From Providencia rettgeri (GTDB taxonomy: Bacteria > Pseudomonadota > Gammaproteobacteria > Enterobacterales > Enterobacteriaceae): a DNA stretch of 64,000 bases. The notes beneath the pieces are model-generated. The model searched no databases. It was not told where the DNA came from and saw only the letters and a program-made list of their open reading frames with translations. Shown here piece by piece: positions 1-64,000 of this stretch. Positions within the stretch are counted from its first letter, which is position 1; every line of letters begins with the position of its first letter. The translations under genes and the position numbers were made by a program. The stretch is from the NCBI RefSeq assembly GCF_013255915.1, contig NZ_CP053896.1:496001-560000 (forward strand), given 5' to 3'.

Positions 1-1250
1 CACCAAACGTTAAATGTAATGTTATCGCTAATTAATGCGGTTAAATAATGAAGTACTGAAATCTCTTTACTAGAGATATAGAGCATCACTGGCAAACCGT
101 CATGTTCTGGAAGGAGCTCCGTATTTTGTTCTGGTGTAATTTGTACTGAATAATAGCGTTCTTGACTGTTCCGCTCCCTGTCACTAAAGGAATCAGCGCT
201 GATTTTTGTAACTTTCCCGTTAATGATTTTTTTAAACCCAGGGGAGTTCACCACAATTTTGGCTGGTAGCTGTGGCGCTATAAAAGGGCGATACTTCGCT
301 AATATTTTACCTTCAATAACCCGCGTACTTTGCTGTTTTTTAATCACCATTACTAAATTTGAGGCTTCAACATACGAACCTTTCTCTAAATCTTTTTCGA
401 TACTTAATACAATCCCGTTTGCTGGTGATAACACACTATTCGCTCTTATTTTATTGCGCAGTAATTCCATCTGACCACTGTTTTCTAATTTCTCTTTTTT
501 TAGTCGATTAAGTAGAGTTTCATTTTCTTGTATTTCCCCGATAAGTCGTGCGGTATACTTCTTTTCTTGCAGTGAGATTTCTCGCAATAACCCTTGAGCA
601 TTTAATTCACCTGATGCTATTAGCGCGGTGGTGCGGCTGATTTCAGCATTATTATTGAGTTTTTCAATTTCAGGAGCTCTTGCGTTTTTTAATAATAAGT
701 CCTTCTTTTTCAGTATGTTAATTTGATTTTCTAGTTCGCTAGACTCTTTAATTTGTGAGATATATTTATCTCGTAAATTACTTATCTCCATGCGTAAGAG
801 AATATGACCATAGAGTTCTCTATAGGCACTTAAAGTTTTACTTTGTAAGCCCTTTGCAAAGAAAAAATATTCAGATTCCGTATTTATGCTTCCATCAAGG
901 ATTTTATTTAACAGTTTTTTGTTTTCTTCTAATTCATTGATGCGTTCATTAGCAAAAGTAACGAGGCCGGATAAGGTTTTTTCTTGATGAAAGACATCTA
1001 AATTAGTATAGGAAAATAAAACTTGGTCTTTTTCTACCTTATCACCAGTTTTAATAGCGAACTGATTAATAAATCCAGAAGCCGGGCTCACTATTTCTAG
1101 TCGATTGGAGACTCCTGAGATAATCCCCTCTCCTGGAGAGGATATTTCTATTTTAGCTAATATAATATAACCGATAAATAATGACGTGATACCTAGAAAT
1201 ATTTTTAATTTTTTAGGTGCCCGGTTCAGTTTATTTAGATAACGTTTCAA
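1..1250 (-). CDS. HlyD-family type I secretion periplasmic adaptor (SiiD-like), 3' part missing
   Basis: Membrane-fusion adaptor that would link an inner-membrane ABC exporter to the TolC-like protein encoded just upstream. About 416 residues are visible; the C-terminus lies beyond position 1. A short cytoplasmic N-terminus is followed by one membrane segment (about residues 15-35, FLGITSLFIGYIILA), a lipoyl-like half (EIVSPASGFINQ), a long coiled-coil hairpin rich in Glu, Lys and Leu, and a second lipoyl half (SPANGIVLSIEKDLEKGSYV). The best start is TTG at 1250, inside the end of the TolC-like gene, with GGGAAG about 10 bases upstream; no ATG precedes the membrane segment. The 20-bp overlap suggests translational coupling. 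The matching ABC ATPase is presumably further left. HlyD family is confident; the SiiD role is inferred from neighbours. Confidence 0.85.
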   Translation of the reverse strand, partial: MKRYLNKLNRAPKKLKIFLGITSLFIGYIILAKIEISSPGEGIISGVSNRLEIVSPASGFINQFAIKTGDKVEKDQVLFSYTNLDVFHQEKTLSGLVTFANERINELEENKKLLNKILDGSINTESEYFFFAKGLQSKTLSAYRELYGHILLRMEISNLRDKYISQIKESSELENQINILKKKDLLLKNARAPEIEKLNNNAEISRTTALIASGELNAQGLLREISLQEKKYTARLIGEIQENETLLNRLKKEKLENSGQMELLRNKIRANSVLSPANGIVLSIEKDLEKGSYVEASNLVMVIKKQQSTRVIEGKILAKYRPFIAPQLPAKIVVNSPGFKKIINGKVTKISADSFSDRERNSQERYYSVQITPEQNTELLPEHDGLPVMLYISSKEISVLHYLTALISDNITFNVW

Positions 1251-2457
1251 TTTCAGCTAACTTCCCTGTTAATTGGATATATTCCATTTTGTTTTTCATA
1301 TCAGCAATCATTAATTCAGCAATGCGCCTTTCCATTGTTAACATATCAAATAGTGTGTTCACCATTTCATAGAAAGAAGATTGTGATATTTCATATTCCC
1401 TTTGTTGGCTTTTAATTATTGAACGCATGGTCTTACGTTGTTCATGTAGCCCTGTAAGCTCAGTTGAATTTGAATTAGCGATTAATTTTAAATTTTTAAT
1501 TTTAGCTGTGGATTCTTTATATTTATAATCAGCTTTTCCTTTTGTTGCTTCATACAGTTTCAGTTGAGATTTTTCATTCAGCACTTTATCAAGGTCAAAG
1601 ATATTTAATTTAACCTCCATTCCCATATAAGACTCGTTACGACTTCTGACTTGATCAATAAATCGCTCTTCGGCGATAAGATTAACATTTAAGAAGGGAT
1701 TTTGTTGATAAGCATTTTCTTTCATTGCATCAGCTTGCATGCGTAGCAAGTTATATTCGCTATTCTGTTGTGCATTTTCACTATCAATAATAGTTTCTTG
1801 TAATTTTTTTAATAGATTTTTTGGAACCGTTACACCTTTAGAAGGAAAGGTAATGCCTGATAAAAGCTCAATATTAGACTTATATTGCTCAATCTCTTTT
1901 TCTATATTTTGTAGCTCTGTTTCAATCCTCTGCATCAATAAAGAAGCTTGTTCAACATCACTGTATTTTGCTATGCCACTTTTATAGCGATGAGTAATAA
2001 GTTTGAAAATACTTTTAGCATTGCTATTTAAATCAGCTGTTGTTTTTGTTAGCTCATTGAGATAATAAATACCAATTAAGTTGTTAGTTGTCGAGGTGTA
2101 AAGTTCTTCTTTTTCCTTGTTTAGTGAAAGTGCTGATATTTTTAATTTTAAATTTTTTTCATTAAACCGGTGACTTAACGTAGTGTCATAGATCAATGAA
2201 CTGGCAGTAATATTACTGTTAGTGCTGCCATCATGGCTTTTTATTTTTCCTGAAGCGGATATTTTTGGTAGATAATAATAATCTGTTTGTTTTGCTCTGA
2301 GGTTTTCAGCTTCTAATTCTAACGCTTTTATTTGAACTGGATTGGAGTTTTTTAATACTCGGCCAATAAATGTTTGGAAGTTTTCTACATCTTGATTGGC
2401 TAAGCTACAAGTTGGTAGTGATAATGTTAATAATAAACCTAAGGTGATAGGACGCAT
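1231..2457 (-). CDS. TolC-family outer-membrane secretion channel (SiiC-like)
   Basis: A 408-residue outer-membrane efflux protein expected to form the exit duct for the adhesin. It has an N-terminal signal peptide (MRPITLGLLLTLSLPTCSLA) and two repeats of long amphipathic helices typical of the OEP family, including a GIAKYSDVEQASLLMQ segment that matches the usual 'G..s..dvl.A...l' pattern of TolC proteins. It starts 4 bp after the MotA-like gene ends and overlaps the start of the adaptor gene, so the leftward genes form one operon. The family is fairly clear; the sequence is divergent and AT-rich, and the substrate is inferred from the divergent giant adhesin. Confidence 0.85.
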   Translation of the reverse strand: MRPITLGLLLTLSLPTCSLANQDVENFQTFIGRVLKNSNPVQIKALELEAENLRAKQTDYYYLPKISASGKIKSHDGSTNSNITASSLIYDTTLSHRFNEKNLKLKISALSLNKEKEELYTSTTNNLIGIYYLNELTKTTADLNSNAKSIFKLITHRYKSGIAKYSDVEQASLLMQRIETELQNIEKEIEQYKSNIELLSGITFPSKGVTVPKNLLKKLQETIIDSENAQQNSEYNLLRMQADAMKENAYQQNPFLNVNLIAEERFIDQVRSRNESYMGMEVKLNIFDLDKVLNEKSQLKLYEATKGKADYKYKESTAKIKNLKLIANSNSTELTGLHEQRKTMRSIIKSQQREYEISQSSFYEMVNTLFDMLTMERRIAELMIADMKNKMEYIQLTGKLAEIETLSK

Positions 2458-2461
2458 GTGC

Positions 2462-3379
2462 TTACTCCATTGATAATAAAGTTAATAGTTTTTTTCTGCT
2501 CTCAATGGTATTTTCTTTTAGCCATTGTGTAGTTTGATCTATTTTTAATATTTCTTCTGAAATTTTTTCATTCTGATTGTTTTTGTTTATTTTTTCTTCT
2601 AATAAGTAGACGGCTAATTTTCTTTTCCAGTCATCGTCAGCTTCTTTTATTGATTGTAAAACCTCTAAGTGCTCTTGTGCTGTGGAGGATAAAGCCAGAA
2701 GATGTGAGGAAATATCAGTTGCTAGCTCATTGTTTTCGGTCACGGAAATCATTTTTTGCGCTATATTGATATTCACTTTCTGTAATGTGTTCAGGGTTTC
2801 TTGAATATGATTAAGTTCTTCTGAGTAGTTTGCAGATTGTTGTTGAGTTTTTTTATTTTCTTTTTGGTAAAAGAAATGAAAGAAATTCAAACTCACTAAC
2901 AGTAAAACTGAAATAGAAACCCCAAGAATAGAGGTTAAGAATGCAAAGGACATTGAATTAAGTGCCATTGAGATAGATGAAATCATGGCGTTCATTTTTT
3001 CTGAGACATCACCTTCTCCTCCAAGTGATGCTGATATTGCGGTGATCATCCCTGTTAATCCAATAAATGTTCCTATTAATCCTAATGATACAGTAACGGA
3101 TGCAGATAATTTCGTTTGGTTTGAGAGTAATGTATAGTTGCTTTTTTTATTTTTATTAAATAATCGATGAAATAGAAATATAACTAAAGGATAAATATAA
3201 ATCCCAATCATGGTGTAGCTGATTTCAGGGGCAAGTAATAGACATTGCTGAACCATTTCACGTACCGATTGTAATAAAAAACAAGCGAGAAACGTTGCGG
3301 CATAAAAAAATAATCCAAGATAATACATGTTATTTGTAATCCCAATAAATGCATGAGTTCCAACCTGGGCAATATTCAC
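2462..3379 (-). CDS. MotA/TolQ/ExbB-like proton-channel protein (SiiB-like)
   Basis: A 305-residue inner-membrane protein. It has about four hydrophobic segments: two near the N-terminus (MYYLGLFFYAATFLACFLL; YTMIGIYIYPLVIFLFH) and two in the middle. The central SLGLIGTFIGLTGMITAIS stretch is the hallmark of MotA/TolQ/ExbB channels, and the cytoplasmic C-terminal part is predicted coiled coil. The start taken is GTG at 3379 with AAGGA four bases upstream, overlapping the MotB-like gene by 50 bp; an ATG at 3328 is the alternative but lacks a ribosome site. In Salmonella SPI-4, SiiB pairs with SiiA as a proton channel controlling the SiiE adhesin; here the protein is shorter than SiiB. The role is inferred from that parallel. 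Confidence 0.8.
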   Translation of the reverse strand: MNIAQVGTHAFIGITNNMYYLGLFFYAATFLACFLLQSVREMVQQCLLLAPEISYTMIGIYIYPLVIFLFHRLFNKNKKSNYTLLSNQTKLSASVTVSLGLIGTFIGLTGMITAISASLGGEGDVSEKMNAMISSISMALNSMSFAFLTSILGVSISVLLLVSLNFFHFFYQKENKKTQQQSANYSEELNHIQETLNTLQKVNINIAQKMISVTENNELATDISSHLLALSSTAQEHLEVLQSIKEADDDWKRKLAVYLLEEKINKNNQNEKISEEILKIDQTTQWLKENTIESRKKLLTLLSME

Positions 3380-3785
3380 TTGTTCCTTGTTTTAGAACAA
3401 TTTCTTTATTAATTCCCAGACTCTTAATTAGTGATGCCATATAAAGAAGGTTGTAGGTGTTTTTTTCTTTACTGTGGCTGATTTTATCATTGATGTAGCC
3501 ACTGATAATAATTTTATTACTTTTGTTTTTAACTATTTCTTGTTTGATTAAAGAGGTTTCATTGCTTGATAAATGAATTCCACCTTTAAAATAAAGACGT
3601 TTGTTTTGGATGTCTATTTGTATTTTTTCAAATTTTAATTGTCCATAATTAATATGGGTTTCTGCAGTTTTCATTCCACTGAAAATAAACACCATGGAAA
3701 CTAAAATAATTATACATAGTGTTCCACTTAACCCATCAACCATTGGGGCTAGTTCTTCATCAGAGTTATCATCATTTTCTTCCAT
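3330..3785 (-). CDS. Small MotB/TolR-like membrane protein (SiiA-like)
   Basis: A 151-residue protein with one N-terminal membrane helix (about residues 19-37). An Asp (D17 in APMVDGLSG) sits just at its entry, the position of the proton-carrying Asp in MotB, TolR and SiiA. The rest is a small periplasmic domain with the shape of a short OmpA/MotB-like fold (IIISGYINDKISHSKEKN, then a helix LLYMASLIKSLGI) ending in a Cys pair (YCPGWNSC). It is the first gene of the leftward operon and is divergent from the adhesin. With the MotA-like partner it would form a proton-motive-force channel. The similarity is structural rather than a clear family match; D17 and gene order are the main support. Confidence 0.7.
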   Translation of the reverse strand: MEENDDNSDEELAPMVDGLSGTLCIIILVSMVFIFSGMKTAETHINYGQLKFEKIQIDIQNKRLYFKGGIHLSSNETSLIKQEIVKNKSNKIIISGYINDKISHSKEKNTYNLLYMASLIKSLGINKEIVLKQGTSEYCPGWNSCIYWDYK

Positions 3786-4008
3786 ATCTAATTCTTTTAT
3801 TTTAGAAACAATTTTATTAATTCAGGATTATATTATAATCGCTATTGAAATGAACTCACTGGAATTGGAGCTAAAAAAAAAAGATTGTCAGACCACATTA
3901 TCTTAAATGACGTTTTATTTTTAATTAAATGGATATAATCGGTTTCATTAACGGCAGCTTATGGGTATATAGCTGATAACCCCATTTATTAATATAATGA
4001 TATAGAAC
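3786..4008. promoter_or_regulatory. Divergent promoter region between secretion operon and adhesin gene
   Basis: These 223 bp separate the start of the MotB-like gene from the start of the adhesin gene, so they must carry both promoters. The stretch is very AT-rich, as expected for silencing by H-NS-type proteins. I see no strong ribosome site before the adhesin ATG and no operator I can name. Confidence 0.5.
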
Positions 4009-7000
4009 ATGACAGATAAAACTATCACAGATAAATTAAAAAGCATAGAAATCCAAAAGTTTAAAGTTCAAGGGCTTGATTTAATTGTAACTAAGCCAGA
4101 TGGTTCTATTGAGAACATTAAAAATGGGCTGTCTGAAGTTATTTTAGGAAATATGACATTATTGACTGAGCAGGGCGAGATTCTTTCACAAGATGAAATT
4201 CTATCATCAATAACATTAAATGTCGGTGCTGATGCTATTTATATCAAAGAGCAATTGACGAGTGACATCATTGAATATACTGATAGCCAAGCCTCAAAAA
4301 AGAATAATGAGCAAATTGAAGGTGAGGAACAGCAATATGATAACCGACAAGACGATGAACAAAGTTTCAGTGAAAAACTGGCGGAGTTAAATCAAAAAAA
4401 CCAACAATTAGAAAAGGCGCTTCAGACCTTGTCTTCTGAGAAAGATGAAAAAGAGGTATTACTAAGTTCGTCATTAACAAAGCTCACAGAAGCGAAAAAC
4501 CAGCTAAATCAAAAAAATAAAGCAGAGAAAGCACAAGTCGAAGACAGCAACTTAACCTTTACTTCACCATCTGCACCCGTTGTTATGCCAATAAGTTCTT
4601 CATCACCCTCTCAGCCTGCAAATAAACCATTAGCACCTTCCCAGATAGCTAAACCTATAACACAGGTTTTTATTCAAGGAAAATTAAGCGAAGAATCCGA
4701 CTCAGGGAAAAGGGGGGATAATATTACGAATATTAATACACCAATATTTACTGGGGTTATCTCTCCTGATAGTCAGGGTTATCTAACGATTAATGATAAC
4801 AAATATTCGATCACAACGGATAAAGATGGAAAGTGGTCATTAAAAATCACTGAACCGTTAGAAGATAAAGTATATGAATATTCATTAGTTGCTTTTTCCG
4901 CTGAAGGTAAGCCTGTGACGGTGAATGGCCAATTTGAAGTCGACACTCAGCTTGATAATCTCTCTGTTAGCCTTGATGGGCATTCGGATACCGAAACGTC
5001 GGCGGAGAGACTAACTAACAAGCAAGTTCCTACTTTTATAGGGAAAGCTGAAGCTGGTAGTATGGTAACGCTAACGATTGCAGGACAAACATTATCGGCA
5101 ATTGCTGATGATAAAGGTACGTGGCGAATAACAGTCGAGAAACCATTGGCCGATGGAGTATCAAACTTCCAAATCACTGCCGTGGATCCTGCTGGTAACC
5201 AAAAAATCATCACTGAGAGCGTTACTATCAAAACATCAAAACCAGATGCTAGTGTACTGCTTGATAACTCAACGGTTTTTTTGACCAGCAAAGTAAAGCC
5301 AACGCTTACGGGAAAAACAGATTCGAATTCCAATGTCATCGTTAAGGTAGCTGGAAAAGAGTACTTCACTAAGGCGAATGAACAGGGTGATTGGTCACTC
5401 ACTATTAGTGATAACTTAGCTGATGGCTCACATATATTAAATGTTAAGGTAACAGATAGCGTAGGAAATCAGGGTGTTTTTATCCAAAGCCTGATAGTCG
5501 ACACGACACTACCGGCTGCGACCGCGACGCTCACCGAAAGCAGCGATTCCGGCGCCAAAGGGGACAATCTTACGCAACACCAAGCAGTCACTTTGGAAGG
5601 GATAACCAAACCGCAATCGGCGGTGGTGATCCAGTTTGCGGGGCAGGAGTACAGCACCCTTGCCGATAAAGACGGGCAGTGGCAAGTGGCATTACCGGCA
5701 GTCAATCAAGACGGTGAGTATGATTATCAAGTGAGTGTGACCGATACCGTCGGAAATATCGGGATGTCCAGCGGGCAGTTTATTGTTGATACTCAGGTGG
5801 ATAGCCTAGCGGTCCACCTTGATACACTGTCTGATAGTGGCAAGGTTGGCGACCATATCACTCAAGAGTCGCGTCCGCATTTTTCAGGCAAGGCGGAAGC
5901 GGGGAGCCGTGTCGAGTTGACGATTGACGGGCAACACGTGGTCACGACAGCGGATAGCCATGGGGCTTGGTCGGTGGTGACACAAAATGTACTCGCCGAC
6001 GGCACCTATGATTATACGGTGAAAGCCATGGATGTGGCAGGCAATAGCACCGTGGTTACAGAGTCCGTGCAGATAAAAACCACATTGCAACCGACGACGT
6101 TACAACTCAATAACCAGTCTGATTTGATGACTAACCAACCGCTCCCGACATTATCTGGGCAATCCGAGCCCCACGCGACGATACAGGTTTCACTGAGTGG
6201 GGAAATTTACTCAACGGTGGCCGATGCACAGGGCGCTTGGTCGATTATGGTCACCTCGCCGCTCGCGTCGGGAAGCCACTCGCTCAAGGTGCAGGTCACC
6301 GATATTGCGGGAAATAGCGAGAAAATCAGCGAGACGGTATGGGTCGACACGACGCTACCGGCTGCGACTGCGAATCTCACCGAAAGCAGCGACTCCGGTG
6401 CCAAAGGGGACAATCTTACGCAGCACCAAGCGGTCACACTGGAAGGAATAACCAAACCGCAATCGGCGGTGGTGATCCAGTTTGCGGGGCAGGAGTACAG
6501 CACCCTTGCCGATAAAGACGGGCAGTGGCAAGTGGCATTACCCGCAGTCAATCAAGACGGTGAGTATGATTATCAAGTGAGTGTGACCGATACTGTCGGA
6601 AATATCGGGATGTCCAAGGGGCAATTCACTGTGGATACTCAGGTGGATAGCCTATCGGTCCACCTTGATACACTGTCTGATAGTGGCAAGGTTGGCGACC
6701 ATATCACTCAAGAGTCGCGTCCGCATTTTTCAGGTAAGGCGGAAGCGGGGAGCCGTGTCGAGTTGACGATTGGCGGACAACACGTGGTCACGACAGCGGA
6801 TAGCCATGGGGCTTGGTCGGTGGTGACACAAAATGTACTCGCCGACGGCACCTATGATTATACGGTGAAAGCCACGGATGTGGCAGGCAATAGCACCGTG
6901 GTTACAGAGTCCGTGCAGATAAAAACCACATTGCAACCCACGACGTTACAACTCAATAACCAGTCTGATTTGATGACTAACCAACCGCTCCCGACACTAT

Positions 7001-10000
7001 CTGGGCAATCCGAGCCCCACGCGACGATACAGGTTTCACTGAGTGGGGAAATTTACTCAACGGTGGCCGATGCACAGGGCGCTTGGTCGATTATGGTCAC
7101 CTCGGCACTCGCGTCCGGAAGCCACTTGCTCAAGGTGCAGGTCACCGATATTGCGGGAAATAGCGAGAAAATCAGCGAGACGGTATGGGTCGACACGACG
7201 CTACCGGCTGCGACTGCGACGCTCACCGAAAGCAGCGATTCCGGCGCCAAAGGAGACAATCTTACGCAACACCAAGCAGTCACTTTGGAAGGGATAACCA
7301 AACCGCAATCGGCGGTGGTGATCCAGTTTGCGGGGCAGGAGTACAGCACCCTTGCCGATAAAGACGGGCAGTGGCAAGTGGCATTACCCGCAGTCAATCA
7401 AGACGGTGAGTATGATTATCAAGTGAGTGTGACCGATACCGTCGGAAATATCGGGACGTCCAACGGGCAGTTTATTGTCGATACTCAGGTGGATAGCCTA
7501 GCGGTCCACCTTGATACACTGTCTGATAGTGGCAAGGTTGGCGACCATATCACTCAAGAGTCGCGTCCGCATTTTTCAGGCAAGGCGGAAGCGGGAAGCC
7601 GTGTCGAGTTGACGATTGGCGGACAACACGTGGTCACGACAGCGGATAGCCATGGGGCTTGGTCGGTGGTGACACAAAATGTACTCGCCGACGGCACCTA
7701 TGATTATACGGTGAAAGCCACGGATGTGGCAGGTAATAGCACCGTGGTTACAGAGTCCGTGCAGATAAAAACCACATTGCAACCCACGACGTTACAACTC
7801 AATAACCAGTCTGATTTGATGACTAACCAACCGCTCCCGACATTATCCGGACAATCCGAGCCCCACGCGACGATACAGGTTTCACTGAGTGGGGAAATTT
7901 ACTCAACGGTGGTCGATGCACAGGGCGCTTGGTCGATTATGGTCACCTCGGCACTCGCGTCCGGAAGCCACTTGCTCAAGGTGCAGGTCACCGATATTGC
8001 GGGAAATAGCGAGAAAATCAGCGAGACGGTATGGGTCGACACGACGCTACCGGCTGCGACTGCGACGCTCACCGAAAGCAGCGATTCCGGCGCCAAAGGA
8101 GACAATCTTACGCAACACCAAGCAGTCACTTTGGAAGGGATAACCAAACCGCAATCGGCGGTGGTGATCCAGTTTGCGGGGCAGGAGTACAGCACCCTTG
8201 CCGATAAAGACGGGCAGTGGCAAGTGGCATTACCGGCAGTCAATCAAGACGGTGAGTATGATTATCAAGTGAGTGTGACCGATACCGTCGGAAATATCGG
8301 GATGTCCAGCGGGCAGTTTATTGTTGATACTCAGGTGGATAGCCTAGCGGTCCACCTTGATACACTGTCTGATAGTGGCAAGGTTGGCGACCATATCACT
8401 CAAGAGTCGCGTCCGCATTTTTCAGGCAAGGCGGAAGCGGGAAGCCGTGTCGAGTTGACGATTGGCGGACAACACGTGGTCACGACAGCGGATAGCCATG
8501 GGGATTGGTCGGTGGTGACACAAAATGTACTCGCCGACGGCACCTATGATTATGCAGTCAAAGCCACGGATGTGGCAGGCAATAGCACGGTGGTTACAGA
8601 GTCCGTGCAGATAAAAACCACATTGCAACCCACGACGTTACAACTCAATAACCAGTCTGATTTGATGACTAACCAACCGCTCCCGACACTATCTGGGCAA
8701 TCCGAGCCCCACGCGACGATACAGGTTTCACTGAGTGGGGAAATTTACTCAACGGTGGCCGATGCACAGGGCGCTTGGTCGATTATGGTCACCTCGCCGC
8801 TCGCGTCGGGAAGCCACTCGCTCAAGGTGCAGGTCACCGATATTGCGGGAAATAGCGAGAAAATCAGCGAGACGGTATGGGTCGACACGACGCTACCGGC
8901 TGCGACTGCGAAGCTCACCGAAAGCAGCGATTCCGGCGCCAAAGGGGACAATCTTACGCAGCACCAAGCGGTCACACTGGAAGGAATAACCAAACCGCAA
9001 TCGGCGGTAGTGATCCAGTTTGCGGGGCAGGAGTACAGCACCCTTGCTGATAAAGACGGGCAGTGGCAAGTGGCATTACCCGCAGTAAGTCAAGACGGTG
9101 AGTATGATTATCAAGTGAGTGTGACCGATACTGTCGGAAATATCGGGACGTCCAACGGGCAGTTTATTGTCGATAGCAATATCACGCTGACTGCACACTT
9201 AGACCCAGCGAGCCAAGACAATTCGAATGCGTTGATAACCTACTCAAAACGGCCACAAATTAGTGGAGAAGCAGATCCCGAAAGTAAAATTACCGCTGAG
9301 TTTAAAGGACAAATTAAAACGGTTTACGCCGATAGCCAAGGAAAATGGTCTCTGATTTTTGATGTTGATGCGAATGAAGGCAAGGATAATCACTACAAGG
9401 TCATCGCAGAGGACGCTGCTGGTAACAAAGAGACAATTAGTCAGAGTTTTACATACCTGCCCTCATCAGTAGGATCTGGAGACATTCACCCCCCGACTCT
9501 AACCGCCACATTAGATGCTGCTTATGATAGTGGAAAGCAAGGTGACTATATCACTAATATTAAAGCGCCTAAATTTACTGGGAACGCCACGGTGGGGGCT
9601 AAAGTTAGATTGACCATCGGGAATGAAAGTTTCTCTACATTGGCAGATAAAGTCACTGGAAATTGGGAAATCCAAGTTAAAGAGCTCACTGAAGGGAACT
9701 GCCAGTATCTTGTGACGGCGGAACACCCAATAAATGGGCAAACAAAGGATATTACTGGGAATATTTTTATTGATACTACTGCTCCTACATCCACAATTGA
9801 ATTAAGTACAGAGACAGATACAGGAACTAAAGGAAACTTTATTACTGCACATCGTAAACCTGTTTTTACAGGAAAAAGTGAGCGGGGGAGTGAAATCACA
9901 CTGGAACTAAATAATGAGTCGGTTTCGACAGTTGTTGATAACAACGGTTTCTGGAGTTTATCTTTACCCAATGAATTACCAAAAGATTTTATTGGTGATT

Positions 10001-13000
10001 ATAAAGTTACCGTTACGGATACGGCAAATAATCAATTTGAAACAATAGACACACTGACGATTAATTCGAGTAAACCGGAGATTACCGATGCTGCTCTGGC
10101 TTCACCTTGGAATAAAGGTAAATTTTATGGTGAGAAATCGACTAATGATTTGATGGCGACTTTTCAAGGAAAAGTAACCCCTGGTTCAAGTTTACAATTT
10201 AAATTTAGATTGAGCCAGAATCATGAGTATGCATTTCCCATTACAAAGATTGATAACGATGGAAATTGGTCTTTTAGCTTACCGCCAGGTTTTCTTAAAG
10301 TGGATCGCCGTTATGACCTTGATAATTTGGTATTAATTGCAACGTCTCCAGCTGGGTTGACGACAGAAAAGGTGATTGAAGAAAAAGGGATTCAAATAAA
10401 GGATTGCGTTTTAAATGTGGCATTTCAAGTTGCGGCAGAGTCGAGTAGCACTGGGGAAGTTGATAACTCACTAAGCTCAAGTCGTTCCCCAAAGTTACAG
10501 GGAAAGATTGTAGGTTCGTCGGATAGAGATGAGCTTGCAGGGACCATTTTTATTGGTGGAAAAACTTATTCAATAGCTTTTGGTAAAAGCAGAAGCTCAT
10601 GGAATTTCAAAGTCCCCGACGATGTCCAGCTTCCTTTAGGAGAAGTCCCCTATACTCTCACATTTAAAGATGTTTATGGTTCGGTAAGGGAAGTATCTTC
10701 TTCTGTATTTATCAGTGATTTCAAGTTTTACCTTGACCCAGATACAGATTCTGGCCAAATCGGTAACCACTATACCAATCATAAAAAACCCGTTTATAAA
10801 GGCAAAATAACAGCCGGTGGCACGATCTCAGCCAAAGTAAATGGTAATAGTTATCCTATTCAAGCCAATGATCAGGGAGAGTGGCGTTTCGAAGTGCCGA
10901 TTAAAGGGGATGGCGCTTACCATATTAGTTTTATCCAAGACGATGGTACAGTTTCAGTTGGGCAAACAACACTTAATATCCTTACTAAGGCACCCATATT
11001 TAATCATTTTCAGGTTGCTGAGGAGCAACTTCATGCGGGTACACAAGTTGCGAATGTAACCAATCCTAAATTAGTTTTCACTTATAATGGAAATATGGAT
11101 TATTACTTGATAAACGTGAATGGAAAAACGACTCGACATAATAAGCTAAAAACTAAATATAATGGCTCTAAAACAGTTTTTGCTAATGAGCTGGCATTAC
11201 CTGACGGCGAGCATGTGGCAAAAATAACTGCATTTGATATCGCGGGTAATAAAACTGAGCATGAAGTAATTATTAAAGTGCTCAGTGATGAATCCGGTAA
11301 GACTGCCCCAAGTATTGAATTTGGTGTGAATGATAAACAATTAATTTCTGAGAAAGATGGCAAATTACTTTTCAACCAAAATGATTTAACACTCACGGGT
11401 ACGACAAGTGTCGCAAGTCTGATTACCATCAAAGACATAAATGGAAAAATACTTGGTACGACAAAGGCAAATAATCAGGGGGGTTGGCAGCTGAAATTAC
11501 CCAGTGATGTTGTTCCTGTAGGTATTAAGGATGGTGAAAAAATTCAATTATCGGTTACGGCAAAGGATTTAGCTAATCGTGAAACGCAGTTTGAGTTTGA
11601 TTTGGTATATGACATTACTCCTCCAGTATTGAATGCGGTATTAGACGAACAATCATCAAATGGCGGCACTATTCATGTTAACCAACCAACATTTAATGGA
11701 ACAACCAAAGCCAATTCGGAAGTACGCTTGACGATCAATGGAAATATTTATCGTACGACCGCTGATCATGATGGTAACTGGCAGATTAAATTATCTGATA
11801 AGGAGGCCCTTGCTGAGGGAACTTACTCGTATGAAATCGAAGCTCAAGACATTTTTGGCCAAATTAGTCTACAACCTATTTCAGGCAATTTTACAGTAAA
11901 AACCATTGCTGTGGCGACCGGAGGGTTAACGTCAGACTCAGATTCGGGCATTCTGGATGATAATTGTACAAATATAAATAAGCCTATATTTACTGGGATA
12001 ACTGAGCCGAATGCGATAATCCGATTAGTTTTCGATAATAAAATTGCCTCAACATTTGAAACTATCGCTAATGAAAAAGGGGAGTGGTCTATTCACGTTG
12101 ATACTGAGTTAAGTGAAGGTCTTCATGATTATGTCATTTTTGCGATTGATAATATTAAAGGTATTAAAGGACAAGTTTCTGGGCAATTGGTGATTGATAC
12201 ATTAGCACCTGATTACCTTATTGGTGGTGTGGTAGATCCTATAGACTCCAGTACTAAACCGAATATTTTAACCAGTATGACGAGGCCGACTTTTGCTGGG
12301 ATTGCAGAGCCTAGCGCTTATTTGGAAATCACAGTTGGTCAAGAGATCTACAAGAATATCCTTGCTGATAAACAAGGGGAGTGGAGCTTTACGTTAACAG
12401 AACCACTAAGCGATGGGACACATGATTATCATATAAGGGTAACTGACATTGCCGGGAACTTAGGGGCAGACAATTTAACCGGAAAAATTACTGTTGATAC
12501 TCAAGCGCCAGAAATTTTAGGGGGGCTAAATAACACCACTGACTCAAGCCACAAGGGCGATAATATAACGAATATCAATAAGCCAAAATTTAGTGGGGTG
12601 ACAGAGGCTGAGGCAGTTATTGCGCTTGAAATTGACGGTAAAATCTATCAAGGGGTGGCGGATGAAAAAGGAAACTGGGCGATATCTGTTACTGATGCCT
12701 TGATTGATAAAACCTATGATTATCGTATTGAAGTTAAAGATGCCGTGGGAAATAGGCAGGCGCTTACAGGGCAAATGACGATTGATACTAAAGCCCCTGA
12801 GCTTGTTGGCCACTTAGATGTTATGACTGACTCTGGCGAAAAAGGCGATGATATAACTAATATTAATACGCCAAAATTCAGTGGGACAACGGAGCCAGAC
12901 ACTCAGGTATTTTTAACCATTGATAATCATACCTATGAACAAAAAGCGAATAAATTAGGCCAATGGGAGATCTCGGTGTCGAACCCATTAGCTGAGGGTG

Positions 13001-13767
13001 TGTATGACTATGAAATTAATGCATACGATCAAGCGGGTAATCAGGCACAGCAATCAGGAAAGGTGACTATTGATACTAAAGCCCCTGAGCTTGTTGGTCA
13101 CTTAGATGTTATGACTGACTCTGGCGAAAAAGGCGATGATATAACTAATATTAATACGCCAAAATTCAGTGGGACAACGGAGCCAGACACTCAGGTATTT
13201 TTAACCATTGATAATCATACCTATGAACAAAAAGCGAATAAATTAGGCCAATGGGAGATCTCGGTGTCGAACCCATTAGCTGAGGGTGTGTATGACTATG
13301 AAATTAATGCATACGATCAAGCGGGTAATCAGGCACAGCAATCAGGAAAGGTGACTATTGATACCAAAGCCCCTGAGCTTGTTGGTCACTTAGATGTTAT
13401 GACTGACTCTGGTGAAAAAGGCGATGATATAACTAATATTAATACGCCAAAATTCAGTGGGACAACGGAGCCAGACACTCATGTATTTTTAACCATTGAT
13501 AATCATACCTATGAACAAAAAGCGAATAAATTAGGCCAATGGGAGATCTCGGTGTTGAACCCATTAGCGGAGGGGGTGCATGACTATGAAGTTAATGTAT
13601 ATGATCAGGCAGGAAATCAGGCACAGGTTCAAGGTAATCTTACTATTTATTCCGATTTGCCCGATGCAACTGTAACGCCAATAGATAATACAGGCGGTAC
13701 TCAGGTGGATATCCCGCCAATAGATACCTTAGCGCTTCCATCTGATATCGAGGAACACTATTTTTAA
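4009..13767 (+). CDS. Giant Ig-repeat adhesin, SiiE/BapA-like, type I secreted
   Basis: A 3252-residue surface adhesin. Residues 1 to about 100 form a unique N-terminus with no Sec signal. Residues about 118-175 are a coiled coil (KLAELNQKNQQLEKALQTL), followed by a Pro/Ser-rich linker to about 215. From about 220 to 3212 there are roughly 31 bacterial Ig-like domains of about 95 residues with the recurring pattern DSG..GD.IT...P.F.G, then AD..G.W, then DAGN and IDT. Residues 497-1723 are encoded by the 846-bp array and 2925-3212 by the 288-bp array. A short acidic, Pro-rich tail ends in DIEEHYF. No RTX nonapeptides are seen. Conserved Asp residues at domain junctions resemble the calcium sites of SiiE. 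The secretion genes are divergent next door. Likely role: adhesion to host cells or biofilm formation; the receptor is unknown. Confidence 0.9.
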   Translation: MTDKTITDKLKSIEIQKFKVQGLDLIVTKPDGSIENIKNGLSEVILGNMTLLTEQGEILSQDEILSSITLNVGADAIYIKEQLTSDIIEYTDSQASKKNNEQIEGEEQQYDNRQDDEQSFSEKLAELNQKNQQLEKALQTLSSEKDEKEVLLSSSLTKLTEAKNQLNQKNKAEKAQVEDSNLTFTSPSAPVVMPISSSSPSQPANKPLAPSQIAKPITQVFIQGKLSEESDSGKRGDNITNINTPIFTGVISPDSQGYLTINDNKYSITTDKDGKWSLKITEPLEDKVYEYSLVAFSAEGKPVTVNGQFEVDTQLDNLSVSLDGHSDTETSAERLTNKQVPTFIGKAEAGSMVTLTIAGQTLSAIADDKGTWRITVEKPLADGVSNFQITAVDPAGNQKIITESVTIKTSKPDASVLLDNSTVFLTSKVKPTLTGKTDSNSNVIVKVAGKEYFTKANEQGDWSLTISDNLADGSHILNVKVTDSVGNQGVFIQSLIVDTTLPAATATLTESSDSGAKGDNLTQHQAVTLEGITKPQSAVVIQFAGQEYSTLADKDGQWQVALPAVNQDGEYDYQVSVTDTVGNIGMSSGQFIVDTQVDSLAVHLDTLSDSGKVGDHITQESRPHFSGKAEAGSRVELTIDGQHVVTTADSHGAWSVVTQNVLADGTYDYTVKAMDVAGNSTVVTESVQIKTTLQPTTLQLNNQSDLMTNQPLPTLSGQSEPHATIQVSLSGEIYSTVADAQGAWSIMVTSPLASGSHSLKVQVTDIAGNSEKISETVWVDTTLPAATANLTESSDSGAKGDNLTQHQAVTLEGITKPQSAVVIQFAGQEYSTLADKDGQWQVALPAVNQDGEYDYQVSVTDTVGNIGMSKGQFTVDTQVDSLSVHLDTLSDSGKVGDHITQESRPHFSGKAEAGSRVELTIGGQHVVTTADSHGAWSVVTQNVLADGTYDYTVKATDVAGNSTVVTESVQIKTTLQPTTLQLNNQSDLMTNQPLPTLSGQSEPHATIQVSLSGEIYSTVADAQGAWSIMVTSALASGSHLLKVQVTDIAGNSEKISETVWVDTTLPAATATLTESSDSGAKGDNLTQHQAVTLEGITKPQSAVVIQFAGQEYSTLADKDGQWQVALPAVNQDGEYDYQVSVTDTVGNIGTSNGQFIVDTQVDSLAVHLDTLSDSGKVGDHITQESRPHFSGKAEAGSRVELTIGGQHVVTTADSHGAWSVVTQNVLADGTYDYTVKATDVAGNSTVVTESVQIKTTLQPTTLQLNNQSDLMTNQPLPTLSGQSEPHATIQVSLSGEIYSTVVDAQGAWSIMVTSALASGSHLLKVQVTDIAGNSEKISETVWVDTTLPAATATLTESSDSGAKGDNLTQHQAVTLEGITKPQSAVVIQFAGQEYSTLADKDGQWQVALPAVNQDGEYDYQVSVTDTVGNIGMSSGQFIVDTQVDSLAVHLDTLSDSGKVGDHITQESRPHFSGKAEAGSRVELTIGGQHVVTTADSHGDWSVVTQNVLADGTYDYAVKATDVAGNSTVVTESVQIKTTLQPTTLQLNNQSDLMTNQPLPTLSGQSEPHATIQVSLSGEIYSTVADAQGAWSIMVTSPLASGSHSLKVQVTDIAGNSEKISETVWVDTTLPAATAKLTESSDSGAKGDNLTQHQAVTLEGITKPQSAVVIQFAGQEYSTLADKDGQWQVALPAVSQDGEYDYQVSVTDTVGNIGTSNGQFIVDSNITLTAHLDPASQDNSNALITYSKRPQISGEADPESKITAEFKGQIKTVYADSQGKWSLIFDVDANEGKDNHYKVIAEDAAGNKETISQSFTYLPSSVGSGDIHPPTLTATLDAAYDSGKQGDYITNIKAPKFTGNATVGAKVRLTIGNESFSTLADKVTGNWEIQVKELTEGNCQYLVTAEHPINGQTKDITGNIFIDTTAPTSTIELSTETDTGTKGNFITAHRKPVFTGKSERGSEITLELNNESVSTVVDNNGFWSLSLPNELPKDFIGDYKVTVTDTANNQFETIDTLTINSSKPEITDAALASPWNKGKFYGEKSTNDLMATFQGKVTPGSSLQFKFRLSQNHEYAFPITKIDNDGNWSFSLPPGFLKVDRRYDLDNLVLIATSPAGLTTEKVIEEKGIQIKDCVLNVAFQVAAESSSTGEVDNSLSSSRSPKLQGKIVGSSDRDELAGTIFIGGKTYSIAFGKSRSSWNFKVPDDVQLPLGEVPYTLTFKDVYGSVREVSSSVFISDFKFYLDPDTDSGQIGNHYTNHKKPVYKGKITAGGTISAKVNGNSYPIQANDQGEWRFEVPIKGDGAYHISFIQDDGTVSVGQTTLNILTKAPIFNHFQVAEEQLHAGTQVANVTNPKLVFTYNGNMDYYLINVNGKTTRHNKLKTKYNGSKTVFANELALPDGEHVAKITAFDIAGNKTEHEVIIKVLSDESGKTAPSIEFGVNDKQLISEKDGKLLFNQNDLTLTGTTSVASLITIKDINGKILGTTKANNQGGWQLKLPSDVVPVGIKDGEKIQLSVTAKDLANRETQFEFDLVYDITPPVLNAVLDEQSSNGGTIHVNQPTFNGTTKANSEVRLTINGNIYRTTADHDGNWQIKLSDKEALAEGTYSYEIEAQDIFGQISLQPISGNFTVKTIAVATGGLTSDSDSGILDDNCTNINKPIFTGITEPNAIIRLVFDNKIASTFETIANEKGEWSIHVDTELSEGLHDYVIFAIDNIKGIKGQVSGQLVIDTLAPDYLIGGVVDPIDSSTKPNILTSMTRPTFAGIAEPSAYLEITVGQEIYKNILADKQGEWSFTLTEPLSDGTHDYHIRVTDIAGNLGADNLTGKITVDTQAPEILGGLNNTTDSSHKGDNITNINKPKFSGVTEAEAVIALEIDGKIYQGVADEKGNWAISVTDALIDKTYDYRIEVKDAVGNRQALTGQMTIDTKAPELVGHLDVMTDSGEKGDDITNINTPKFSGTTEPDTQVFLTIDNHTYEQKANKLGQWEISVSNPLAEGVYDYEINAYDQAGNQAQQSGKVTIDTKAPELVGHLDVMTDSGEKGDDITNINTPKFSGTTEPDTQVFLTIDNHTYEQKANKLGQWEISVSNPLAEGVYDYEINAYDQAGNQAQQSGKVTIDTKAPELVGHLDVMTDSGEKGDDITNINTPKFSGTTEPDTHVFLTIDNHTYEQKANKLGQWEISVLNPLAEGVHDYEVNVYDQAGNQAQVQGNLTIYSDLPDATVTPIDNTGGTQVDIPPIDTLALPSDIEEHYF
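5497..9176 (+). repeat. In-frame tandem array of 846-bp units (four full, one partial) inside the adhesin gene
   Basis: Each unit starts at the same GTCGACACGAC motif (5497, 6343, 7189, 8035, 8881), exactly 846 bp apart, and encodes three Ig domains (282 residues). The fifth copy stops after one domain. Units differ by only scattered substitutions, for example DGQ versus GGQ and TSPLASGSHS versus TSALASGSHL. The array is visibly richer in G and C than the flanking parts of the gene. Confidence 0.97.
12781..13644 (+). repeat. Three 288-bp tandem units near the adhesin 3' end
   Basis: Units begin at ATTGATAC at 12781, 13069 and 13357, exactly 288 bp apart, each encoding one 96-residue Ig domain (IDTKAPELVGHLDVMTDSG...). 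The first two are almost identical; the third differs mainly in its last third. Unlike the 846-bp array they share the AT-rich composition of the neighbouring DNA. Confidence 0.95.
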
Positions 13768-13775
13768 TTGAATAA

Positions 13776-13803
13776 TAGCCCTACCATGAAAATGGTAAGG
13801 CTA
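13776..13803. terminator. Hairpin between the adhesin and the convergent AraC gene
   Basis: The arms TAGCC-TACCAT and ATGGTA-GGCTA, with one mismatch and a GAAA loop, lie between two convergent genes. There is no strong T-run on either side, so it is probably a shared but imperfect terminator. Confidence 0.65.
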
Positions 13804-13825
13804 AAGTTTAAAGGTGAATAAAGTA

Positions 13826-14644
13826 CTAAATCAAGGAATGGGGGAAGCTTGGCTGCGCATGAAAGCTTTTAAATGCCAGTAAAAAATAAGGGACATCATC
13901 ATAGCCGACTTCTTGGGCGATACGTGTCATAGGCATATTTTCTGTTCTAGATAATATCATTGCTTTGTTCATTCGGGACATTAAGCTAATTTTGGAAAAA
14001 CTTGTATATTCACTGGCTAGTCGTCGTTTAAGGGTTGAAGGACTCATATGGAGTTTTTTTGCGATAGTATCTAGAGTATGGCATTGTTTACCTGCGCTAT
14101 GAAAAATTAAGTCATACACTTTATCTTTTATCGAGATATTCATTGAGGCATATAATGTAGAGGTAAATTCATTCACCAGTAAAAAAAATGATAGAATAAA
14201 GTTTAAATGAATATGAATAACATTATGGCTGGTCGGTGAGTTAGCTTCTTTAATTGCAGAATGAAATACATCTTCAATAATCGGGTTTTCTTGTAAGCTA
14301 GTACAACAAATTTGGCTTATTGAGTGTGTCTTTTTCTTATTAATAAATAATGCTGCATGCTGTTGGTAAAAGGATTTTAACATATCGGTGGTCATTGGAA
14401 GTACATCTACAGCCAGCAGATTGTGATTATCAAGATTGATTATCTCAATTGAAGATCCTTTGGGGAGAAAACAGATATCTGCAGCCGTTAGTATTTGCCA
14501 TGGGCCTTCTTCTATCCGTATTTCAATTTCGCCAGACCTCACTTTAAATAGTAGAGAGTGAGTTAGATAAAAGCTATTTTTTATTTTATTTGATAGGGTT
14601 TCAATATAGGTATGAAACGATTTAACACAGAAATTAGTCGACAT
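13826..14644 (-). CDS. AraC-family transcriptional regulator
   Basis: A 272-residue regulator. The N-terminal half is a cupin-like sensing domain (GEIEIRIEEGPWQILTAADICFLPKGSSIEI). The C-terminal part, from about 175, holds the two helix-turn-helix motifs of the AraC family (LDTIAKKLHMSPSTLKRRL and MPMTRIAQEVGYDDVPYFLLAFK). It is convergent with the adhesin gene and divergent from nothing close by. It could be a local regulator of the adhesin/secretion locus, much as AraC-type and HilA-type proteins control Salmonella SPI-4, but that is inference from position only. The ligand is unknown. Confidence 0.88.
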   Translation of the reverse strand: MSTNFCVKSFHTYIETLSNKIKNSFYLTHSLLFKVRSGEIEIRIEEGPWQILTAADICFLPKGSSIEIINLDNHNLLAVDVLPMTTDMLKSFYQQHAALFINKKKTHSISQICCTSLQENPIIEDVFHSAIKEANSPTSHNVIHIHLNFILSFFLLVNEFTSTLYASMNISIKDKVYDLIFHSAGKQCHTLDTIAKKLHMSPSTLKRRLASEYTSFSKISLMSRMNKAMILSRTENMPMTRIAQEVGYDDVPYFLLAFKSFHAQPSFPHSLI

Positions 14645-15095
14645 TTTTGAACCTAAATAAATATTACCTACGATTATTACCGTAAAATTATTCTGGTTGT
14701 GTCAAAGAATTGTTCACGGCTTCCATATTTTTAACAACAAACCTTGAGCTTGCATAAGCTGAAAGATCGATTTGTTATTACTTCCTGACTTAATAAGCTT
14801 CAGTGTATAGCGATGTGGTTTATTAAAAGGAACGCAGGGATACTAATTTTATATAGGGTATATTGATTTAATTACTGGTCACGATTTTTTATGTTTTTGA
14901 GAGAGAACAATAAATTCTTAACGAGTCAGTAATATTCCGAGAGTCATTATTTTAACTCATTGTTTTTATTTAAAATAATTATTTTTATTTTAATATTGGA
15001 ATTATGTTTTTAGAGTAAAAAAAAGATAAGTAAGAAAAAAACAAAGTGAAATGACAACTATTAGGTGCTTAACATTAAAAAATAGTAGGAGTAAA
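14645..15095. other. Gene-free AT-rich stretch
   Basis: About 450 bp between the AraC start and the terminator of the O-acetylation operon. It must hold the AraC promoter. I see no open frame of credible length, no RNA gene and no repeat. Confidence 0.5.
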
Positions 15096-15131
15096 TAAAA
15101 AGGCAGAGTACGTTGAATATACTTCTGCCTT
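15096..15131 (-). terminator. Terminator of the peptidoglycan O-acetylation operon
   Basis: Read leftward, the arms AAGGCAGA (15124-15131 side) and TCTGCCTT pair across a loop of about 16 bases and are followed by TTTTATTT. It lies 20 bp past the end of the last gene of the operon. Confidence 0.8.
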
Positions 15132-15151
15132 ATCGTGCGTTGGACCAGTAA

Positions 15152-16378
15152 TCAATTCAATATTTGGTTTAACTGACTATATAGGCCTTGTGCGCTCTTC
15201 TTATAACCTTCGACGGAGAGGTGCACATTGTCAGGTCGTGCTAAATCTTGTGCTGCCCATGTGCGAATTGAACAAGGGCCACCCATGAAGGCTTGCCAGT
15301 CCCAAAATAGCGTATTTTCCTGAGCGGCAACCGCCTTTTGAATTTGAATCACACTCGTTAAATTCACTGGCATCTGAGCTTGGCAACTCGCCGCATCATT
15401 AAATTTAAGTGAATCATTCGGGCCGATAAGTAAAATAACGCTATTTGGCATTTGTTGGCGAATTAAGCGAATTTTGGCGCGTAAATTTTGCTCGTAAGCG
15501 GCTAAATCTAATGTATCGTTAAAAGCTTCATTGGTTCCATAGGCTAAAATCACCATATCAGGGGACATTTGAGCTAAGGTTTCGCTCCATTGTGGTTGCC
15601 ATTTATCTGTCATACTCAGTGTTGCACCATTGAGCCCAAGAGCTGAAAACATTACTCCTGGTTTTTGCGAACGCACTAACCACCCACCAATTTTCAACCC
15701 ATCACCTTTATTAACAGTAACTTGGGCTGGAAGCTGGGTATTTACAGGGGACGAAAATACCCACTGGTTGCCTGTGGCTGGCAATGCAACATTGGGGGAG
15801 ACGGCAGGAGCGACACGCATTTGTGAGTCACTTGTGCTTTGGTATAGAGTTTGTAGCTGATAAGCACCTAGCGCAGGCTGTAAAGGCTTGAGCACTACTT
15901 TACTGTTGGCTGCTTGTGGCTCGGCAATTAGCCCACCAAGTGGGTAATCAAAGCGTTCATCTTTGCGGCTTGAAGCCAGTGACCACTCTTTCTTTTCGCT
16001 CATACGGTTAATGGTCGCTGTTCGTTGCCCAGGTACCGAAATCGGAGGAATGAAGCCTGGGCCCGCGTCACCATAACGTTGCTGAAATAATGTTCTTAAA
16101 TTACCGCTGAAAAAGTCAGCGGCTGTATGTGAATCACCAATTTGGACAATGTGAACTTGTTGGTTGCCTTGGCGCAACTTATTTGCCAACTGCGGCAAAT
16201 TAGGCTCTGCGTTATTGACCAACTGCCCTTGTGCAACGACTGGCTGGCCTTTAGGCAGGCTAGTCGTGCGAGTTTTGTCTGATGTGTTCTGGCAAGACAA
16301 TAAGCCCAGCGACAAAAGCGCAATCACGCTACCCGCCAATATTTTGGACTTAGCTTGACACAGTTTGTTCAGTTTCAT
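15152..16378 (-). CDS. SGNH-family lipoprotein, likely peptidoglycan O-acetyl esterase (Ape-like)
   Basis: A 408-residue envelope enzyme with a lipoprotein signal ending in GLLSC (lipid-anchored Cys at about 29). SGNH blocks are present: GDSHTA near residue 82 (nucleophile Ser), GTNEAF near 282, and DNVH near 383 (Asp-His pair). The GDSHTA form and lipoprotein signal resemble Neisseria Ape1, which removes O-acetyl groups from MurNAc so that lytic enzymes can cut; a second acetyltransferase is the alternative. It starts 29 bp inside the upstream PatB-like gene, so translation is probably coupled. The clustering of MBOAT, PatB and Ape proteins is the usual arrangement for peptidoglycan O-acetylation. 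Confidence 0.8.
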   Translation of the reverse strand: MKLNKLCQAKSKILAGSVIALLSLGLLSCQNTSDKTRTTSLPKGQPVVAQGQLVNNAEPNLPQLANKLRQGNQQVHIVQIGDSHTAADFFSGNLRTLFQQRYGDAGPGFIPPISVPGQRTATINRMSEKKEWSLASSRKDERFDYPLGGLIAEPQAANSKVVLKPLQPALGAYQLQTLYQSTSDSQMRVAPAVSPNVALPATGNQWVFSSPVNTQLPAQVTVNKGDGLKIGGWLVRSQKPGVMFSALGLNGATLSMTDKWQPQWSETLAQMSPDMVILAYGTNEAFNDTLDLAAYEQNLRAKIRLIRQQMPNSVILLIGPNDSLKFNDAASCQAQMPVNLTSVIQIQKAVAAQENTLFWDWQAFMGGPCSIRTWAAQDLARPDNVHLSVEGYKKSAQGLYSQLNQILN

Positions 16379-17519
16379 GAGGTTCCTTTTCTTCCTCTTC
16401 TTCGAAATGAATGAGTGAGAATACTTTTTCAGCGATCAATTGTTGACCTTTTCCGCTGAAATGGATCCCGTCACCACTTCGCAATTTAATGGTACTACTC
16501 GCATCACCGATATAGTCAGAATAGGTATCGCCTTTATATTTAAAGACATCATTGACCGAAAAGTAAATTTCACCGTTGTCTTCAACTTCAGATTGGTAGA
16601 GGCTACTTAAGAATTTCATGCCATCGGAGAGCGTATTTTTACGCATATTAGGAGGCCCAACCCAAATAACATCAACATTGTGCTGGCGAGCGGTCGATAT
16701 TATATCACCAATTCGTTCACGGTACACTTTTTCCCAATCTTCACTTTTAAATTTGACGTATTTATAACCCGTCTGTGGTGGCATATCCCAAGGGTCGTTA
16801 GGTCCTAAAAAAATGACTAAAACCTTAATGTTGGGGTTATCATTCAATGCCTTAGCAATGGTTTGGGGCCAATTGAAAAAGCGTGGATACGCCAGTCCTG
16901 TACTTTGCTTGCTTAGATTAATGCTATCGATATTATATTTTTTCAAGAGCATGTTTTTAACATGTGGAGCGACGCCTTGCATCATGGAGTCCCCCGCGAA
17001 CAGGACTTGTTGGCCCTTTTCGATATTGGCAATATGTTTTGCCACGATTGGCTGATCTTTTTTGATTGTAAAACCACCAAAGTTAATTTTCTGGTTTTTC
17101 TCTCTAACTTGTGGTCGTTTAAGCCGCTCAGGGAAAGTAATCGATAAGCTTTCAGCTGGATAAATATAGCCATTTACGAAATGAAGACCAATTTGAAACT
17201 CTTTGGGGAAACTGAGTTTTTTATCTTTATTGGCCAGTTCAAGCTCTGCGGCTTGTTTGTCTTCCTGCGCTTTTTGCCCTGATGCGTAATAAGTGAATAA
17301 GCTTCCTGCTTCAAGCGCACCATCATGTAAATAAGCACCATAATCCCAGATAGGATTCCCTGCCATTTTTGCCCATGGGGTATCTTGGTGATATTTTTGC
17401 TGCCAAAATCGTTCTAGTGAGCTTTGATTCAACCAAATTAATAATAGGCCAGCAATTAGGACAATAAATAAAATCTGCCCAACTTTGATTAGGGTATTTT
17501 TAAACTCAGAAGTTAGCAT
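16350..17519 (-). CDS. patB: PatB-like SGNH peptidoglycan O-acetyltransferase (DUF459 type)
   Basis: A 389-residue protein with one N-terminal membrane segment (VGQILFIVLIAGLLLIWL) and a periplasmic SGNH domain. Block I is FAGDSMMQG near residue 175, the Gly/Asn block is LGPNDPW near 241, and the catalytic DGIHFSGKG is near 351. It would take acetyl groups delivered across the membrane by the PatA-like partner and place them on MurNAc O-6. It overlaps patA by 14 bp and the Ape-like gene by 29 bp. The family is recognised by motif and context. Acetyl transfer to another polymer cannot be excluded from sequence alone. Confidence 0.75.
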   Translation of the reverse strand: MLTSEFKNTLIKVGQILFIVLIAGLLLIWLNQSSLERFWQQKYHQDTPWAKMAGNPIWDYGAYLHDGALEAGSLFTYYASGQKAQEDKQAAELELANKDKKLSFPKEFQIGLHFVNGYIYPAESLSITFPERLKRPQVREKNQKINFGGFTIKKDQPIVAKHIANIEKGQQVLFAGDSMMQGVAPHVKNMLLKKYNIDSINLSKQSTGLAYPRFFNWPQTIAKALNDNPNIKVLVIFLGPNDPWDMPPQTGYKYVKFKSEDWEKVYRERIGDIISTARQHNVDVIWVGPPNMRKNTLSDGMKFLSSLYQSEVEDNGEIYFSVNDVFKYKGDTYSDYIGDASSTIKLRSGDGIHFSGKGQQLIAEKVFSLIHFEEEEEKEPHETEQTVSS

Positions 17520-18924
17520 AAATAAACCCCGGCATACCTGAAGGAGAAAGCATAAACATAATAGTTAGAATAATCGCGAGCGGAATAGGATAATAATACC
17601 AAGGAATGGTTTGGTATTTTTTTGCCACATAATGGTAGCCTTGTACAAAATAAGGGTAGGTAATCAGTAGTAGCCAAAATGCGATTAGTAAGCCTAGGCT
17701 TGCATTAATTGAAGCAATAAAACCAGGTGCAATGATTTGATTGGCCATTAACAGGGCATCATCAAATGAGGGGCTACGGAAGAAAATCCATGCAAAGCAG
17801 ACAAAATGGAAAGTAATAATTCGTGACACCCAAACGGATAATGTTTTATTAGGAATCACTTGGGTCCATCCTAATTTTTCCATGCATAAACTCTTAAGAT
17901 TGAGTAGCACAATTCCTAATCCATGAATGGCTCCCCAAACTACAAATGTCATTGCTGCACCATGCCATAACCCTGAAATGACCATCGCAAGGAATACATT
18001 GGTATTCATACGGCTAAAACCTTTGCGGTTACCGCCTAGGGGGATATAAACATAGTCGCGAATAAATGTAGATAAGCTGATGTGCCAACGGGCCCAAAAC
18101 TCTTTTAAATTTGCAGCTAAATAAGGCGCATTAAAGTTAACAGGGACTCTAAATCCTAATAATAACGCGATGCCCGTCACCAGATTGGTATAACCTGAGA
18201 AGTTAAAGTAAATATTCCAAGCATAGGCATAGGTTGCTACTAGGATCTCTCCCGCATTGTAACCCACGGGAGAATCAAAGACTGGATTTACAAAATTTTC
18301 AGACAAGTAAGAGCTAAATAAAAACAATTTCACTAGTGCTAATGAAATAAGCAATATCGCTTTTCGAGGATCTAAAATCTCACGGCTTTCCGCTTGTATT
18401 TGGGGAAGAAAGTTCTTCGCGCGGTTGATTGGCCCTGCGACGATGCTCGGAAAAAATGCAAGATACAATGTTACATCAAAGAAATCGGCTTTAGGAATTT
18501 CTTTGCGACAAACTGATACCGTATAGCTTACCGAATGGAATACATAAAATGAGAGTCCAAGTGGTGCGAGTATTTCCAATATAGGAAGACCAACACTAAA
18601 ACCAAATTTATCGAGTGTTTGCTGAATAGTCTCTTGGAAGAATGAGTAATATTTAAAGGTGGTAAAGAAGCCAACAATGACAGCGGTAAGAATACCGTAT
18701 ATCCATCGACTAGAGAGCCAATTGGTTGCCACGTTGGTAAGCAAATAAATAATCAGTGTGTAGCTAAATAAGATATAAGCAAAGTCAGGACTAAATGAAT
18801 AAACAAAAAAATAGCTAGCAGTGATTAATAAGCCATTTTGTAACTTTGCACTGGGCTGACAACCCCAATAAATAAGAAAAAAAATCAAGAAAGAGCCAAG
18901 AAACTCAAAAGAGAAGAAATTCAT
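17506..18924 (-). CDS. patA: PatA-like MBOAT acetyl exporter/O-acyltransferase
   Basis: A 472-residue polytopic MBOAT protein. It carries family landmarks: YWGCQPSAK near the start, FFPSIVAGPINRAKNFLPQ, FWARWHISLSTFIRDYVYIPLGG, and the catalytic His in SGLWHGAAMTF near residue 320. It is thought to pass acetyl groups from cytoplasmic acetyl-CoA to the periplasmic SGNH partner. It is the first gene of the operon, and the ATG at 18924 is followed at once by a membrane helix. AlgI/DltB relatives share the fold; the adjacent PatB-like and Ape-like genes favour peptidoglycan acetylation, which is known in Providencia and related genera. Confidence 0.85.
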   Translation of the reverse strand: MNFFSFEFLGSFLIFFLIYWGCQPSAKLQNGLLITASYFFVYSFSPDFAYILFSYTLIIYLLTNVATNWLSSRWIYGILTAVIVGFFTTFKYYSFFQETIQQTLDKFGFSVGLPILEILAPLGLSFYVFHSVSYTVSVCRKEIPKADFFDVTLYLAFFPSIVAGPINRAKNFLPQIQAESREILDPRKAILLISLALVKLFLFSSYLSENFVNPVFDSPVGYNAGEILVATYAYAWNIYFNFSGYTNLVTGIALLLGFRVPVNFNAPYLAANLKEFWARWHISLSTFIRDYVYIPLGGNRKGFSRMNTNVFLAMVISGLWHGAAMTFVVWGAIHGLGIVLLNLKSLCMEKLGWTQVIPNKTLSVWVSRIITFHFVCFAWIFFRSPSFDDALLMANQIIAPGFIASINASLGLLIAFWLLLITYPYFVQGYHYVAKKYQTIPWYYYPIPLAIILTIMFMLSPSGMPGFIYANF

Positions 18925-19022
18925 ATTAGACTCAAAGATGTTAATTATTTTGTTAGAAGGTTAGGGTATATGATATTTGATCTCTTTTTCTATGCAATCA
19001 GAATATTGCTTGTCGTATTGCT

Positions 19023-19140
19023 CGTCATATTTCGAGCGGTGACTTTGTTGGCTACGTTCAGCTACCCTAGTCACATACTTATGTATGCTCCTAGGGATAG
19101 CTTCTCTTGCCGCCTCGCCACCACTCGAACTATTTAGAGC
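19023..19140. repeat. Palindromic intergenic repeat, copy 1
   Basis: About 118 bp with the layout CGTCATATTTCGAG ... CATACTTATGTATG ... CTCGAACTATTTAGAGC. The ends are roughly inverted and the centre is a short CATAC/GTATG hairpin. The same theme occurs at 26120-26240. It resembles an intergenic repeat that I recall from several Enterobacterales (Yersinia, Serratia, Photorhabdus); the family name is uncertain. Confidence 0.8.
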
Positions 19141-19197
19141 AATGTGGTGAAACTGAAATACCCAATAAAAGACAATTAAACCATCAGATTAAAAACG

Positions 19198-19245
19198 AGA
19201 GATAGCTTCTCTTGCCGCCTCGCCAACACTCGAACTATTTAAGGC
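19198..19245. repeat. Partial palindromic repeat (right half only)
   Basis: Repeats the right half of the copy at 19023-19140 (GATAGCTTCTCTTGCCGCC ... CTCGAACTATTTAAGGC) almost letter for letter, so it is probably a local truncated duplication. The rest of the 455-bp gap between patA and bax (18925-19379) shows only the patA promoter region and the bax terminator. Confidence 0.75.
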
Positions 19246-19324
19246 AATAGAGTAAATCTAAAAAAACATAAAAAATGAATTAGTCGAATGAGTTAAGTAA
19301 GTTAAATACGGTTTGTGAGGGATA

Positions 19325-19354
19325 AAAAAATCCACTTAGTTAAGTGGATTTTTT
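19325..19354. terminator. Strong bidirectional terminator after bax
   Basis: Perfect 14-bp arms AAAAAATCCACTTA and TAAGTGGATTTTTT around a GT loop, giving T-runs in both directions; it ends the leftward bax transcript. Confidence 0.9.
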
Positions 19355-19379
19355 ATGTCTTGTACCTGGTGATACAAAA

Positions 19380-20189
19380 TTAAATGCGAGTGGCTGCTCT
19401 TTGCTGAGCTTGTGTAATCAATTCTTCATTACTCGCGTACATCTCTTGTAAATAGCGGTTATAAGTAGAACCTAACTCTGAGTACCCTTTCATATCATTG
19501 ATTAACTTTTTAGTATCTAGCTCATCTTTTGATAGACGCTGTTTTGCTCGTGAAGTACGTAATGACTCATAAGCATTATGGGTATTCATATTTTTCATAT
19601 AAGCAGTCACGGTCTCTTCTACAGAAGAATATGTAGAATAGCCTTTAATCTTTCCTTGTTTGGTCTGGCAGCCACTACCGCAGCGCATACCAAATAAATT
19701 ACCGTTTTGCAGAGCAAGTTGTGATGTACCCCAACCAGACTCTGTTGCTGCTTGTGTGGCAACTAAGTGTGTTGGCATGATGTCGACACGACTCAGTAGT
19801 TTGTTCCAATTTAAACGTTTTGGATTACTACATTTCATACCATAGCTATTACAGATTTGTTCAAGACGGCGCAACTCTTGTGCGCTCCACTTCTTATTAG
19901 CCCGTACTGATAGCAACCAAGTACGTTCAGCCATAATCTGCTTATTCACTTTTTCAATAACAGGGACAACCGTTTTCAAAAATGCTTTCTTTCGAGGCGT
20001 ACCAGAAGGGTATTTACGCAAGTCAGGGAGTGAGGTTTTAGCCTGACTTACATTCTGTTGCACAGTTTTATTAGTATACTCTTTATTGAGCATTGTGCTG
20101 GTACTGGTGGAGCCCATACTCAGGCTCGAAAATAAAAGTAAAAATAAGAAAGCGAAGACGGCGTTTGTCCTCATCGTTCGAGAGGGCAT
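19380..20189 (-). CDS. bax: Bax, peptidoglycan glucosaminidase-family protein
   Basis: A 269-residue protein close in length to E. coli Bax. It has an N-terminal signal or membrane segment (VFAFLFLLLFSSLSMG) and a glucosaminidase domain (PF01832 type) with the catalytic-Glu motif AATESGWGTSQLA (E150), followed by NLFGMRC. It probably cuts the GlcNAc bond in murein, although Bax activity is little studied. It sits upstream of the O-acetylation operon but is separated by its own terminator. O-acetylation is known to limit lytic transglycosylases; a glucosaminidase would not be blocked in the same way, so the adjacency may be functional or chance. Confidence 0.88.
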   Translation of the reverse strand: MPSRTMRTNAVFAFLFLLLFSSLSMGSTSTSTMLNKEYTNKTVQQNVSQAKTSLPDLRKYPSGTPRKKAFLKTVVPVIEKVNKQIMAERTWLLSVRANKKWSAQELRRLEQICNSYGMKCSNPKRLNWNKLLSRVDIMPTHLVATQAATESGWGTSQLALQNGNLFGMRCGSGCQTKQGKIKGYSTYSSVEETVTAYMKNMNTHNAYESLRTSRAKQRLSKDELDTKKLINDMKGYSELGSTYNRYLQEMYASNEELITQAQQRAATRI

Positions 20190-20681
20190 TTGCTTCTCCT
20201 AAGTATCTCTGAACAAAATTCGAGCGAATATTAGCAGATTAATTTTTCACGAGCTACATTTATCCGGGTGACATTAAGGAAACTTCTGTATTATTTTGTG
20301 GGTTTTTTTATATTAATATGAATGTATTGATTTTAAATGACCTAATGGTTTCGTTTGGTATATTTTCATATGATGAATGATAAATTAAACTGTTTATTCC
20401 CGTGGCATTCGCGCTTTACTTAAGTTAAATTTGAGTAAAAAACACACAATTCATTTAGTTATTATAGGGTTATTTTGTCTGAAAAATAAGCAGCTAGTAG
20501 TCTATTTTTTGACCGAAATGAGTTCTCCATCGTTTTATTAAAGCCTATCGAGGCGACAAAAGTGAAATAAGATTATTATCTGCAAATGAGTAAAAAGTGA
20601 CATTTACCTTAAATTTTAAGCGCAACAATGTCAGGATAAAGTCCTATAGGGTGAGTCATATGGATATCACAAATAGTCCCT
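20190..20681. other. Gene-free stretch upstream of bax
   Basis: About 490 AT-rich bp between bax and the DUF4056 gene, both leftward. It should contain the bax promoter. I see no credible frame, RNA gene or repeat. Confidence 0.5.
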
Positions 20682-21827
20682 TTAAGGTTTTAAAATTTGT
20701 TGCAGTAAATCTTGTTGCTTCGCATCTTCCGCCAGCTGTGGAAAATCTGCCACTGTCCAATAAGAGGTCGGTTTGGGGAGCTGTTTCATATTTCCAGTAG
20801 GGAGCAAACGCAGTTGTGCGAGTAATGACAAATCATATTTGAGATAGCGGTCAGGCAACGTTAAAAATAAGCCTTCAGATGGCATAATTTGTGGGGGCAT
20901 CAGAGGATAACGTTGGTCACTTGTTTGGTAATCTCTTGTTAAAACAAGAAATTTCTCTGGTACTCTACGGTAACTGTTCCACCATAAACCATCAACGCTA
21001 TCAAATATTTTTCGCGTGGTTTTTCTATCTTTGCTACCGAGTTGGTGAAGGGCCAGTGGAAGAATATTTTCCATTGATTGAGAGTAAGTGGCTAAAGAGC
21101 CTGCTCGGCCTTGTAGTATCAAAGTTAAGGCGAGACGGGAACCAAGTAAATTTGAGTACAGGTCTTCAGGGGAAAATGCGGAAACCCCTTCAGAAAACCC
21201 CGGTACAGATTGATAGCCATACCACTGTGCAATTTCATGCCATACCGCGAGTTGGAAAGCCAATTTTGCGGCTAAGTAGGCGCTTAGTGTATAGCGCTGT
21301 TTGGCGGATTGTGGCGGTTCAAATGCACTGAAATGTATTTGTCTATCCGCTAATTCTTCACTCAGTGACAACGACCATTGTTGGCCTAGACGTGGGTAAA
21401 TTTGGCTAAATAAGTAAAAAGTATAATCTGCAGTATCTCTGACATGGGAAATATCAATAAACCCGCTTTTATCCGTATAGAGTAAGCCTATTTTTTCATT
21501 ACTGAGCCCCATTAATGCCGCAGAGGCACCTAAAAAGCTGTCATTATAATGATGTTCTCCTAGGCTATTTGCTTCAACGATATTATCGATAGTGTAAAAC
21601 GGGACAGGTAATCCCCATAGCTCAGCTTGCAAGTTGTAGCCAAAGGCGCAGCAAGCGCGCAAACCTTGTGGTGGGGCTAAGGAAGCAATAACAGGCCAAT
21701 TTTGTGAGGCTTCTTCAAAAGTATAGGGGGTAATGACAGGCTCAATAGTGGGTAATTCCAGTTTGTCATGACTTTGGCAGGCGGCTAATAAAAGTCCAAT
21801 TCCCATTGCCAGAACCCATTTGAACAT
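20682..21827 (-). CDS. DUF4056-type lipoprotein
   Basis: A 381-residue lipoprotein: the signal ends in LLLAAC with Cys at about 17. The mature part has PPQGLRACCAFGYN, WHEIAQWYGY (a His-Glu pair that resembles a metalloprotease HExxx-type helix but is not a full HExxH) and FSEGVSAFSPEDLYSN. I recall this as a DUF4056 protein; the function is unknown. Its start overlaps the stop of the BamA-like gene (TAATG), so the two are translationally coupled. The three-gene set of barrel, BamA-like barrel and lipoprotein suggests one envelope complex or pathway. Confidence 0.75.
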   Translation of the reverse strand: MFKWVLAMGIGLLLAACQSHDKLELPTIEPVITPYTFEEASQNWPVIASLAPPQGLRACCAFGYNLQAELWGLPVPFYTIDNIVEANSLGEHHYNDSFLGASAALMGLSNEKIGLLYTDKSGFIDISHVRDTADYTFYLFSQIYPRLGQQWSLSLSEELADRQIHFSAFEPPQSAKQRYTLSAYLAAKLAFQLAVWHEIAQWYGYQSVPGFSEGVSAFSPEDLYSNLLGSRLALTLILQGRAGSLATYSQSMENILPLALHQLGSKDRKTTRKIFDSVDGLWWNSYRRVPEKFLVLTRDYQTSDQRYPLMPPQIMPSEGLFLTLPDRYLKYDLSLLAQLRLLPTGNMKQLPKPTSYWTVADFPQLAEDAKQQDLLQQILKP

Positions 21828-22972
21828 TAAAATGCCTCCCCAACTTGAAAATATACCCCTGTACTGTTGCGGCCGACACCGAAATCCAAGCGAACATTCA
21901 TTCTTGGTTTAAATTCAAAACGATAGCCTACGCCAACGGTGGGCAACCAATGCCCTTGGCCTAATTCAGAGGCAGTATCACTCATGGTTCCTGTTCCTAG
22001 CCAGCCTACAACGCCATGACGCCAATCGAGTTTATGACGAAGTTCTATTTGGCTGGTGAATATATTGTTATCACGATAACGACCTTCATAATACCCGCGC
22101 ATGCGGTTACCATTACCGAGTAATGATAGCTGGTTCCACGGTACATTTCCGGTTGAAAACCTCGCATAATTGTCGAATGCAATAACAGTCTCTTCGGCTA
22201 AGGCATGGTAATAGGCATATTGTAATTGGGTGGTTTGGAAACGTGTATCGCTACCGAGGCTAGGCGCAAAATAAGTATAGATGGCCTCAAAAGCTTGCCC
22301 ATGATAGGCATTGGGCAGAAAATCTCGTGTGTCATAACTGTAGTATGCACTAATGCCTGAATTTAACACCGAACGACCCCCAATTGAATTGGAGAAATAC
22401 TGTTTGGCGCCATCATCAGGATCGCTGGCATTGATTGATGAAAAGTCCCAACCAAGACCAATATAAGTCGAATCGGCTAATTGATATAAGACTCTTGGGG
22501 TTATTTGGAATTCTTGGGAATGGTACTTTTCTTTATTGTGATAGTTTTTCCCTGCAGAATATCCCTTACCCCAGTAATACGTGGGAATATTGTTAATGGT
22601 GCCGGAAACAAATAACCGCCACTGGTCGTTATCAATAAAATTATAATTGGTAAAATTTAAGCCAAACGCGCCTGTAGACGACGCAAAACCACTTAAGCCA
22701 ATAGAAGACGGCTGGGTTTGTTTATCTTCTTTATCTATTCGATATAAACCAACCAGCGCAGTACCAATACCAACGCCCATTTCGGGGGTATAAAATGGCC
22801 CCGGTAATACGCCCCAATCGACAGTTTTACTTTCATCAAAGCTATTTTTTCCACCGAGATCGTTTAACCAGCCATCGATTTGCTGGCGATCAGGGAGTAA
22901 ATCAGCTTTAGCGGGAAAAATAATAAAAAGGCTGAGCAAGGCCAGCCTTTGGATAATTGCCGAATGCCACAT
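21827..22972 (-). CDS. BamA/TamA-family (Omp85-like) outer-membrane barrel lacking POTRA domains
   Basis: A 381-residue outer-membrane protein with a signal peptide (LALLSLFIIFPAKA). It then goes straight into a 16-strand-type surface-antigen barrel: VLPGPFYTPEMGVGIGTALVGLYR, repeated aromatic-ended strands, a GNGNRMRGYYEGRYRD motif akin to the Omp85 (V/I)RGY loop, and a C-terminal strand ending in F. At this length there is no room for POTRA repeats, so it is more likely a patatin-type or lipid-handling barrel than a BAM core subunit. It is coupled by TAATG overlaps to the genes on both sides. Confidence 0.8.
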   Translation of the reverse strand: MWHSAIIQRLALLSLFIIFPAKADLLPDRQQIDGWLNDLGGKNSFDESKTVDWGVLPGPFYTPEMGVGIGTALVGLYRIDKEDKQTQPSSIGLSGFASSTGAFGLNFTNYNFIDNDQWRLFVSGTINNIPTYYWGKGYSAGKNYHNKEKYHSQEFQITPRVLYQLADSTYIGLGWDFSSINASDPDDGAKQYFSNSIGGRSVLNSGISAYYSYDTRDFLPNAYHGQAFEAIYTYFAPSLGSDTRFQTTQLQYAYYHALAEETVIAFDNYARFSTGNVPWNQLSLLGNGNRMRGYYEGRYRDNNIFTSQIELRHKLDWRHGVVGWLGTGTMSDTASELGQGHWLPTVGVGYRFEFKPRMNVRLDFGVGRNSTGVYFQVGEAF

Positions 22973-23991
22973 TAAAAACGGAATTCCCCAGAAATATAAA
23001 AACTATTTCGGTTATTAAAACCGACTTCTGTTAACACATTAAAGTTTCTAGTGAGTTCGACACGGGCACCGATAGTATTATTCCATTTATGGGCAAGATG
23101 TTGTTTAACATCGAATTTTGCATCGTCTGGCGCTAATGCCATCAACCCACTCAATTCAGGCGGTAAATCTAGTTTATTAATATCACCTTTGAATCGTTGG
23201 GTAATATCTTGATACATGGCACCAGTCCAAATTTGTAGCTTTGTATTACCTTGACCAGGGATTAAAGGTTCAAAGATAAATTCATAACCAACCCGAGGAG
23301 TTACAACAAAAGCAGTAATGTCACCGTCTAAGATATCAAGGCTTGTTCTGGTATAGTTAAAATCTAATGTACTAAAGAATTGGTTATACCCACCAGCGAA
23401 GGTAACACCACCACCATACGTTTTTCCTTTATAATCTAATTCAAAAGGCAGATTTTTACCGATATCAATTATATTTTCTTTGCCAAAAATTTTGACCCGA
23501 GCTTTTACACTATCAAGATTTGTGGTTGATGTTCCTTTGGTTTTTCCATAAACGCCATATACGTTCATAAATGGAAAGACCCAAGTATCGAGTTTTAACA
23601 TATGTGATTCATTCTTACTGCGTGTATGTCCTGTTTTAATCATTAAGTCATCATTTAAATCGAATTTAACAAAAGGAATATTTACGCCCTTTTCTGATTT
23701 AAAGGCTATTTTGTCAACTTTTATATCTTGACGTAGGTTCATATATCCGTAGCCGATCCCAAAAGGTTCCGGTAAATCATACCCTCGAGCGCGGGCTTCA
23801 TCGCCCCAAATCGGCAGTACTCGTGACTCTGTGGTAGAAGAACGAGTAATGCCGCCTTCGCTGTTACTTTGTGGGACTCCAGACTCACTTACAGAGACCG
23901 AAAATAACGGACGATCACTATCGGCAAAGCTCACAGACATGCTCATAATAGAAGAAAGAATCAGTGCAGTACTGAATTGAATGCGTTTCAT
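22972..23991 (-). CDS. Unrecognised outer-membrane beta-barrel protein
   Basis: A 339-residue protein with a clear signal peptide (ALILSSIMSMSVSFA) and alternating amphipathic strands ending in a C-terminal FYISGEFRF, the typical outer-membrane signature. The motif LPEPFGIGYGYMNLRQDIKV follows a flexible Ser/Thr-rich N-terminus. I do not recognise the family with confidence. It leads the three-gene leftward operon with the BamA-like and DUF4056 genes and is coupled to the next gene by a TAATG overlap. It may be a channel or partner barrel. Confidence 0.7.
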   Translation of the reverse strand: MKRIQFSTALILSSIMSMSVSFADSDRPLFSVSVSESGVPQSNSEGGITRSSTTESRVLPIWGDEARARGYDLPEPFGIGYGYMNLRQDIKVDKIAFKSEKGVNIPFVKFDLNDDLMIKTGHTRSKNESHMLKLDTWVFPFMNVYGVYGKTKGTSTTNLDSVKARVKIFGKENIIDIGKNLPFELDYKGKTYGGGVTFAGGYNQFFSTLDFNYTRTSLDILDGDITAFVVTPRVGYEFIFEPLIPGQGNTKLQIWTGAMYQDITQRFKGDINKLDLPPELSGLMALAPDDAKFDVKQHLAHKWNNTIGARVELTRNFNVLTEVGFNNRNSFYISGEFRF

Positions 23992-24172
23992 AAAATTGGC
24001 TCAATCTTTAGATAATAGAGAGGTGTAGTTAGGTATATCTATAATAGTTGGAATTTTAACATTGATAATTTTTTTATCGATAGCGCTTAATGCTTTTTTA
24101 TGAAGATCTAAAACTAGATACCTGTATGTTAATTATTTATTTAAGATTATCATTTTTCATACCTAAAATAGC

Positions 24173-24198
24173 TGCCGATGCAAGAAATAACATCGGCA
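24173..24198 (-). terminator. Hairpin after the 60-residue gene
   Basis: Arms TGCCGATG and CATCGGCA with a 10-base loop, followed leftward by AGCTATTTT. A moderate rho-independent terminator for the small gene upstream. Confidence 0.6.
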
Positions 24199-24215
24199 CG
24201 ATAGGGCTGAAAATA

Positions 24216-24398
24216 CTACTTTTTGTTTTGTTGATGAAACTTAACACGCTCATGAAAATAGGCTTTTAAATGGTCTTCCATTTGGTGAATCTTTTGTTCT
24301 AAGGCGTTGACCAGCACTTCATCGCTATTCATATCGAAAACGCGCTGCATCGCCAGTTCATCAACATATTCTTTTTGTGCCTTGGTTAAATCAGCCAT
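24216..24398 (-). CDS. Small conserved-looking protein of unknown function (60 aa)
   Basis: The likely start is the ATG at 24398 (MADLTKAQKEYVDELAMQRV), with AAAGGT eight to nine bases upstream; a longer frame from 24440 adds 14 residues without a ribosome site. The product is short, charged and mostly helical (KEYVDELAMQRVF; LEQKIHQMEDHLKAYFHE), with no membrane segment or Cys. It has its own hairpin terminator. I do not recognise it; a small cytoplasmic protein-binding or regulatory helix pair would fit. Confidence 0.65.
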   Translation of the reverse strand: MADLTKAQKEYVDELAMQRVFDMNSDEVLVNALEQKIHQMEDHLKAYFHERVKFHQQNKK

Positions 24399-24650
24399 AT
24401 TTGAATTACCTTTATTGAAATAGAACTTTTGCTTTATCAATTTAAAGCAAATTAAAGAAAGTGCATTATTGTGCCTCAGTCAATACAGTATGAAAAGTAG
24501 AATAACTGATTGTCGAATAATGATTATTTATTAACTTAGTTGCAATACGAAGGATCAAATCACAATCTCTGTTTGTTAAGAATAATCACAATATTCTTAA
24601 TGAATATAAGCTGATATCCTCGCCAGAGTCACTTATTAATAGGTCTGAAA

Positions 24651-26108
24651 ATGAATAATAAACAACACTACCTTGATACCGCAGCAGGTGAGGGTGAAAA
24701 AGAAGCATCAATGATGGTTGCTATCCCTGGTTCTGAGCTGACGTCTTTATTATTAGAGCAGCGTTTAGAAGAGCAAACTTATTTCACCGATGGTGAAATA
24801 GACTACATTCCTGAGGATGGCGGTTTTTTCTTTAGCTGTAAAAAAGATGAAGAAGAATTACGTTTTTATATCTCTTTAGTGGATAGCGACCCTGAATATA
24901 CCATCAATCCTTATTTTGCCACTGATCCAATCAGCCCTGAGCTGTATGCAGAGGCCAGTGCTGCTCCTCAAGCAGTGATTGTTGAATGTTTATTTCAAGG
25001 GCAGCCATTAGCTAATTACCTTCAGCAGCTGAAAATTATTCAAATATTAGTGCCAGATTTATTACTAGGCTTGGATATTTCTGCCGCAGGGAAAGTGTTT
25101 ACTCGTGAGTGGCTTAATTTCCAACTCATTGATGATTTGATGCCAAGCATTGATTCTTTGTATGTTGTTCATGCTATTTATGATCAAGAAGACAACGAAG
25201 ACAAGCCGGAAGAAGAGCGTGCTCCGACCATGTATTGGTTCCATACTCACGGTTTGGCACGTTGTGGTTTATCGGAAGCAGAAATTATTATACCGCACCC
25301 GATTGCTTCTTATTATGGTATTCCCGAACTATTTTGGAGCTTCGTGAATAACAGTATTACTCACGGAAAAATCGTGTTTAATGAACCTATTTTTATTGGT
25401 CAAACCCAAGCAGGCTATGAGTATTTAGTTGCAGTACCGTTTGAAGAAGGGCTGTTGCATGTGGGTAAATCAACGCCAATTGATGATTTGAAGCCACTTG
25501 AAGAGATGAATTTCGAGTTTGGTGATGCGTCATCAGAGCGTTTCATGGGGGATTGGCATGATCGAGACGAATCTCATCAGCACCCATCCGCGATGTTGTT
25601 TCGTGTGACACAAGAAAACCCAGTATTAGAAAGTTTCTTTGAAGGTTTTGAAGATCAAAACGCCATGATGTTTATGCGCACCGATGAAGAAACGGCAGAT
25701 ATGTCGCGTAAAGCTAAATTGCGTTGGGAATATTTCACCCATATGTTAGATAACTATGGGCCAAAACAGGTCGCTCAGAAGAAAGGCTTTTTTGCCAAAT
25801 TCCTTGGTAAAAACGAGGAAGCTGAAGATTCTGAATGGCGCTTTTTAGTGAAATGCGGTATTGGTTACCATGATGCAGAAGAAGATTTCGATGGTCATGA
25901 ACATATGTGGTTTGAACCTGTTTCTTGGAATGGAGACCAGTTTGAAGGGCGTTTAATTAACCATCCTTTTTATGTGAAAAATATGCAAGAAGGGGAAGTT
26001 TATCCATTAACGCGCGACGATATTACGGATTGGACAATTTATTTCCAAGACGGCAGTTATACCCCTGATACGATATATAAATTGTTAAGTGGCGCTCAAG
26101 TTCACTAA
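24651..26108 (+). CDS. DUF4026/DUF2314-type cytoplasmic protein
   Basis: A 485-residue acidic soluble protein with no signal peptide. The last 75 residues (HEHMWFEPVSWNGDQFEGRL ... YPLTRDDITDWTIYF) match my memory of the DUF2314 domain, found in YegJ-like proteins. The N-terminal two thirds (DGEIDYIPEDGGFFFSCKKD; TMYWFHTHGLARCGLSEAEI) resemble DUF4026. The function is unknown. It is preceded by its own intergenic region and followed by palindromic repeats, so it is probably a single-gene unit. The identification is from motif memory, not a search. Confidence 0.7.
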   Translation: MNNKQHYLDTAAGEGEKEASMMVAIPGSELTSLLLEQRLEEQTYFTDGEIDYIPEDGGFFFSCKKDEEELRFYISLVDSDPEYTINPYFATDPISPELYAEASAAPQAVIVECLFQGQPLANYLQQLKIIQILVPDLLLGLDISAAGKVFTREWLNFQLIDDLMPSIDSLYVVHAIYDQEDNEDKPEEERAPTMYWFHTHGLARCGLSEAEIIIPHPIASYYGIPELFWSFVNNSITHGKIVFNEPIFIGQTQAGYEYLVAVPFEEGLLHVGKSTPIDDLKPLEEMNFEFGDASSERFMGDWHDRDESHQHPSAMLFRVTQENPVLESFFEGFEDQNAMMFMRTDEETADMSRKAKLRWEYFTHMLDNYGPKQVAQKKGFFAKFLGKNEEAEDSEWRFLVKCGIGYHDAEEDFDGHEHMWFEPVSWNGDQFEGRLINHPFYVKNMQEGEVYPLTRDDITDWTIYFQDGSYTPDTIYKLLSGAQVH

Positions 26109-26119
26109 CTTGTCATACT

Positions 26120-26240
26120 CGTCATACTTCAAGCTGCATGGGTGTTGACTGCGCTCAGCCAGCCGAATCACATACTTATGTATGCTCATCGGTCTGTCTT
26201 CGTTTGTCGCCTACATGCAACTTGAATTATTTAGAGTATA
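26120..26240. repeat. Palindromic intergenic repeat, copy 2 (full)
   Basis: About 121 bp from GTCATACTTCAAGCTGCAT to ATGCAACTTGAATTATTTAG, whose ends are near-perfect inverted repeats, with an inner CATAC/GTATG hairpin. It is related to the copy at 19023-19140. It has no coding potential of its own. Confidence 0.85.
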
Positions 26241-26248
26241 TACGCGCC

Positions 26249-26312
26249 ACGATTCAAACCGCATGGGTGTTGACTGAGCTCCGCCAGCCGAATCACATAC
26301 TTATTCAAGCTA
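26249..26312. repeat. Truncated palindromic repeat beside copy 2
   Basis: Left half only (GATTCAAACCGCATGGGTGT ... CCGAATCACATACTTATTC), 9 bp after the full copy and in the same orientation, ending 66 bp before recX. Confidence 0.8.
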
Positions 26313-26378
26313 GAGTACAAAGGTTTATGTTAGACTGGGCGCGCAATGCGCCCAATTTAATGATGAAAGTTTAACGCC

Positions 26379-26837
26379 ATGAATGAATCCGAGCTTTACC
26401 AATATGCCTTGTTTATGCTTTCCCGCCGTGATTACGGTAAAGCCGAGCTATTTGCTCGTATGAAACGGCGTATGTATGAAAAAAATGAAGGTATTATTGA
26501 TGAGCCTTTAATTGAATTGGTGCTTGAAAGACTAAGTGAGCAACATTTTCTTGATGATGACCGTGTCGCGGGGCTATTAATGCAAGGTTATCTGCGCAAG
26601 GGATATGGGCCATTGCGGATAAAACAAGAAATGCGGCAGAAAGGTTTCACTGAAACGGTTGTGGAAAAGCATTTTGCTACTCTAGATGTAGATTGGTTTG
26701 AAAAGGCCGCATTGGTTCGTAGTAAAAAATTCGGTGATGACCTTCCTCATGATTTCAAGGAAAAAAGCAAACAAATTAGATACTTACAGTATCGTGGCTT
26801 TTTTGGCGATATGATTTATGAGTTATTCAATGGTTAG
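26379..26837 (+). CDS. recX: RecX recombination regulator
   Basis: A 152-residue RecX, which binds RecA filaments and limits recombinase activity. The family pattern of three tandem three-helix repeats is visible: ALFMLSRRDYGKAELFARM, then LSEQHFLDDDRVAGLLMQ and GYGPLRIKQEMRQKGF, and the C-terminal RYLQYRGFFGDMIYELF. The length is close to the E. coli 166. In many enterobacteria recX lies directly after recA; here there is no recA on either side, so the gene has been moved or is a second copy. Repeats sit immediately upstream. Confidence 0.92.
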   Translation: MNESELYQYALFMLSRRDYGKAELFARMKRRMYEKNEGIIDEPLIELVLERLSEQHFLDDDRVAGLLMQGYLRKGYGPLRIKQEMRQKGFTETVVEKHFATLDVDWFEKAALVRSKKFGDDLPHDFKEKSKQIRYLQYRGFFGDMIYELFNG

Positions 26838-26968
26838 TTTCCATATTATTAATTTATAAAATCACTTACTTTTCAACTGGTTGAAATAAAATCTGAACAT
26901 AGTTTTTGACGTTGTTTATTTTAGATTAATCAGTGAATTGTGAGTTCGATCTTTCTTTTATCAATTTC

Positions 26969-26984
26969 ATGTTAACGTTAACAT
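26969..26984. promoter_or_regulatory. Perfect 16-bp palindrome, LacI-type operator candidate
   Basis: ATGTTAACGTTAACAT is fully symmetric with a central CG, the layout of LacI/GalR-family operators. It lies about 80 bp upstream of the carbohydrate porin, a usual target of such regulators. No LacI-type gene is adjacent. Confidence 0.5.
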
Positions 26985-27062
26985 ATCTTTGATCATATAC
27001 TGTGTTCATGTTCTGGGCAGCTCACTTCACGATAAATCAAAAAAGAGAAGAAAGCGCTAGCA

Positions 27063-28517
27063 ATGATGTTTATTGGTTTAATTCAAATAGGTATTAATAT
27101 GAAGATGTTACCGTTATCTGCGATTGCAGCGGCTTTTGTCATCCTATTCCCTTTGGTGGGGGATGCTCAAACGGATTTAAGCCGTATTGAGGCAAGGCTG
27201 GAGGCGTTAGAGAAAAGAGCTGAGTTGGCAGAACGACGTGCCGAAGCTGCTGAACAGAAAGCAGAAAAGCTCGAACGAGTGATGAATATGCATGAAACTA
27301 CCAAACAACCCATATCAACCGTTGTTAAGGAGCCTATTTCCAATACAAATGTACCAAGGGAGAGTGAAGAAAAACCAACATCTGGGATCCAATACCACAA
27401 TGATTACGGTGAACTTAAGCTTTATGGCGATGTTGAGTTCAATATGGATGGGGCGAGTCGTCAGGGACAAATTACATCTGTCAGAACGGCTCTTGGGAAA
27501 AACAACCAACCAAATAAGAGTGATAATTGGGATATTAATGGACGGATTTTGATTGGGGTAGATGGTAATCATTTGAAAGATAATGGAAATTATGCAGGGT
27601 TTTCTGTGCAGCCGCTTGCGGATATGACAGGAAAAATGAACCTTGATGATGCCGCTTTTTATTTCGGGCAAAAGGATCGCTGGCAAGTAAAGCTCGGCCG
27701 TTACGAAGCTTATGACATGTTCCCATTAGGACAAGATACGTTTGTACAGTATTCAGGCAATACGGCGAATGATTTGTACAGTGATGGGTTCGGTTATATT
27801 TATATGATGAAAGAAGGGCGGGGGCGTTCAGGTGATGGTGGTAGTGTTCAACTTTCCCATTCATTAGATGATTGGTATTTTGAAATTAACGCATTGGTTG
27901 AAGATGGTACCGCTTTATTCGATGATTCTAATTACCATGGTTATCAGCTAGATAATAAGAAAAATGTTATTTATTTAAGGCCTGTGGTGGCTTGGCAGCC
28001 GAATGATTTTAAAGTGGCTATTGCGATGGAATCCCAAGTTATCAACAATGCCTATGGGGATAACGTTGATGGTCATTGGAAGGATATGTCCAAACGTAAT
28101 GGATATGGTATGACTTTAGGATGGAATAGCGTAGAAAAAGACTCAGATAATGGCGTGCAGCTAACATTCAGTACTGCATACCTAGATGCAATAGCAGAAA
28201 CAGATTTATCGTTAGGTGGCTATGCCTTGTGGCGTCGCGCTCAACTAGGTTATATCTATGCGCATAATAATATTAAAGATTTTAATGCAGTAAATATTTC
28301 GACAGACCCTAATTCAGTATTGAATAACATCCCAGGTAAATATGATATTCATACTTTATATGCTTCTTATGAGTTACCTCAAATTTTAGCTATAGATAAT
28401 TACAAAATTTATCTTGGTGCTTATTACTCTAAAATTAATGCAGATAACCCTAATTTGATTAGTCATCATGATGATGAACGCTATGGTGTTCGTGCTCGCT
28501 TCAAATATTTTTTCTAG
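27063..28517 (+). CDS. Carbohydrate-selective outer-membrane porin (RafY/ScrY/LamB-like)
   Basis: A 484-residue porin for sugar uptake. After the signal peptide (LPLSAIAAAFVILFPLVGDA) comes a coiled coil of heptads (RIEARLEALEKRAELAERRA) as in ScrY and RafY. A barrel follows with LYGDVEFNMDG, KLGRYEAYDMFPLG, a Gly-rich loop and a terminal strand RYGVRARFKYFF. The first ATG (27063) has AAGAAAG upstream; the ATG at 27099 would give a more typical signal peptide and is the alternative. It stands alone with a LacI-type palindrome upstream; no sugar enzymes adjoin it, so the substrate cannot be named. Confidence 0.85.
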   Translation: MMFIGLIQIGINMKMLPLSAIAAAFVILFPLVGDAQTDLSRIEARLEALEKRAELAERRAEAAEQKAEKLERVMNMHETTKQPISTVVKEPISNTNVPRESEEKPTSGIQYHNDYGELKLYGDVEFNMDGASRQGQITSVRTALGKNNQPNKSDNWDINGRILIGVDGNHLKDNGNYAGFSVQPLADMTGKMNLDDAAFYFGQKDRWQVKLGRYEAYDMFPLGQDTFVQYSGNTANDLYSDGFGYIYMMKEGRGRSGDGGSVQLSHSLDDWYFEINALVEDGTALFDDSNYHGYQLDNKKNVIYLRPVVAWQPNDFKVAIAMESQVINNAYGDNVDGHWKDMSKRNGYGMTLGWNSVEKDSDNGVQLTFSTAYLDAIAETDLSLGGYALWRRAQLGYIYAHNNIKDFNAVNISTDPNSVLNNIPGKYDIHTLYASYELPQILAIDNYKIYLGAYYSKINADNPNLISHHDDERYGVRARFKYFF

Positions 28518-28528
28518 TCTAAGTTAAG

Positions 28529-28567
28529 CCGTTCTTCCTATGTGTTGTTAATAAATAGGAAGATCGG
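28529..28567 (+). terminator. Hairpin after the porin gene
   Basis: 13-bp arms CCGTTCTTCCTAT and ATAGGAAGATCGG with one mismatch and a 13-base loop, 12 bp past the stop. No clear T-run follows, so termination strength is uncertain. Confidence 0.55.
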
Positions 28568-28644
28568 CTGCAAAATAACTATCAAAAAGATTTTTTATTT
28601 ATTTCTCTTGTGTTTTAACGCATTTCTATATTAAAAATCATCTG

Positions 28645-28663
28645 CTGACATGATCATTGTCAG
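28645..28663. promoter_or_regulatory. Inverted repeat upstream of dcuC
   Basis: CTGACATGATCATTGTCAG has perfect 6-bp arms around TGATCAT, 70 bp before the gene. It resembles but does not match an FNR box; the regulator is unknown. Confidence 0.35.
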
Positions 28664-28733
28664 TGAATTTTGCTTAATGATTAGGCAGAGTAATTTTTTT
28701 ATAATTACAAAATAAGACAGGCAGGAGAAATAA

Positions 28734-30092
28734 ATGATTGAGCTCTTAATCGGCGTTATTGTCGCCATTGGAGTTGGGCGTTATATCATAAAAGGGTATT
28801 CCGCAACGGGTGTGTTAATGACAGGAGGGATTTTACTTCTAATCATTACCGCTATTATGGGCAAAAGTATTTTACCAGGTTCTGTTCCGACGACGGGGTG
28901 GCGTGTAACAGATATTCTGGAATACATAAAATTCCTATTAATGAGCCGAGGTGGCGACCTTGGTATGATGATCATGGTGTTATGTGGGTTTGCATCTTAT
29001 ATGACTCACATTGGGGCGAATGATGTTGTGGTGAAAATCGCCTCTAAGCCATTAAAAATGATCAACTCACCTTATTTGTTGATGGTTGCTGCTTATATTG
29101 TGGCATGTTTGATGTCACTGGCGGTATCTTCTGCGACAGGCCTCGGTGTATTACTGATGGCGACATTATTCCCTGTAATGGTGAATGTCGGGATCAGTCG
29201 TGGTGCAGCAGCAGCAATCTGTGCATCGCCAGCGGCAATTATTTTAGCGCCGACATCTGGTGATGTTATCTTAGCGGCAAAAGCGGCTGAAATGCCATTA
29301 ATCGACTTTGCATTTAAAACGACCTTACCGATTTCTATCGCGGCAATTGTGGCAATGTCAATCGCTCACTTCTTTTGGCAGCGTTACCTCGACAGAAAAG
29401 AAAATGTCACGACTGAAATGTTAGATGTGAATGAAATTAAAACCCATGCTCCTGCTTTCTACGCTATTTTACCTTTTACGCCAATTATCGGTGTTTTAGT
29501 GTTTGATGGTAAATGGGCGCCTGAATTGCATATTGTTACCATTATTGTTGGCTGTATTATTTTGGCTGCAATCATTGAATTCATCCGTAGCTTCAGCGCT
29601 AAACATGTCTATAGTGGCTTAGAAGTTTGCTACAAAGGTATGGCAGAAGCATTCGCAACGGTCGTTATGTTATTAGTGGCGGCTGGGGTATTTGCTCAAG
29701 GTTTAAGTACCATTGGCTTTATTAAAGGGCTCATTGACCTTGCACAGTCATTCGGTTCTGGCGCAATTGTGATGATGATTGCACTGGTGGTGATTACGAT
29801 GTTAGCTGCGATGACCACAGGTTCAGGGAATGCACCGTTCTATGCATTTGTTGAACTAATTCCTCATTTAGCAAAACAAATGGGGGTCAATCCTGCTTAC
29901 TTAGTGATACCAATGCTACAAGCCTCTAACTTAGGGCGGACTTTATCGCCGGTATCAGGGGTTGTCGTGGCCGTATCTGGTATGGCAAAAATCTCTCCGT
30001 TCGAAGTCGTGAAAAGAACGTCAATCCCAGTATTAGTTGGATTGGTTGTGGTTGTAATTGCGACAGAAATATTAGTGCCTATATATCTATAA
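28734..30092 (+). CDS. dcuC: DcuC, anaerobic C4-dicarboxylate carrier
   Basis: A 452-residue inner-membrane transporter with about 12 hydrophobic segments, close to E. coli DcuC (461). Recognised stretches are CGFASYMTHIGANDVVVKIA, SSATGLGVLLMATLFPVMV, ICASPAAIILAPTSGDVILA and TTGSGNAPFYAFVELIPHLA. DcuC mainly exports succinate during fumarate respiration or fermentation. A good ribosome site (GCAGGAG) precedes the ATG. It is a stand-alone unit. Regulation by FNR is expected from the family, but I cannot point to a perfect site. Confidence 0.92.
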   Translation: MIELLIGVIVAIGVGRYIIKGYSATGVLMTGGILLLIITAIMGKSILPGSVPTTGWRVTDILEYIKFLLMSRGGDLGMMIMVLCGFASYMTHIGANDVVVKIASKPLKMINSPYLLMVAAYIVACLMSLAVSSATGLGVLLMATLFPVMVNVGISRGAAAAICASPAAIILAPTSGDVILAAKAAEMPLIDFAFKTTLPISIAAIVAMSIAHFFWQRYLDRKENVTTEMLDVNEIKTHAPAFYAILPFTPIIGVLVFDGKWAPELHIVTIIVGCIILAAIIEFIRSFSAKHVYSGLEVCYKGMAEAFATVVMLLVAAGVFAQGLSTIGFIKGLIDLAQSFGSGAIVMMIALVVITMLAAMTTGSGNAPFYAFVELIPHLAKQMGVNPAYLVIPMLQASNLGRTLSPVSGVVVAVSGMAKISPFEVVKRTSIPVLVGLVVVVIATEILVPIYL

Positions 30093-30116
30093 CATTTCAG
30101 TTTCTCAGGTAAAAAA

Positions 30117-30143
30117 AATGGCTGAGCGAATAACTCAGCCATT
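30117..30143 (-). terminator. Hairpin after dcuC
   Basis: Perfect 10-bp arms AATGGCTGAG and CTCAGCCATT with a 7-base loop. The T-run (complement of the preceding A8) lies on the leftward side, so as an intrinsic terminator it faces leftward; on the rightward strand it could still stabilise the dcuC 3' end. Confidence 0.6.
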
Positions 30144-30368
30144 CCTCGAATTAAAAATTAAATACTTTATATCTAAAATTTACTCTTTTAATTGATTGCG
30201 AAATTATTTTTTTACAGAATAATTACGTGGTGTTTGTTCTTTTACGTTATTAACGAGATCTACCCCAAAAAGTTGAAAGAAATAGAGTAATTAAATTAGG
30301 TACTGTTGCCCATTTAATGCAAAATCTGCACATCTTATTTTAATAACGTTAATGATGAAGAACACAAG

Positions 30369-31628
30369 ATGAGCACAATTGAAAAAGCAGTAGTTACAGA
30401 AGATAAACCTGTCAGTAAGTGGACTTATAAGGATTTTACTTGGGTACTTTCTTTATTTGGTACCGCCGTGGGGGCAGGCGTTTTATTCCTACCAATTAAA
30501 GCTGGTGCTGGGGGGTTTTGGCCATTAGTAGTATTAGCAATAATTGCAACGCCAATGATTTGGTTGGCTCATAAAGGGTTAGCTCGCTTTGTCTTATCCT
30601 CAAAAAATCCAAATGCCGATATTACCGATACGGTAGAAGAGCATTTTGGTAAAGTAGGCGCAAATATTATTACATTTGCCTATTTCTTTGCTATTTACCC
30701 TATCGTATTGATTTACGGTGTCGGTATCACGAATACTGTTGATTCGTTCTTAGTAAATCAATTAGGAATAGACCCACTACCACGATGGTTATTGTCTGGA
30801 GTATTGATTGCTGCAATGACTGCTGGTGTGGTATTTGGTCGCGACCTTATGTTAAAGCTCACCTCCCTAATGGTTTATCCTTTGGTATTCATTTTGTTAG
30901 CTTTATCATTGTATCTAATCCCTGAGTGGAATATGTCCATGCTAGAGGTGGCTCCTGATTGGAGTGCAATGCCTGTGATTGTTTGGATGGCGATCCCACT
31001 TATCGTATTCTCATTTAACCATAGCCCAATCATCAGCCAATTTACTAAAGACCAACGTCAGCAGTTTGGTGATAATGCAGTGGTAAAAACGGATATGATT
31101 ACTGGTGGTGCAGCATTGATGCTGACTGGTTTCGTGATGTTTTTCGTTTTCTCTGTGGTGTTATCACTAAGCCCAGCAGAGCTTGCCGTTGCGAAAGAAC
31201 AAAATATCAGTGTGTTATCACATATTGCGAATATCAACCCATCGCCAATCCTATCTTATTTAGGGCCTATTGTTGCTTTCGCTGCGATTGTATCAAGTTA
31301 CTTTGGTCACTTCTTAGGCGCTCACGAAGGTTTGGTTGGGTTAATTAAATCTCGCTCTTCTTTCTCTGTGAAGAAAATTCAAACGGCATCCATGTTATTT
31401 ATTGTGATAACAACCTGGATTGTGACTATTCGTAACCCAAGTATTTTAGGCATGATTGAAACGATGGGGGCACCAATGATTGCCGCTATCCTATTCATTC
31501 TACCTGTTGTTTCGATGAATATTGTTCCTGCAATGAAGAAATTTAGCACTTCAAAACTGGCACAAATCTTTACTTTTATCTGTGGATTAGCGTCTATTAC
31601 TTCGGTTATTTATGGTGCATTTTTATAA
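30369..31628 (+). CDS. sdaC: Serine/threonine transporter of the SdaC/TdcC (HAAAP) family
   Basis: A 419-residue, 11-segment inner-membrane permease, highly like E. coli SdaC. Shared stretches include GTAVGAGVLFLPIKAGAGGF, FAIYPIVLIYGVGITNTVDS, AIPLIVFSFNHSPIISQF, LSPAELAVAKEQNISVLS and TWIVTIRNPSILGMIETMGA. It imports serine (possibly threonine) with protons. The usual partner, serine deaminase sdaB, is not next to it. It is a single gene with a strong terminator. The symbol reflects the closest family; a paralogous role is possible. Confidence 0.85.
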   Translation: MSTIEKAVVTEDKPVSKWTYKDFTWVLSLFGTAVGAGVLFLPIKAGAGGFWPLVVLAIIATPMIWLAHKGLARFVLSSKNPNADITDTVEEHFGKVGANIITFAYFFAIYPIVLIYGVGITNTVDSFLVNQLGIDPLPRWLLSGVLIAAMTAGVVFGRDLMLKLTSLMVYPLVFILLALSLYLIPEWNMSMLEVAPDWSAMPVIVWMAIPLIVFSFNHSPIISQFTKDQRQQFGDNAVVKTDMITGGAALMLTGFVMFFVFSVVLSLSPAELAVAKEQNISVLSHIANINPSPILSYLGPIVAFAAIVSSYFGHFLGAHEGLVGLIKSRSSFSVKKIQTASMLFIVITTWIVTIRNPSILGMIETMGAPMIAAILFILPVVSMNIVPAMKKFSTSKLAQIFTFICGLASITSVIYGAFL

Positions 31629-31647
31629 TGACTAAGTGATTCGTTAA

Positions 31648-31679
31648 GGGCTCTCACTCTATTTGTTGAGTGAGAGCCC
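31648..31679. terminator. Strong terminator shared by sdaC and the sulfatase gene
   Basis: Perfect 12-bp arms GGGCTCTCACTC and GAGTGAGAGCCC with an 8-base loop, then CCTTGTTGTTT. It lies between two convergent genes. Confidence 0.88.
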
Positions 31680-31750
31680 CTTGTTGTTTAATTACTGTAT
31701 ATTTAATTAATCTTATTAAAGAATACTACTAACATGTTAAAGCCATCAAT

Positions 31751-33235
31751 TTAGTAGTTATCAGGACGACCAAACCCAGGGTCGCTATAAGTTGGGTAGG
31801 TATCGAAAATATTGCCATTTCCTGTTGCTCTTGGATCGCCATGCTCTTTTAAAGTTGTCATCAATTGAGTATCTAGCTGTTCAAGAACGTCTGCATATTC
31901 TTTATTCTGAGCTAAATTATTGAGCTGATCTGGGTCCTTTAGAATATCATATAACTCAACATTAGGTCGTTTACCTGTCGCCAAGGTATAAAAAGGTTCT
32001 ATTTCTTTCTTATCTTTTTCGGTAATGATGAATGCTTTTGTTGGGCTGGCATCAATATTAGCATAGCCGCTATAAACTTTATTGGCATATTCCTTAAATG
32101 TAACGTCGTCCTTGCCTGGTTTTCCTGCTGGCCAGCGGTTAGGTTCAAAGTTTTTGATATATAAATATTGATGAGTACGTAATGCACGAATAGGATAAGT
32201 TTCTAGTGGAACCTCTCCACCATCCATGTGCCTTTCCATAGCAGTAATAACCGATTCACGATGTGGCTGGTCATATTGCAAGGTTGGAAGCAGGCTTTTC
32301 CCAACCATTGATGATGGCGGATTAACTCCTGCTGCTTCTAAAAAGGTAGGAGCTAGATCGGTTAAGGATACAAGTGAGTCATTTGTACGTGATGGTTTGA
32401 TGACATTATTCCACATAATGGCAAGTGGAACGTGTGTTCCTGCATCATATAGGGTTGCTTTCGCCCTTGGGAATGCCCAACCATTATCACCAGTAATAAC
32501 AACAACGGTATTATCTAAAAGACCTTCTTTTTCAAGTTTATTAAGAATATCACCACAATTCTTATCAAATATCTGAGCTGCATCGATATAATCCGCGATG
32601 TCATCACGTACTATCTGGTTATCTGGTAAATAGTTAGGAACACCATCATCTTTAACTTTTATTCCTTTTTTAACTCCTTCTCCCGTTGTAAAAGGGCGAT
32701 GAGGTTCAGGGCTACCGTACCAAAAACAGAATGGTGTATCTTTTGGTCGCTCAGCCATAAACGTATCAAAGTTTTTATATCGAGCGCCGGCTGGGTTTTG
32801 ACTTCTTCCTCCTGGCTCAGTTTTACCAGGTGCCCAGCCTTTACCAGAGAAACCTACATAATAACCATTGTCCTTTAAGATATCGGTATATGTTAATAAT
32901 TTTGAGGATAATGTACCTGCGAGATTAGCTCCTTGTTCTAGTTGGTAAATAGGTTTACCCGTTAAAATAGATCCCCGTGAGGCTGTGCATGTGGGGGCAG
33001 CGGTGAATGCATTAGGAAAATTAACTCCTGAGCGTTTAATTCGTTCAAAAGTTGGAAGGTTTAAACCAAGCTTATCAACGGCTTCGGAATTCTGCCAACT
33101 CCAATCATCTGCGATGAGAAAAAGAATATTTGGTCGAGGTCTAGCTGTAGCTGCAAAAACATTAGTGTTTGTTATTGCAAGTACAGATAAAGCCATCAAC
33201 CCTTCACAAAGTGTTCTACGAGTGACATCTACCAT
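31751..33235 (-). CDS. Cys-type sulfatase, exported
   Basis: A 494-residue alkaline-phosphatase-superfamily sulfatase. The N-terminus VTRRTLCEGLMALSVLAI has a twin-Arg that could be a Tat signal. The metal-binding Asp pair is IADDWSW (D43, D44). The catalytic signature CTASRGSILTGK has Cys83, the residue oxidised to formylglycine, so activity needs a maturase; the radical-SAM maturase at 38943-40190 would supply this. Later motifs are TGDNGWAFPRAKATLYDAG and HRPF. Relatives include heparan N-sulfatase and arylsulfatase types; the substrate is unknown. It is divergent from the zinc-ribbon gene and opens the AT-rich island. Confidence 0.9.
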   Translation of the reverse strand: MVDVTRRTLCEGLMALSVLAITNTNVFAATARPRPNILFLIADDWSWQNSEAVDKLGLNLPTFERIKRSGVNFPNAFTAAPTCTASRGSILTGKPIYQLEQGANLAGTLSSKLLTYTDILKDNGYYVGFSGKGWAPGKTEPGGRSQNPAGARYKNFDTFMAERPKDTPFCFWYGSPEPHRPFTTGEGVKKGIKVKDDGVPNYLPDNQIVRDDIADYIDAAQIFDKNCGDILNKLEKEGLLDNTVVVITGDNGWAFPRAKATLYDAGTHVPLAIMWNNVIKPSRTNDSLVSLTDLAPTFLEAAGVNPPSSMVGKSLLPTLQYDQPHRESVITAMERHMDGGEVPLETYPIRALRTHQYLYIKNFEPNRWPAGKPGKDDVTFKEYANKVYSGYANIDASPTKAFIITEKDKKEIEPFYTLATGKRPNVELYDILKDPDQLNNLAQNKEYADVLEQLDTQLMTTLKEHGDPRATGNGNIFDTYPTYSDPGFGRPDNY

Positions 33236-33492
33236 TTTACAATCCTCATATACTTTACATTATCCCTTAAGGTAAATTAATACTGCTGATTTGATTTATA
33301 TACTTATAAATAAAGAAAATATAATCTTTCTATTTGATATAGATTGGTATAGATTCATGAATATAATTACAAGTTAATTATGTATAGTAAAAATAATTAA
33401 TTTGTAATTATAATATGTAATATAGTTCACATTTATTGTTCATGATCTATCAATAATAATATAAACTATCAAAATATGTTGGTGGGGGTAAA

Positions 33493-34890
33493 ATGTTACC
33501 AAAGATTGATGTAAATGTATGTAAATCAGAGGATTGTAAGAATTTTGCACTAGTTGATTGCGCTGATTACGTTAAACCATCATTCAAACTTGGTTATAGA
33601 GCCATATATTGTCCTAAATGTGGCGGTAATAGTTATCTAATTAATAACGATGACTTAAAAAAAATATTTTATCCATATTGGTCTTTCTATATGAAAAATA
33701 TAGAAAAAGCTTGTCCAAGCTGCTATTCAACTGAAAATATAAAATATGGAACAACAGCAATTGGTACTGTTAGGTATCAATGTAAGAATTGTAATAATGT
33801 TTATTCATTAAAAAATCTAAACAAATTTGATGATGTTGATAACAAACTCATAGAAAGCTTATTAAAAAACACCAAGGTTAGTACTATTTTTAAAGAGTTA
33901 AAAATTACACCGGCATCTTTTTATCGAAGATTAGAAAATATAAATGAAATATTAGATATATTATGTAGGAAAGTTGAAAAATATAAAATAAACTATTCAT
34001 CAATAGAGACAAGTTTATTTAATTTAAATTGTAGGGTTGAAAATAAAACGGGACTATCTAATAATTTACACTGTATAGTTAGTTGCTGTTCTAAAACAGG
34101 TTATGTATTGTCTATTACGACAAATTGGAATGATCAAGAGTTATCACTAGAAAGTATTTATAAATCACAAAATATCCCAGCGGAATCTATTAATTTATTA
34201 GAAGAAAATACAATAGAAAAAATATATAAGAAATATGAATCATTTCATAAGCGTCATAGCTTTGATCATATCCACTATACGAGTGATAATGTGTCAAAAC
34301 ATGTTATAGAGCCTGTTGTTGCTGGCCATAGTCATTTTAAAACATTAGAGATATTGTTAGCACCGAATGTAAAACATCACTTTATTCATCATGAGGTTTA
34401 TATTCGAGGAGCAGTATTAACAGCTTATGGGAATGCAATTAGAAATGAGAAATGTGATGTTTTCTATGTTATTTCTAATGAAAATAGAGATGGCATTCAA
34501 TATAAACATACTGGAAGCTATAAAGTTGGATGGTGGAAGAATATTTGGCATGAATATAAAGATATTAATGGGGAAGGGTATAAATATATTTGTAATTTGA
34601 CTAGTTCTAAAAACAATCAACCCTATGAGTATCTAAAGTTAAACCCATCATTAAAATATTCTGAAGAATTTATAAAAACGTTCTTGTATTTCTTCCCAAG
34701 TAAAAGAATAAATTCACTATCACCAAAAATTTTAGTTAAAATTCTTTCTTTATTTAGTAAATATTATAATTACTGCTGTATTCCTCCAAATGAAACACTA
34801 ACAGCTGCTCAGCGTATAGGAGTGGCAAAACAACAGTATGACTTAAGTATGATATTGAATGTAGACTTGTATTCTGATAGCGAAGAGTAA
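33493..34890 (+). CDS. Zinc-ribbon/HTH protein of unknown function, transposase-derived regulator candidate
   Basis: A 465-residue cytoplasmic protein. Two Cys clusters occur: CKSEDC ... YCPKCGG (residues 10-38) and ACPSCYS ... YQCKNCNNVY (about 74-103), each like the N-terminal zinc ribbons of IS1 InsA. A helix-turn-helix-like segment follows (KVSTIFKELKITPASFYRRL), then a large region with scattered acidic and His residues (FDHIHYTSDNVSKH; HHFIHHEVYIRG). No inverted repeats or target duplications flank it. It is among the most AT-rich genes here. GGTGGGGG precedes the ATG. It could be a domesticated transposase acting as a regulator of the divergent sulfatase gene; that is inference. I cannot name a family. 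Confidence 0.6.
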   Translation: MLPKIDVNVCKSEDCKNFALVDCADYVKPSFKLGYRAIYCPKCGGNSYLINNDDLKKIFYPYWSFYMKNIEKACPSCYSTENIKYGTTAIGTVRYQCKNCNNVYSLKNLNKFDDVDNKLIESLLKNTKVSTIFKELKITPASFYRRLENINEILDILCRKVEKYKINYSSIETSLFNLNCRVENKTGLSNNLHCIVSCCSKTGYVLSITTNWNDQELSLESIYKSQNIPAESINLLEENTIEKIYKKYESFHKRHSFDHIHYTSDNVSKHVIEPVVAGHSHFKTLEILLAPNVKHHFIHHEVYIRGAVLTAYGNAIRNEKCDVFYVISNENRDGIQYKHTGSYKVGWWKNIWHEYKDINGEGYKYICNLTSSKNNQPYEYLKLNPSLKYSEEFIKTFLYFFPSKRINSLSPKILVKILSLFSKYYNYCCIPPNETLTAAQRIGVAKQQYDLSMILNVDLYSDSEE

Positions 34891-34955
34891 AATATAGAGA
34901 TATACCAACATAAATTGATAGTATTTTTCTGTTGATGATGAAATCAGTGGTTAAA

Positions 34956-34971
34956 CGTGACTAAAATCACA
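34956..34971 (+). promoter_or_regulatory. CRP-like site upstream of the nucleotidase gene
   Basis: CGTGACTAAAATCACA matches TGTGA-N6-TCACA at 9 of 10 conserved positions and lies about 75-90 bp upstream of the start codon, where CRP activation sites usually sit. Nucleoside genes are commonly under CRP. Confidence 0.5.
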
Positions 34972-35045
34972 TATGTTCCAGTACGATTATTATTAACTAC
35001 AGTCATCAAAAATGATGGCAATATATTTATTCTGGAGCAATTGTT

Positions 35046-36602
35046 ATGAATAAAAAGTTATTAGTTTTACCCATAATTATAGGTTCGCTATTAGGTAGTA
35101 CTCTTTCATATGCAAAAGATATTACTATCTATCATACTAATGATTTACATGCTCATGTTTCACCATTTAAAGTTCCTTATATTAGTAAAGATAGACAAGT
35201 AGGCGGGTTTGCTAATATAGCTAGTGTAGTTAAAGATGCTAAAAATAAAGAACAAGGTGTTTTTTTCTTTGATGCAGGTGACTATTTTACAGGGCCATAT
35301 ATTAGTACGTTAACAAATGGTGAAGCTGTAGTTGATATTATGAATGAAATGTCATTCGACGCAGTTTCAATTGGTAACCATGAATTTGATCATGGTGTTC
35401 CTAATATGTTAACTCAATTAAATAAGGCTAAATTTCCTGTTTTATTAGGAAATGTTTTTTATGAGAATTCAGAGAAACCTGTCTGGGATAAACCGTGGAC
35501 TATTATAGAAAAAGATGGTGTTAAACTAGGTGTTATTGGCTTACACGGAAAATTTGCTTTTTACGACACAGTGAATAAAGATAAAAGAGAAGGTGTAGAA
35601 GCTAGAGACGAAGTCGAGTATTTACAAAAATATATTAATGAGCTGAAAGATAAAGTTGATATTACAGTATTACTGGTACATGAAGGCGTCCCTGCTCGTC
35701 AATCAAGTTTCGGTGCGACTGATGTATCTAGAATGCTACAAAAAGATATTGACCTAGCTAAACAAGTCGATGGTATCGATGTTTTAATTACAGGCCATGC
35801 TCATGTAGGGACACCAGAGCCCATTAAAGTAAATGATACCTTAATTGTTTCAACAGATTCTTATGGCATTAACTTAGGTAAGTTAGTGTTAGACGTTGAT
35901 GATAATACAAATAAGATCAAAGGATATAAAGGGCAACTAATTAATATGTTCGCAGATGAACATACGCCAGACCCTGCAACTCAAAAGAAAATTGATGATT
36001 GGACTAAAAAGCTAGAAACAATCACGCTAGAAAAAATTGGAAATGCTAACGTCGAATTAACACGTGCTTATGGTGAATCATCTTTATTGGGTAACTTAAT
36101 TACAGATGCTTTCTTGCAAACAGATTCACGCGCGAAAATTGCTTTTGTTAATAGCGGTGGTATTCGAAGCGAAATAGAAAAAGGTAATATTACTCTTGGT
36201 GATGTAATCAGTATGTTCCCATTCCCTGATGAACTTACTTACATGGAAATCAGTGGAAAAGATCTTCGTTCATTAATGAACCATGCCGCAAACTTGACAA
36301 ATGGCGTATTACAAGTCTCTTCAGGCTTAGAAATGAAATATGACAGTAAGAAAAATCCAGACAGTCGAGTCGTTTCATTAAAATTAAATGGTAAAGATAT
36401 TAATGATAACGAATATTATCCAATTGTTGTTAATTCTTTCTTAGCAACAGGTGGCGATGGTTTTGAAGCATTTAATAATGGTAAAAATACTAAAACAATC
36501 CCAGGTATCAGTGCTGCTGATGCGGTTATTGAATTTATTAAAAAGCAACCAAATCAAAATCCAAAATTAGATTTACGTATTAGTGATATAGCAAGTAAGT
36601 AA
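35046..36602 (+). CDS. Periplasmic 5'-nucleotidase/UDP-sugar hydrolase, UshA family
   Basis: A 518-residue exported enzyme (signal LLVLPIIIGSLLGSTLSYA). The N-terminal dinuclear-metal phosphoesterase domain has all blocks: HTNDLHAHVSPF, DAGDYFTGP, IGNHEFDHG, LVHEGVPA and ITGHAHVGTPEP. The C-terminal nucleotide-binding domain has NSGGIRSEIEKGNITLG and NSFLATGGDGFEAF. It would strip phosphate from nucleotides in the periplasm, giving nucleosides for uptake. It is a little shorter than E. coli UshA (550) and is clustered with a transporter and a nucleoside phosphorylase, so it is probably a paralogue dedicated to this locus. A CRP-like site lies upstream. Confidence 0.9.
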   Translation: MNKKLLVLPIIIGSLLGSTLSYAKDITIYHTNDLHAHVSPFKVPYISKDRQVGGFANIASVVKDAKNKEQGVFFFDAGDYFTGPYISTLTNGEAVVDIMNEMSFDAVSIGNHEFDHGVPNMLTQLNKAKFPVLLGNVFYENSEKPVWDKPWTIIEKDGVKLGVIGLHGKFAFYDTVNKDKREGVEARDEVEYLQKYINELKDKVDITVLLVHEGVPARQSSFGATDVSRMLQKDIDLAKQVDGIDVLITGHAHVGTPEPIKVNDTLIVSTDSYGINLGKLVLDVDDNTNKIKGYKGQLINMFADEHTPDPATQKKIDDWTKKLETITLEKIGNANVELTRAYGESSLLGNLITDAFLQTDSRAKIAFVNSGGIRSEIEKGNITLGDVISMFPFPDELTYMEISGKDLRSLMNHAANLTNGVLQVSSGLEMKYDSKKNPDSRVVSLKLNGKDINDNEYYPIVVNSFLATGGDGFEAFNNGKNTKTIPGISAADAVIEFIKKQPNQNPKLDLRISDIASK

Positions 36603-36692
36603 TATATATAAAATAATGTCGATTAATTTCGGCATTATTATTAACTCTAACACTTTAATATATTTAAAATATAAGTTCCTTCTGAGGGAAAT

Positions 36693-37907
36693 ATGAATAA
36701 ATCAAATATCCAGAGGCTATTTGCTATAAGCTGTCTGTCTTATTCATTCACTGGTGCATTAATTATAGTAACAGGAATGGTAATGGGTGATATTGCACAG
36801 TACTTTGGAGTGCCAATCACTAGTATGAGTAATACATTTACATTTCTAAATACAGGTATATTAGTTGCTATATTTCTTAATGTTTGGTTAATGGAAGTAT
36901 TTGTAATTAAAAAACAACTAATATTTGGCTCTATTTTAATATTGTTATCTATAACGGGGCTTTTCTTTGGAAAATCCTTAATTATATTTTCTATTTGTAT
37001 GTTTATTTTAGGTACCGTCAGTGGAATCACGATGTCTATTGGGACATTTTTGATCACTCAGTTATATGAAGGTAGACAGCGTGGTGCACGTTTATTATTC
37101 ACCGATTCGTTTTTTAGTATGGCAGGAACGATATTCCCTGTTATTGCTGCTGCGATATTGACTCGCCATTTTGGCTGGTACTGGGTATATGGGTGTATCG
37201 CATTAATTTATCTAGGAATAATATCACTAACATTGCTCTCTGATTTTCCTGCCATTGGTAAAAAAGTTAATGCAGAAGAATCGTCTAAAAATGGAAGTAA
37301 TGTATCAGTAAAGGTAACCTCTGAAAAATGGGGACTGAATGTTGTATTACTTTCCGCTGCTGCTGTTTGCTATATATTGGGACAGTTGGCTTTTATTCAA
37401 TGGATACCTGAGTATACAACTAAAGACCTAGGAATGGATATCAGTGAAGCTGGCGTACTAGTGAGTTATTTTTGGACATCTTATATGATCGGTATGTGGG
37501 TGTTTAGTTTTGTTATCAAGTTTTTTGATTTACAAAGAGTCCTTGTATTTCTTGCGGCTTTAGCGACTATCGCAATGTATATATTTATTCACAGTGAACA
37601 AGTCAATCTATTACAATATATCATTTTTGGATTAGGTTTTGTTTCTAGTGCAATTTATCCAACTATTATTACTTTAGGTTCACAACAAACAAGTGTGTCA
37701 TCGCCTAAATTAGTTAATTTTATTTTAACCTGTGGAACAGTTGGTACAATGTTAACTTTTGTCGTAACTGGTCCAGTGGTTGAGCACTTTGGTGTTCAGA
37801 CCGCATTAATTACAGCTAATATTTTATATTTTACTGTTTTTGCTTGTTGTTTCTTACTTGGTTTCTTTACTAAACATAGAGTATTAAATTTAAGTCAGTC
37901 ACACTAA
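36693..37907 (+). CDS. tsgA: TsgA-type MFS transporter
   Basis: A 404-residue MFS protein with about 12 hydrophobic segments. It is strikingly like E. coli TsgA in the first half ([72 protein letters not shown]). TsgA was linked to selenite and tellurite responses, but its substrate is not firmly known. Here it sits between a periplasmic 5'-nucleotidase and a purine nucleoside phosphorylase, 90 bp after the former, which suggests nucleoside or base uptake. Composition is AT-rich like its neighbours. It may be a paralogue of a core tsgA elsewhere. Confidence 0.82.
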
Positions 37908-38118
37908 TAATGATAATTTATTTAAGATATGGTTCATTGTTTATAATAAAACAGGGATAGATAGAGTTATTTTAGAATGATTTTCTATCTACCGCGTAAT
38001 TAATAAATACCTCTGATTTATCTATAATGTTTATTTTCAATAGCCTTTCTATATTTATTTTGAAATAAGCAGGGGTATTTCAAATGAAATTAATAAAAGT
38101 TTTTATTCGGAGATTATA

Positions 38119-38892
38119 ATGGCAACGCCTCATATCAATGCGGAACTCGGTGATTTTTCTGATGTAGTTATCATGCCAGGAGATCCATTGCGAGCTAAAT
38201 ATATAGCAACTAAATTTCTTGAAGAAGCTAAAGAAGTTAATAATGTAAGAGGAATGCTTGCTTATACAGGAAATTATCGCGGGCGGAAAGTCTCTGTAAT
38301 GGGGCATGGAATGGGTATTCCATCATGCTCTATTTATGCAAAAGAACTGATCACCGATTTCGGTGTTAAGAAAATTATACGTGTAGGTTCATGTGGTGCA
38401 GTGCGGCAAGATGTTAAGTTACGTGATGTAGTTATTGGGCTGGGTGCTTGTACTGATTCTAAAGTTAATAGAATGCGTTTCAAAGGGCATGATTATGCTG
38501 CAATTGCTGACTTCAATATGGTTTGTAGTGCTGTGCAAGCTGCAAGTGAGCATGGAATTTCTACTCAGGTTGGCAATTTATTTTCTGCAGATTTATTTTA
38601 TACACCTGAACCGGATATGTTCGATATTATGGAAAAATACGGTATTTTAGGTGTCGAAATGGAGGCCGCGGGAATTTATGCTGTTGCTGCGGAATATGGA
38701 GCTAGAGCATTGACCATTTGTACGGTTTCTGACCATATACGAACTAATGAAAAATTATCAGCTGAAGAACGTCAAACTACGTTTGATGATATGATCAAAA
38801 TTGCTATGGAGTCAGTACTGATTTGTGACGAGAAAACACCCTCATCCCGTAAAGGTTTTTCGTTAAATAGAGTTTTATTTCAAATTGAATAA
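38119..38892 (+). CDS. deoD: Purine nucleoside phosphorylase, DeoD type
   Basis: A 257-residue cytoplasmic hexameric-type PNP, which splits purine (deoxy)nucleosides with phosphate into base and (deoxy)ribose-1-phosphate. Family blocks are [55 protein letters not shown] (active-site MEAAG) and TVSDHI (catalytic Asp). E. coli DeoD has 239 residues; the extra 18 here are a C-terminal tail ([19 protein letters not shown]). It lies apart from any deoABC operon and after the nucleotidase and TsgA-type genes, so it probably acts in salvage by this locus. A shared terminator follows. Confidence 0.92.
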
Positions 38893-38905
38893 TGATAACT
38901 CAAAC

Positions 38906-38934
38906 ATGCTTAGGGCAGAAATTGCTCTAAGCAT
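38906..38934. terminator. Bidirectional terminator between deoD and the maturase gene
   Basis: 12-bp arms ATGCTTAGGGCA and TGCTCTAAGCAT with one mismatch, then ATTTGTTATTAT; it sits between two convergent genes. Confidence 0.82.
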
Positions 38935-38942
38935 ATTTGTTA

Positions 38943-40190
38943 TTATAGGATCATTAATGGTGTTATTTGTCTGATTTCTTGAATAGAGTGACCTTGCTGT
39001 AATAGCGCAGCTAAGGTCTTCATTGGGGGAATAGAATGCTTGAAAATACTTTTATACCCTTCACATAAATAATTATGCGCTTTTCCATTTATAGAATTAA
39101 TTCTTAGTTTTGGGCATCCGCCTTGACAAACGAATCGGTAGTCACATTCTAAACATACTTTAGAAAAGTCACTTTTACTCATTCCAAAATTTTTTTGTTT
39201 TTTACTATAAACTAAGTCAGTGAGGTTATCAGTCAATATATTACCAAGTTTATATTCTGGATATACAAAGTGATCGCAACTATAGATATCACCATTTTGC
39301 TCGATAACTAAACTTAATCCACATGTTGCACGCATTACGCACATACCAGGACTCTGTCCCATAACTGCTGCTAAGGTGTTCTCAAAAATCTGTACAAAAA
39401 CACTGCCAATATCATTTTTGAACCAATAGTCAAAAATACTATTAATAAATGAAGCGTAAAGAGGGCCTGTTACAGACCATGGAGTGACATAAGCAAGAGT
39501 TTCAAGATTGGGACTAATTAGTTCACCTTGAAATACCCCCTGAGGTCGACGATCTACAGATGGGATAAACTGCAGATAATTCGCTTTCACTTCTTGTGTT
39601 AAATATTTATAGACTTCAAGCGGGTATTTGGCGGTATATTCATTTACTACGATCAATACATTAAATTCTACATTATATTTTTGTAAAATTCTCACTGCAT
39701 TAACAACTTTATCATGAGTTGATTTCCCTGCATGAGTTTTTCTGTATTTGTCGTGGATGTGTTTAGTACCATCAAGAGATATACCCACTAAAAAATTATT
39801 TTTTGAAAGAAATTCTCCCCAATTGTCATCAATCAAAATGCCATTAGTTTGTAGTGTATTGGTTATCTTTTTCCCGTTAGCATATTTTTTTTGTAGTGAA
39901 AGTGCTTTTTGATAAAAATCGATACCAGCCATTGTAGGTTCACCACCCTGCCATGCAAACTCAACTAATTGAGTTGGGTTTTGTATTATATATTTTTTTA
40001 TGTAGTTCTCTAATACATCATCACTCATGAATCGAGAAGGCGTTTTTTGGCTTAATGTCCCACTATCTTTGCCTTGATAGAAACAGTAGACACAATCAAT
40101 ATTACAAGTATAGCTTGTTGGTTTGGCCATTAGGTGAAAAGCAGGTTTCATGCTCAAAATCTCAGTAAAAGAACAAAAGGTCATAGTCAA
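38943..40190 (-). CDS. Anaerobic sulfatase-maturating enzyme (radical SAM, SPASM type)
   Basis: Up to 415 residues; makes formylglycine in sulfatases. The radical-SAM cluster motif is CNIDCVYC (C29, C33, C36), preceded by FHLMAKPTSYT as in AslB-type enzymes. WQGGEPTMAG binds SAM, and the C-terminal SPASM cysteines are seen in CGLSLVIEQNGDIYSCDH and CLECDYRFVCQGGCP. The start may be M14 (40151), since relatives begin close to the FHLMAKP motif. Its natural target is the Cys-type sulfatase 6 kb away in the same island. Enzymes of this family act without oxygen, which suggests that the sulfatase can be matured anaerobically, as in the gut. Confidence 0.92.
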   Translation of the reverse strand: MTMTFCSFTEILSMKPAFHLMAKPTSYTCNIDCVYCFYQGKDSGTLSQKTPSRFMSDDVLENYIKKYIIQNPTQLVEFAWQGGEPTMAGIDFYQKALSLQKKYANGKKITNTLQTNGILIDDNWGEFLSKNNFLVGISLDGTKHIHDKYRKTHAGKSTHDKVVNAVRILQKYNVEFNVLIVVNEYTAKYPLEVYKYLTQEVKANYLQFIPSVDRRPQGVFQGELISPNLETLAYVTPWSVTGPLYASFINSIFDYWFKNDIGSVFVQIFENTLAAVMGQSPGMCVMRATCGLSLVIEQNGDIYSCDHFVYPEYKLGNILTDNLTDLVYSKKQKNFGMSKSDFSKVCLECDYRFVCQGGCPKLRINSINGKAHNYLCEGYKSIFKHSIPPMKTLAALLQQGHSIQEIRQITPLMIL

Positions 40191-40209
40191 ATTTTTCCAA
40201 AGAAAAATA

Positions 40210-40225
40210 TGAGATCTTCGTCACA
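40210..40225. promoter_or_regulatory. CRP-like site between the maturase and porin genes
   Basis: TGAGATCTTCGTCACA matches TGTGA-N6-TCACA at 9 of 10 positions. It is only 20 bp from the first maturase ATG, so on that side it would overlap the leader; it lies 245 bp from the porin. A weak candidate. Confidence 0.3.
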
Positions 40226-40469
40226 TTGACAATGTATTTAGTATATAACATTTTGGGTGTTATCAGTTTATGTTGTTTCAATAAAATAATTTTTACCCAC
40301 ACCAACATATAATGATAGTGGTTAATGAAATTTAAATTATGATTTTATTTTTTGTGATGCTCTTCAACTAATATTAAGAGACTGTAAATAAAATTATAGC
40401 GATGAGTTAGTTAATTTTTAGGCTTTATATGAAATATTTTAATAATAAAAAATACAGTTGGAGGTTTTA

Positions 40470-41699
40470 GTGAATAATAGAATTGGTTTTGCTATCCCTA
40501 TTTTATCATTATTAATTTTGAGTCAGAATGCATTTTCTAGTAATGAGTCAAATGGATTTATTGACGGAGCTAAAGGTAATTTATTATTACGCAATTATTT
40601 CATTAATAAAAATTATGTTGGTGATTCAGCAGTTAAAAACTATTCTAGAGAATGGACTCAAAATTTCATATTAGAAATTAAGTCAGGTTATACACCAGGA
40701 GTCATTGGATTTGGGGTTGATGGGCTAGGGTTATTATCGGTAAAACTTGACGGAGGTAGAGGTACTACTGGTACAGGGCTTTTACCTGATGATTCACCGC
40801 ATTCTTATGGTTATGTTGGAGCTACTGCGAAATCAAAATTTTCTAAATCAGAATTAAGATATGGAGACTTAAGACCTAGAAACCCGATGGTAATTGCGAC
40901 AGATACTCGTTCTTTACCTCAGGTTTTTCGTGGACTAGATTTTTCTAGTAAAGAAATTGATGGCTTAGAATTACAATTTTCTGTACTCCAAAAAGGAAAG
41001 TCGAGAGTTTCAGAAGATATGGAAACACTAACATATAATAAAATCAAAGGTGGTGATTTTTATTATGGTGGTGGTAAGTATGTATACAGTAAAGATACAT
41101 CATTTTCCCTTTGGAGTAGTAAATTCGAAGATATCTATCAGCAAAACTATGTAAATTTGACTCAATTCTATAATATAGACAATGTAAGGTTGGGGGCAGA
41201 TTTAAATTATTGGTGGGGTAAGGATACAGGCAGTTCAAAAGCAGGAAAACTTGATAATAAAACATTCAGTTCTGCACTTACAGCTCAGTATGGCGGTAAT
41301 AAATTAATTTTCGGTTATCAACACTTAGAGGGCAGTTCTAAATGGATGCGTTTAGATGGTGCTGGTGGTGGCTTTCTAAGCAATGACTCATTGAGTAATA
41401 GTTTTGATTCGCCGAAGGAACGTTCTTACCAAATCAGACATGAATATGATTTCACTCATGTGGGTGTTCCAGGGTTGAAAATAATGAATCGATATACTAA
41501 AGGGACTAATATTCATAATAAGTTTACGGATAATGGTCGCGAGTGGGTCCGTGAAACAGAACTATACTATACTTTCCAGACAGGCGCTTTAAAAAAACTT
41601 TCTGTGAGTTATAAAAATATTACGTTAAGACAAACTCATGGCACAAGAAATGAAAATGAAAACAGAATAACATTTAATTATCCATTAGGATTATTTTGA
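40470..41699 (+). CDS. OprD-family outer-membrane porin
   Basis: A 409-residue specific porin. The start is GTG at 40470 directly after a GGAGG ribosome site. It has a signal peptide (IGFAIPILSLLILSQNAFS) followed by the OprD opening FIDGAKGNLLLRNYFINKNY and EWTQNFILEIKSGYTPGVIG. Later come SKSELRYGDLRPRNPM and QVFRGLDFSSKEIDGLELQ, and the barrel ends in ITFNYPLGLF. OprD porins admit small charged nutrients. Being divergent from the sulfatase maturase and near the nucleotidase, it may admit the compound that this locus uses. Such porins are common in Pseudomonas and less so in enterobacteria. Confidence 0.85.
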   Translation: MNNRIGFAIPILSLLILSQNAFSSNESNGFIDGAKGNLLLRNYFINKNYVGDSAVKNYSREWTQNFILEIKSGYTPGVIGFGVDGLGLLSVKLDGGRGTTGTGLLPDDSPHSYGYVGATAKSKFSKSELRYGDLRPRNPMVIATDTRSLPQVFRGLDFSSKEIDGLELQFSVLQKGKSRVSEDMETLTYNKIKGGDFYYGGGKYVYSKDTSFSLWSSKFEDIYQQNYVNLTQFYNIDNVRLGADLNYWWGKDTGSSKAGKLDNKTFSSALTAQYGGNKLIFGYQHLEGSSKWMRLDGAGGGFLSNDSLSNSFDSPKERSYQIRHEYDFTHVGVPGLKIMNRYTKGTNIHNKFTDNGREWVRETELYYTFQTGALKKLSVSYKNITLRQTHGTRNENENRITFNYPLGLF

Positions 41700-42033
41700 T
41701 GTTATACCGTTTCTGTTATAGGTAATGATTGATTGGTTTCGCATGATTAATTAGGAATAATATATTATTTAATGAGATTTTTAGTGTCAACTTTGAATTT
41801 TATTATTATAGAAACTATTCATTAGATTAAATATAGAGGGGCTCTAGTTTGATTTATGACTCATGATCCCTTCTTTATCTCTTTTCTGTATCACATGAAA
41901 TAATTTCAAGTAGATCGGGTTGTCTGTAATACGATCTGGGGTAATATCTATTGTTATCATAGAAAAAATATAACGACGTAATAATTACGTCCTTTGGCCA
42001 TATTTTTCTGATGTGCCATAACAAGGATAACTA
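41700..42033. other. Gene-free stretch before metY
   Basis: 334 AT-rich bp. Apart from the palindrome at 41975-41991 and the ribosome site before metY (AACAAGGATAAC), I see no gene, repeat or clear terminator for the porin. Confidence 0.5.
41975..41991. promoter_or_regulatory. Perfect 17-bp palindrome upstream of metY
   Basis: GACGTAATAATTACGTC is fully symmetric, 43 bp before the metY start. It is not the tandem AGACGTCT pattern of MetJ boxes and no T-run follows, so an operator for another regulator is possible. Confidence 0.35.
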
Positions 42034-43308
42034 ATGAAATTAGAAACATTATCGATTCACGCCGGTTACTCTCCTGACCCTACCACTAAGTCCGTTGCCG
42101 TGCCAATCTACCAAACCACCTCTTATGCTTTTGACGATACTCAGCATGGTGCTGACCTCTTCGATTTAAAAGTCGCGGGTAATATTTACACTCGTATCAT
42201 GAACCCGACTAACGATGTTTTAGAGCAACGAGTTGCTGCGCTTGAAGGCGGTGTCGCTGGCTTGGCCGTTGCTTCTGGTATGGCGGCAATTACTTATGCG
42301 ATTCAAACTATCGCGCAAGCTGGAGACAACATTGTTTCTGTAGCTAAATTATACGGTGGAACCTATAACTTATTTGCCCATGCTCTGCCGCGTTTAGGAA
42401 TTGAAACACGTTTTGCGGAGCATGACGATCTCGCCGCATTTGATGCGCTTATTGATGATAAGACGCGGGCTATTTTTTGTGAGTCAATTTCAAACCCAGC
42501 GGGCTTTATTGTTGATATTGTGGCGCTCGCTGAAGTTGCACACCGCCATGGTATTCCTTTGATTGTCGATAATACGGTGGCGACACCTTATTTATGCCGT
42601 CCATTTGAACATGGGGCAGATATCGTCGTTCATTCATTGACAAAATATATTGGTGGTCACGGTACATCACTTGGCGGAATGGTTATTGATTCAGGTAAGT
42701 TTCCATGGACAAAATACCCGAATCGCTTTTCGTTATTGATAGAGCCGGATGTGGCATACCATGGTGTCAGTTATACCGAACATTTTGGTGCAGCGGCCTT
42801 TATTGCTCGTTGCCGTGTTGCGCCATTGCGCGGAACGGGTGCTGCATTATCACCGTTTAACGCATTCTTGATTTTACAAGGTTTAGAAACCCTCGCGCTA
42901 AGAATGGATAGACATACCGAAAATGCGCTAAAAGTTGCGAACTACCTGGAAAATCATCCACAAGTAGAGTGGGTGAAATATGCAGGGCTACCGAGTAACC
43001 CTGAACATGGCTTAGCGCAAAAGTATATGAACGGCAAGCCAGCAAGTATTATGTCGTTTGGTATTAAAGGTGGCCAAGAAGCAGGGGCGCGCTTTATTGA
43101 TGCCTTGAAACTGATTGTGCGGTTGGTAAATATTGGTGATGCTAAATCACTAGCCTGTCACCCTGCATCAACGACACATCGTCAACTTAATGATGCAGAG
43201 TTAGCGCAGGCAGGAGTTTCTCGGGATATGATCCGCTTATCAATTGGCATAGAACATATTGATGATATTTTAGCAGACCTTGAACAGGCGTTAGCTGCTG
43301 CCAAATAG
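42034..43308 (+). CDS. metY: O-acetylhomoserine (thiol)-lyase, MetY type
   Basis: A 424-residue PLP enzyme of the Cys/Met metabolism family, which makes homocysteine from O-acetylhomoserine and sulfide (or methionine from methanethiol). Landmarks are IYTRIMNPTNDVLEQRVAAL, VASGMAAITYAI, NTVATPYLCRPFEHGADIVV, and the PLP lysine in HSLTKYIGGHGTSLGG (K204). The ending LVNIGDAKSLACHPASTTHR is typical of MetY. The length fits the long MetY class rather than MetB or MetC. Enterobacteria mostly use O-succinylhomoserine, so this gives an alternative direct sulfhydrylation route. It is a single gene with its own terminator. Confidence 0.9.
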   Translation: MKLETLSIHAGYSPDPTTKSVAVPIYQTTSYAFDDTQHGADLFDLKVAGNIYTRIMNPTNDVLEQRVAALEGGVAGLAVASGMAAITYAIQTIAQAGDNIVSVAKLYGGTYNLFAHALPRLGIETRFAEHDDLAAFDALIDDKTRAIFCESISNPAGFIVDIVALAEVAHRHGIPLIVDNTVATPYLCRPFEHGADIVVHSLTKYIGGHGTSLGGMVIDSGKFPWTKYPNRFSLLIEPDVAYHGVSYTEHFGAAAFIARCRVAPLRGTGAALSPFNAFLILQGLETLALRMDRHTENALKVANYLENHPQVEWVKYAGLPSNPEHGLAQKYMNGKPASIMSFGIKGGQEAGARFIDALKLIVRLVNIGDAKSLACHPASTTHRQLNDAELAQAGVSRDMIRLSIGIEHIDDILADLEQALAAAK

Positions 43309-43328
43309 TTTTACTTTGTATGAATAAC

Positions 43329-43362
43329 AACCGGTTATGGTGAATACCCTGACCGGTTTTTG
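43329..43362 (+). terminator. Terminator of metY
   Basis: Arms AACCGGT and ACCGGTT with an inner GGT/ACC pairing, followed by TTTTGTTT; 20 bp after the stop. Confidence 0.85.
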
Positions 43363-43676
43363 TTTATAAACTGCCGTACACTTTTTTGTATTAATGACTA
43401 ATATTAAGAACGAATTAAATTTTCACCTTATTTTTAAATACTGAACTATTCTTTAAACACTCAGTCTTATTATTTGATTCTTATCTCTTTTTGTATATGA
43501 ATTGTAGTATTCATTTATTGATTGTTTATATACAGCGACCTTTCTACCAACTAACGTTCGATTTGTTTAAATGAGGTTTAATTGCCATAACGATAATAGC
43601 TAAATAAAAGAGCGCGTTTGCTCAAACGAAATAAATAAAATGATTAAATATCAATAAAAAGAATGGTTGAGATGAG
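43363..43676. other. Gene-free stretch before arnT
   Basis: About 310 AT-rich bp that should carry the arnT promoter. I see no recognisable PhoP or PmrA box, no RNA gene and no repeat. Confidence 0.45.
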
Positions 43677-45323
43677 ATGATTATGGCAAACAATAGAATT
43701 GCCTACCTTAAATGGTGTCTGTTATTTGGTTTTGTCCTAGTGACCTATTTTTTACCCTTAAATGGTAGGTTACTGTGGCAACCGGATGAACTGCGGTATG
43801 CAGAAATTAGTCGGGAATTGATTATAAGTTATAACTGGAGTGTTCCTGAACTTTTAGATATTCGTTATTTTGAGAAACCCATTTTTGGTTATTGGGTAGG
43901 GGCTGTTTTCCAAATGTTATTTGGTGAAAATAACATTTCTGTTCGTCTTGGAGTAGTATTTAGTACATTAGTCAGTGGGTTATTTGTTTATCTCAGCGCT
44001 AAAATGGCTTGGAAAAACTCACGTATTGCGTTTAATGCGGCCTTTATTTACCTTTCAATGTTGATGGTCTTTACCATCGGTACCTACAATATTCTTGATC
44101 CCATTGTGACAGCATTTATCACTATGGTGATTTTCTTTTTCCAATGGGGATTAACGACAAAATACTTCTCTCATAAATTACTCGCTTTTATGATGATGGG
44201 AGTAGCCTGTGGGCTAGGGGTATTAACAAAAGGTTTTCTCGTTTTAGTGCTGCCAGTACTTGTTTGCTCAGTTGCCGCTATTTACTTTAAGCAATTCAAA
44301 GAAGTATTTGTTTTCTCGTTTGTTTCACTGTTCACTGCTTTTGTCGTGTGCTTACCTTGGGCCTTTGTTATTGCCAGCCGTGAGCCTGATTTCTGGAACT
44401 ATTTCTTCTGGGTTGAGCATATTCAACGTTTTATGGCGAATAACGCGCAAAACAAATCCCCATTTTGGTTTTATATCCCTATCTTGCTCGCTGCGGTATT
44501 ACCTTGGCTAGGGTACCTTTTTGGTGCGCTACGTCACGCATGGCAGCAAAAAGGGTTACATATTTATTTTCTATTATGGTTTATCGTGCCATTTGTTTTT
44601 TTCAGTATTACTAAAGGAAAATTACTGACCTATATTTTGCCTTGTATTGCACCGATCGCGGTTCTTATGGCAGCCTACATTGAAAAAATACTGACTGAGA
44701 AAAACACACTCACTATTCGTTTGAATGCATTGATTAACACACTGATAGGTGGCGTTATTGCTGGTGGAATTATTGCTTCTGCTTATTACCCTAAACTGAA
44801 TGTATATCAGGCCGATGAAAGTGGAAAGCTATGGTTAGCCGCTGGCGCATTTATTTTTTGGTTATTGGTTGCGTTGCTTTCTTTCAAACAACGGTTTTGG
44901 TATTTAGCCGCAGTGTGTACGGTGGCAATTAGCTTAACGGTAGGGCATGTGATCCCATCTCGTATTGCCAGTAATAATACGCCACAAGAGGTGATTGCGA
45001 AGTATCATCACCAGTTAGCTGATAAATCTGTATTGTTAACCAATAATGTCGGGCTAGGCACCACATTGGCATGGGTACTTAAACGCAGTGATATTACGAT
45101 GCTTCACCAAACAGGGGAATTAGGCTACGGGCTAAAATACCCAGATGCTGCTAATCGGTTTTATAGCTTAAAGCAGTTACCTGATTTATTAAAAAATTAT
45201 CATTATAAAGATGTGGCGGTGGTCGTAGAAAGTTCTCAGCGTGAATTGTTGGACGCATTACCCGGCAACCCAATTATTATTCGGGAAGGTAATCTTGTTT
45301 TAGCTTTTTATGAAGGCCAATAG
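43677..45323 (+). CDS. arnT: ArnT, lipid A 4-amino-4-deoxy-L-arabinose transferase
   Basis: A 548-residue membrane glycosyltransferase that moves L-Ara4N from undecaprenyl phosphate to lipid A, lowering polymyxin binding. Family marks are QPDELRYAEISRELI (the acidic DE pair near the N-terminus), RYFEKPIFGYWV, FTIGTYNILDPIV, GLGVLTKGFLVLVLP and SKGKL-type FSITKGKLLTYILP. The length equals that of other ArnT proteins. It may start at 43677 or at the ATG at 43683; a GAGATGAG stretch lies just upstream. It stands alone, without the arnBCADEF genes, so it is either the only arnT or an extra copy. Members of this family account for intrinsic polymyxin resistance in Proteeae. Confidence 0.92.
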   Translation: MIMANNRIAYLKWCLLFGFVLVTYFLPLNGRLLWQPDELRYAEISRELIISYNWSVPELLDIRYFEKPIFGYWVGAVFQMLFGENNISVRLGVVFSTLVSGLFVYLSAKMAWKNSRIAFNAAFIYLSMLMVFTIGTYNILDPIVTAFITMVIFFFQWGLTTKYFSHKLLAFMMMGVACGLGVLTKGFLVLVLPVLVCSVAAIYFKQFKEVFVFSFVSLFTAFVVCLPWAFVIASREPDFWNYFFWVEHIQRFMANNAQNKSPFWFYIPILLAAVLPWLGYLFGALRHAWQQKGLHIYFLLWFIVPFVFFSITKGKLLTYILPCIAPIAVLMAAYIEKILTEKNTLTIRLNALINTLIGGVIAGGIIASAYYPKLNVYQADESGKLWLAAGAFIFWLLVALLSFKQRFWYLAAVCTVAISLTVGHVIPSRIASNNTPQEVIAKYHHQLADKSVLLTNNVGLGTTLAWVLKRSDITMLHQTGELGYGLKYPDAANRFYSLKQLPDLLKNYHYKDVAVVVESSQRELLDALPGNPIIIREGNLVLAFYEGQ

Positions 45324-45354
45324 AGACAGTACGTTGGGATGTTATTTGATAATC

Positions 45355-45381
45355 GCCGCCATACCATTTAGGTTTGGCGGC
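45355..45381. terminator. Shared terminator between arnT and the efflux operon
   Basis: 11-bp arms GCCGCCATACC and GGTTTGGCGGC with one mismatch and a 5-base loop, then TATTTA; it sits between convergent units. Confidence 0.75.
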
Positions 45382-45389
45382 TATTTACA

Positions 45390-45566
45390 TTAGCGTGTAG
45401 GCTTATTTAAAGTGCTCGAGTTTGACGCTGAATGAGATTTTTCCAGACCTGCGGGGAGACCATGATAAATTAATAGCATGGCCATGCTATTACTCATTGC
45501 ATTCACTTCCACTTCGTTAACTGTACGGCTGTTACGTTGATGACGGCTAGTTAACGTATTTCTCAT
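45390..45566 (-). CDS. 58-residue small protein translationally coupled to the RND pump
   Basis: The ATG at 45566 overlaps the stop codon of the RND gene (ATGA), and a consensus ribosome site GAGGAG lies 8 bases upstream inside that gene. The frame encodes MRNTLTSRHQRNSRTVNEVE..., then a hydrophobic centre NSMAMLLIYHGLPAGL and a polar Ser/Lys tail, ending in TAA just before the operon terminator. There is no clear signal or full membrane helix. Coupling, ribosome site and position argue for a real gene. I do not recognise it; a small pump-associated subunit or regulator is possible. Confidence 0.6.
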   Translation of the reverse strand: MRNTLTSRHQRNSRTVNEVEVNAMSNSMAMLLIYHGLPAGLEKSHSASNSSTLNKPTR

Positions 45567-48500
45567 TGGGACGTCTCCTCAGTTTCTTTGATTAGGCGAT
45601 TCGCTTCGGCAAGCTCATAGCGCCTTGGTGTTAGTGCGGTTGCACTGTGATTACGGGCTAGCAAGGTATAAATGGTTGGTAAAACAAACAGGGTAAATAA
45701 TGTGCCAACTAACATACCAGTGACTATCACTAAGCCTAAGCCAAAGCGGCTATTTGCTCCTGCTCCAGTGGCGAATAGCAGAGGAACTAAGCCAATCACC
45801 ATTGCTGCGGTTGTCATTAGTATTGGGCGTAAACGAATTTGTGCTGCTTTGAGAATGGCATGTCGTCTATCTAACCCTTCATTGGCTTGTAATTCATTGG
45901 CAAACTCAACCATCAATATTCCGTGTTTACTGATTAAGCCAATCAATGTGACTAAGCCGATTTGGGTGTAAATATTTAATGTTGCATAACCAAGTGCCAA
46001 TGGAATTAACGCACCACAAATTGAAAGTGGAACAGTAATCAAGATAATCAATGGGTCGACTAAACTTTCATATTGTGCCGCTAAGACTAAGTAAATAATG
46101 ATGAGCGCCGCCATAAAGGCAAAGGCGAGGGTGTTTCCTTCTTGTTTATATTGGCGCGAATCGGATTGCCAGTCATGGCTAAAACCTGCTGGTAGCTCAT
46201 TGGCAATATTATCTAAATAAGCAACAGCTTGGCCTAATGTGACACCAGGAGCAGGTATTGCTTGGAAAATTGCCGCATTTTGCTGATTAAATTGCGTGAG
46301 TTTATTCGGTTCAACTTGGGTATTGATATCAACCACCGTTGACAGTGGGATCATAGTTCCCGCTTCCGATTTCACATAATGGCGTGAAAGGGCTTCCGGT
46401 GTTAAGCGTTGGCTACGAATACTTTGAGGGATCACATCATAAGAACGGCCATCCATCCCAAAGCGGTTAATATAGTTTTCCCCCACTAATAAGGTCAGTG
46501 ATTCCCCGATATCTTGCATACGAATACCTAAGCTATTCGCTTTTGAACGGTTTATGCGGACTTCTACCACTGGGTTGTTGTAGTCGAGGTCACTATCTAC
46601 CACCATAAACAGACCGCTTTCACGTGCTTGTTGCTTGATCTCTTCCATGGTTTTATAGAGTACCGAATAATCTTGCGGGCTTCTGAGAACCATTTGGATT
46701 GGCAAGCCACCCGTTGAACCTGGCAAGGCGGGTAACTGGAAAACGAAAATACTGTTCCCTTCGACATCACCGACGCGCCCTTGTAAGTCACCTTGGATCT
46801 CAGATGCGGCGCGGTCACGCTGCTCCCATGATGTCAAGTTAGTTCCCCCAAAGCTGGCGGAGGGGCCATCGGTTCCGTTAATAATCCAAGTACTTTCTGT
46901 TTCTGGCAACTCCATGAAAACATCATGTAATTTACGCGAAAAACGTTCTACATACTCGAGGTTAGCGTGTTGCGGAGATTTGATCGCCGTTAATACACTA
47001 GACTGGTCTTCCACAGGGGCTAATTCACGAGGAGCCGATTGATAAAGCAGTGGTAAGCTAATGAATACACCAACGGCAATAACACCTGTTAACCAACGGT
47101 TTTTCAAAGAGAAATTCAATACAATGGTATAGTAATGGGCTAAGGTAGAAAAGAAGGTTTCTGCCATACGTGCCATACGCCCTTCATTCTGTTTTGAGTT
47201 CAACATAAACGAGCTCATTACAGGGGAAAGGGTTAATGCCACAATACCCGAAACAATCACCGCCCCGGCCAACGTAAGTGCGAATTCTTTAAACAAAGCT
47301 CCCGTTAAACCTGACATCAGCCCTATTGGAGCATATACCGCTGCCAAGGTGATCGTCATCGCGATAACTGGGCCTGCCACTTCACGAGCACCAATTAAAG
47401 CCGCTAAAACTGGTGATTTCCCTTCTTCAATATGGCGATGGACGTTTTCGACCACAACGATAGCATCATCGACGACGAGACCAATTGCTAATACCATGGC
47501 CAGTAGCGTCAGTAAGTTAATACTAAACCCAAATGCCATCATGAGTGCGGCTGCACCTAACATAGATAGCGGAATAGCTAAAATTGGGATGATGACGCTG
47601 CGAATTGACCCTAAACACAGGTAAATAACCGCAATAACAATCAGTAGCGCCTCAACTAATGTGCTAATCACTTGGTCAATAGACGCTTTAATAAAGCGCG
47701 AAGTTTCAAATGCCATTTCCACCTTAACACCGGGTGGTAAGGTTTTGGTGATGTCAGGCATTAATTGATTCATGCCGTCAACGATTACTAGAGGGTTACC
47801 GGTTGGTGTGGCAAATAAACCAAGGTAAATAGCAGGCTCACCATTCATTAAACCACTGGTTTCTGTGGAAGCGGCTCCTAATTCAATGGTTCCCACATCT
47901 TTTAACCGTACTAATCCATTGCCGTCGTTGCGGATCACTAGATCACGAAACTCATCGACATTAGTGAGGTCGGTATTAACATAGACATTAGAAATCACGA
48001 ACTCGCCTTTGACTTTACCGGGTGCCGCTTGGTAGTTGTTTTGGCGAACTGCTTGTGCAACATCCGCAGCGGTTAGCCCTCGGCCAGCTAATTTATCGGC
48101 ATCCAGCCATAAACGCATTGCTAATTGTTGGCCTCCGAAGACTTGAACTTTAGCGACACCATCAATTGAGGAGTACATTGGTTCAATGACGCGAGAAATA
48201 TAGTCTGTCAGGGCAGGAATGGATAAATTGGTGCTGGAAAAACCGATATAAGCAACCGCAGTAGATTCCCCAGAGGAAAGTTCAATCACAGGGTCATAAG
48301 CTTCTTTCGGTAATTTATAACGAACTTGGTTCACTTTCGCCATTACTTGCGCAAGGGCTTGAGTGGAGTCTCGGTTAAGTTCCATTCGTACGGTGACAAG
48401 GCTACTTCCTTGCACAGAAGAAGAAGACAGATAGTCTACGCCTTCCACAGAGGAAACCGCTTGTGCGATGGGCTGTGTCACAAACCCTTGCATCAATTTA

Positions 48501-48667
48501 GCTGATGCGCCAGGGTATTGCGTAGTAATGGTGATCGTCGAGCTTTCAAGTTGTGGATATTGGCGAATAGGCAACTTACTCAACGCAAATAAACCAATTA
48601 ACACAATCAGCGCACTGACCACGAGAGCCAGAACAGGTCGGCGAACAAAAATATCAGTAAATTTCAT
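45563..48667 (-). CDS. RND multidrug efflux pump inner-membrane subunit (MexI-like)
   Basis: A 1034-residue HAE1-type RND transporter. The start is ATG at 48667 (MKFTDIFVRRPVLALVVSAL) with AAGGAAGG upstream; a longer frame from 48730 is not needed. It has 12 membrane segments and two large periplasmic loops. The proton-relay Asp pair is in GLVVDDAIVVVENVHRHIEEG, the usual substrate-pore region is present, and the last segment is VLPTIYTLLAR. It exports drugs or redox-active compounds with protons. Downstream of DoxX-like and adaptor genes and behind a SoxR operator, the layout equals mexG-mexH-mexI of Pseudomonas. No outer-membrane gene follows, so TolC is the likely exit. Confidence 0.93.
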   Translation of the reverse strand: MKFTDIFVRRPVLALVVSALIVLIGLFALSKLPIRQYPQLESSTITITTQYPGASAKLMQGFVTQPIAQAVSSVEGVDYLSSSSVQGSSLVTVRMELNRDSTQALAQVMAKVNQVRYKLPKEAYDPVIELSSGESTAVAYIGFSSTNLSIPALTDYISRVIEPMYSSIDGVAKVQVFGGQQLAMRLWLDADKLAGRGLTAADVAQAVRQNNYQAAPGKVKGEFVISNVYVNTDLTNVDEFRDLVIRNDGNGLVRLKDVGTIELGAASTETSGLMNGEPAIYLGLFATPTGNPLVIVDGMNQLMPDITKTLPPGVKVEMAFETSRFIKASIDQVISTLVEALLIVIAVIYLCLGSIRSVIIPILAIPLSMLGAAALMMAFGFSINLLTLLAMVLAIGLVVDDAIVVVENVHRHIEEGKSPVLAALIGAREVAGPVIAMTITLAAVYAPIGLMSGLTGALFKEFALTLAGAVIVSGIVALTLSPVMSSFMLNSKQNEGRMARMAETFFSTLAHYYTIVLNFSLKNRWLTGVIAVGVFISLPLLYQSAPRELAPVEDQSSVLTAIKSPQHANLEYVERFSRKLHDVFMELPETESTWIINGTDGPSASFGGTNLTSWEQRDRAASEIQGDLQGRVGDVEGNSIFVFQLPALPGSTGGLPIQMVLRSPQDYSVLYKTMEEIKQQARESGLFMVVDSDLDYNNPVVEVRINRSKANSLGIRMQDIGESLTLLVGENYINRFGMDGRSYDVIPQSIRSQRLTPEALSRHYVKSEAGTMIPLSTVVDINTQVEPNKLTQFNQQNAAIFQAIPAPGVTLGQAVAYLDNIANELPAGFSHDWQSDSRQYKQEGNTLAFAFMAALIIIYLVLAAQYESLVDPLIILITVPLSICGALIPLALGYATLNIYTQIGLVTLIGLISKHGILMVEFANELQANEGLDRRHAILKAAQIRLRPILMTTAAMVIGLVPLLFATGAGANSRFGLGLVIVTGMLVGTLFTLFVLPTIYTLLARNHSATALTPRRYELAEANRLIKETEETSQ

Positions 48668-48677
48668 TACGCCTTCC

Positions 48678-49787
48678 TTATGAACCTTGAGCCGTATTAG
48701 TGACAGGTTCAGACAATGTATCTTGGGCAACAGGGGTGACAGCAGAGCCGTCGTTTAAGCGTAATTGCCCAGAAGTGACGACTTTATCGTTAGCACTTAA
48801 GCCGTGTTCTATTTCAATTTTGCCATCCCAACGTTGCCCCGTTTTTACGGACACCCGCTTGACGGTCATCGCATCCCCTTCACCTTGCGTAATAAATACG
48901 GTATCGCCATAGGCGGTATACGTAACAGCGGTTTCTGGGATTGTAATGACTTCATTACTGGCTTGGCGTACCACATTCACATTGGCGTACATCCCAGCTT
49001 TTAATGTGCCATCGCTATTTTCTAATGTGGCTTGCAGGGCGATAGTACGTGATTTACCAATGAGTGGGTCAATGGCCGTAATACGGGCTGGAAAAGTTTT
49101 ATTGGGATAAGCATCAACTGTAATATCAACAATTTGGCCTTGATGCAGTTCCGGTGAGGCCTGTTCATCTAAGGAAAAGTTGAGCTTTAAGGTTTTGGTA
49201 TCCACCAGGCTGGCAATGGCTTCCCCTGGGTTTAAATACTGTCCTTCATGGACTTGGCGAATACCTATCGTACCGTCGAATTGCGCTCGGATCGTCTTTT
49301 GCGCAATCAATGCTTGGGTTTGGCGGATCAGGCCTTGGGCAATATCACGTTCAGCACGTGTACTGTCCACTTGAGCCTCTGCCACTAAATGTTGCGCAGA
49401 TAATGAACGTGTTCTTTCATATAAGCGAGCCGCATTGCGCAACTGTGCTTGGTAACGTGATAAATCAGCTTGTTCAACGGCATCATTGAGTTGCACTAAC
49501 AATTGGCCTTTTTTGACTTGCTGGCCAGATTCAAATGCAATTTTTGTTATACGGCCATTGGTTTCTGCGGCGACTAAGACTTGGCTGCCAGCTTCTAACT
49601 CACCTATACCGTAAAAAGTACGAGGCGCGGTATCTAAGCTAACAGGAGCCAATGCCACTTTTACGGGTGGGTATTGGTAGGCTGCTTGTTCGTCTTCTTC
49701 ATTTTGTGCATAGGTCGAATAAATCGCGCTACCCGCCCCAACAGCGATCAAAACGGAACAAAGTGTCATTATTGTTTTTTTATTCAT
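48678..49787 (-). CDS. RND efflux periplasmic adaptor (MexH-like)
   Basis: A 369-residue membrane-fusion protein joining the RND pump to an outer-membrane channel. It has an N-terminal membrane anchor (LCSVLIAVGAGSAIYST), a lipoyl half (VLVAAETNGRITKIAFESGQ), a coiled-coil hairpin (LRNAARLYERTRSLSAQHLV), the second lipoyl half (RAQFDGTIGIRQVHEGQYL), then beta-barrel and membrane-proximal domains (AGMYANVNVVRQASNEVITI). It ends 10 bp before the RND start and follows the DoxX gene by 12 bp. It is part of the SoxR-linked operon. Confidence 0.92.
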   Translation of the reverse strand: MNKKTIMTLCSVLIAVGAGSAIYSTYAQNEEDEQAAYQYPPVKVALAPVSLDTAPRTFYGIGELEAGSQVLVAAETNGRITKIAFESGQQVKKGQLLVQLNDAVEQADLSRYQAQLRNAARLYERTRSLSAQHLVAEAQVDSTRAERDIAQGLIRQTQALIAQKTIRAQFDGTIGIRQVHEGQYLNPGEAIASLVDTKTLKLNFSLDEQASPELHQGQIVDITVDAYPNKTFPARITAIDPLIGKSRTIALQATLENSDGTLKAGMYANVNVVRQASNEVITIPETAVTYTAYGDTVFITQGEGDAMTVKRVSVKTGQRWDGKIEIEHGLSANDKVVTSGQLRLNDGSAVTPVAQDTLSEPVTNTAQGS

Positions 49788-49799
49788 TAAATTTTCCTT

Positions 49800-50228
49800 C
49801 TATTTCTGCGTCTTTAACGCGAAATAAAGACCTCGAAAATGCCCTGCAATGGCGATAGCGATTAAGCCCCCAATAACAGCGATATGTTCAATTGCCCAAA
49901 ACATGGCGATTTGAGCTTGTTCTCCCGTGTAGCTCCAAAAGGTGTGGACAACCACAATAGTGAGGAACAAAAACACGGCTAACGCGCCAGTTCCAAGCCA
50001 TAAAAGACGGTTAAATAGCACAAGAACAGAGCCAATTAACATGACAGCAGCAGAAGCAATATTGAAAAACCAATCTGGGTGAAGACCTGCGGCACGCATT
50101 TCGGCCAGACTATTTTCATAATCAAAAACTTTGGCTAAACCAGATGAAATAAATAAAACCAAGACTAGTAAGCGAGCAATAACCCATAAGCTATTGCTTT
50201 CTAACATTTTGGTAATCACCGATGGCAT
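49800..50228 (-). CDS. DoxX-family membrane protein (MexG-like)
   Basis: A 142-residue inner-membrane protein with four hydrophobic segments (IARLLVLVLFISSGLAKVFD; IASAAVMLIGSVLVLFN; LWLGTGALAVFLFLTIVVVH; HIAVIGGLIAIAIAGHF). The opening 'ARLLL..lFi.sGl.Kv.dy' pattern is that of DoxX proteins. MexG of Pseudomonas mexGHI-opmD belongs to the same family and leads that SoxR-controlled operon; MexG has been reported to bind PQS and phenazine-type molecules. The same position here, directly behind a SoxR promoter, supports a MexG-like role. The ligand is not known. Confidence 0.85.
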   Translation of the reverse strand: MPSVITKMLESNSLWVIARLLVLVLFISSGLAKVFDYENSLAEMRAAGLHPDWFFNIASAAVMLIGSVLVLFNRLLWLGTGALAVFLFLTIVVVHTFWSYTGEQAQIAMFWAIEHIAVIGGLIAIAIAGHFRGLYFALKTQK

Positions 50229-50280
50229 AAACCTATCCCCTTTTAAAAAATAACCTCAATTGACAAACTAGCAGGGTGGC

Positions 50281-50311
50281 ACTATAAAACCTTAAGTTAA
50301 GTTGAGGTCAA
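50281..50311 (-). promoter_or_regulatory. SoxR-controlled promoter of the DoxX-adaptor-RND operon
   Basis: Read leftward: -35 TTGACC (50306-50311), a 19-bp spacer, and -10 TATAGT (50281-50286). The spacer holds CCTCAACTTAACTTAAGG (50290-50307), which matches the SoxR operator of soxS (CCTCAAGTTAACTTGAGG) at 16 of 18 positions. The over-long 19-bp spacer is the hallmark of MerR-type activated promoters. soxR starts 20 bp to the right, so the site may also serve autoregulation. Confidence 0.9.
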
Positions 50312-50327
50312 GCAAAGGTGAGCTAAA

Positions 50328-50825
50328 ATGGCGGACAAAGACACAAAAACGATAAAACCTCAGAAGAACGAGGGGAAAAAAATTGATTTTACTCGAGCAT
50401 TAACGGTGGGCGAAGTGGCAAAACGCTCGGGAGTGCCTGTTTCTACAGTCCATTTTTATGAATCAAAGGGGCTAATTCAAAGTACACGAACTCAAGGGAA
50501 TCAGCGACGATTTCACTCTGTTGTACTTCGTTACATCGCCATTATTAAGGTTGCTCAAAGTACGGGGATCCCACTACATGAAATTCAAGAGGCATTGGGG
50601 CGTTTTCCTGCAAATAGCGCGCTAACTTCGGAGCAATGGAAGGAGATGTCGACGCAATGGCGTAAATCTTTAGATAAGCGTATTCGGCAATTGACACGTT
50701 TACGTAATGAGTTGGATAACTGTATTGGTTGTGGTTGCTTATCACTCAGTGACTGTCCGCTGCGCAATCCTGATGATGTACTTGGTAGGAAAGGCCCTGG
50801 TGCCCGTATTTTAGAACGTCCATAA
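50328..50825 (+). CDS. soxR: SoxR redox-sensing MerR-family activator
   Basis: A 165-residue transcription factor. The N-terminal MerR helix-turn-helix is [20 protein letters not shown], then the dimerisation helix [20 protein letters not shown]. The [2Fe-2S] ligands [12 protein letters not shown] (C132, C135, C137, C143) have the exact C-x2-C-x-C-x5-C SoxR spacing. About 11 extra residues precede the conserved part compared with E. coli. It is divergent from the efflux operon, whose promoter carries its operator. No soxS is adjacent, so here SoxR probably drives the pump directly, as in non-enteric bacteria, in response to redox-cycling compounds. Confidence 0.96.
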
Positions 50826-50872
50826 GTTATTTTATTAATTTCTGCGATTAATCATACTTTTCATTATTTGGA

Positions 50873-50894
50873 TAGCCACTGCTGAAAGTGGCTA
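50873..50894 (+). terminator. Terminator after soxR
   Basis: Perfect 8-bp arms TAGCCACT and AGTGGCTA with a GCTGAA loop, followed by TTTAACG. Moderate strength. Confidence 0.65.
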
Positions 50895-51057
50895 TTTAAC
50901 GATTTATATCATCACCTTACTATTTAAATTACCGCACATAATGGATATTTTTTGCGCCCATCGGCTACCCCTTTCCAGCATATTTGCGTAACTATTCGTT
51001 ATGTTAATTTTTTGTAAACTCATTGTAACTAAATGAGAGAAAAAGAGGGTGACAAAG

Positions 51058-51843
51058 ATGAAAGGCTTGAATAATAAGATTGCCATTGTGACTGGGGGAG
51101 CGACCAAAATTGGTGCAACCGTTGCGAAGGTATTAAGTGATTACGGCGTTAAAGTCACGATTTTTGACATTGATACCTTGAATGGTGAAAAGGTAGCTCA
51201 AAGTGAGCCCAATATTGATTTTCTTCCTGTCGATATCACTGACGACCAACAACTTAAACAAGGCATTGACCGTGTTGCGCAAAAATATGGGCAACTCGAT
51301 TTTTTAGTTAATCTGGCTGCCACTTATCTTGATGAAGGCCAGTTATCTACAAGGCAGGATTGGCTCACTGCGTTGAATATTAATGTGGTGAGTGCAGTGA
51401 TGGCTGCGCAGCTTGCAAAAGTACATTTCGCAAAATCGGGTAAAGGTGCCATCGTCAATTTTACCAGTATTTCTTCTTCTGTCGCCCAAACTGGTCGTTG
51501 GCTCTACCCTGCATCTAAAGCCACCATGTTAGAGGTAACTCGCAGCCAAGCAATGGATTATGCGGCTGAAGGAATTCGTGTAAATTCCGTTTCCCCTGGG
51601 TGGACTTGGTCCCGAGTTATGGATGAAATCACAGGGGGAGACCGTCAAAAAACAGACCGTGTTGCTGCTGATTATCACTTATTAAAACGCGTTGGTGACC
51701 CAGAAGAAGTCGCTCAAGTTGTCGCGTTCCTACTTTCTGATTTGGCCAGCTTTGTTACAGGTGCGGATTACGCTGTCGATGGCGGTTACTCCGCTATGGG
51801 GCCTGAACAGGCTAAACCGGCAATTCCCCGTCTTGCTGAATAA
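51058..51843 (+). CDS. Short-chain dehydrogenase/reductase (indole-dihydrodiol dehydrogenase candidate)
   Basis: A 261-residue classical SDR. The nucleotide loop is IVTGGATKIGATVA, NAA-type LVNLAATYLD follows, the catalytic Ser is in FTSISSSVAQ, and the Tyr-Lys pair is in YPASKATM. The C-terminal DGGYSAMGP is typical. The ATG at 51058 has GAGGG upstream; a GTG nine bases earlier is less likely. It is the first gene of the block and is followed 35 bp later by the StyA-like oxygenase. In Acinetobacter indole (iif) clusters an SDR oxidises the dihydrodiol of indole; the same role, or oxidation of 3-hydroxyoxindole to isatin, is inferred from context. Confidence 0.85.
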   Translation: MKGLNNKIAIVTGGATKIGATVAKVLSDYGVKVTIFDIDTLNGEKVAQSEPNIDFLPVDITDDQQLKQGIDRVAQKYGQLDFLVNLAATYLDEGQLSTRQDWLTALNINVVSAVMAAQLAKVHFAKSGKGAIVNFTSISSSVAQTGRWLYPASKATMLEVTRSQAMDYAAEGIRVNSVSPGWTWSRVMDEITGGDRQKTDRVAADYHLLKRVGDPEEVAQVVAFLLSDLASFVTGADYAVDGGYSAMGPEQAKPAIPRLAE

Positions 51844-51878
51844 GACACCATTTTAACTATTTTGTAGAGGAAAATACT

Positions 51879-53123
51879 ATGCGCCGTATTGCTATCGTCG
51901 GTGGTGGTCAAGCGGGTATGCCATTAGCTTTGGGTCTACTCAATAAAGGTTATGAAGTCACTGTTGCAACAAACCGCACTCCAGATGACGTTAAAAATGG
52001 CCGAGTGATGTCGAGCCAGTGCATGTTCGATATTTCACTGCAATTTGAACGTGATTTAGGCATTAATTTTTGGGAAGAACAGTGTCCGCCGGTTGAAGGA
52101 ATTGGTTTTACAGTTCCTCATCCCGAAAAAGCGGGGGAAAAAGTAATTTCTTGGCGTTCACGTCTCGATAATTATGCCCAAGCTGTCGACCAACGTATCA
52201 AAATGCCTTACTGGATGGAGTTATTTGCAGCTCGTGGCGGTAATTTACGCATTGAAGATGTTGGTATTGCAGAACTGGAATGCTTAGCGCAAACACACGA
52301 TTTAGTCGTGTTAGCGGGTGGAAAAGGGGAAATTGTTAAACTGCTTGAGCGCGATGCCTCCCGCTCACCTTATGACAAACCACAACGGGCCTTGGCACTG
52401 ACTTATGTGCATGGCATGTTACCAACGCCAGAGTATTCACAAGTTTCTTTCAACTTAATACCCGGTGTTGGTGAGTATTTTGTGTTCCCATCACTGACGA
52501 ATAGTGGTGATTGCCACATTATGGTGTTTGAAGGGATCCCCAGTGGGCCTATGGATCAGTGGAATGAAGCTCGTACTCCACAGGAACACTTGGCATACAG
52601 TAAAAAAATACTCAATACCTATTTACCTTGGGAAGCAGAACGTTGTCATAATGTTGAGTTAACTGATGATAATGGCATCTTAGCCGGAAGATTTGCACCA
52701 ACAGTGAGAAAACCAGTGTTAACTTTACCATCAGGTAACATTGTGTTTGGTTTAGGAGATGCGTTAGTCACCAATGACCCACTAACGGGTCAAGGTTCGA
52801 ATAACGCTACCAAGGCTTGTAAAGTCTATTATGACGCTATTTTAGCCCATGGTGACAAACCTTACACTGCAAAGTGGATGAATGACACATTTGAGCAGTT
52901 CTGGAAGTATGGTCGCCATGTTGTGGAATGGACCAATTCCTTACTCGCCCCACCTGAGCCGCATATTTTACACTTATTGGATGCAGCCCAGCAGCTGCCA
53001 TCCCTCGCACACACCATCGCGAATGCCTTTAATTACCCGCCCGTATTATTCCCTTGGTGGAAAGATGAGGCTGCTTGTGAGGCGTATATTCAATCGCAAA
53101 TGATGGAAGAAGCTCGAGCTTAA
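51879..53123 (+). CDS. StyA/IifC-type FAD monooxygenase (indole/styrene oxygenase component)
   Basis: A 414-residue flavin-dependent monooxygenase. It starts with the FAD loop IAIVGGGQAGMPLALGLL. VMSSQCMFDISLQFERDLGINFWE is a styrene/indole monooxygenase feature, and FGLGDALVTNDPLTGQGSNNATKAC is the family DG/GD block near the C-terminus. Enzymes of this type take reduced FAD from a separate reductase and epoxidise styrene or indole. The reductase gene follows directly. The ribosome site is AGAGG before the ATG. Given the cyclase and CoA-type enzymes downstream, indole is the more likely substrate than styrene. Confidence 0.88.
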   Translation: MRRIAIVGGGQAGMPLALGLLNKGYEVTVATNRTPDDVKNGRVMSSQCMFDISLQFERDLGINFWEEQCPPVEGIGFTVPHPEKAGEKVISWRSRLDNYAQAVDQRIKMPYWMELFAARGGNLRIEDVGIAELECLAQTHDLVVLAGGKGEIVKLLERDASRSPYDKPQRALALTYVHGMLPTPEYSQVSFNLIPGVGEYFVFPSLTNSGDCHIMVFEGIPSGPMDQWNEARTPQEHLAYSKKILNTYLPWEAERCHNVELTDDNGILAGRFAPTVRKPVLTLPSGNIVFGLGDALVTNDPLTGQGSNNATKACKVYYDAILAHGDKPYTAKWMNDTFEQFWKYGRHVVEWTNSLLAPPEPHILHLLDAAQQLPSLAHTIANAFNYPPVLFPWWKDEAACEAYIQSQMMEEARA

Positions 53124-53137
53124 TGGGAGATATCAGT

Positions 53138-53674
53138 ATGTCTATGATTGCAGAGGATACACTCATGTGTGATAGGGAATGGGGCGATACCGAATTTGAA
53201 TCAAAGATATTGCGTAATCTGTTGGGATGTTACCCAACAGGCGTGGCTATTGTTACCACCCGAACTGCAGATGGCCGTGATGTTGGGTTAACTATCAACT
53301 CATTTGCGTCGTTATCACTTGACCCACCATTAGTGCTATGGAGCTTAGTGAATCATTCACCAAACCTAGCGGTATTTCGTGATTGTACTCATTTTACTAT
53401 CAATATATTAGGCCACGGACACCAAGAACTAGCGATGCGTTTTGCGAACCCACGTATCGAAAATAAATTTGCAGATGTGGCTACCCACCTAACACCAGAA
53501 GGCGTTCCTGCATTGCATGGTGCTATTGCCACATTGGTGTGCGAAAACCATAAGCAAGACACGATTGGTGACCACTTATTAATGGTGGGGCATGTTCGCC
53601 GTATCGGTAGTGAAGCGGGTAAACCGTTAGTGTTCCATGGCGGTAGTTTTACTGCATTACATGAAGCGCCTTAA
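53138..53674 (+). CDS. NAD(P)H:flavin reductase (StyB/HpaC/IifD-like)
   Basis: A 178-residue flavin reductase of the DIM6/NTAB fold that supplies reduced FAD to the preceding oxygenase. Motifs are LLGCYPTGVAIVTTRTADGR, GLTINSFASLSLDPPLVLWS and HFTINILGHGHQELAMRFA, with the C-terminal GDHLLMVGHVRRI. The start at 53138 is chosen for the GGGAGA site seven bases before it; an ATG at 53123 overlaps the oxygenase stop codon but has no ribosome site. The pair forms a two-component monooxygenase. Confidence 0.9.
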   Translation: MSMIAEDTLMCDREWGDTEFESKILRNLLGCYPTGVAIVTTRTADGRDVGLTINSFASLSLDPPLVLWSLVNHSPNLAVFRDCTHFTINILGHGHQELAMRFANPRIENKFADVATHLTPEGVPALHGAIATLVCENHKQDTIGDHLLMVGHVRRIGSEAGKPLVFHGGSFTALHEAP

Positions 53675-53687
53675 GGAGGGAGTGACT

Positions 53688-54470
53688 ATGAACCAGCAAA
53701 TTTTAATGACATTCGCGACACAATTGCAGCAAGGGAACATCCAAGTTATCGACCTGACACAAACCTTATCGCCTTCATTTCCGGCACTGCAATTACCTGA
53801 ACAATTTGGGCAAGTTTGGTCATTTAGCATGGAACAAATTTCTCGCTACGACGATAACGGCCCTGCATGGTATTGGAATAATTTTAGTTGTGGAGAACAT
53901 ACCGGCACGCATTTTGATGCACCAATTCACTGGATCAGTGGCAAAGACCAAATCAACAACACCGTTGATACTATTCCAGTGGAAAACTTTGTAGCGCCAG
54001 CCGTTGTGGTAGATGCCAGTGCGGAAGTGGCTCAAAACCCTGATTGGGTGTTAACTGTAGAGTTTTTGCAAAAATGGGAAGAAAAGCACGGCACAATTCC
54101 TAAAGCAGCTTGGGTACTTTTCAGAACGGATTGGTCGAAAAAGGCGAATGACCCGGTTGCCTATGTAAGTATGCGTGAAGACGGTGCACACACGCCCGGA
54201 CCATCGCAAGAAGCGGTTGAATGGCTTATTCATCAGCGTGATGTCAAAGGGTTTGGTGTTGAAACCATCAATACAGATGCAGGGCAATCATACAGTTGGC
54301 CAGTACCTTACCCTTGCCATACTTTAATGCATGGTCACAATAAATATGGCCTGCAATGTTTGACGAACCTCGACAAACTGCCTGCGACAGGTGTCGTGAT
54401 TGTTGCTGCGCCACTTAAAATTGAAGGTGGCTCTGGCAGCCCATTACGTGTACTCGCACTTGTGGGGTGA
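53688..54470 (+). CDS. Cyclase-family metal hydrolase, isatin hydrolase candidate
   Basis: A 260-residue member of the cyclase/kynurenine-formamidase family (PF04199). The metal site HTGTHFDAPIHW (H71, H75, D77, H81) is complete, and FGVETINTDAGQSYSWPVPY with the C-terminal GLQCLTNLDKLPATG are family features. Isatin hydrolases of this family open isatin to isatinate with Mn. KynB-type formamidase is the alternative. The start at 53688 has AAGGAGGG upstream; a frame from 53637 runs into the previous gene. It lies next to an indole-type monooxygenase, which supports isatin as substrate. Confidence 0.82.
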   Translation: MNQQILMTFATQLQQGNIQVIDLTQTLSPSFPALQLPEQFGQVWSFSMEQISRYDDNGPAWYWNNFSCGEHTGTHFDAPIHWISGKDQINNTVDTIPVENFVAPAVVVDASAEVAQNPDWVLTVEFLQKWEEKHGTIPKAAWVLFRTDWSKKANDPVAYVSMREDGAHTPGPSQEAVEWLIHQRDVKGFGVETINTDAGQSYSWPVPYPCHTLMHGHNKYGLQCLTNLDKLPATGVVIVAAPLKIEGGSGSPLRVLALVG

Positions 54471-54473
54471 GGT

Positions 54474-56087
54474 ATGACAGCAAGCTCAACTCCTCAAGTG
54501 ATAGTCGTGGGCAGTGGAATGAATTCCTTGATGTGTGCAGCCTTGTTGGCAGTACGTGGAAAATCAGTCCTCGTTCTTGAGCGAAATGACCGCTTAGGGG
54601 GCTGTATCCGCACTGAGAATTTGTTTGAGGGCTATACCCATGATTTACTTTCTTGCTGGTACTCCTTATTTGTTGGTAGCCCTGGGTACCAAGAGCTCGA
54701 ACCCTATTTAAAGCAGTATGGATTAGAATTTGCTCAATGTGATTATTCAACGGGGTTAGTGCAACCGGATGGTCAATCGATTGCGTTAAAACGGGATATT
54801 TCTGAAGCGGCTAAGCAACTCGACCAGTTGGCTCCGGGGGATGGCCTTGCATTTCGTAAGATGGCGGAACAGCTATTTACGCAAGATGCAGCGCTTACAT
54901 TTGGCCTATTAGGGCAAAACCCATATAGCGCCAATATGCTGAAATTATTATTTTCAGAATGGCGAAAACGTGGAGTCGATGGCTTGCTTGATTTTGCAAA
55001 AGCAGGAATAGAAAGCTTTCGCCGTTGGTCAGAACGTGAATTACAGCACGACTTTAGCCGAGCTTTGATGGCGCCATGGGTATTACATACCGGACTTGGG
55101 CCGGATGAAGCCAGTTCTGCATTAATTGGGAAATTAACCTTTGCGGCGGTGGTGGCTGGTGGTATGCCAGTGGTGAAAGGCGGCAGTACTCGTATCGTGG
55201 AGGCTTTTGCGAAGGTTATTGAAGCGCATGGTGGCCAGCTAAAAACGGGTATGAATGTTGAAAAAATCATCACTACAGGTGAGGGGAGAAACCAACGAGC
55301 AACAGGAGTGATGGCGAATGGGCAAATCATTGCTGCGTCTGAAAGCGTAGTTTGTAACGTTACCCCAACGCAGCTGTATGGGTCATTACTCGAAAATACT
55401 TCACTGCAAGTGAGGGAAAAAGCGAGAGGTTACCGTTATGGGCGTGCGGGTATGCAAATTCATTTTGCTTTAAGCGCCCCTCCCCCTTGGTGTAATCCTG
55501 AACTGTTAAATGTACCACTGGTTCATTTCACCGAAAGCATGGAGCAAGTGTGTTTATCGGTGACACAGGCAAATAATGGTTATTTACCAGATAAACCGAC
55601 ATTTGGTATTGGCCAACCTACCGCGCTCGATCCCAGTCGAGCCCCAGAAGGAGGGTGGATCTTATGGATCCAAATGCAAGAGTTGCCTCGAGTGTTAAAG
55701 GGGGATTCTGCTGGTGAAATTTCAGTACCGGATGACGGGGGTTGGGATGAGCAAGTGCGAGAGGCTGTTGCAGATCGAATTCAACAGCGCTTAGAGCTGG
55801 TAATGCCTGGCTTTTCTAATTTGATAGTGGGGCGCAAGGCAATTTCTCCCGCCGACCTAGAAAATTATAACTGTAACCTTGTTGGTGGTGACCCTTATTC
55901 AGGAACTTGTTCACCTGATCAGTTCTTCTGGTTGCGGCCTTTTGCTGCGACTGGCCAGACGAAAACGCATCAAACCGCAGTCAAAAACCTTTTTCATATT
56001 GGCGCCTCAACCCACCCCGGTCCGGGTTTAGGTGGTGGTTCAGGTTACCTTGTTGCACAAAAATTAGCAGTCAAACGCAGGACATAA
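54474..56087 (+). CDS. FAD-dependent oxidoreductase of the phytoene-desaturase/PYROXD2-like family
   Basis: A 537-residue flavoenzyme. The N-terminal FAD loop is QVIVVGSGMNSLMCAALLAV, then VLVLERNDRLGGCIRTENLF; the C-terminal FAD contact is NLFHIGASTHPGPGLGGGSG. These are marks of the CrtI/carotenoid-desaturase superfamily. Its start is 4 bp after the cyclase stop, so the two are in one operon. No carotenoid genes lie nearby, so it probably performs an oxidation in the aromatic pathway, for example dehydrogenation of an oxindole-type intermediate. I know no close match in published indole clusters, so the step is open. Confidence 0.8.
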   Translation: MTASSTPQVIVVGSGMNSLMCAALLAVRGKSVLVLERNDRLGGCIRTENLFEGYTHDLLSCWYSLFVGSPGYQELEPYLKQYGLEFAQCDYSTGLVQPDGQSIALKRDISEAAKQLDQLAPGDGLAFRKMAEQLFTQDAALTFGLLGQNPYSANMLKLLFSEWRKRGVDGLLDFAKAGIESFRRWSERELQHDFSRALMAPWVLHTGLGPDEASSALIGKLTFAAVVAGGMPVVKGGSTRIVEAFAKVIEAHGGQLKTGMNVEKIITTGEGRNQRATGVMANGQIIAASESVVCNVTPTQLYGSLLENTSLQVREKARGYRYGRAGMQIHFALSAPPPWCNPELLNVPLVHFTESMEQVCLSVTQANNGYLPDKPTFGIGQPTALDPSRAPEGGWILWIQMQELPRVLKGDSAGEISVPDDGGWDEQVREAVADRIQQRLELVMPGFSNLIVGRKAISPADLENYNCNLVGGDPYSGTCSPDQFFWLRPFAATGQTKTHQTAVKNLFHIGASTHPGPGLGGGSGYLVAQKLAVKRRT

Positions 56088-56160
56088 TAAATCAGCAAAG
56101 GATTTGTGACTTAACAGGTAAAGCACACACAGTAAGCAACCCACTATGGCAGGAAACATG

Positions 56161-57054
56161 ATGAAAAAAACAACAATCGGTAAGCTTGTAGCAGGTTCGT
56201 GTCTCAGCATATTTTCGTTTGGTGCGATTGCCACCGAAGGTGGTGGTTTAGGGGTATACCCCGATGGGCTAGAAAACTTTATGTCAGGTGCATTGCCACC
56301 GCAAGGGGTACATGTACTGGTGTATGGTGGAAATGCGCATTATGACAGTATTCGCGATAACAAAGGCGATAAGATCCCTGTTCCGGGGTTTAGCGTCAAT
56401 GTGAATGTACTCGCTCCTCGACTTATTTGGGTAACTGACCAAAAAGTCTTTGGTGGTGATCTGGCTTTTCATACGATTGTGCCATTATTGGATGTGACTG
56501 CAAAAGCGGCTGGGCAAAAAGATACTAGCCGCGGCCTCGGTGATATTACATTTGGCCCCGCATTAGGGTTTCATCCATCAGCCGATTTGCATTATGTGGT
56601 TGGGCTAGATGCGTATGCTCCAACAGGTAAATACAGCAAAACAGACCCATCAAGTTTAGGTAAGAATTATTGGGCGCTGCAACCAGTTTGGGCAATCAGT
56701 TATATTCCACCTGTTGGTGTAAATGCGGATTTGAAGATGATGTATGACTTTAACTTCCGCAATAACGATACGAAAACACGTTCAGGGCAAGCATTTCACG
56801 CTGATTATGCACTAGGTTGGGGGTTCGGCAATGGTTGGGTGGCAGGTATTGGGGGCTATGCATTTTGGCAAACGACAGATGATAGCGGACCAAATTCAGC
56901 ACAAGGAAAAGCTCGAGCCTATTCTATTGGGCCTTCAATTCGCTATGCTAACCCGCAAGGGTGGCTATTTACTGCTAAATGGGAAAAGGATTTTGAAGTT
57001 AGAAACCGTCCAGAAGGTTCCCAAATTTATTTGAAGGCATCGATACCTTTTTAA
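56161..57054 (+). CDS. Outer-membrane channel of the phenol MetA-degradation (PF13557) type
   Basis: About 297 residues. The signal peptide (LVAGSCLSIFSFGAIA) is followed by GGLGVYPDGLENFMSGALPP, the usual opening of these aromatic-degradation outer-membrane proteins. LGDITFGPALGFHP and YAPTGKYSKTDPSSLGKNYW follow, and a C-terminal IYLKASIPF ends the barrel. Such channels often sit in operons for aromatic or hydrocarbon breakdown and are thought to admit the substrate. The start at 56161 fits AGGA best; ATGs at 56146 and 56158 are alternatives. It ends the first block of the cluster before a terminator. Confidence 0.82.
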   Translation: MKKTTIGKLVAGSCLSIFSFGAIATEGGGLGVYPDGLENFMSGALPPQGVHVLVYGGNAHYDSIRDNKGDKIPVPGFSVNVNVLAPRLIWVTDQKVFGGDLAFHTIVPLLDVTAKAAGQKDTSRGLGDITFGPALGFHPSADLHYVVGLDAYAPTGKYSKTDPSSLGKNYWALQPVWAISYIPPVGVNADLKMMYDFNFRNNDTKTRSGQAFHADYALGWGFGNGWVAGIGGYAFWQTTDDSGPNSAQGKARAYSIGPSIRYANPQGWLFTAKWEKDFEVRNRPEGSQIYLKASIPF

Positions 57055-57073
57055 ACACGTTTGTATATCAAAA

Positions 57074-57104
57074 CCCCATATTGGCATTACATAACAATAT
57101 GGGG
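57074..57104. terminator. Terminator between the channel gene and the AraC gene
   Basis: 10-bp arms CCCCATATTG and CAATATGGGG with an 11-base loop, then GGTATTTCT; it lies between convergent genes. Confidence 0.8.
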
Positions 57105-57134
57105 GGTATTTCTAAGAAAGTGATGATTGGGAAT

Positions 57135-58142
57135 TTAGGCTTTTTTCATACTCTGACTTGGAGTTTCACCATAGCGTTGTTTGTAATCTGCACTAAAGCG
57201 ACCCATATGGGCAAATCCCCAACGTAAAGCTACCCCAGTGACGCTAGTTGCTTCCCCTGAAAGGAGCTCTGCTCGAACTCGCTCCATCCGTAAATCACGT
57301 AAATACTGCATTGGGCTGATATCTAAGAACTCTTTAAAACCAGCATATAAACTGCGTAAGCTGACGCCTGCAATATGAGCTAGCTGCTCAACAGTGATAG
57401 GTTCATGGGCGTGAGCTTCTAAATATTCTTGCACTCTGCGTACGTGACGAGGACGAATTGTTGACCTTCGCATGCCTGAGTCTTCGATATAATTATGGCC
57501 TTGGGTAGAAAGTAAAGTGACAGAAACCAATTGTTCAACTTGAGTCGTGATCAATTTATGTTGTAAGAGATCGGGCGCGCGAGTTGCGCATTCAATCAGG
57601 TAATTCATCAAAGTGCGCCATGCAATGCAAGATTGCCAAGCAAAACCCAACTCAAAAACTAACGGTTTATCTAAAGTATGCCCTAGTTGGCCTACTAAGG
57701 ATCTTTCGAGTAAAGAACGGGAAATGCGTAACATAAATTGATCGTTATCGCTATTCCAACGCATTATTGTTGATTCTTCAGGGCTAAGAAGTGAGGCCAT
57801 CTGAGGAGTTGATTCAATACATTTTCCACCACTTTCGATGACTGCTGTACCTGATAGAGGCATTTGAACCAAAAAAAAGTCCTGTAGTTGCCCTGGAATA
57901 ATGGAGACATCGGCACCATAGCGTAAGCGGCTTAGAGAAATATCCCCCATAGGAATATAGTGCATACGAGCATCAAGGCGTTGATGTGGATTAAGTAAGT
58001 TAAATTGATGTGGCTTCATGACTCGACCAACCATCGATTTAATCTCTTCAGGGTCAGCTGAGGTAAATAATAAACGCTCTGAAGAACAGAGCTGATTTTC
58101 AATCTGAGATGCAGATGAATGGGACCACGAGTTGCTCAACAT
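57135..58142 (-). CDS. AraC-family regulator of the aromatic degradation cluster
   Basis: A 335-residue regulator. An N-terminal AraC-binding-like domain (RLRYGADVSIIPGQLQDFFL ... GTAVIESGG) is followed by the two helix-turn-helix motifs (ITVEQLAHIAGVSLRSLYAGFKE; TSVTGVALRWGFAHMGRFSADYK). This is the AraC_binding_2 type that often governs aromatic oxygenase genes, including IifE in Acinetobacter indole clusters. The start at 58142 has GGAGG eight bases upstream; a TTG frame 15 bases earlier contains that site. It is convergent with the first block and divergent from the second, so it could control both. Confidence 0.9.
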   Translation of the reverse strand: MLSNSWSHSSASQIENQLCSSERLLFTSADPEEIKSMVGRVMKPHQFNLLNPHQRLDARMHYIPMGDISLSRLRYGADVSIIPGQLQDFFLVQMPLSGTAVIESGGKCIESTPQMASLLSPEESTIMRWNSDNDQFMLRISRSLLERSLVGQLGHTLDKPLVFELGFAWQSCIAWRTLMNYLIECATRAPDLLQHKLITTQVEQLVSVTLLSTQGHNYIEDSGMRRSTIRPRHVRRVQEYLEAHAHEPITVEQLAHIAGVSLRSLYAGFKEFLDISPMQYLRDLRMERVRAELLSGEATSVTGVALRWGFAHMGRFSADYKQRYGETPSQSMKKA

Positions 58143-58282
58143 CGGAGGTTCCTCCAAAATGATTTGCCAGCCCTGCTTTATAGAATAACCAAAATAGGGC
58201 CCGACTAATATTGCTTGTTATGTGTTTTTCTCAGTAAATTCAATTTATTATAATATTTTGCAATGACTTATTATATTAGGGA

Positions 58283-58322
58283 GGAATGCTTTCCATTTAA
58301 GTCAAATGAAGCCTTCCTTTTT
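58283..58322 (+). terminator. Orphan intrinsic terminator facing rightward
   Basis: GGAATGCTTTCCATTT pairs with AAATGAAGCCTTCC (one mismatch, two-base bulge, AAGTC loop) and is followed by TTTTT. No rightward gene precedes it, so it may end a small RNA or an attenuated leader. Confidence 0.55.
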
Positions 58323-58450
58323 GTTAACATTTTATTGACTATTTTTTAACTAGTCATGAGTTGAACATAACATAAACAAATTTTCTTACCTAGATAAAAA
58401 CATGCAGAAACTATCCTAAAACTGCAAAAAAATAGAAACTATGCGGTTGT

Positions 58451-58466
58451 TGTGATAGCGATAACA
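58451..58466 (+). promoter_or_regulatory. CRP-like site upstream of iorA
   Basis: TGTGATAGCGATAACA matches TGTGA-N6-TCACA at 9 of 10 positions, about 420 bp before iorA. Distance makes a direct effect uncertain unless the start point lies well upstream. Confidence 0.3.
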
Positions 58467-58886
58467 ATATAAAAAATAAAGTTATTTTTATTTCAATAAC
58501 AGTAAAATATATATGATTTTTCATATTAAATTTTATGTTTACCTATCTTTTTCTTATTTAATTAATGTAATGCTCTAATTAATTATTTTATGGCGATGTT
58601 TTTTTCTGATTTGTTTGCTTTTGTGAGGCCTATTTTCTATTTAAACATGCTATTCAGTATTTTTTATTTATTTTATTGTTCTTTTTTTTCTACGCTATTT
58701 GGCGGAAAAACTAATTTTCTAGTTGTTTTAACTCACTATTTGTCCCTTATCTGCAAGCCTTATCCACTCTCTGCATAAATCTAATTTACATGATTAATCA
58801 TGGATTGACCTGTTATTAACAAAAGATATACAAATAATAAACACAAAAAAGATAAAAACGTTCTGATGTTGATTGGTGAGGTTAAA

Positions 58887-61085
58887 ATGGCTGAGCGATC
58901 GTTTGTACAAGAAGTTCAAAAATTACGGCAAGGGCAAGGTGAAACCTTCAGTGGTGAAGGGATCCTTGCTGTTACAAAAGCGCTATTAGAGTCGGGTGTA
59001 TCTTATGTTGCGGGATATCAAGGTGCTCCTATCTCCCATTTGATGGATGTCCTTGCTGACGCACAAGATATTTTATCTGAATATGGTATTCGCTTTGAAA
59101 ATAGCGCAAGTGAAGCAACTGCAGCGGCAACCTTAGCAGCCTCAGTTAATTATCCACTACGTGGAGCTGTGACTTTTAAAGCAACAGTGGGGACGAATGT
59201 CGCATCTGATGCCTTAGCTAACTTAGCTTCGGGTGGTGTGTTAGGTGGTGCTTTAATTATTGTTGGTGAAGACTATGGTGAGGGCTCTTCTATTATGCAA
59301 GAGCGTAGCCATGCTTTTGCGATGAAATCGCAGATGTGGTTGCTTGACCCTCGGCCCAATTTACCGTCTATCGTTCAAGCCGTGAAAGATGGTTTTGAGC
59401 TCTCTGAAGCCAGTAATACACCCGTTATGTTACAAATGCGTATTCGTTCTTGTCACGTTCACGGGCAATTTGTTTGCGCAGATAATCAGCGCCCTAAATT
59501 TACCGTCAAAGATGCGCTTGAGAACCCAACTCGAGACGTCAGTCGCATAGTATTACCCCCTGCTAGTTTCTTACATGAAAAAGAAAAAATTGAAGCTCGC
59601 TGGCCCGCTGCAATTAAATTTATTCAACAACATGAGTTAAATGAATTTTTTTCAGAAGACTCGGATGATGTTGGAATTGCGCTACAAGGCGGTTGTTACA
59701 ACACGCTGATCCGCGCATTAAATCAGCTAGGGCTAGCGGATGTTTTTGGTAATAGCCAGATTCCTTTATATGTGATGAATGTGGCTTATCCATTGATTGA
59801 CGATGAATTTGAACGCTTTTGTCGTCATAAAAAAGCCATTCTAGTTTTGGAAGAAGGCCAGCCAAATTTTGTTGAGCAAAATGTGGCGAATATTTTGCGT
59901 CAACGCAAGATTGATATTGCCCTGCATGGTAAGGATATGCTGCCAATGGCGGGGGAATATAATACTGCAACAGTGCTTGCGGGTTTACGTTCGTTTTTTG
60001 AATGCTATGGAAAGATAGCTCCACAAGTCAAAGTGGCTGCAAAACAGATTCGTATTCCAACGATTAATATTGCCACTCAAAAATCTGAAGAATCTTTACC
60101 TGAATACGTGAATGCAGCAGAGCCAACATTAGATGAATCTGTCCATGCGCGCCCACCAGGGTTTTGCACAGGTTGCCCCGAAAGGCCTATTTTTACTGCG
60201 ATGAAGTTGGTGGAGCGTGAATTAGGCGAACATCATGTGAGTGCGGATATCGGCTGTCATTTATTTTCTATTCTACCGCCTTTTAATTTGGGGAATACCA
60301 CCATGGGCTATGGGCTAGGAGGCGCAGGGGCTGCGGCTTTGAATGCAAAGGCTGGGAAACGTGCGATTTCAGTGATGGGAGATGGGGGGTTCTGGCATAA
60401 CGGTTTAACCAGTGGTATTGCCAATAGTGTTTTTAACCGTAGTGATAACTTAACTATTGTGGTTGATAACAGCTATACCTCTGCGACAGGAGGGCAAGAT
60501 ATTCTCTCTTCGACAGCGTTGAATCCAACCCGTAGTACTGGTCATGAAATTGAAAAAGCGGTGAAAGGGGTGGGTGTTAATTGGGTGAAAACCATTAAAC
60601 ACACCTATGACTTAAAAACCATGACAAATACGTTACGTGAAGCTTTAACAACCGATGAGCAAGGGCCCAAGGTTCTGATTGCGCAAAGCGAATGTATGTT
60701 GAACAAACAACGCCGCGAAAAGAAAAAAGTGCGTAGTGATGTTGCCGCAGGCAAACGAGTGGTACGTGAGCGTTTTGGTGTCGACCCTGATACCTGTACC
60801 GGGGATCACTCTTGTATTCGTTTATCTGGTTGCCCGTCTTTATCAATTAAACCAAGCCAAGACCCATTAAGAACAGACCCGGTTGCAACAGTGATGGATA
60901 GCTGTGTCGGTTGTGGGCTATGTGGTGAAGTCTCTCACGCTGCTGTCTTGTGCCCTTCTTTTTTTAAAGCTCAAATTATTACTAACCCTAATGGTTGGGA
61001 CAAATTGCGCCATCGTGTACGCGGTTGGTTTATTGGCTATTTACAGCGTCGTGACGCACGTCGTCGTGAACAATTTAGTTTCTAA
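58887..61085 (+). CDS. iorA: Indolepyruvate-oxidoreductase-type alpha subunit (TPP, 4Fe-4S)
   Basis: A 732-residue subunit of a 2-oxoacid:acceptor oxidoreductase, which decarboxylates an aromatic 2-oxoacid and yields its acyl-CoA. The N-terminal pyrimidine-binding domain has SYVAGYQGAPISHLMDVL. The TPP motif is GDGGFWHNGLTSGI ... VVDNSYTSATGGQ (from about residue 498). The C-terminal ferredoxin domain (about 635-690) has CTGDHSC..SGCP and CVGCGLCGEV. The start at 58887 follows GAGG; an ATG 21 bases earlier lacks a ribosome site. IorA acts on indolepyruvate in archaea and some bacteria. Next to an isatin-hydrolase-like gene, isatinate (2-aminophenylglyoxylate) is an attractive alternative substrate. 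Confidence 0.88.
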   Translation: MAERSFVQEVQKLRQGQGETFSGEGILAVTKALLESGVSYVAGYQGAPISHLMDVLADAQDILSEYGIRFENSASEATAAATLAASVNYPLRGAVTFKATVGTNVASDALANLASGGVLGGALIIVGEDYGEGSSIMQERSHAFAMKSQMWLLDPRPNLPSIVQAVKDGFELSEASNTPVMLQMRIRSCHVHGQFVCADNQRPKFTVKDALENPTRDVSRIVLPPASFLHEKEKIEARWPAAIKFIQQHELNEFFSEDSDDVGIALQGGCYNTLIRALNQLGLADVFGNSQIPLYVMNVAYPLIDDEFERFCRHKKAILVLEEGQPNFVEQNVANILRQRKIDIALHGKDMLPMAGEYNTATVLAGLRSFFECYGKIAPQVKVAAKQIRIPTINIATQKSEESLPEYVNAAEPTLDESVHARPPGFCTGCPERPIFTAMKLVERELGEHHVSADIGCHLFSILPPFNLGNTTMGYGLGGAGAAALNAKAGKRAISVMGDGGFWHNGLTSGIANSVFNRSDNLTIVVDNSYTSATGGQDILSSTALNPTRSTGHEIEKAVKGVGVNWVKTIKHTYDLKTMTNTLREALTTDEQGPKVLIAQSECMLNKQRREKKKVRSDVAAGKRVVRERFGVDPDTCTGDHSCIRLSGCPSLSIKPSQDPLRTDPVATVMDSCVGCGLCGEVSHAAVLCPSFFKAQIITNPNGWDKLRHRVRGWFIGYLQRRDARRREQFSF

Positions 61086-61094
61086 GGGGGATGC

Positions 61095-62624
61095 ATGAAT
61101 TCTTTATCAACTGCATTACCATCAACAAAAGTCGCATTACAGCCGATTAAAATTGCCATTTTAGCCATGGGCGGCGAAGGCGGTGGAGTCCTTGCCGACT
61201 GGGTTGTCAACCTAGGTGAAGAAAACGGTTATTTTGCTCAAACGACTTCAGTGCCTGGCGTGGCACAGCGCACGGGGGCAACAATTTATTATGTGGAATT
61301 ATTCCCAGGTGCTGATAACCCACAAACGCCTTCTCCTGTATTAGCGCTTATGCCGATGCCCGGTGATGTTGATGTTGTTTTGGCCTCTGAATTAATGGAA
61401 GCAGGCAGAGCAGTACAGCGCGGCTTTGTTACCCCAGAGCGCACAACATTGATCAGTTCAACACACCGTGTTTACTCTATCGCGGAAAAATCAGCCATGG
61501 GTGATGGGCGAGTCGATAGCCAAGCATTAATTCGCCACACTGCGGCATCTGCGCGTCAGTTTATTCACTTTGATATGGCACAAGCAGCACAAGAAAGTGG
61601 CAGTGTGATTAGTGCTGTTTTATTTGGTGCGCTGTTTGGTTCCGGTGTTTTGCCATTTAGCCGCGCACAATTTGAAGAAACGATTGTACGTGGAGGTGTT
61701 GGCGTAAAGCCAAGCTTGCGAGCGTTTACATTAGGAGCAGAAAAAGCGGCTAAACCCGAAGATGCATATCAGCCGGAGTCCACAAAGAACACCGTATATT
61801 CACCAAAAAATAAGCAGGTATCGCAACTATTAGCTCGTATCCAACATGAATTCTCTCCTCATGTGCAGTATCTCGTGACTGAAGGGACTCGCCGACTTAT
61901 AGACTACCAAGACCCTGCCTATGCCACTTTATATTTGGATCGCCTCAATAACCTCTTTGCGCAAGATGGCGGGCAAGATGAGCGTTTGCAACGTGCGCTT
62001 GCGCGCCACTTAGCCCTTTGGATGTCCTATGAAGACACCATCCGAGTGGCTGATCTTAAAATTCGTGATAGCCGCTTTTCTCGCGTTCGCAATGAAGTAC
62101 AGGCAAAAGATAATCAATTATTGGAGATCAATGAATTTATGCATCCAAGAATTGAAGAAATTTGCGAAACGCTTCCCAAAAATTTAGGTCGTTGGTTAAT
62201 GCGTCCACATTGGTTACACAAAGCGCTTCGCAAAATGACCGAAAAGGGGCGCACGATAACTACCAGTTCTTTATTAGGTTTTTTACAGTTGTATCTATTA
62301 GCCGCATGGCGAAAAGGCCGACGTTCGACGTTACGTTATCAACTAGAAACGCAGCGCATTGAAAAGTGGTTAGCTGCTGTAATTAAAGCAGCGAAAGCTA
62401 ACCCTGCACTTGCAACCGAAATTACCGAATGTCAACGCGTGGTTAAGGGGTATAGCGACACTCATGCGAGAGGGTTGCGTAATTTTAAAATCTTAATGGA
62501 CATCGTTGCGCAGCAAGGTAACAAACTCACCCCCATTAATTTACGTGAACTACGTGAAGCCGCATTGGCCGATGAACATGGGAAAGAATTGGAAAAATGC
62601 CGTCAACGTTTAGCGATGAATTAA
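61095..62624 (+). CDS. iorB: Indolepyruvate-oxidoreductase-type beta subunit (long form)
   Basis: A 509-residue partner of the alpha subunit. The first 190 residues are the gamma-type domain (KIAILAMGGEGGGVLADWVV; SVPGVAQRTGATIYYVELF; PGDVDVVLASELMEAGRAV) that binds CoA and passes electrons. The remaining 300 residues are a helical extension (RLIDYQDPAYATLYLDRLNN) that is found in proteobacterial long-form IorB proteins and absent from the roughly 200-residue archaeal form. AAGGGGG precedes the ATG, 9 bp after iorA. The long form is mostly seen in clusters for aromatic acids, which suits the context. The electron acceptor is unknown. Confidence 0.88.
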   Translation: MNSLSTALPSTKVALQPIKIAILAMGGEGGGVLADWVVNLGEENGYFAQTTSVPGVAQRTGATIYYVELFPGADNPQTPSPVLALMPMPGDVDVVLASELMEAGRAVQRGFVTPERTTLISSTHRVYSIAEKSAMGDGRVDSQALIRHTAASARQFIHFDMAQAAQESGSVISAVLFGALFGSGVLPFSRAQFEETIVRGGVGVKPSLRAFTLGAEKAAKPEDAYQPESTKNTVYSPKNKQVSQLLARIQHEFSPHVQYLVTEGTRRLIDYQDPAYATLYLDRLNNLFAQDGGQDERLQRALARHLALWMSYEDTIRVADLKIRDSRFSRVRNEVQAKDNQLLEINEFMHPRIEEICETLPKNLGRWLMRPHWLHKALRKMTEKGRTITTSSLLGFLQLYLLAAWRKGRRSTLRYQLETQRIEKWLAAVIKAAKANPALATEITECQRVVKGYSDTHARGLRNFKILMDIVAQQGNKLTPINLRELREAALADEHGKELEKCRQRLAMN

Positions 62625-62634
62625 GGATAACATC

Positions 62635-63057
62635 ATGAGTTTACTGATATTTACTAAGCCACATAAAATTCATTTTTCGGAGTGTGACCCCGCAGGGATT
62701 GTGTTTTACCCCCAGTATTTCGTGATGTTTAACAATTTACTTGAACGTTGGGTTGATGAATTAGTCCCTCAAGGCTTTGCGGGTTACATCATGGAACAAC
62801 GCTTTGGCTTGCCGACAGTACACCTAGAAGCGGAGTTCAAGGCCATTAGCAAAATGGGGGATAACGTGATGTTAGAGCTACATGTACAGCGTATTGGTCG
62901 CAAGTCTCTGACGTTACATCAACGCTGTGTCAGTGTTGATGGAGTACTGCGCATGCAAGTGACGCAAACCTATGTGACAACATCATTAGAAACGCATCAA
63001 GCAATTCCTATCCCAGACGCCTTGTATCAGGTATTAACCGCTCAGCAACCAGTGTAA
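62635..63057 (+). CDS. Hotdog-fold acyl-CoA thioesterase (4-hydroxybenzoyl-CoA type)
   Basis: A 140-residue thioesterase. The active-site segment [20 protein letters not shown], with Asp18 and the following N-terminal helix, is that of the 4HBT class, which acts on aromatic CoA esters. The helix [12 protein letters not shown] and strand [18 protein letters not shown] follow the family. It starts 11 bp after iorB with AAGGA upstream and ends 17 bp before the monooxygenase gene. It may release CoA from a stalled aryl-CoA and so relieve CoA trapping, a usual job of thioesterases in aryl-CoA pathways. Confidence 0.88.
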
Positions 63058-63073
63058 GCAAAGGAGAAATTCC

Positions 63074-64000
63074 ATGAATATCGTGTGTATTGGCGGTGGT
63101 CCCGCAGGGCTTTATTTCGGGTTGCTGATGAAATTACAAAACCCACAAAACCGTGTAGTGGTGGTGGAACGTAATCGCCCTTATGACACTTTTGGTTGGG
63201 GGGTAGTATTTTCTGATGCCACGCTCAGTAATTTACGCCAAGCGGACCCTGTTTCTGCTGAAACTATTTCTGCGGAATTTAGCCACTGGGATGATATTGA
63301 TGTGCACTTTAAAGGTGTATGTAACCGCAGTGGTGGCCACGGGTTTATCGGCATTGGGCGTAAAAAGTTACTCAATATATTACAAGACCGCTGTGTGGAG
63401 TTGGGTGTGGAGTTAGTGTTCGAAACCCAAGTAACGGATGACCAAGCGATTGCTCGCGAGTACCAAGCTGATTTGCTTATCGCTTCTGATGGCATTAATA
63501 GTACGGTGCGTACGCGTTATGAAAACGTATTTAAACCCGATATTGACCCACGTCGTTGCCGTTTTGTTTGGCTAGGTACAAAGAAGATTTTTGACGCCTT
63601 TACCTTCTTATTCGCTAAAAATGAGCACGGATGGTTTCAAGTTCATGCCTATCAATTTCAAGAAGGGTTATCGACCTTTATTGTGGAGACGACGGAAGAA
63701 ACCTGGCTTAAAGCCGGTATTGACCAAATGTCTCAAGAGGATGGCATCGCTTATTGTGAAAAACTATTTGCGCCGTGGCTTGATGGTGAAAAACTGATTG
63801 CTAACGCAGCGCATTTACGTGGTGCCGCAATTTGGATCCGCTTCCCTCGGGTCATTTGTGGAAATTGGGTGCATTGGACGCAGCCCACACAAGGTAAAGA
63901 CGTTCCCGTAGTATTGATGGGAGATGCCGCTCATACCGCCCATTTCTCTATTGGCTCTGGAACTAAATTAGCACTAGAAGATGCTATCGAGCTGTGTGAA
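63074..64000 (+). CDS. Salicylyl-CoA/2-aminobenzoyl-CoA-type FAD monooxygenase, truncated by the window end
   Basis: The first 309 residues are visible. The FAD loop is [19 protein letters not shown], then [34 protein letters not shown], and the GD block [20 protein letters not shown]. This combination, with the GWGVVFSD stretch, marks the N-terminal domain of salicylyl-CoA 5-hydroxylase and of 2-aminobenzoyl-CoA monooxygenase/reductase; the latter carries a C-terminal old-yellow-enzyme domain that would lie past position 64000. It would hydroxylate an aryl-CoA. The start follows AAGGAG. The presence of the second domain cannot be judged here. Confidence 0.9.

What the first reader, a model, noticed from the sequence alone, without database searches (positions are those of the whole stretch)
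51058..64000. Candidate complete indole -> isatin -> 2-aminobenzoyl-CoA degradation cluster in an enterobacterium
Seen in sequence: StyA/StyB-type monooxygenase pair, SDR, isatin-hydrolase-like cyclase, CrtI-like FAD enzyme, aromatic outer-membrane channel, AraC regulator, long-form IorAB, 4HBT thioesterase and an aryl-CoA monooxygenase of the salicylyl-CoA/2-aminobenzoyl-CoA type. Known: IifC/IifD oxidise indole in Acinetobacter, cyclase-family isatin hydrolase makes isatinate, and 2-aminobenzoyl-CoA monooxygenase/reductase dearomatises anthraniloyl-CoA. Inference: these join into one route that passes through isatinate and enters CoA chemistry without free anthranilate or catechol. I do not know of this whole route being described in Enterobacterales.
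Basis: partly seen in the sequence, partly recalled or inferred. Interest (0 to 1): 0.88.

Follow-up and report, generated by a model that had tools for sequence, protein, structure and literature searches.

The report
Indole degradation cluster keeping nitrogen late
A Providencia chromosome carries, beside genes that oxidise indole, an operon that most likely hydroxylates anthraniloyl-CoA, opens the ring of 5-hydroxyanthranilate and removes the nitrogen only afterwards, a route whose genes I could not find described.

Summary
The genome is Providencia. The upper half (StyA/StyB-type pair, SDR, isatin hydrolase, FAD enzyme, channel, AraC) is already published for P. rettgeri GS-2 (PMC9871250), so indole oxidation here is not new. 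Beyond 64,000 no CoA-ligase or beta-oxidation genes follow. The operon continues with a gentisate-dioxygenase-like cupin, a FAH hydrolase, a nitrilase-family hydrolase and a maleate isomerase. Best reading: IorAB turns isatinate into 2-aminobenzoyl-CoA, which is 5-hydroxylated, freed by the thioesterase as 5-hydroxyanthranilate, cleaved to maleamylpyruvate, and split to pyruvate plus maleamate, then maleate, then fumarate.
Support: in 41 rows (40 distinct loci) with cupin and monooxygenase, IorAB is in 40-41, nitrilase in 39, isomerase in 36, ligase or beta-oxidation genes in 0. In 20 loci with the monooxygenase but no cupin the pattern is reversed. Reductase-domain position 580 is Gln in all 41 cupin-linked rows and His in all 20 others; Gln arose at least twice. 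Some cupin clusters instead carry tryptophan-dioxygenase-like and kynureninase genes. Nothing was assayed; the steps are inferred from homology and gene context.

The parts
51049..51843 (+). SDR (IifB-like), dihydrodiol -> 3-hydroxyindolin-2-one (inferred)
   Evidence: NF006121 398 bits, cut-off 294; 59% identical to the SDR of an Acinetobacter iif-type locus
51879..53123 (+). StyA/IifC-type indole oxygenase
   Evidence: 61% to Acinetobacter homologue; same 18/24 Providencia genomes as the cupin
53123..53674 (+). StyB/IifD-type flavin reductase
   Evidence: 47% to Acinetobacter homologue
53688..54470 (+). isatin hydrolase (isatin -> isatinate, inferred)
   Evidence: 450 bits to 5nmp, 340 to 5nnb, 267 to 4j0n; HTGTHFDAP in sequence
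54474..56087 (+). CrtO/CrtI-like FAD oxidoreductase (GS-O of PMC9871250); role unknown, possibly dioxindole -> isatin
   Evidence: homologues in Vibrio, Paracidovorax, Cupriavidus and another locus
56146..57054 (+). outer-membrane channel
   Evidence: 85-95% homologues in Providencia loci; label from PMC9871250
57135..58157 (-). AraC-family regulator
   Evidence: AndR 191 bits, below cut-off 350
58866..61085 (+). IorA-like TPP/4Fe-4S 2-oxoacid oxidoreductase, alpha; proposed isatinate -> 2-aminobenzoyl-CoA
   Evidence: TIGR03336 291 bits, below cut-off 651; TPP_enzyme_C; Fe-S cysteine motifs by eye
61095..62624 (+). IorB-like beta subunit with DUF6537
   Evidence: NF006179 718 bits, cut-off 348; PF20169
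62635..63057 (+). 4HBT thioesterase; proposed 5-hydroxyanthraniloyl-CoA hydrolase
   Evidence: PF13279 49 bits; a relative (28% identity or more) in 40 of 41 cupin+monooxygenase rows
63074..64000 (+). aryl-CoA monooxygenase/OYE fusion, goes on to 65371. Further genes read beyond the window (window numbering): cupin 65401-66528, FAH hydrolase 66629-67540, nitrilase-family 67550-68581, maleate isomerase 68578-69333, MarR 69413-69961

Best explanation
The cluster is an indole-to-central-metabolism route. Upper half: indole is oxidised to the 2,3-dihydrodiol (StyA/B pair) and 3-hydroxyindolin-2-one (SDR), then to isatin (FAD enzyme or autoxidation), and isatin hydrolase gives isatinate. IorAB decarboxylates isatinate oxidatively to 2-aminobenzoyl-CoA. 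The fused monooxygenase adds the 5-hydroxyl but, with its OYE site changed, leaves the ring aromatic. The 4HBT thioesterase frees 5-hydroxyanthranilate. The cupin cleaves C1-C2; because C2 bears the amino group the product is an amide (maleamylpyruvate). The FAH hydrolase splits it to pyruvate and maleamate, the nitrilase-family enzyme removes ammonia, and maleate isomerase makes fumarate. Shown: the genes, their families, their linkage and the residue pattern. Inferred: every reaction in this organism.
For: Isatin hydrolase identity and maleate isomerase identity (322 bits to 4fq7; two Cys kept in 50 of 50). Cupin residues that contact gentisate in SDO, including the Asp that reads the 5-OH (Asp176 here by my alignment; role from PMC10306065 and PMC11264262 passages), kept in 85 of 85. 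Nitrilase Glu-Lys-Cys kept in 65 of 65. Cupin+monooxygenase rows: IorA 40, IorB 41, FAH 41, nitrilase 39, maleate isomerase 36 of 41 rows (40 distinct loci), CoA ligase/ECH/ACAD 0; monooxygenase without cupin: ligase 16, ECH 17, ACAD 18 of 20, cupin/FAH/nitrilase/isomerase 0. Control: 16 loci of low-identity (42% or less) cupin relatives hold 0 nitrilase, 0 isomerase, 0 IorA matches. OYE position 580: Gln 41 of 41 rows against His 20 of 20; 668 Glu 41/41 against Gln 20/20; no FAD-domain position met the same filter. FAD-domain tree rejects one clade for the Gln set, p-AU 0.0006. Cupin clusters with tryptophan-2,3-dioxygenase-like and kynureninase genes and no monooxygenase (L074, L085, L095), and with IorAB + thioesterase but no monooxygenase in the stretch (Ruegeria, Shinella), fit a 5-hydroxyanthranilate node fed by 5-hydroxylated precursors. 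In one Providencia (G017) a second copy has an AMP-binding ligase (46-48% to ligases of the other type) and no IorAB in the stretch. PMC3534580 (passages) cites that 2-aminobenzoyl-CoA monooxygenase/reductase forms 5-hydroxyanthraniloyl-CoA when NADH is limiting.
Against: No enzyme was assayed. The cupin's nearest solved relative (3bu7, 541 bits) is reported as a gentisate dioxygenase (PMC4585797, PMC11264262 passages), so gentisate may be the substrate. The nitrilase is closest to nitrilases, not to a known maleamate amidase, and is not near every cupin: at 60% identity or more it lies in 21 of 47 rows of cupin without monooxygenase, isomerase in 13 (some stretches end before it could appear); of the four extra high-identity cupin loci two have only a 35-36% nitrilase and two none, and none has an isomerase match. 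Only 22 of 41 cupin+monooxygenase rows show an indole- or isatin-type gene in the stretch; in Xenorhabdus griffiniae none was seen in the 16 kb further read (L048), so the operon can stand without the upper half. The Gln rows are mostly one clade; the second origin is Novosphingobium, on a long branch, with a 34-35% nitrilase and no isomerase seen. In Variovorax CL014 the iad locus yields free anthranilate (PMC12633357, PMC9613470 passages), and GS-2 cultures showed anthranilate, salicylate and catechol (PMC9871250). IorAB's substrate is untested and its alpha subunit falls below the IOR cut-off.
Confidence: 0.65

Rival explanations
1. Gentisate variant: 5-hydroxyanthranilate (or its CoA ester) is deaminated to gentisate before the cupin cleaves it, as proposed long ago for Alcaligenes In3 and Nocardia opaca.
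For: Gentisate was reported as an indole intermediate in Alcaligenes In3 and 5-hydroxyanthranilate -> gentisate in Nocardia opaca (PMC6221969 section 8 and passages, PMC4539516 passages, citing Claus & Kutzner 1983 and Cain 1968, not seen). Nearest structure 3bu7 is called a gentisate dioxygenase. Alcaligenes faecalis AU14 carries IorAB-4HBT-monooxygenase-cupin-FAH-nitrilase (L124).
Against: I recognise no deaminase gene in the operon; a nitrilase-family hydrolase has no evident job if the ring carries no nitrogen; the 16 low-identity gentisate-type loci lack it.
Confidence: 0.15
2. One reading: 2-aminobenzoyl-CoA is hydroxylated and reduced by the fused enzyme and degraded by beta-oxidation genes elsewhere in the genome.
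For: Same domain architecture; NF006101 score above cut-off; Qu et al. 2017 (not seen; cited in PMC6221969) call a 2-aminobenzoyl-CoA cluster vital in Cupriavidus SHE.
Against: 0 of 41 cupin-linked rows have ligase, ECH or ACAD of that pathway within the stretch; OYE motif His changed; the operon holds ring-cleavage genes. Beta-oxidation genes elsewhere in the genome were not searched.
Confidence: 0.07
3. A salicylate/gentisate cluster unrelated to indole.
For: NCBI's family names (salicylyl-CoA 5-hydroxylase, gentisate dioxygenase-like).
Against: No CoA ligase in the operon; two clusters that look like that route (L203, L204) have a 379-385 aa enzyme without OYE and a low-identity dioxygenase, and L203 a 537 aa ORF that is ligase-like by eye. 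Linked to isatin hydrolase, and with the indole oxygenase in the same 18 of 24 Providencia genomes.
Confidence: 0.04
4. Published reading for P. rettgeri GS-2: anthranilate -> salicylate -> catechol.
For: LC-MS detection of anthranilate, salicylate, catechol (PMC9871250, section 3.5).
Against: 0 of 24 Providencia genomes have PF00775 intradiol dioxygenase; 0 of 24 match the Acinetobacter IifA-place protein (no positive control); 15 of 24 have one PF00848 protein with open frames of 379-408 aa, shorter than the 440 aa Rieske-type ORF of L253 and not classified further. Extradiol dioxygenases were not searched.
Confidence: 0.06

Closest known systems
iif/ind indole cluster (Acinetobacter, Cupriavidus SHE) and GS cluster of Providencia rettgeri GS-2
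   Same: Indole oxygenase pair, SDR, channel, AraC regulator (SDR 59%, oxygenase 61%, reductase 47%, AraC 37%, channel 24%). GS-B, C, D, A, O, E, R match this window's upper half in description, order and, but for the regulator, size.
   Different: The Acinetobacter locus read has a 422 aa hydrolase-like ORF in the IifA place and ORFs that look by eye like anthranilate dioxygenase genes beside it; here isatin hydrolase and the IorAB-cupin operon stand instead. The GS-2 paper's sections read end at GS-R and propose catechol.
2-aminobenzoyl-CoA monooxygenase/reductase pathway (Azoarcus evansii, Arthrobacter Rue61a)
   Same: Fused FAD + OYE enzyme; 2-aminobenzoyl-CoA substrate proposed.
   Different: No ligase or beta-oxidation genes beside it; OYE motif His -> Gln, Gln668 -> Glu; a ring-cleaving cupin in the operon.
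iad locus for auxin degradation (Variovorax, Achromobacter, Bradyrhizobium)
   Same: IorAB (IadA/IadB) and MarR; Alcaligenes faecalis AU14 has most of the operon next to genes that look by eye like Rieske, ligase and thiolase genes of iad type. IadI is annotated a kynurenine formamidase (PMC12633357 passage); its relation to isatin hydrolase was not tested.
   Different: No Rieske IadCDE in this cluster; the main text of the two iad papers held has no mention of cupin, nitrilase or maleate (figures and supplements not seen).
Salicylyl-CoA 5-hydroxylase / gentisate route
   Same: CoA-ester 5-hydroxylase and gentisate-dioxygenase-like cupin.
   Different: OYE fusion, amide hydrolase, maleate isomerase, IorAB, no ligase.
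Nicotinate pathway end (maleamate -> maleate -> fumarate)
   Same: Maleate isomerase related to 4fq7.
   Different: Amide step proposed for a nitrilase-family protein rather than NicF (recalled as isochorismatase-like).

Membership tests
iif indole-oxidation cluster | StyA-type oxygenase, flavin reductase and SDR together | tested here: met
iif indole-oxidation cluster | IifA cofactor-independent oxygenase giving anthranilate | tested here: not met
   no blastp match of the Acinetobacter IifA-place ORF in the cluster, 0 of 24 Providencia genomes (no positive control)
isatin hydrolase | sequence relation to solved isatin hydrolases over full length | tested here: met
   450 bits to 5nmp, residues 5-259 of 260
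2-aminobenzoyl-CoA monooxygenase/reductase pathway | fused FAD monooxygenase + OYE domains | tested here: met
2-aminobenzoyl-CoA monooxygenase/reductase pathway | anthranilate-CoA ligase and beta-oxidation genes nearby | tested here: not met
   0 of 41 cupin-linked rows; 16, 17 and 18 of 20 in the others; none in the window operon
2-aminobenzoyl-CoA monooxygenase/reductase pathway | OYE motif His pair | tested here: not met
   first His is Gln580, second (583) is His in the window's protein; catalytic role recalled from OYE enzymes
gentisate 1,2-dioxygenase | NCBIfam equivalog TIGR02272 score over cut-off | tested here: not met
   301.7 bits, cut-off 442.1
gentisate 1,2-dioxygenase | iron and substrate pocket residues | tested here: met
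   85 of 85, residue roles from PMC11264262 and PMC10306065 passages
gentisate 1,2-dioxygenase | turnover of gentisate | not testable with these tools
   needs assay
maleate isomerase | homology to solved maleate isomerases and two catalytic Cys | tested here: met
   (Cys role recalled)
nitrilase superfamily amidase | Glu-Lys-Cys triad | tested here: met
   65 of 65 (triad recalled)
nitrilase superfamily amidase | activity on maleamate | not testable with these tools
   needs assay
indolepyruvate oxidoreductase | alpha subunit TIGR03336 over cut-off | tested here: not met
   291 bits, cut-off 651; beta NF006179 718 over 348
iad auxin locus | Rieske oxygenase IadDE in the cluster | tested here: not met
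   no such ORF in the cluster; the genome's one PF00848 match lies at C1:698676, outside it

The most novel reading that the evidence does not exclude
A general, so far unnamed lower pathway for aminoaromatics in Pseudomonadota, the 5-hydroxyanthranilate pathway: the amino nitrogen is carried through ring cleavage as an amide and released only from maleamate. It is a plug-in sink for indole, auxin, anthranilate and 5-hydroxylated tryptophan derivatives. Its hydroxylase evolved at least twice from the dearomatising 2-aminobenzoyl-CoA enzyme by the same change in the reductase site, and the solved Ruegeria 'gentisate dioxygenase' 3bu7 belongs to it.
Probability: 0.55. Interest if true: 0.85.

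Novelty: new variant of a known kind. Interest (0 to 1): 0.72.

Why it matters
A 2018 review lists as open whether isatin is a true intermediate of indole breakdown and which genes serve the 'gentisate' branch of anthranilate breakdown ('an unreported enzyme', PMC6221969 section 8). This operon gives a concrete, testable gene set for both. It also bears on annotation: proteins that score as salicylyl-CoA 5-hydroxylase/oxidoreductase fall here into two context types with different predicted products, told apart by residue 580. All 24 Providencia genomes examined have a tryptophanase-like gene (below the curated cut-off), so the 18 that also carry this cluster could both make and mineralise indole, a signal molecule.

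Tried and rejected
Beta-oxidation right of 64,000: looked for and absent in the 20 kb read. A single-clade explanation for Gln580: a tree from the FAD domain alone rejects one clade, but the second lineage is one long-branched row (Novosphingobium L129); L243 and L249 have Gln580 and Glu668 too but Met427, and the fragment in L119 shows the same Gln and Glu by eye. Direct cleavage of anthranilate by the cupin (as salicylate dioxygenase does with salicylate): rejected because FAH chemistry needs the 5-oxo group and the 5-OH-reading Asp is kept; inference. First ORF calling in high-GC loci took antisense frames; redone with a codon model. E. coli near search empty. Literature: open library only, searches; no listed title or abstract start, and no passage I read, describes a 5-hydroxyanthranilate dioxygenase or this operon; only 20 of 29 and only 30 of 103 hits were listed. 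Chen 2008, Qu 2017, Sadauskas 2017, Claus & Kutzner 1983, Cain 1968 and Langkau were not seen, only as cited. PMC10306065 passage: 5-nitrosalicylate dioxygenase is not active on 5-hydroxyanthranilate. PMC13280823 and PMC10005059 passages added nothing to the case.

Rows dropped or doubled: L033 and L082 are one contig (two rows; L033 left out of the trees); L049, counted with the no-cupin rows, lies beside cupin locus L034 on one contig and was dropped (20, not 21); L035 and L051 are one contig. Of the five cupin+monooxygenase rows without isomerase, L068 and L075 end at a contig end. Monooxygenases in pieces or under 85% length (such as L067) were left out; the salicylyl-type enzymes gave no row there for the same reason. 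Of the 70 genomes with the monooxygenase, 20 were fetched with surroundings (chosen down the list by score; G339 and G338 passed over), besides those read before. Of 42 cupin matches, 20 were fetched: 4 of 8 high-identity, 16 of 34 low; the other four high-identity ones had been fetched before.

Full report
What is there. The window is G000:C1:496001-560000 of a 4.74 Mb genome. Its 24-genome genus group shares contigs with named Providencia records (G014:C31 and NZ_GG703821.1, P. rustigianii, both 193,416 bases; G007:C1 and NZ_CP017671.1, P. rettgeri RB151, both 4,780,676 bases), so the genus is Providencia. I read on past 64,000. In window numbering the operon continues: monooxygenase/OYE fusion to 65,371, cupin 65,401-66,528, FAH-family hydrolase 66,629-67,540, nitrilase-family hydrolase 67,550-68,581, maleate-isomerase-like protein 68,578-69,333, MarR 69,413-69,961. 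From IorA to the isomerase the gaps are 9, 10, 16, 29, 100, 9 and -4 bases.

Upper half. The cyclase is an isatin hydrolase by sequence: 450 bits to 5nmp over residues 5-259. The oxygenase, SDR and reductase are 61%, 59% and 47% identical to those of an Acinetobacter baumannii iif-type locus. There a 422 aa hydrolase-like ORF stands in the IifA place, and ORFs that look by eye like anthranilate dioxygenase genes lie beside it. No protein of the window cluster matches that 422 aa ORF, nor does any of 24 Providencia genomes (the tool warns that without a positive control this shows nothing by itself). P. rettgeri GS-2 has the same upper half in the same order: GS-B SDR, GS-C/D oxygenase and reductase, GS-A cyclase, GS-O, GS-E, GS-R. 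GS-C makes indigo and indirubin from indole, more so with GS-D in E. coli (PMC9871250, sections 3.3, 3.4, 3.5 and Discussion read). That paper draws isatin to N-formylanthranilate by GS-A and a catechol route; the homology found here predicts isatinate instead. It calls GS-O found only in Providencia; homologues lie in Vibrio, Paracidovorax, Cupriavidus and another Burkholderiaceae locus at 48-74%.

Lower half, identity of parts. Monooxygenase: NF006101 1280 bits, cut-off 1078, FAD part VioD-like, C-terminal OYE. Cupin: 541 bits to 3bu7, but below the gentisate dioxygenase cut-off (301.7 of 442.1). In 299 phylum genomes its 42 matches at E 1e-30 or better split into 8 at 69-100% identity and 34 at 42% or less. 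Isomerase: 322 bits to maleate isomerase 4fq7. Nitrilase-family: 228 bits to NitA 6zby. FAH: 193 bits to 8sky, 129 to maleylpyruvate hydrolase 6jvv. Catalytic residues: cupin 85 of 85 at Arg84, Arg85, Gln109, His120, His122, Arg128, His161, His163, Trp174, Asp176; nitrilase Glu47, Lys132, Cys166 in 65 of 65; isomerase Cys82 and Cys199 in 50 of 50. Asp174 of salicylate dioxygenase, which contacts the 5-OH of gentisate (PMC10306065 passages; also PMC11264262), I align by motif with Asp176.

Gene context. With further loci, rows were classed at identity thresholds set by me. Cupin + monooxygenase, 41 rows (40 distinct): IorA 40, IorB 41, 4HBT 40, FAH 41, nitrilase 39, isomerase 36, isatin hydrolase 13, CoA ligase 0, enoyl-CoA hydratase 0, acyl-CoA dehydrogenase 0; 22 of 41 show some indole- or isatin-type gene in the stretch, 19 do not. 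Monooxygenase without cupin, 20 after dropping L049: ligase 16, hydratase 17, dehydrogenase 18, cupin, FAH, nitrilase, isomerase 0. Cupin without monooxygenase, 47 rows: FAH 46, nitrilase 21, isomerase 13, IorA 6, tryptophan-dioxygenase-like + kynureninase 3. As control, 16 loci of the low-identity cupins hold no nitrilase, isomerase or IorA match; 7 of them hold a 36-39% match to the monooxygenase, and in the two read out (L203, L204) that ORF is 379 and 385 aa, without the OYE part (L203), which looks like the salicylyl-CoA/gentisate route. Against me, of four further high-identity cupin loci two have only a 35-36% nitrilase, two none, and none an isomerase match.

A residue that tells two types apart. 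In 41 cupin-linked monooxygenase rows (window plus 40 loci, one contig twice) position 580 of the OYE domain is Gln; in 20 of 20 monooxygenases from loci without the cupin it is His. Position 668 is Glu 41/41 against Gln 20/20, 510 Arg 40/41 against Lys 20/20, 427 Thr 40/41 against Met 20/20, 708 Gln 37/41 against His 18/20. No position of the FAD domain passed the same filter. Six further cupin-linked enzymes, including the second copy in G017, have Gln580 too. Position 580 aligns with the first His of the HAAHGYL motif of 7o0t; that this His pair holds the substrate in OYE enzymes is recalled. A 60-row tree places the Novosphingobium enzyme L129 among the other type; a tree from the FAD domain alone also needs two changes and rejects a single clade (log-likelihood 108 lower, p-AU 0.0006; long branches warned). 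Novosphingobium plasmid loci L243 and L249 share Gln580, Glu668 and Arg510. PMC3534580 (passages) cites that 2-aminobenzoyl-CoA monooxygenase/reductase gives 5-hydroxyanthraniloyl-CoA when NADH is limiting and the dearomatised product otherwise, and reports that Rue61a does not grow on 5-hydroxyanthranilate. So a changed reductase site might leave 5-hydroxyanthraniloyl-CoA. This is inference, not shown.

Natural replacements. In G017 a second copy of the operon (L043) runs 4HBT-monooxygenase-cupin-FAH-nitrilase-isomerase and ends in an AMP-binding ligase, 46-48% identical to ligases of the other type (348 bits to benzoate-CoA ligase family, cut-off 375), with no IorAB match in the stretch: as expected if IorAB and the ligase each supply an aryl-CoA. 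In L074, L085 and L095 (Pseudomonas, Burkholderia) the cupin-FAH-nitrilase-isomerase set stands with a tryptophan-2,3-dioxygenase-like protein (L074: 308 bits, cut-off 391) and a kynureninase (L095: 270 bits, cut-off 246) and no monooxygenase, which fits 5-hydroxytryptophan as source. In Ruegeria pomeroyi, whose megaplasmid cupin (62% identical to the query) I take to be 3bu7 by organism and annotation, not by a sequence comparison, the set stands with IorAB, thioesterase, aminotransferase and aldehyde dehydrogenase; in Shinella with IorAB, thioesterase and a cyclase-family gene; neither has the monooxygenase in the stretch. Alcaligenes faecalis AU14 has IorAB to nitrilase plus an isatin-hydrolase relative (no isomerase seen), joined to genes that look by eye like Rieske, ligase and thiolase genes of iad type.

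Link of halves and other routes. The indole oxygenase and the cupin occur in the same 18 of 24 Providencia genomes. In Xenorhabdus griffiniae no upper-half gene was seen in the 16 kb further read (L048), so the lower operon is not tied to indole everywhere. Tryptophanase-like genes are in 24 of 24, all under the curated cut-off. PF00775 intradiol dioxygenase: 0 of 24. PF00848: one in each of 15 of 24, open frames 379-408 aa. Extradiol enzymes, and beta-oxidation genes elsewhere in the genome, were not searched.

Chemistry. Cleaving gentisate between C1 and C2 gives maleylpyruvate; with NH2 at C2 the same cut gives an amide. That would explain why an amide-hydrolase-family gene and a maleate isomerase come with this cupin. 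This is deduction from established chemistry.

What is known. PMC6221969 (section 8 and passages) lists as open whether isatin is an intermediate and what genes serve the gentisate pathway, and reports that a 2-aminobenzoyl-CoA cluster was vital in Cupriavidus SHE (Qu 2017, not seen). Cupriavidus IDO here has the full operon next to iif-type genes (L061). PMC12538310 (abstract, section 3.1 and passages) proposes anthranilate and catechol for Pseudomonas savastanoi. PMC9613470 and PMC12633357 (passages) end the iad route at anthranilate, and their main text does not hold the words cupin, nitrilase or maleate (figures and supplements not seen).

Verdict. All reactions need assays.

Noticed in passing
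window numbering 72696-73316 (L003:10697-11317, - strand): A flavin-reductase-like protein (no NCBIfam hit) whose family recurs in 32 of the stretches near the cupin, from about 0.1 to 7.5 kb away; membership of the window's own copy by eye. Role in the route unknown.
   Followed up: partly
L043 (G017:C1:1447001-1467000): Second, ligase-bearing copy of the lower operon in one Providencia, with a MarR and a porin gene beside it and HipA-like and OYE-family genes further off.
   Followed up: partly
L074, L085, L095: Tryptophan-dioxygenase-like + kynureninase + amino acid permease + Lrp-type regulator genes beside the cupin set: candidate 5-hydroxytryptophan catabolic cluster.
   Followed up: partly
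for example L057, L064, L090, L092, L104, L106: Cupin + FAH with a branched-chain-type ABC transporter and an alpha/beta hydrolase (BD-FAE, scanned in L108) instead of IorAB and monooxygenase; an imported conjugate of 5-hydroxyanthranilate (avenanthramides are such amides) is a guess.
   Followed up: no
L240 (Ruegeria pomeroyi megaplasmid): A cupin, probably the one solved as gentisate dioxygenase 3bu7, lies between a nitrilase-family gene and FAH and maleate-isomerase-like genes; its natural substrate may be 5-hydroxyanthranilate.
   Followed up: partly
L052 (G008:C6:4355001-4375000): Genes that look by eye like a fimbrial set sit between the channel and the AraC gene of the cluster in this relative.
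   Followed up: yes
window 45563-50825 and L003:8218-19709: By eye, the cluster is flanked on the left by an RND efflux pair, a DoxX-like and a MerR gene, and on the right by a sodium/proton exchanger-like gene and fimbrial genes.
   Followed up: no
G010:C1:1243591-1244934: A second, weaker tryptophanase-like gene (491 bits) in one Providencia, perhaps tyrosine phenol-lyase.
   Followed up: no
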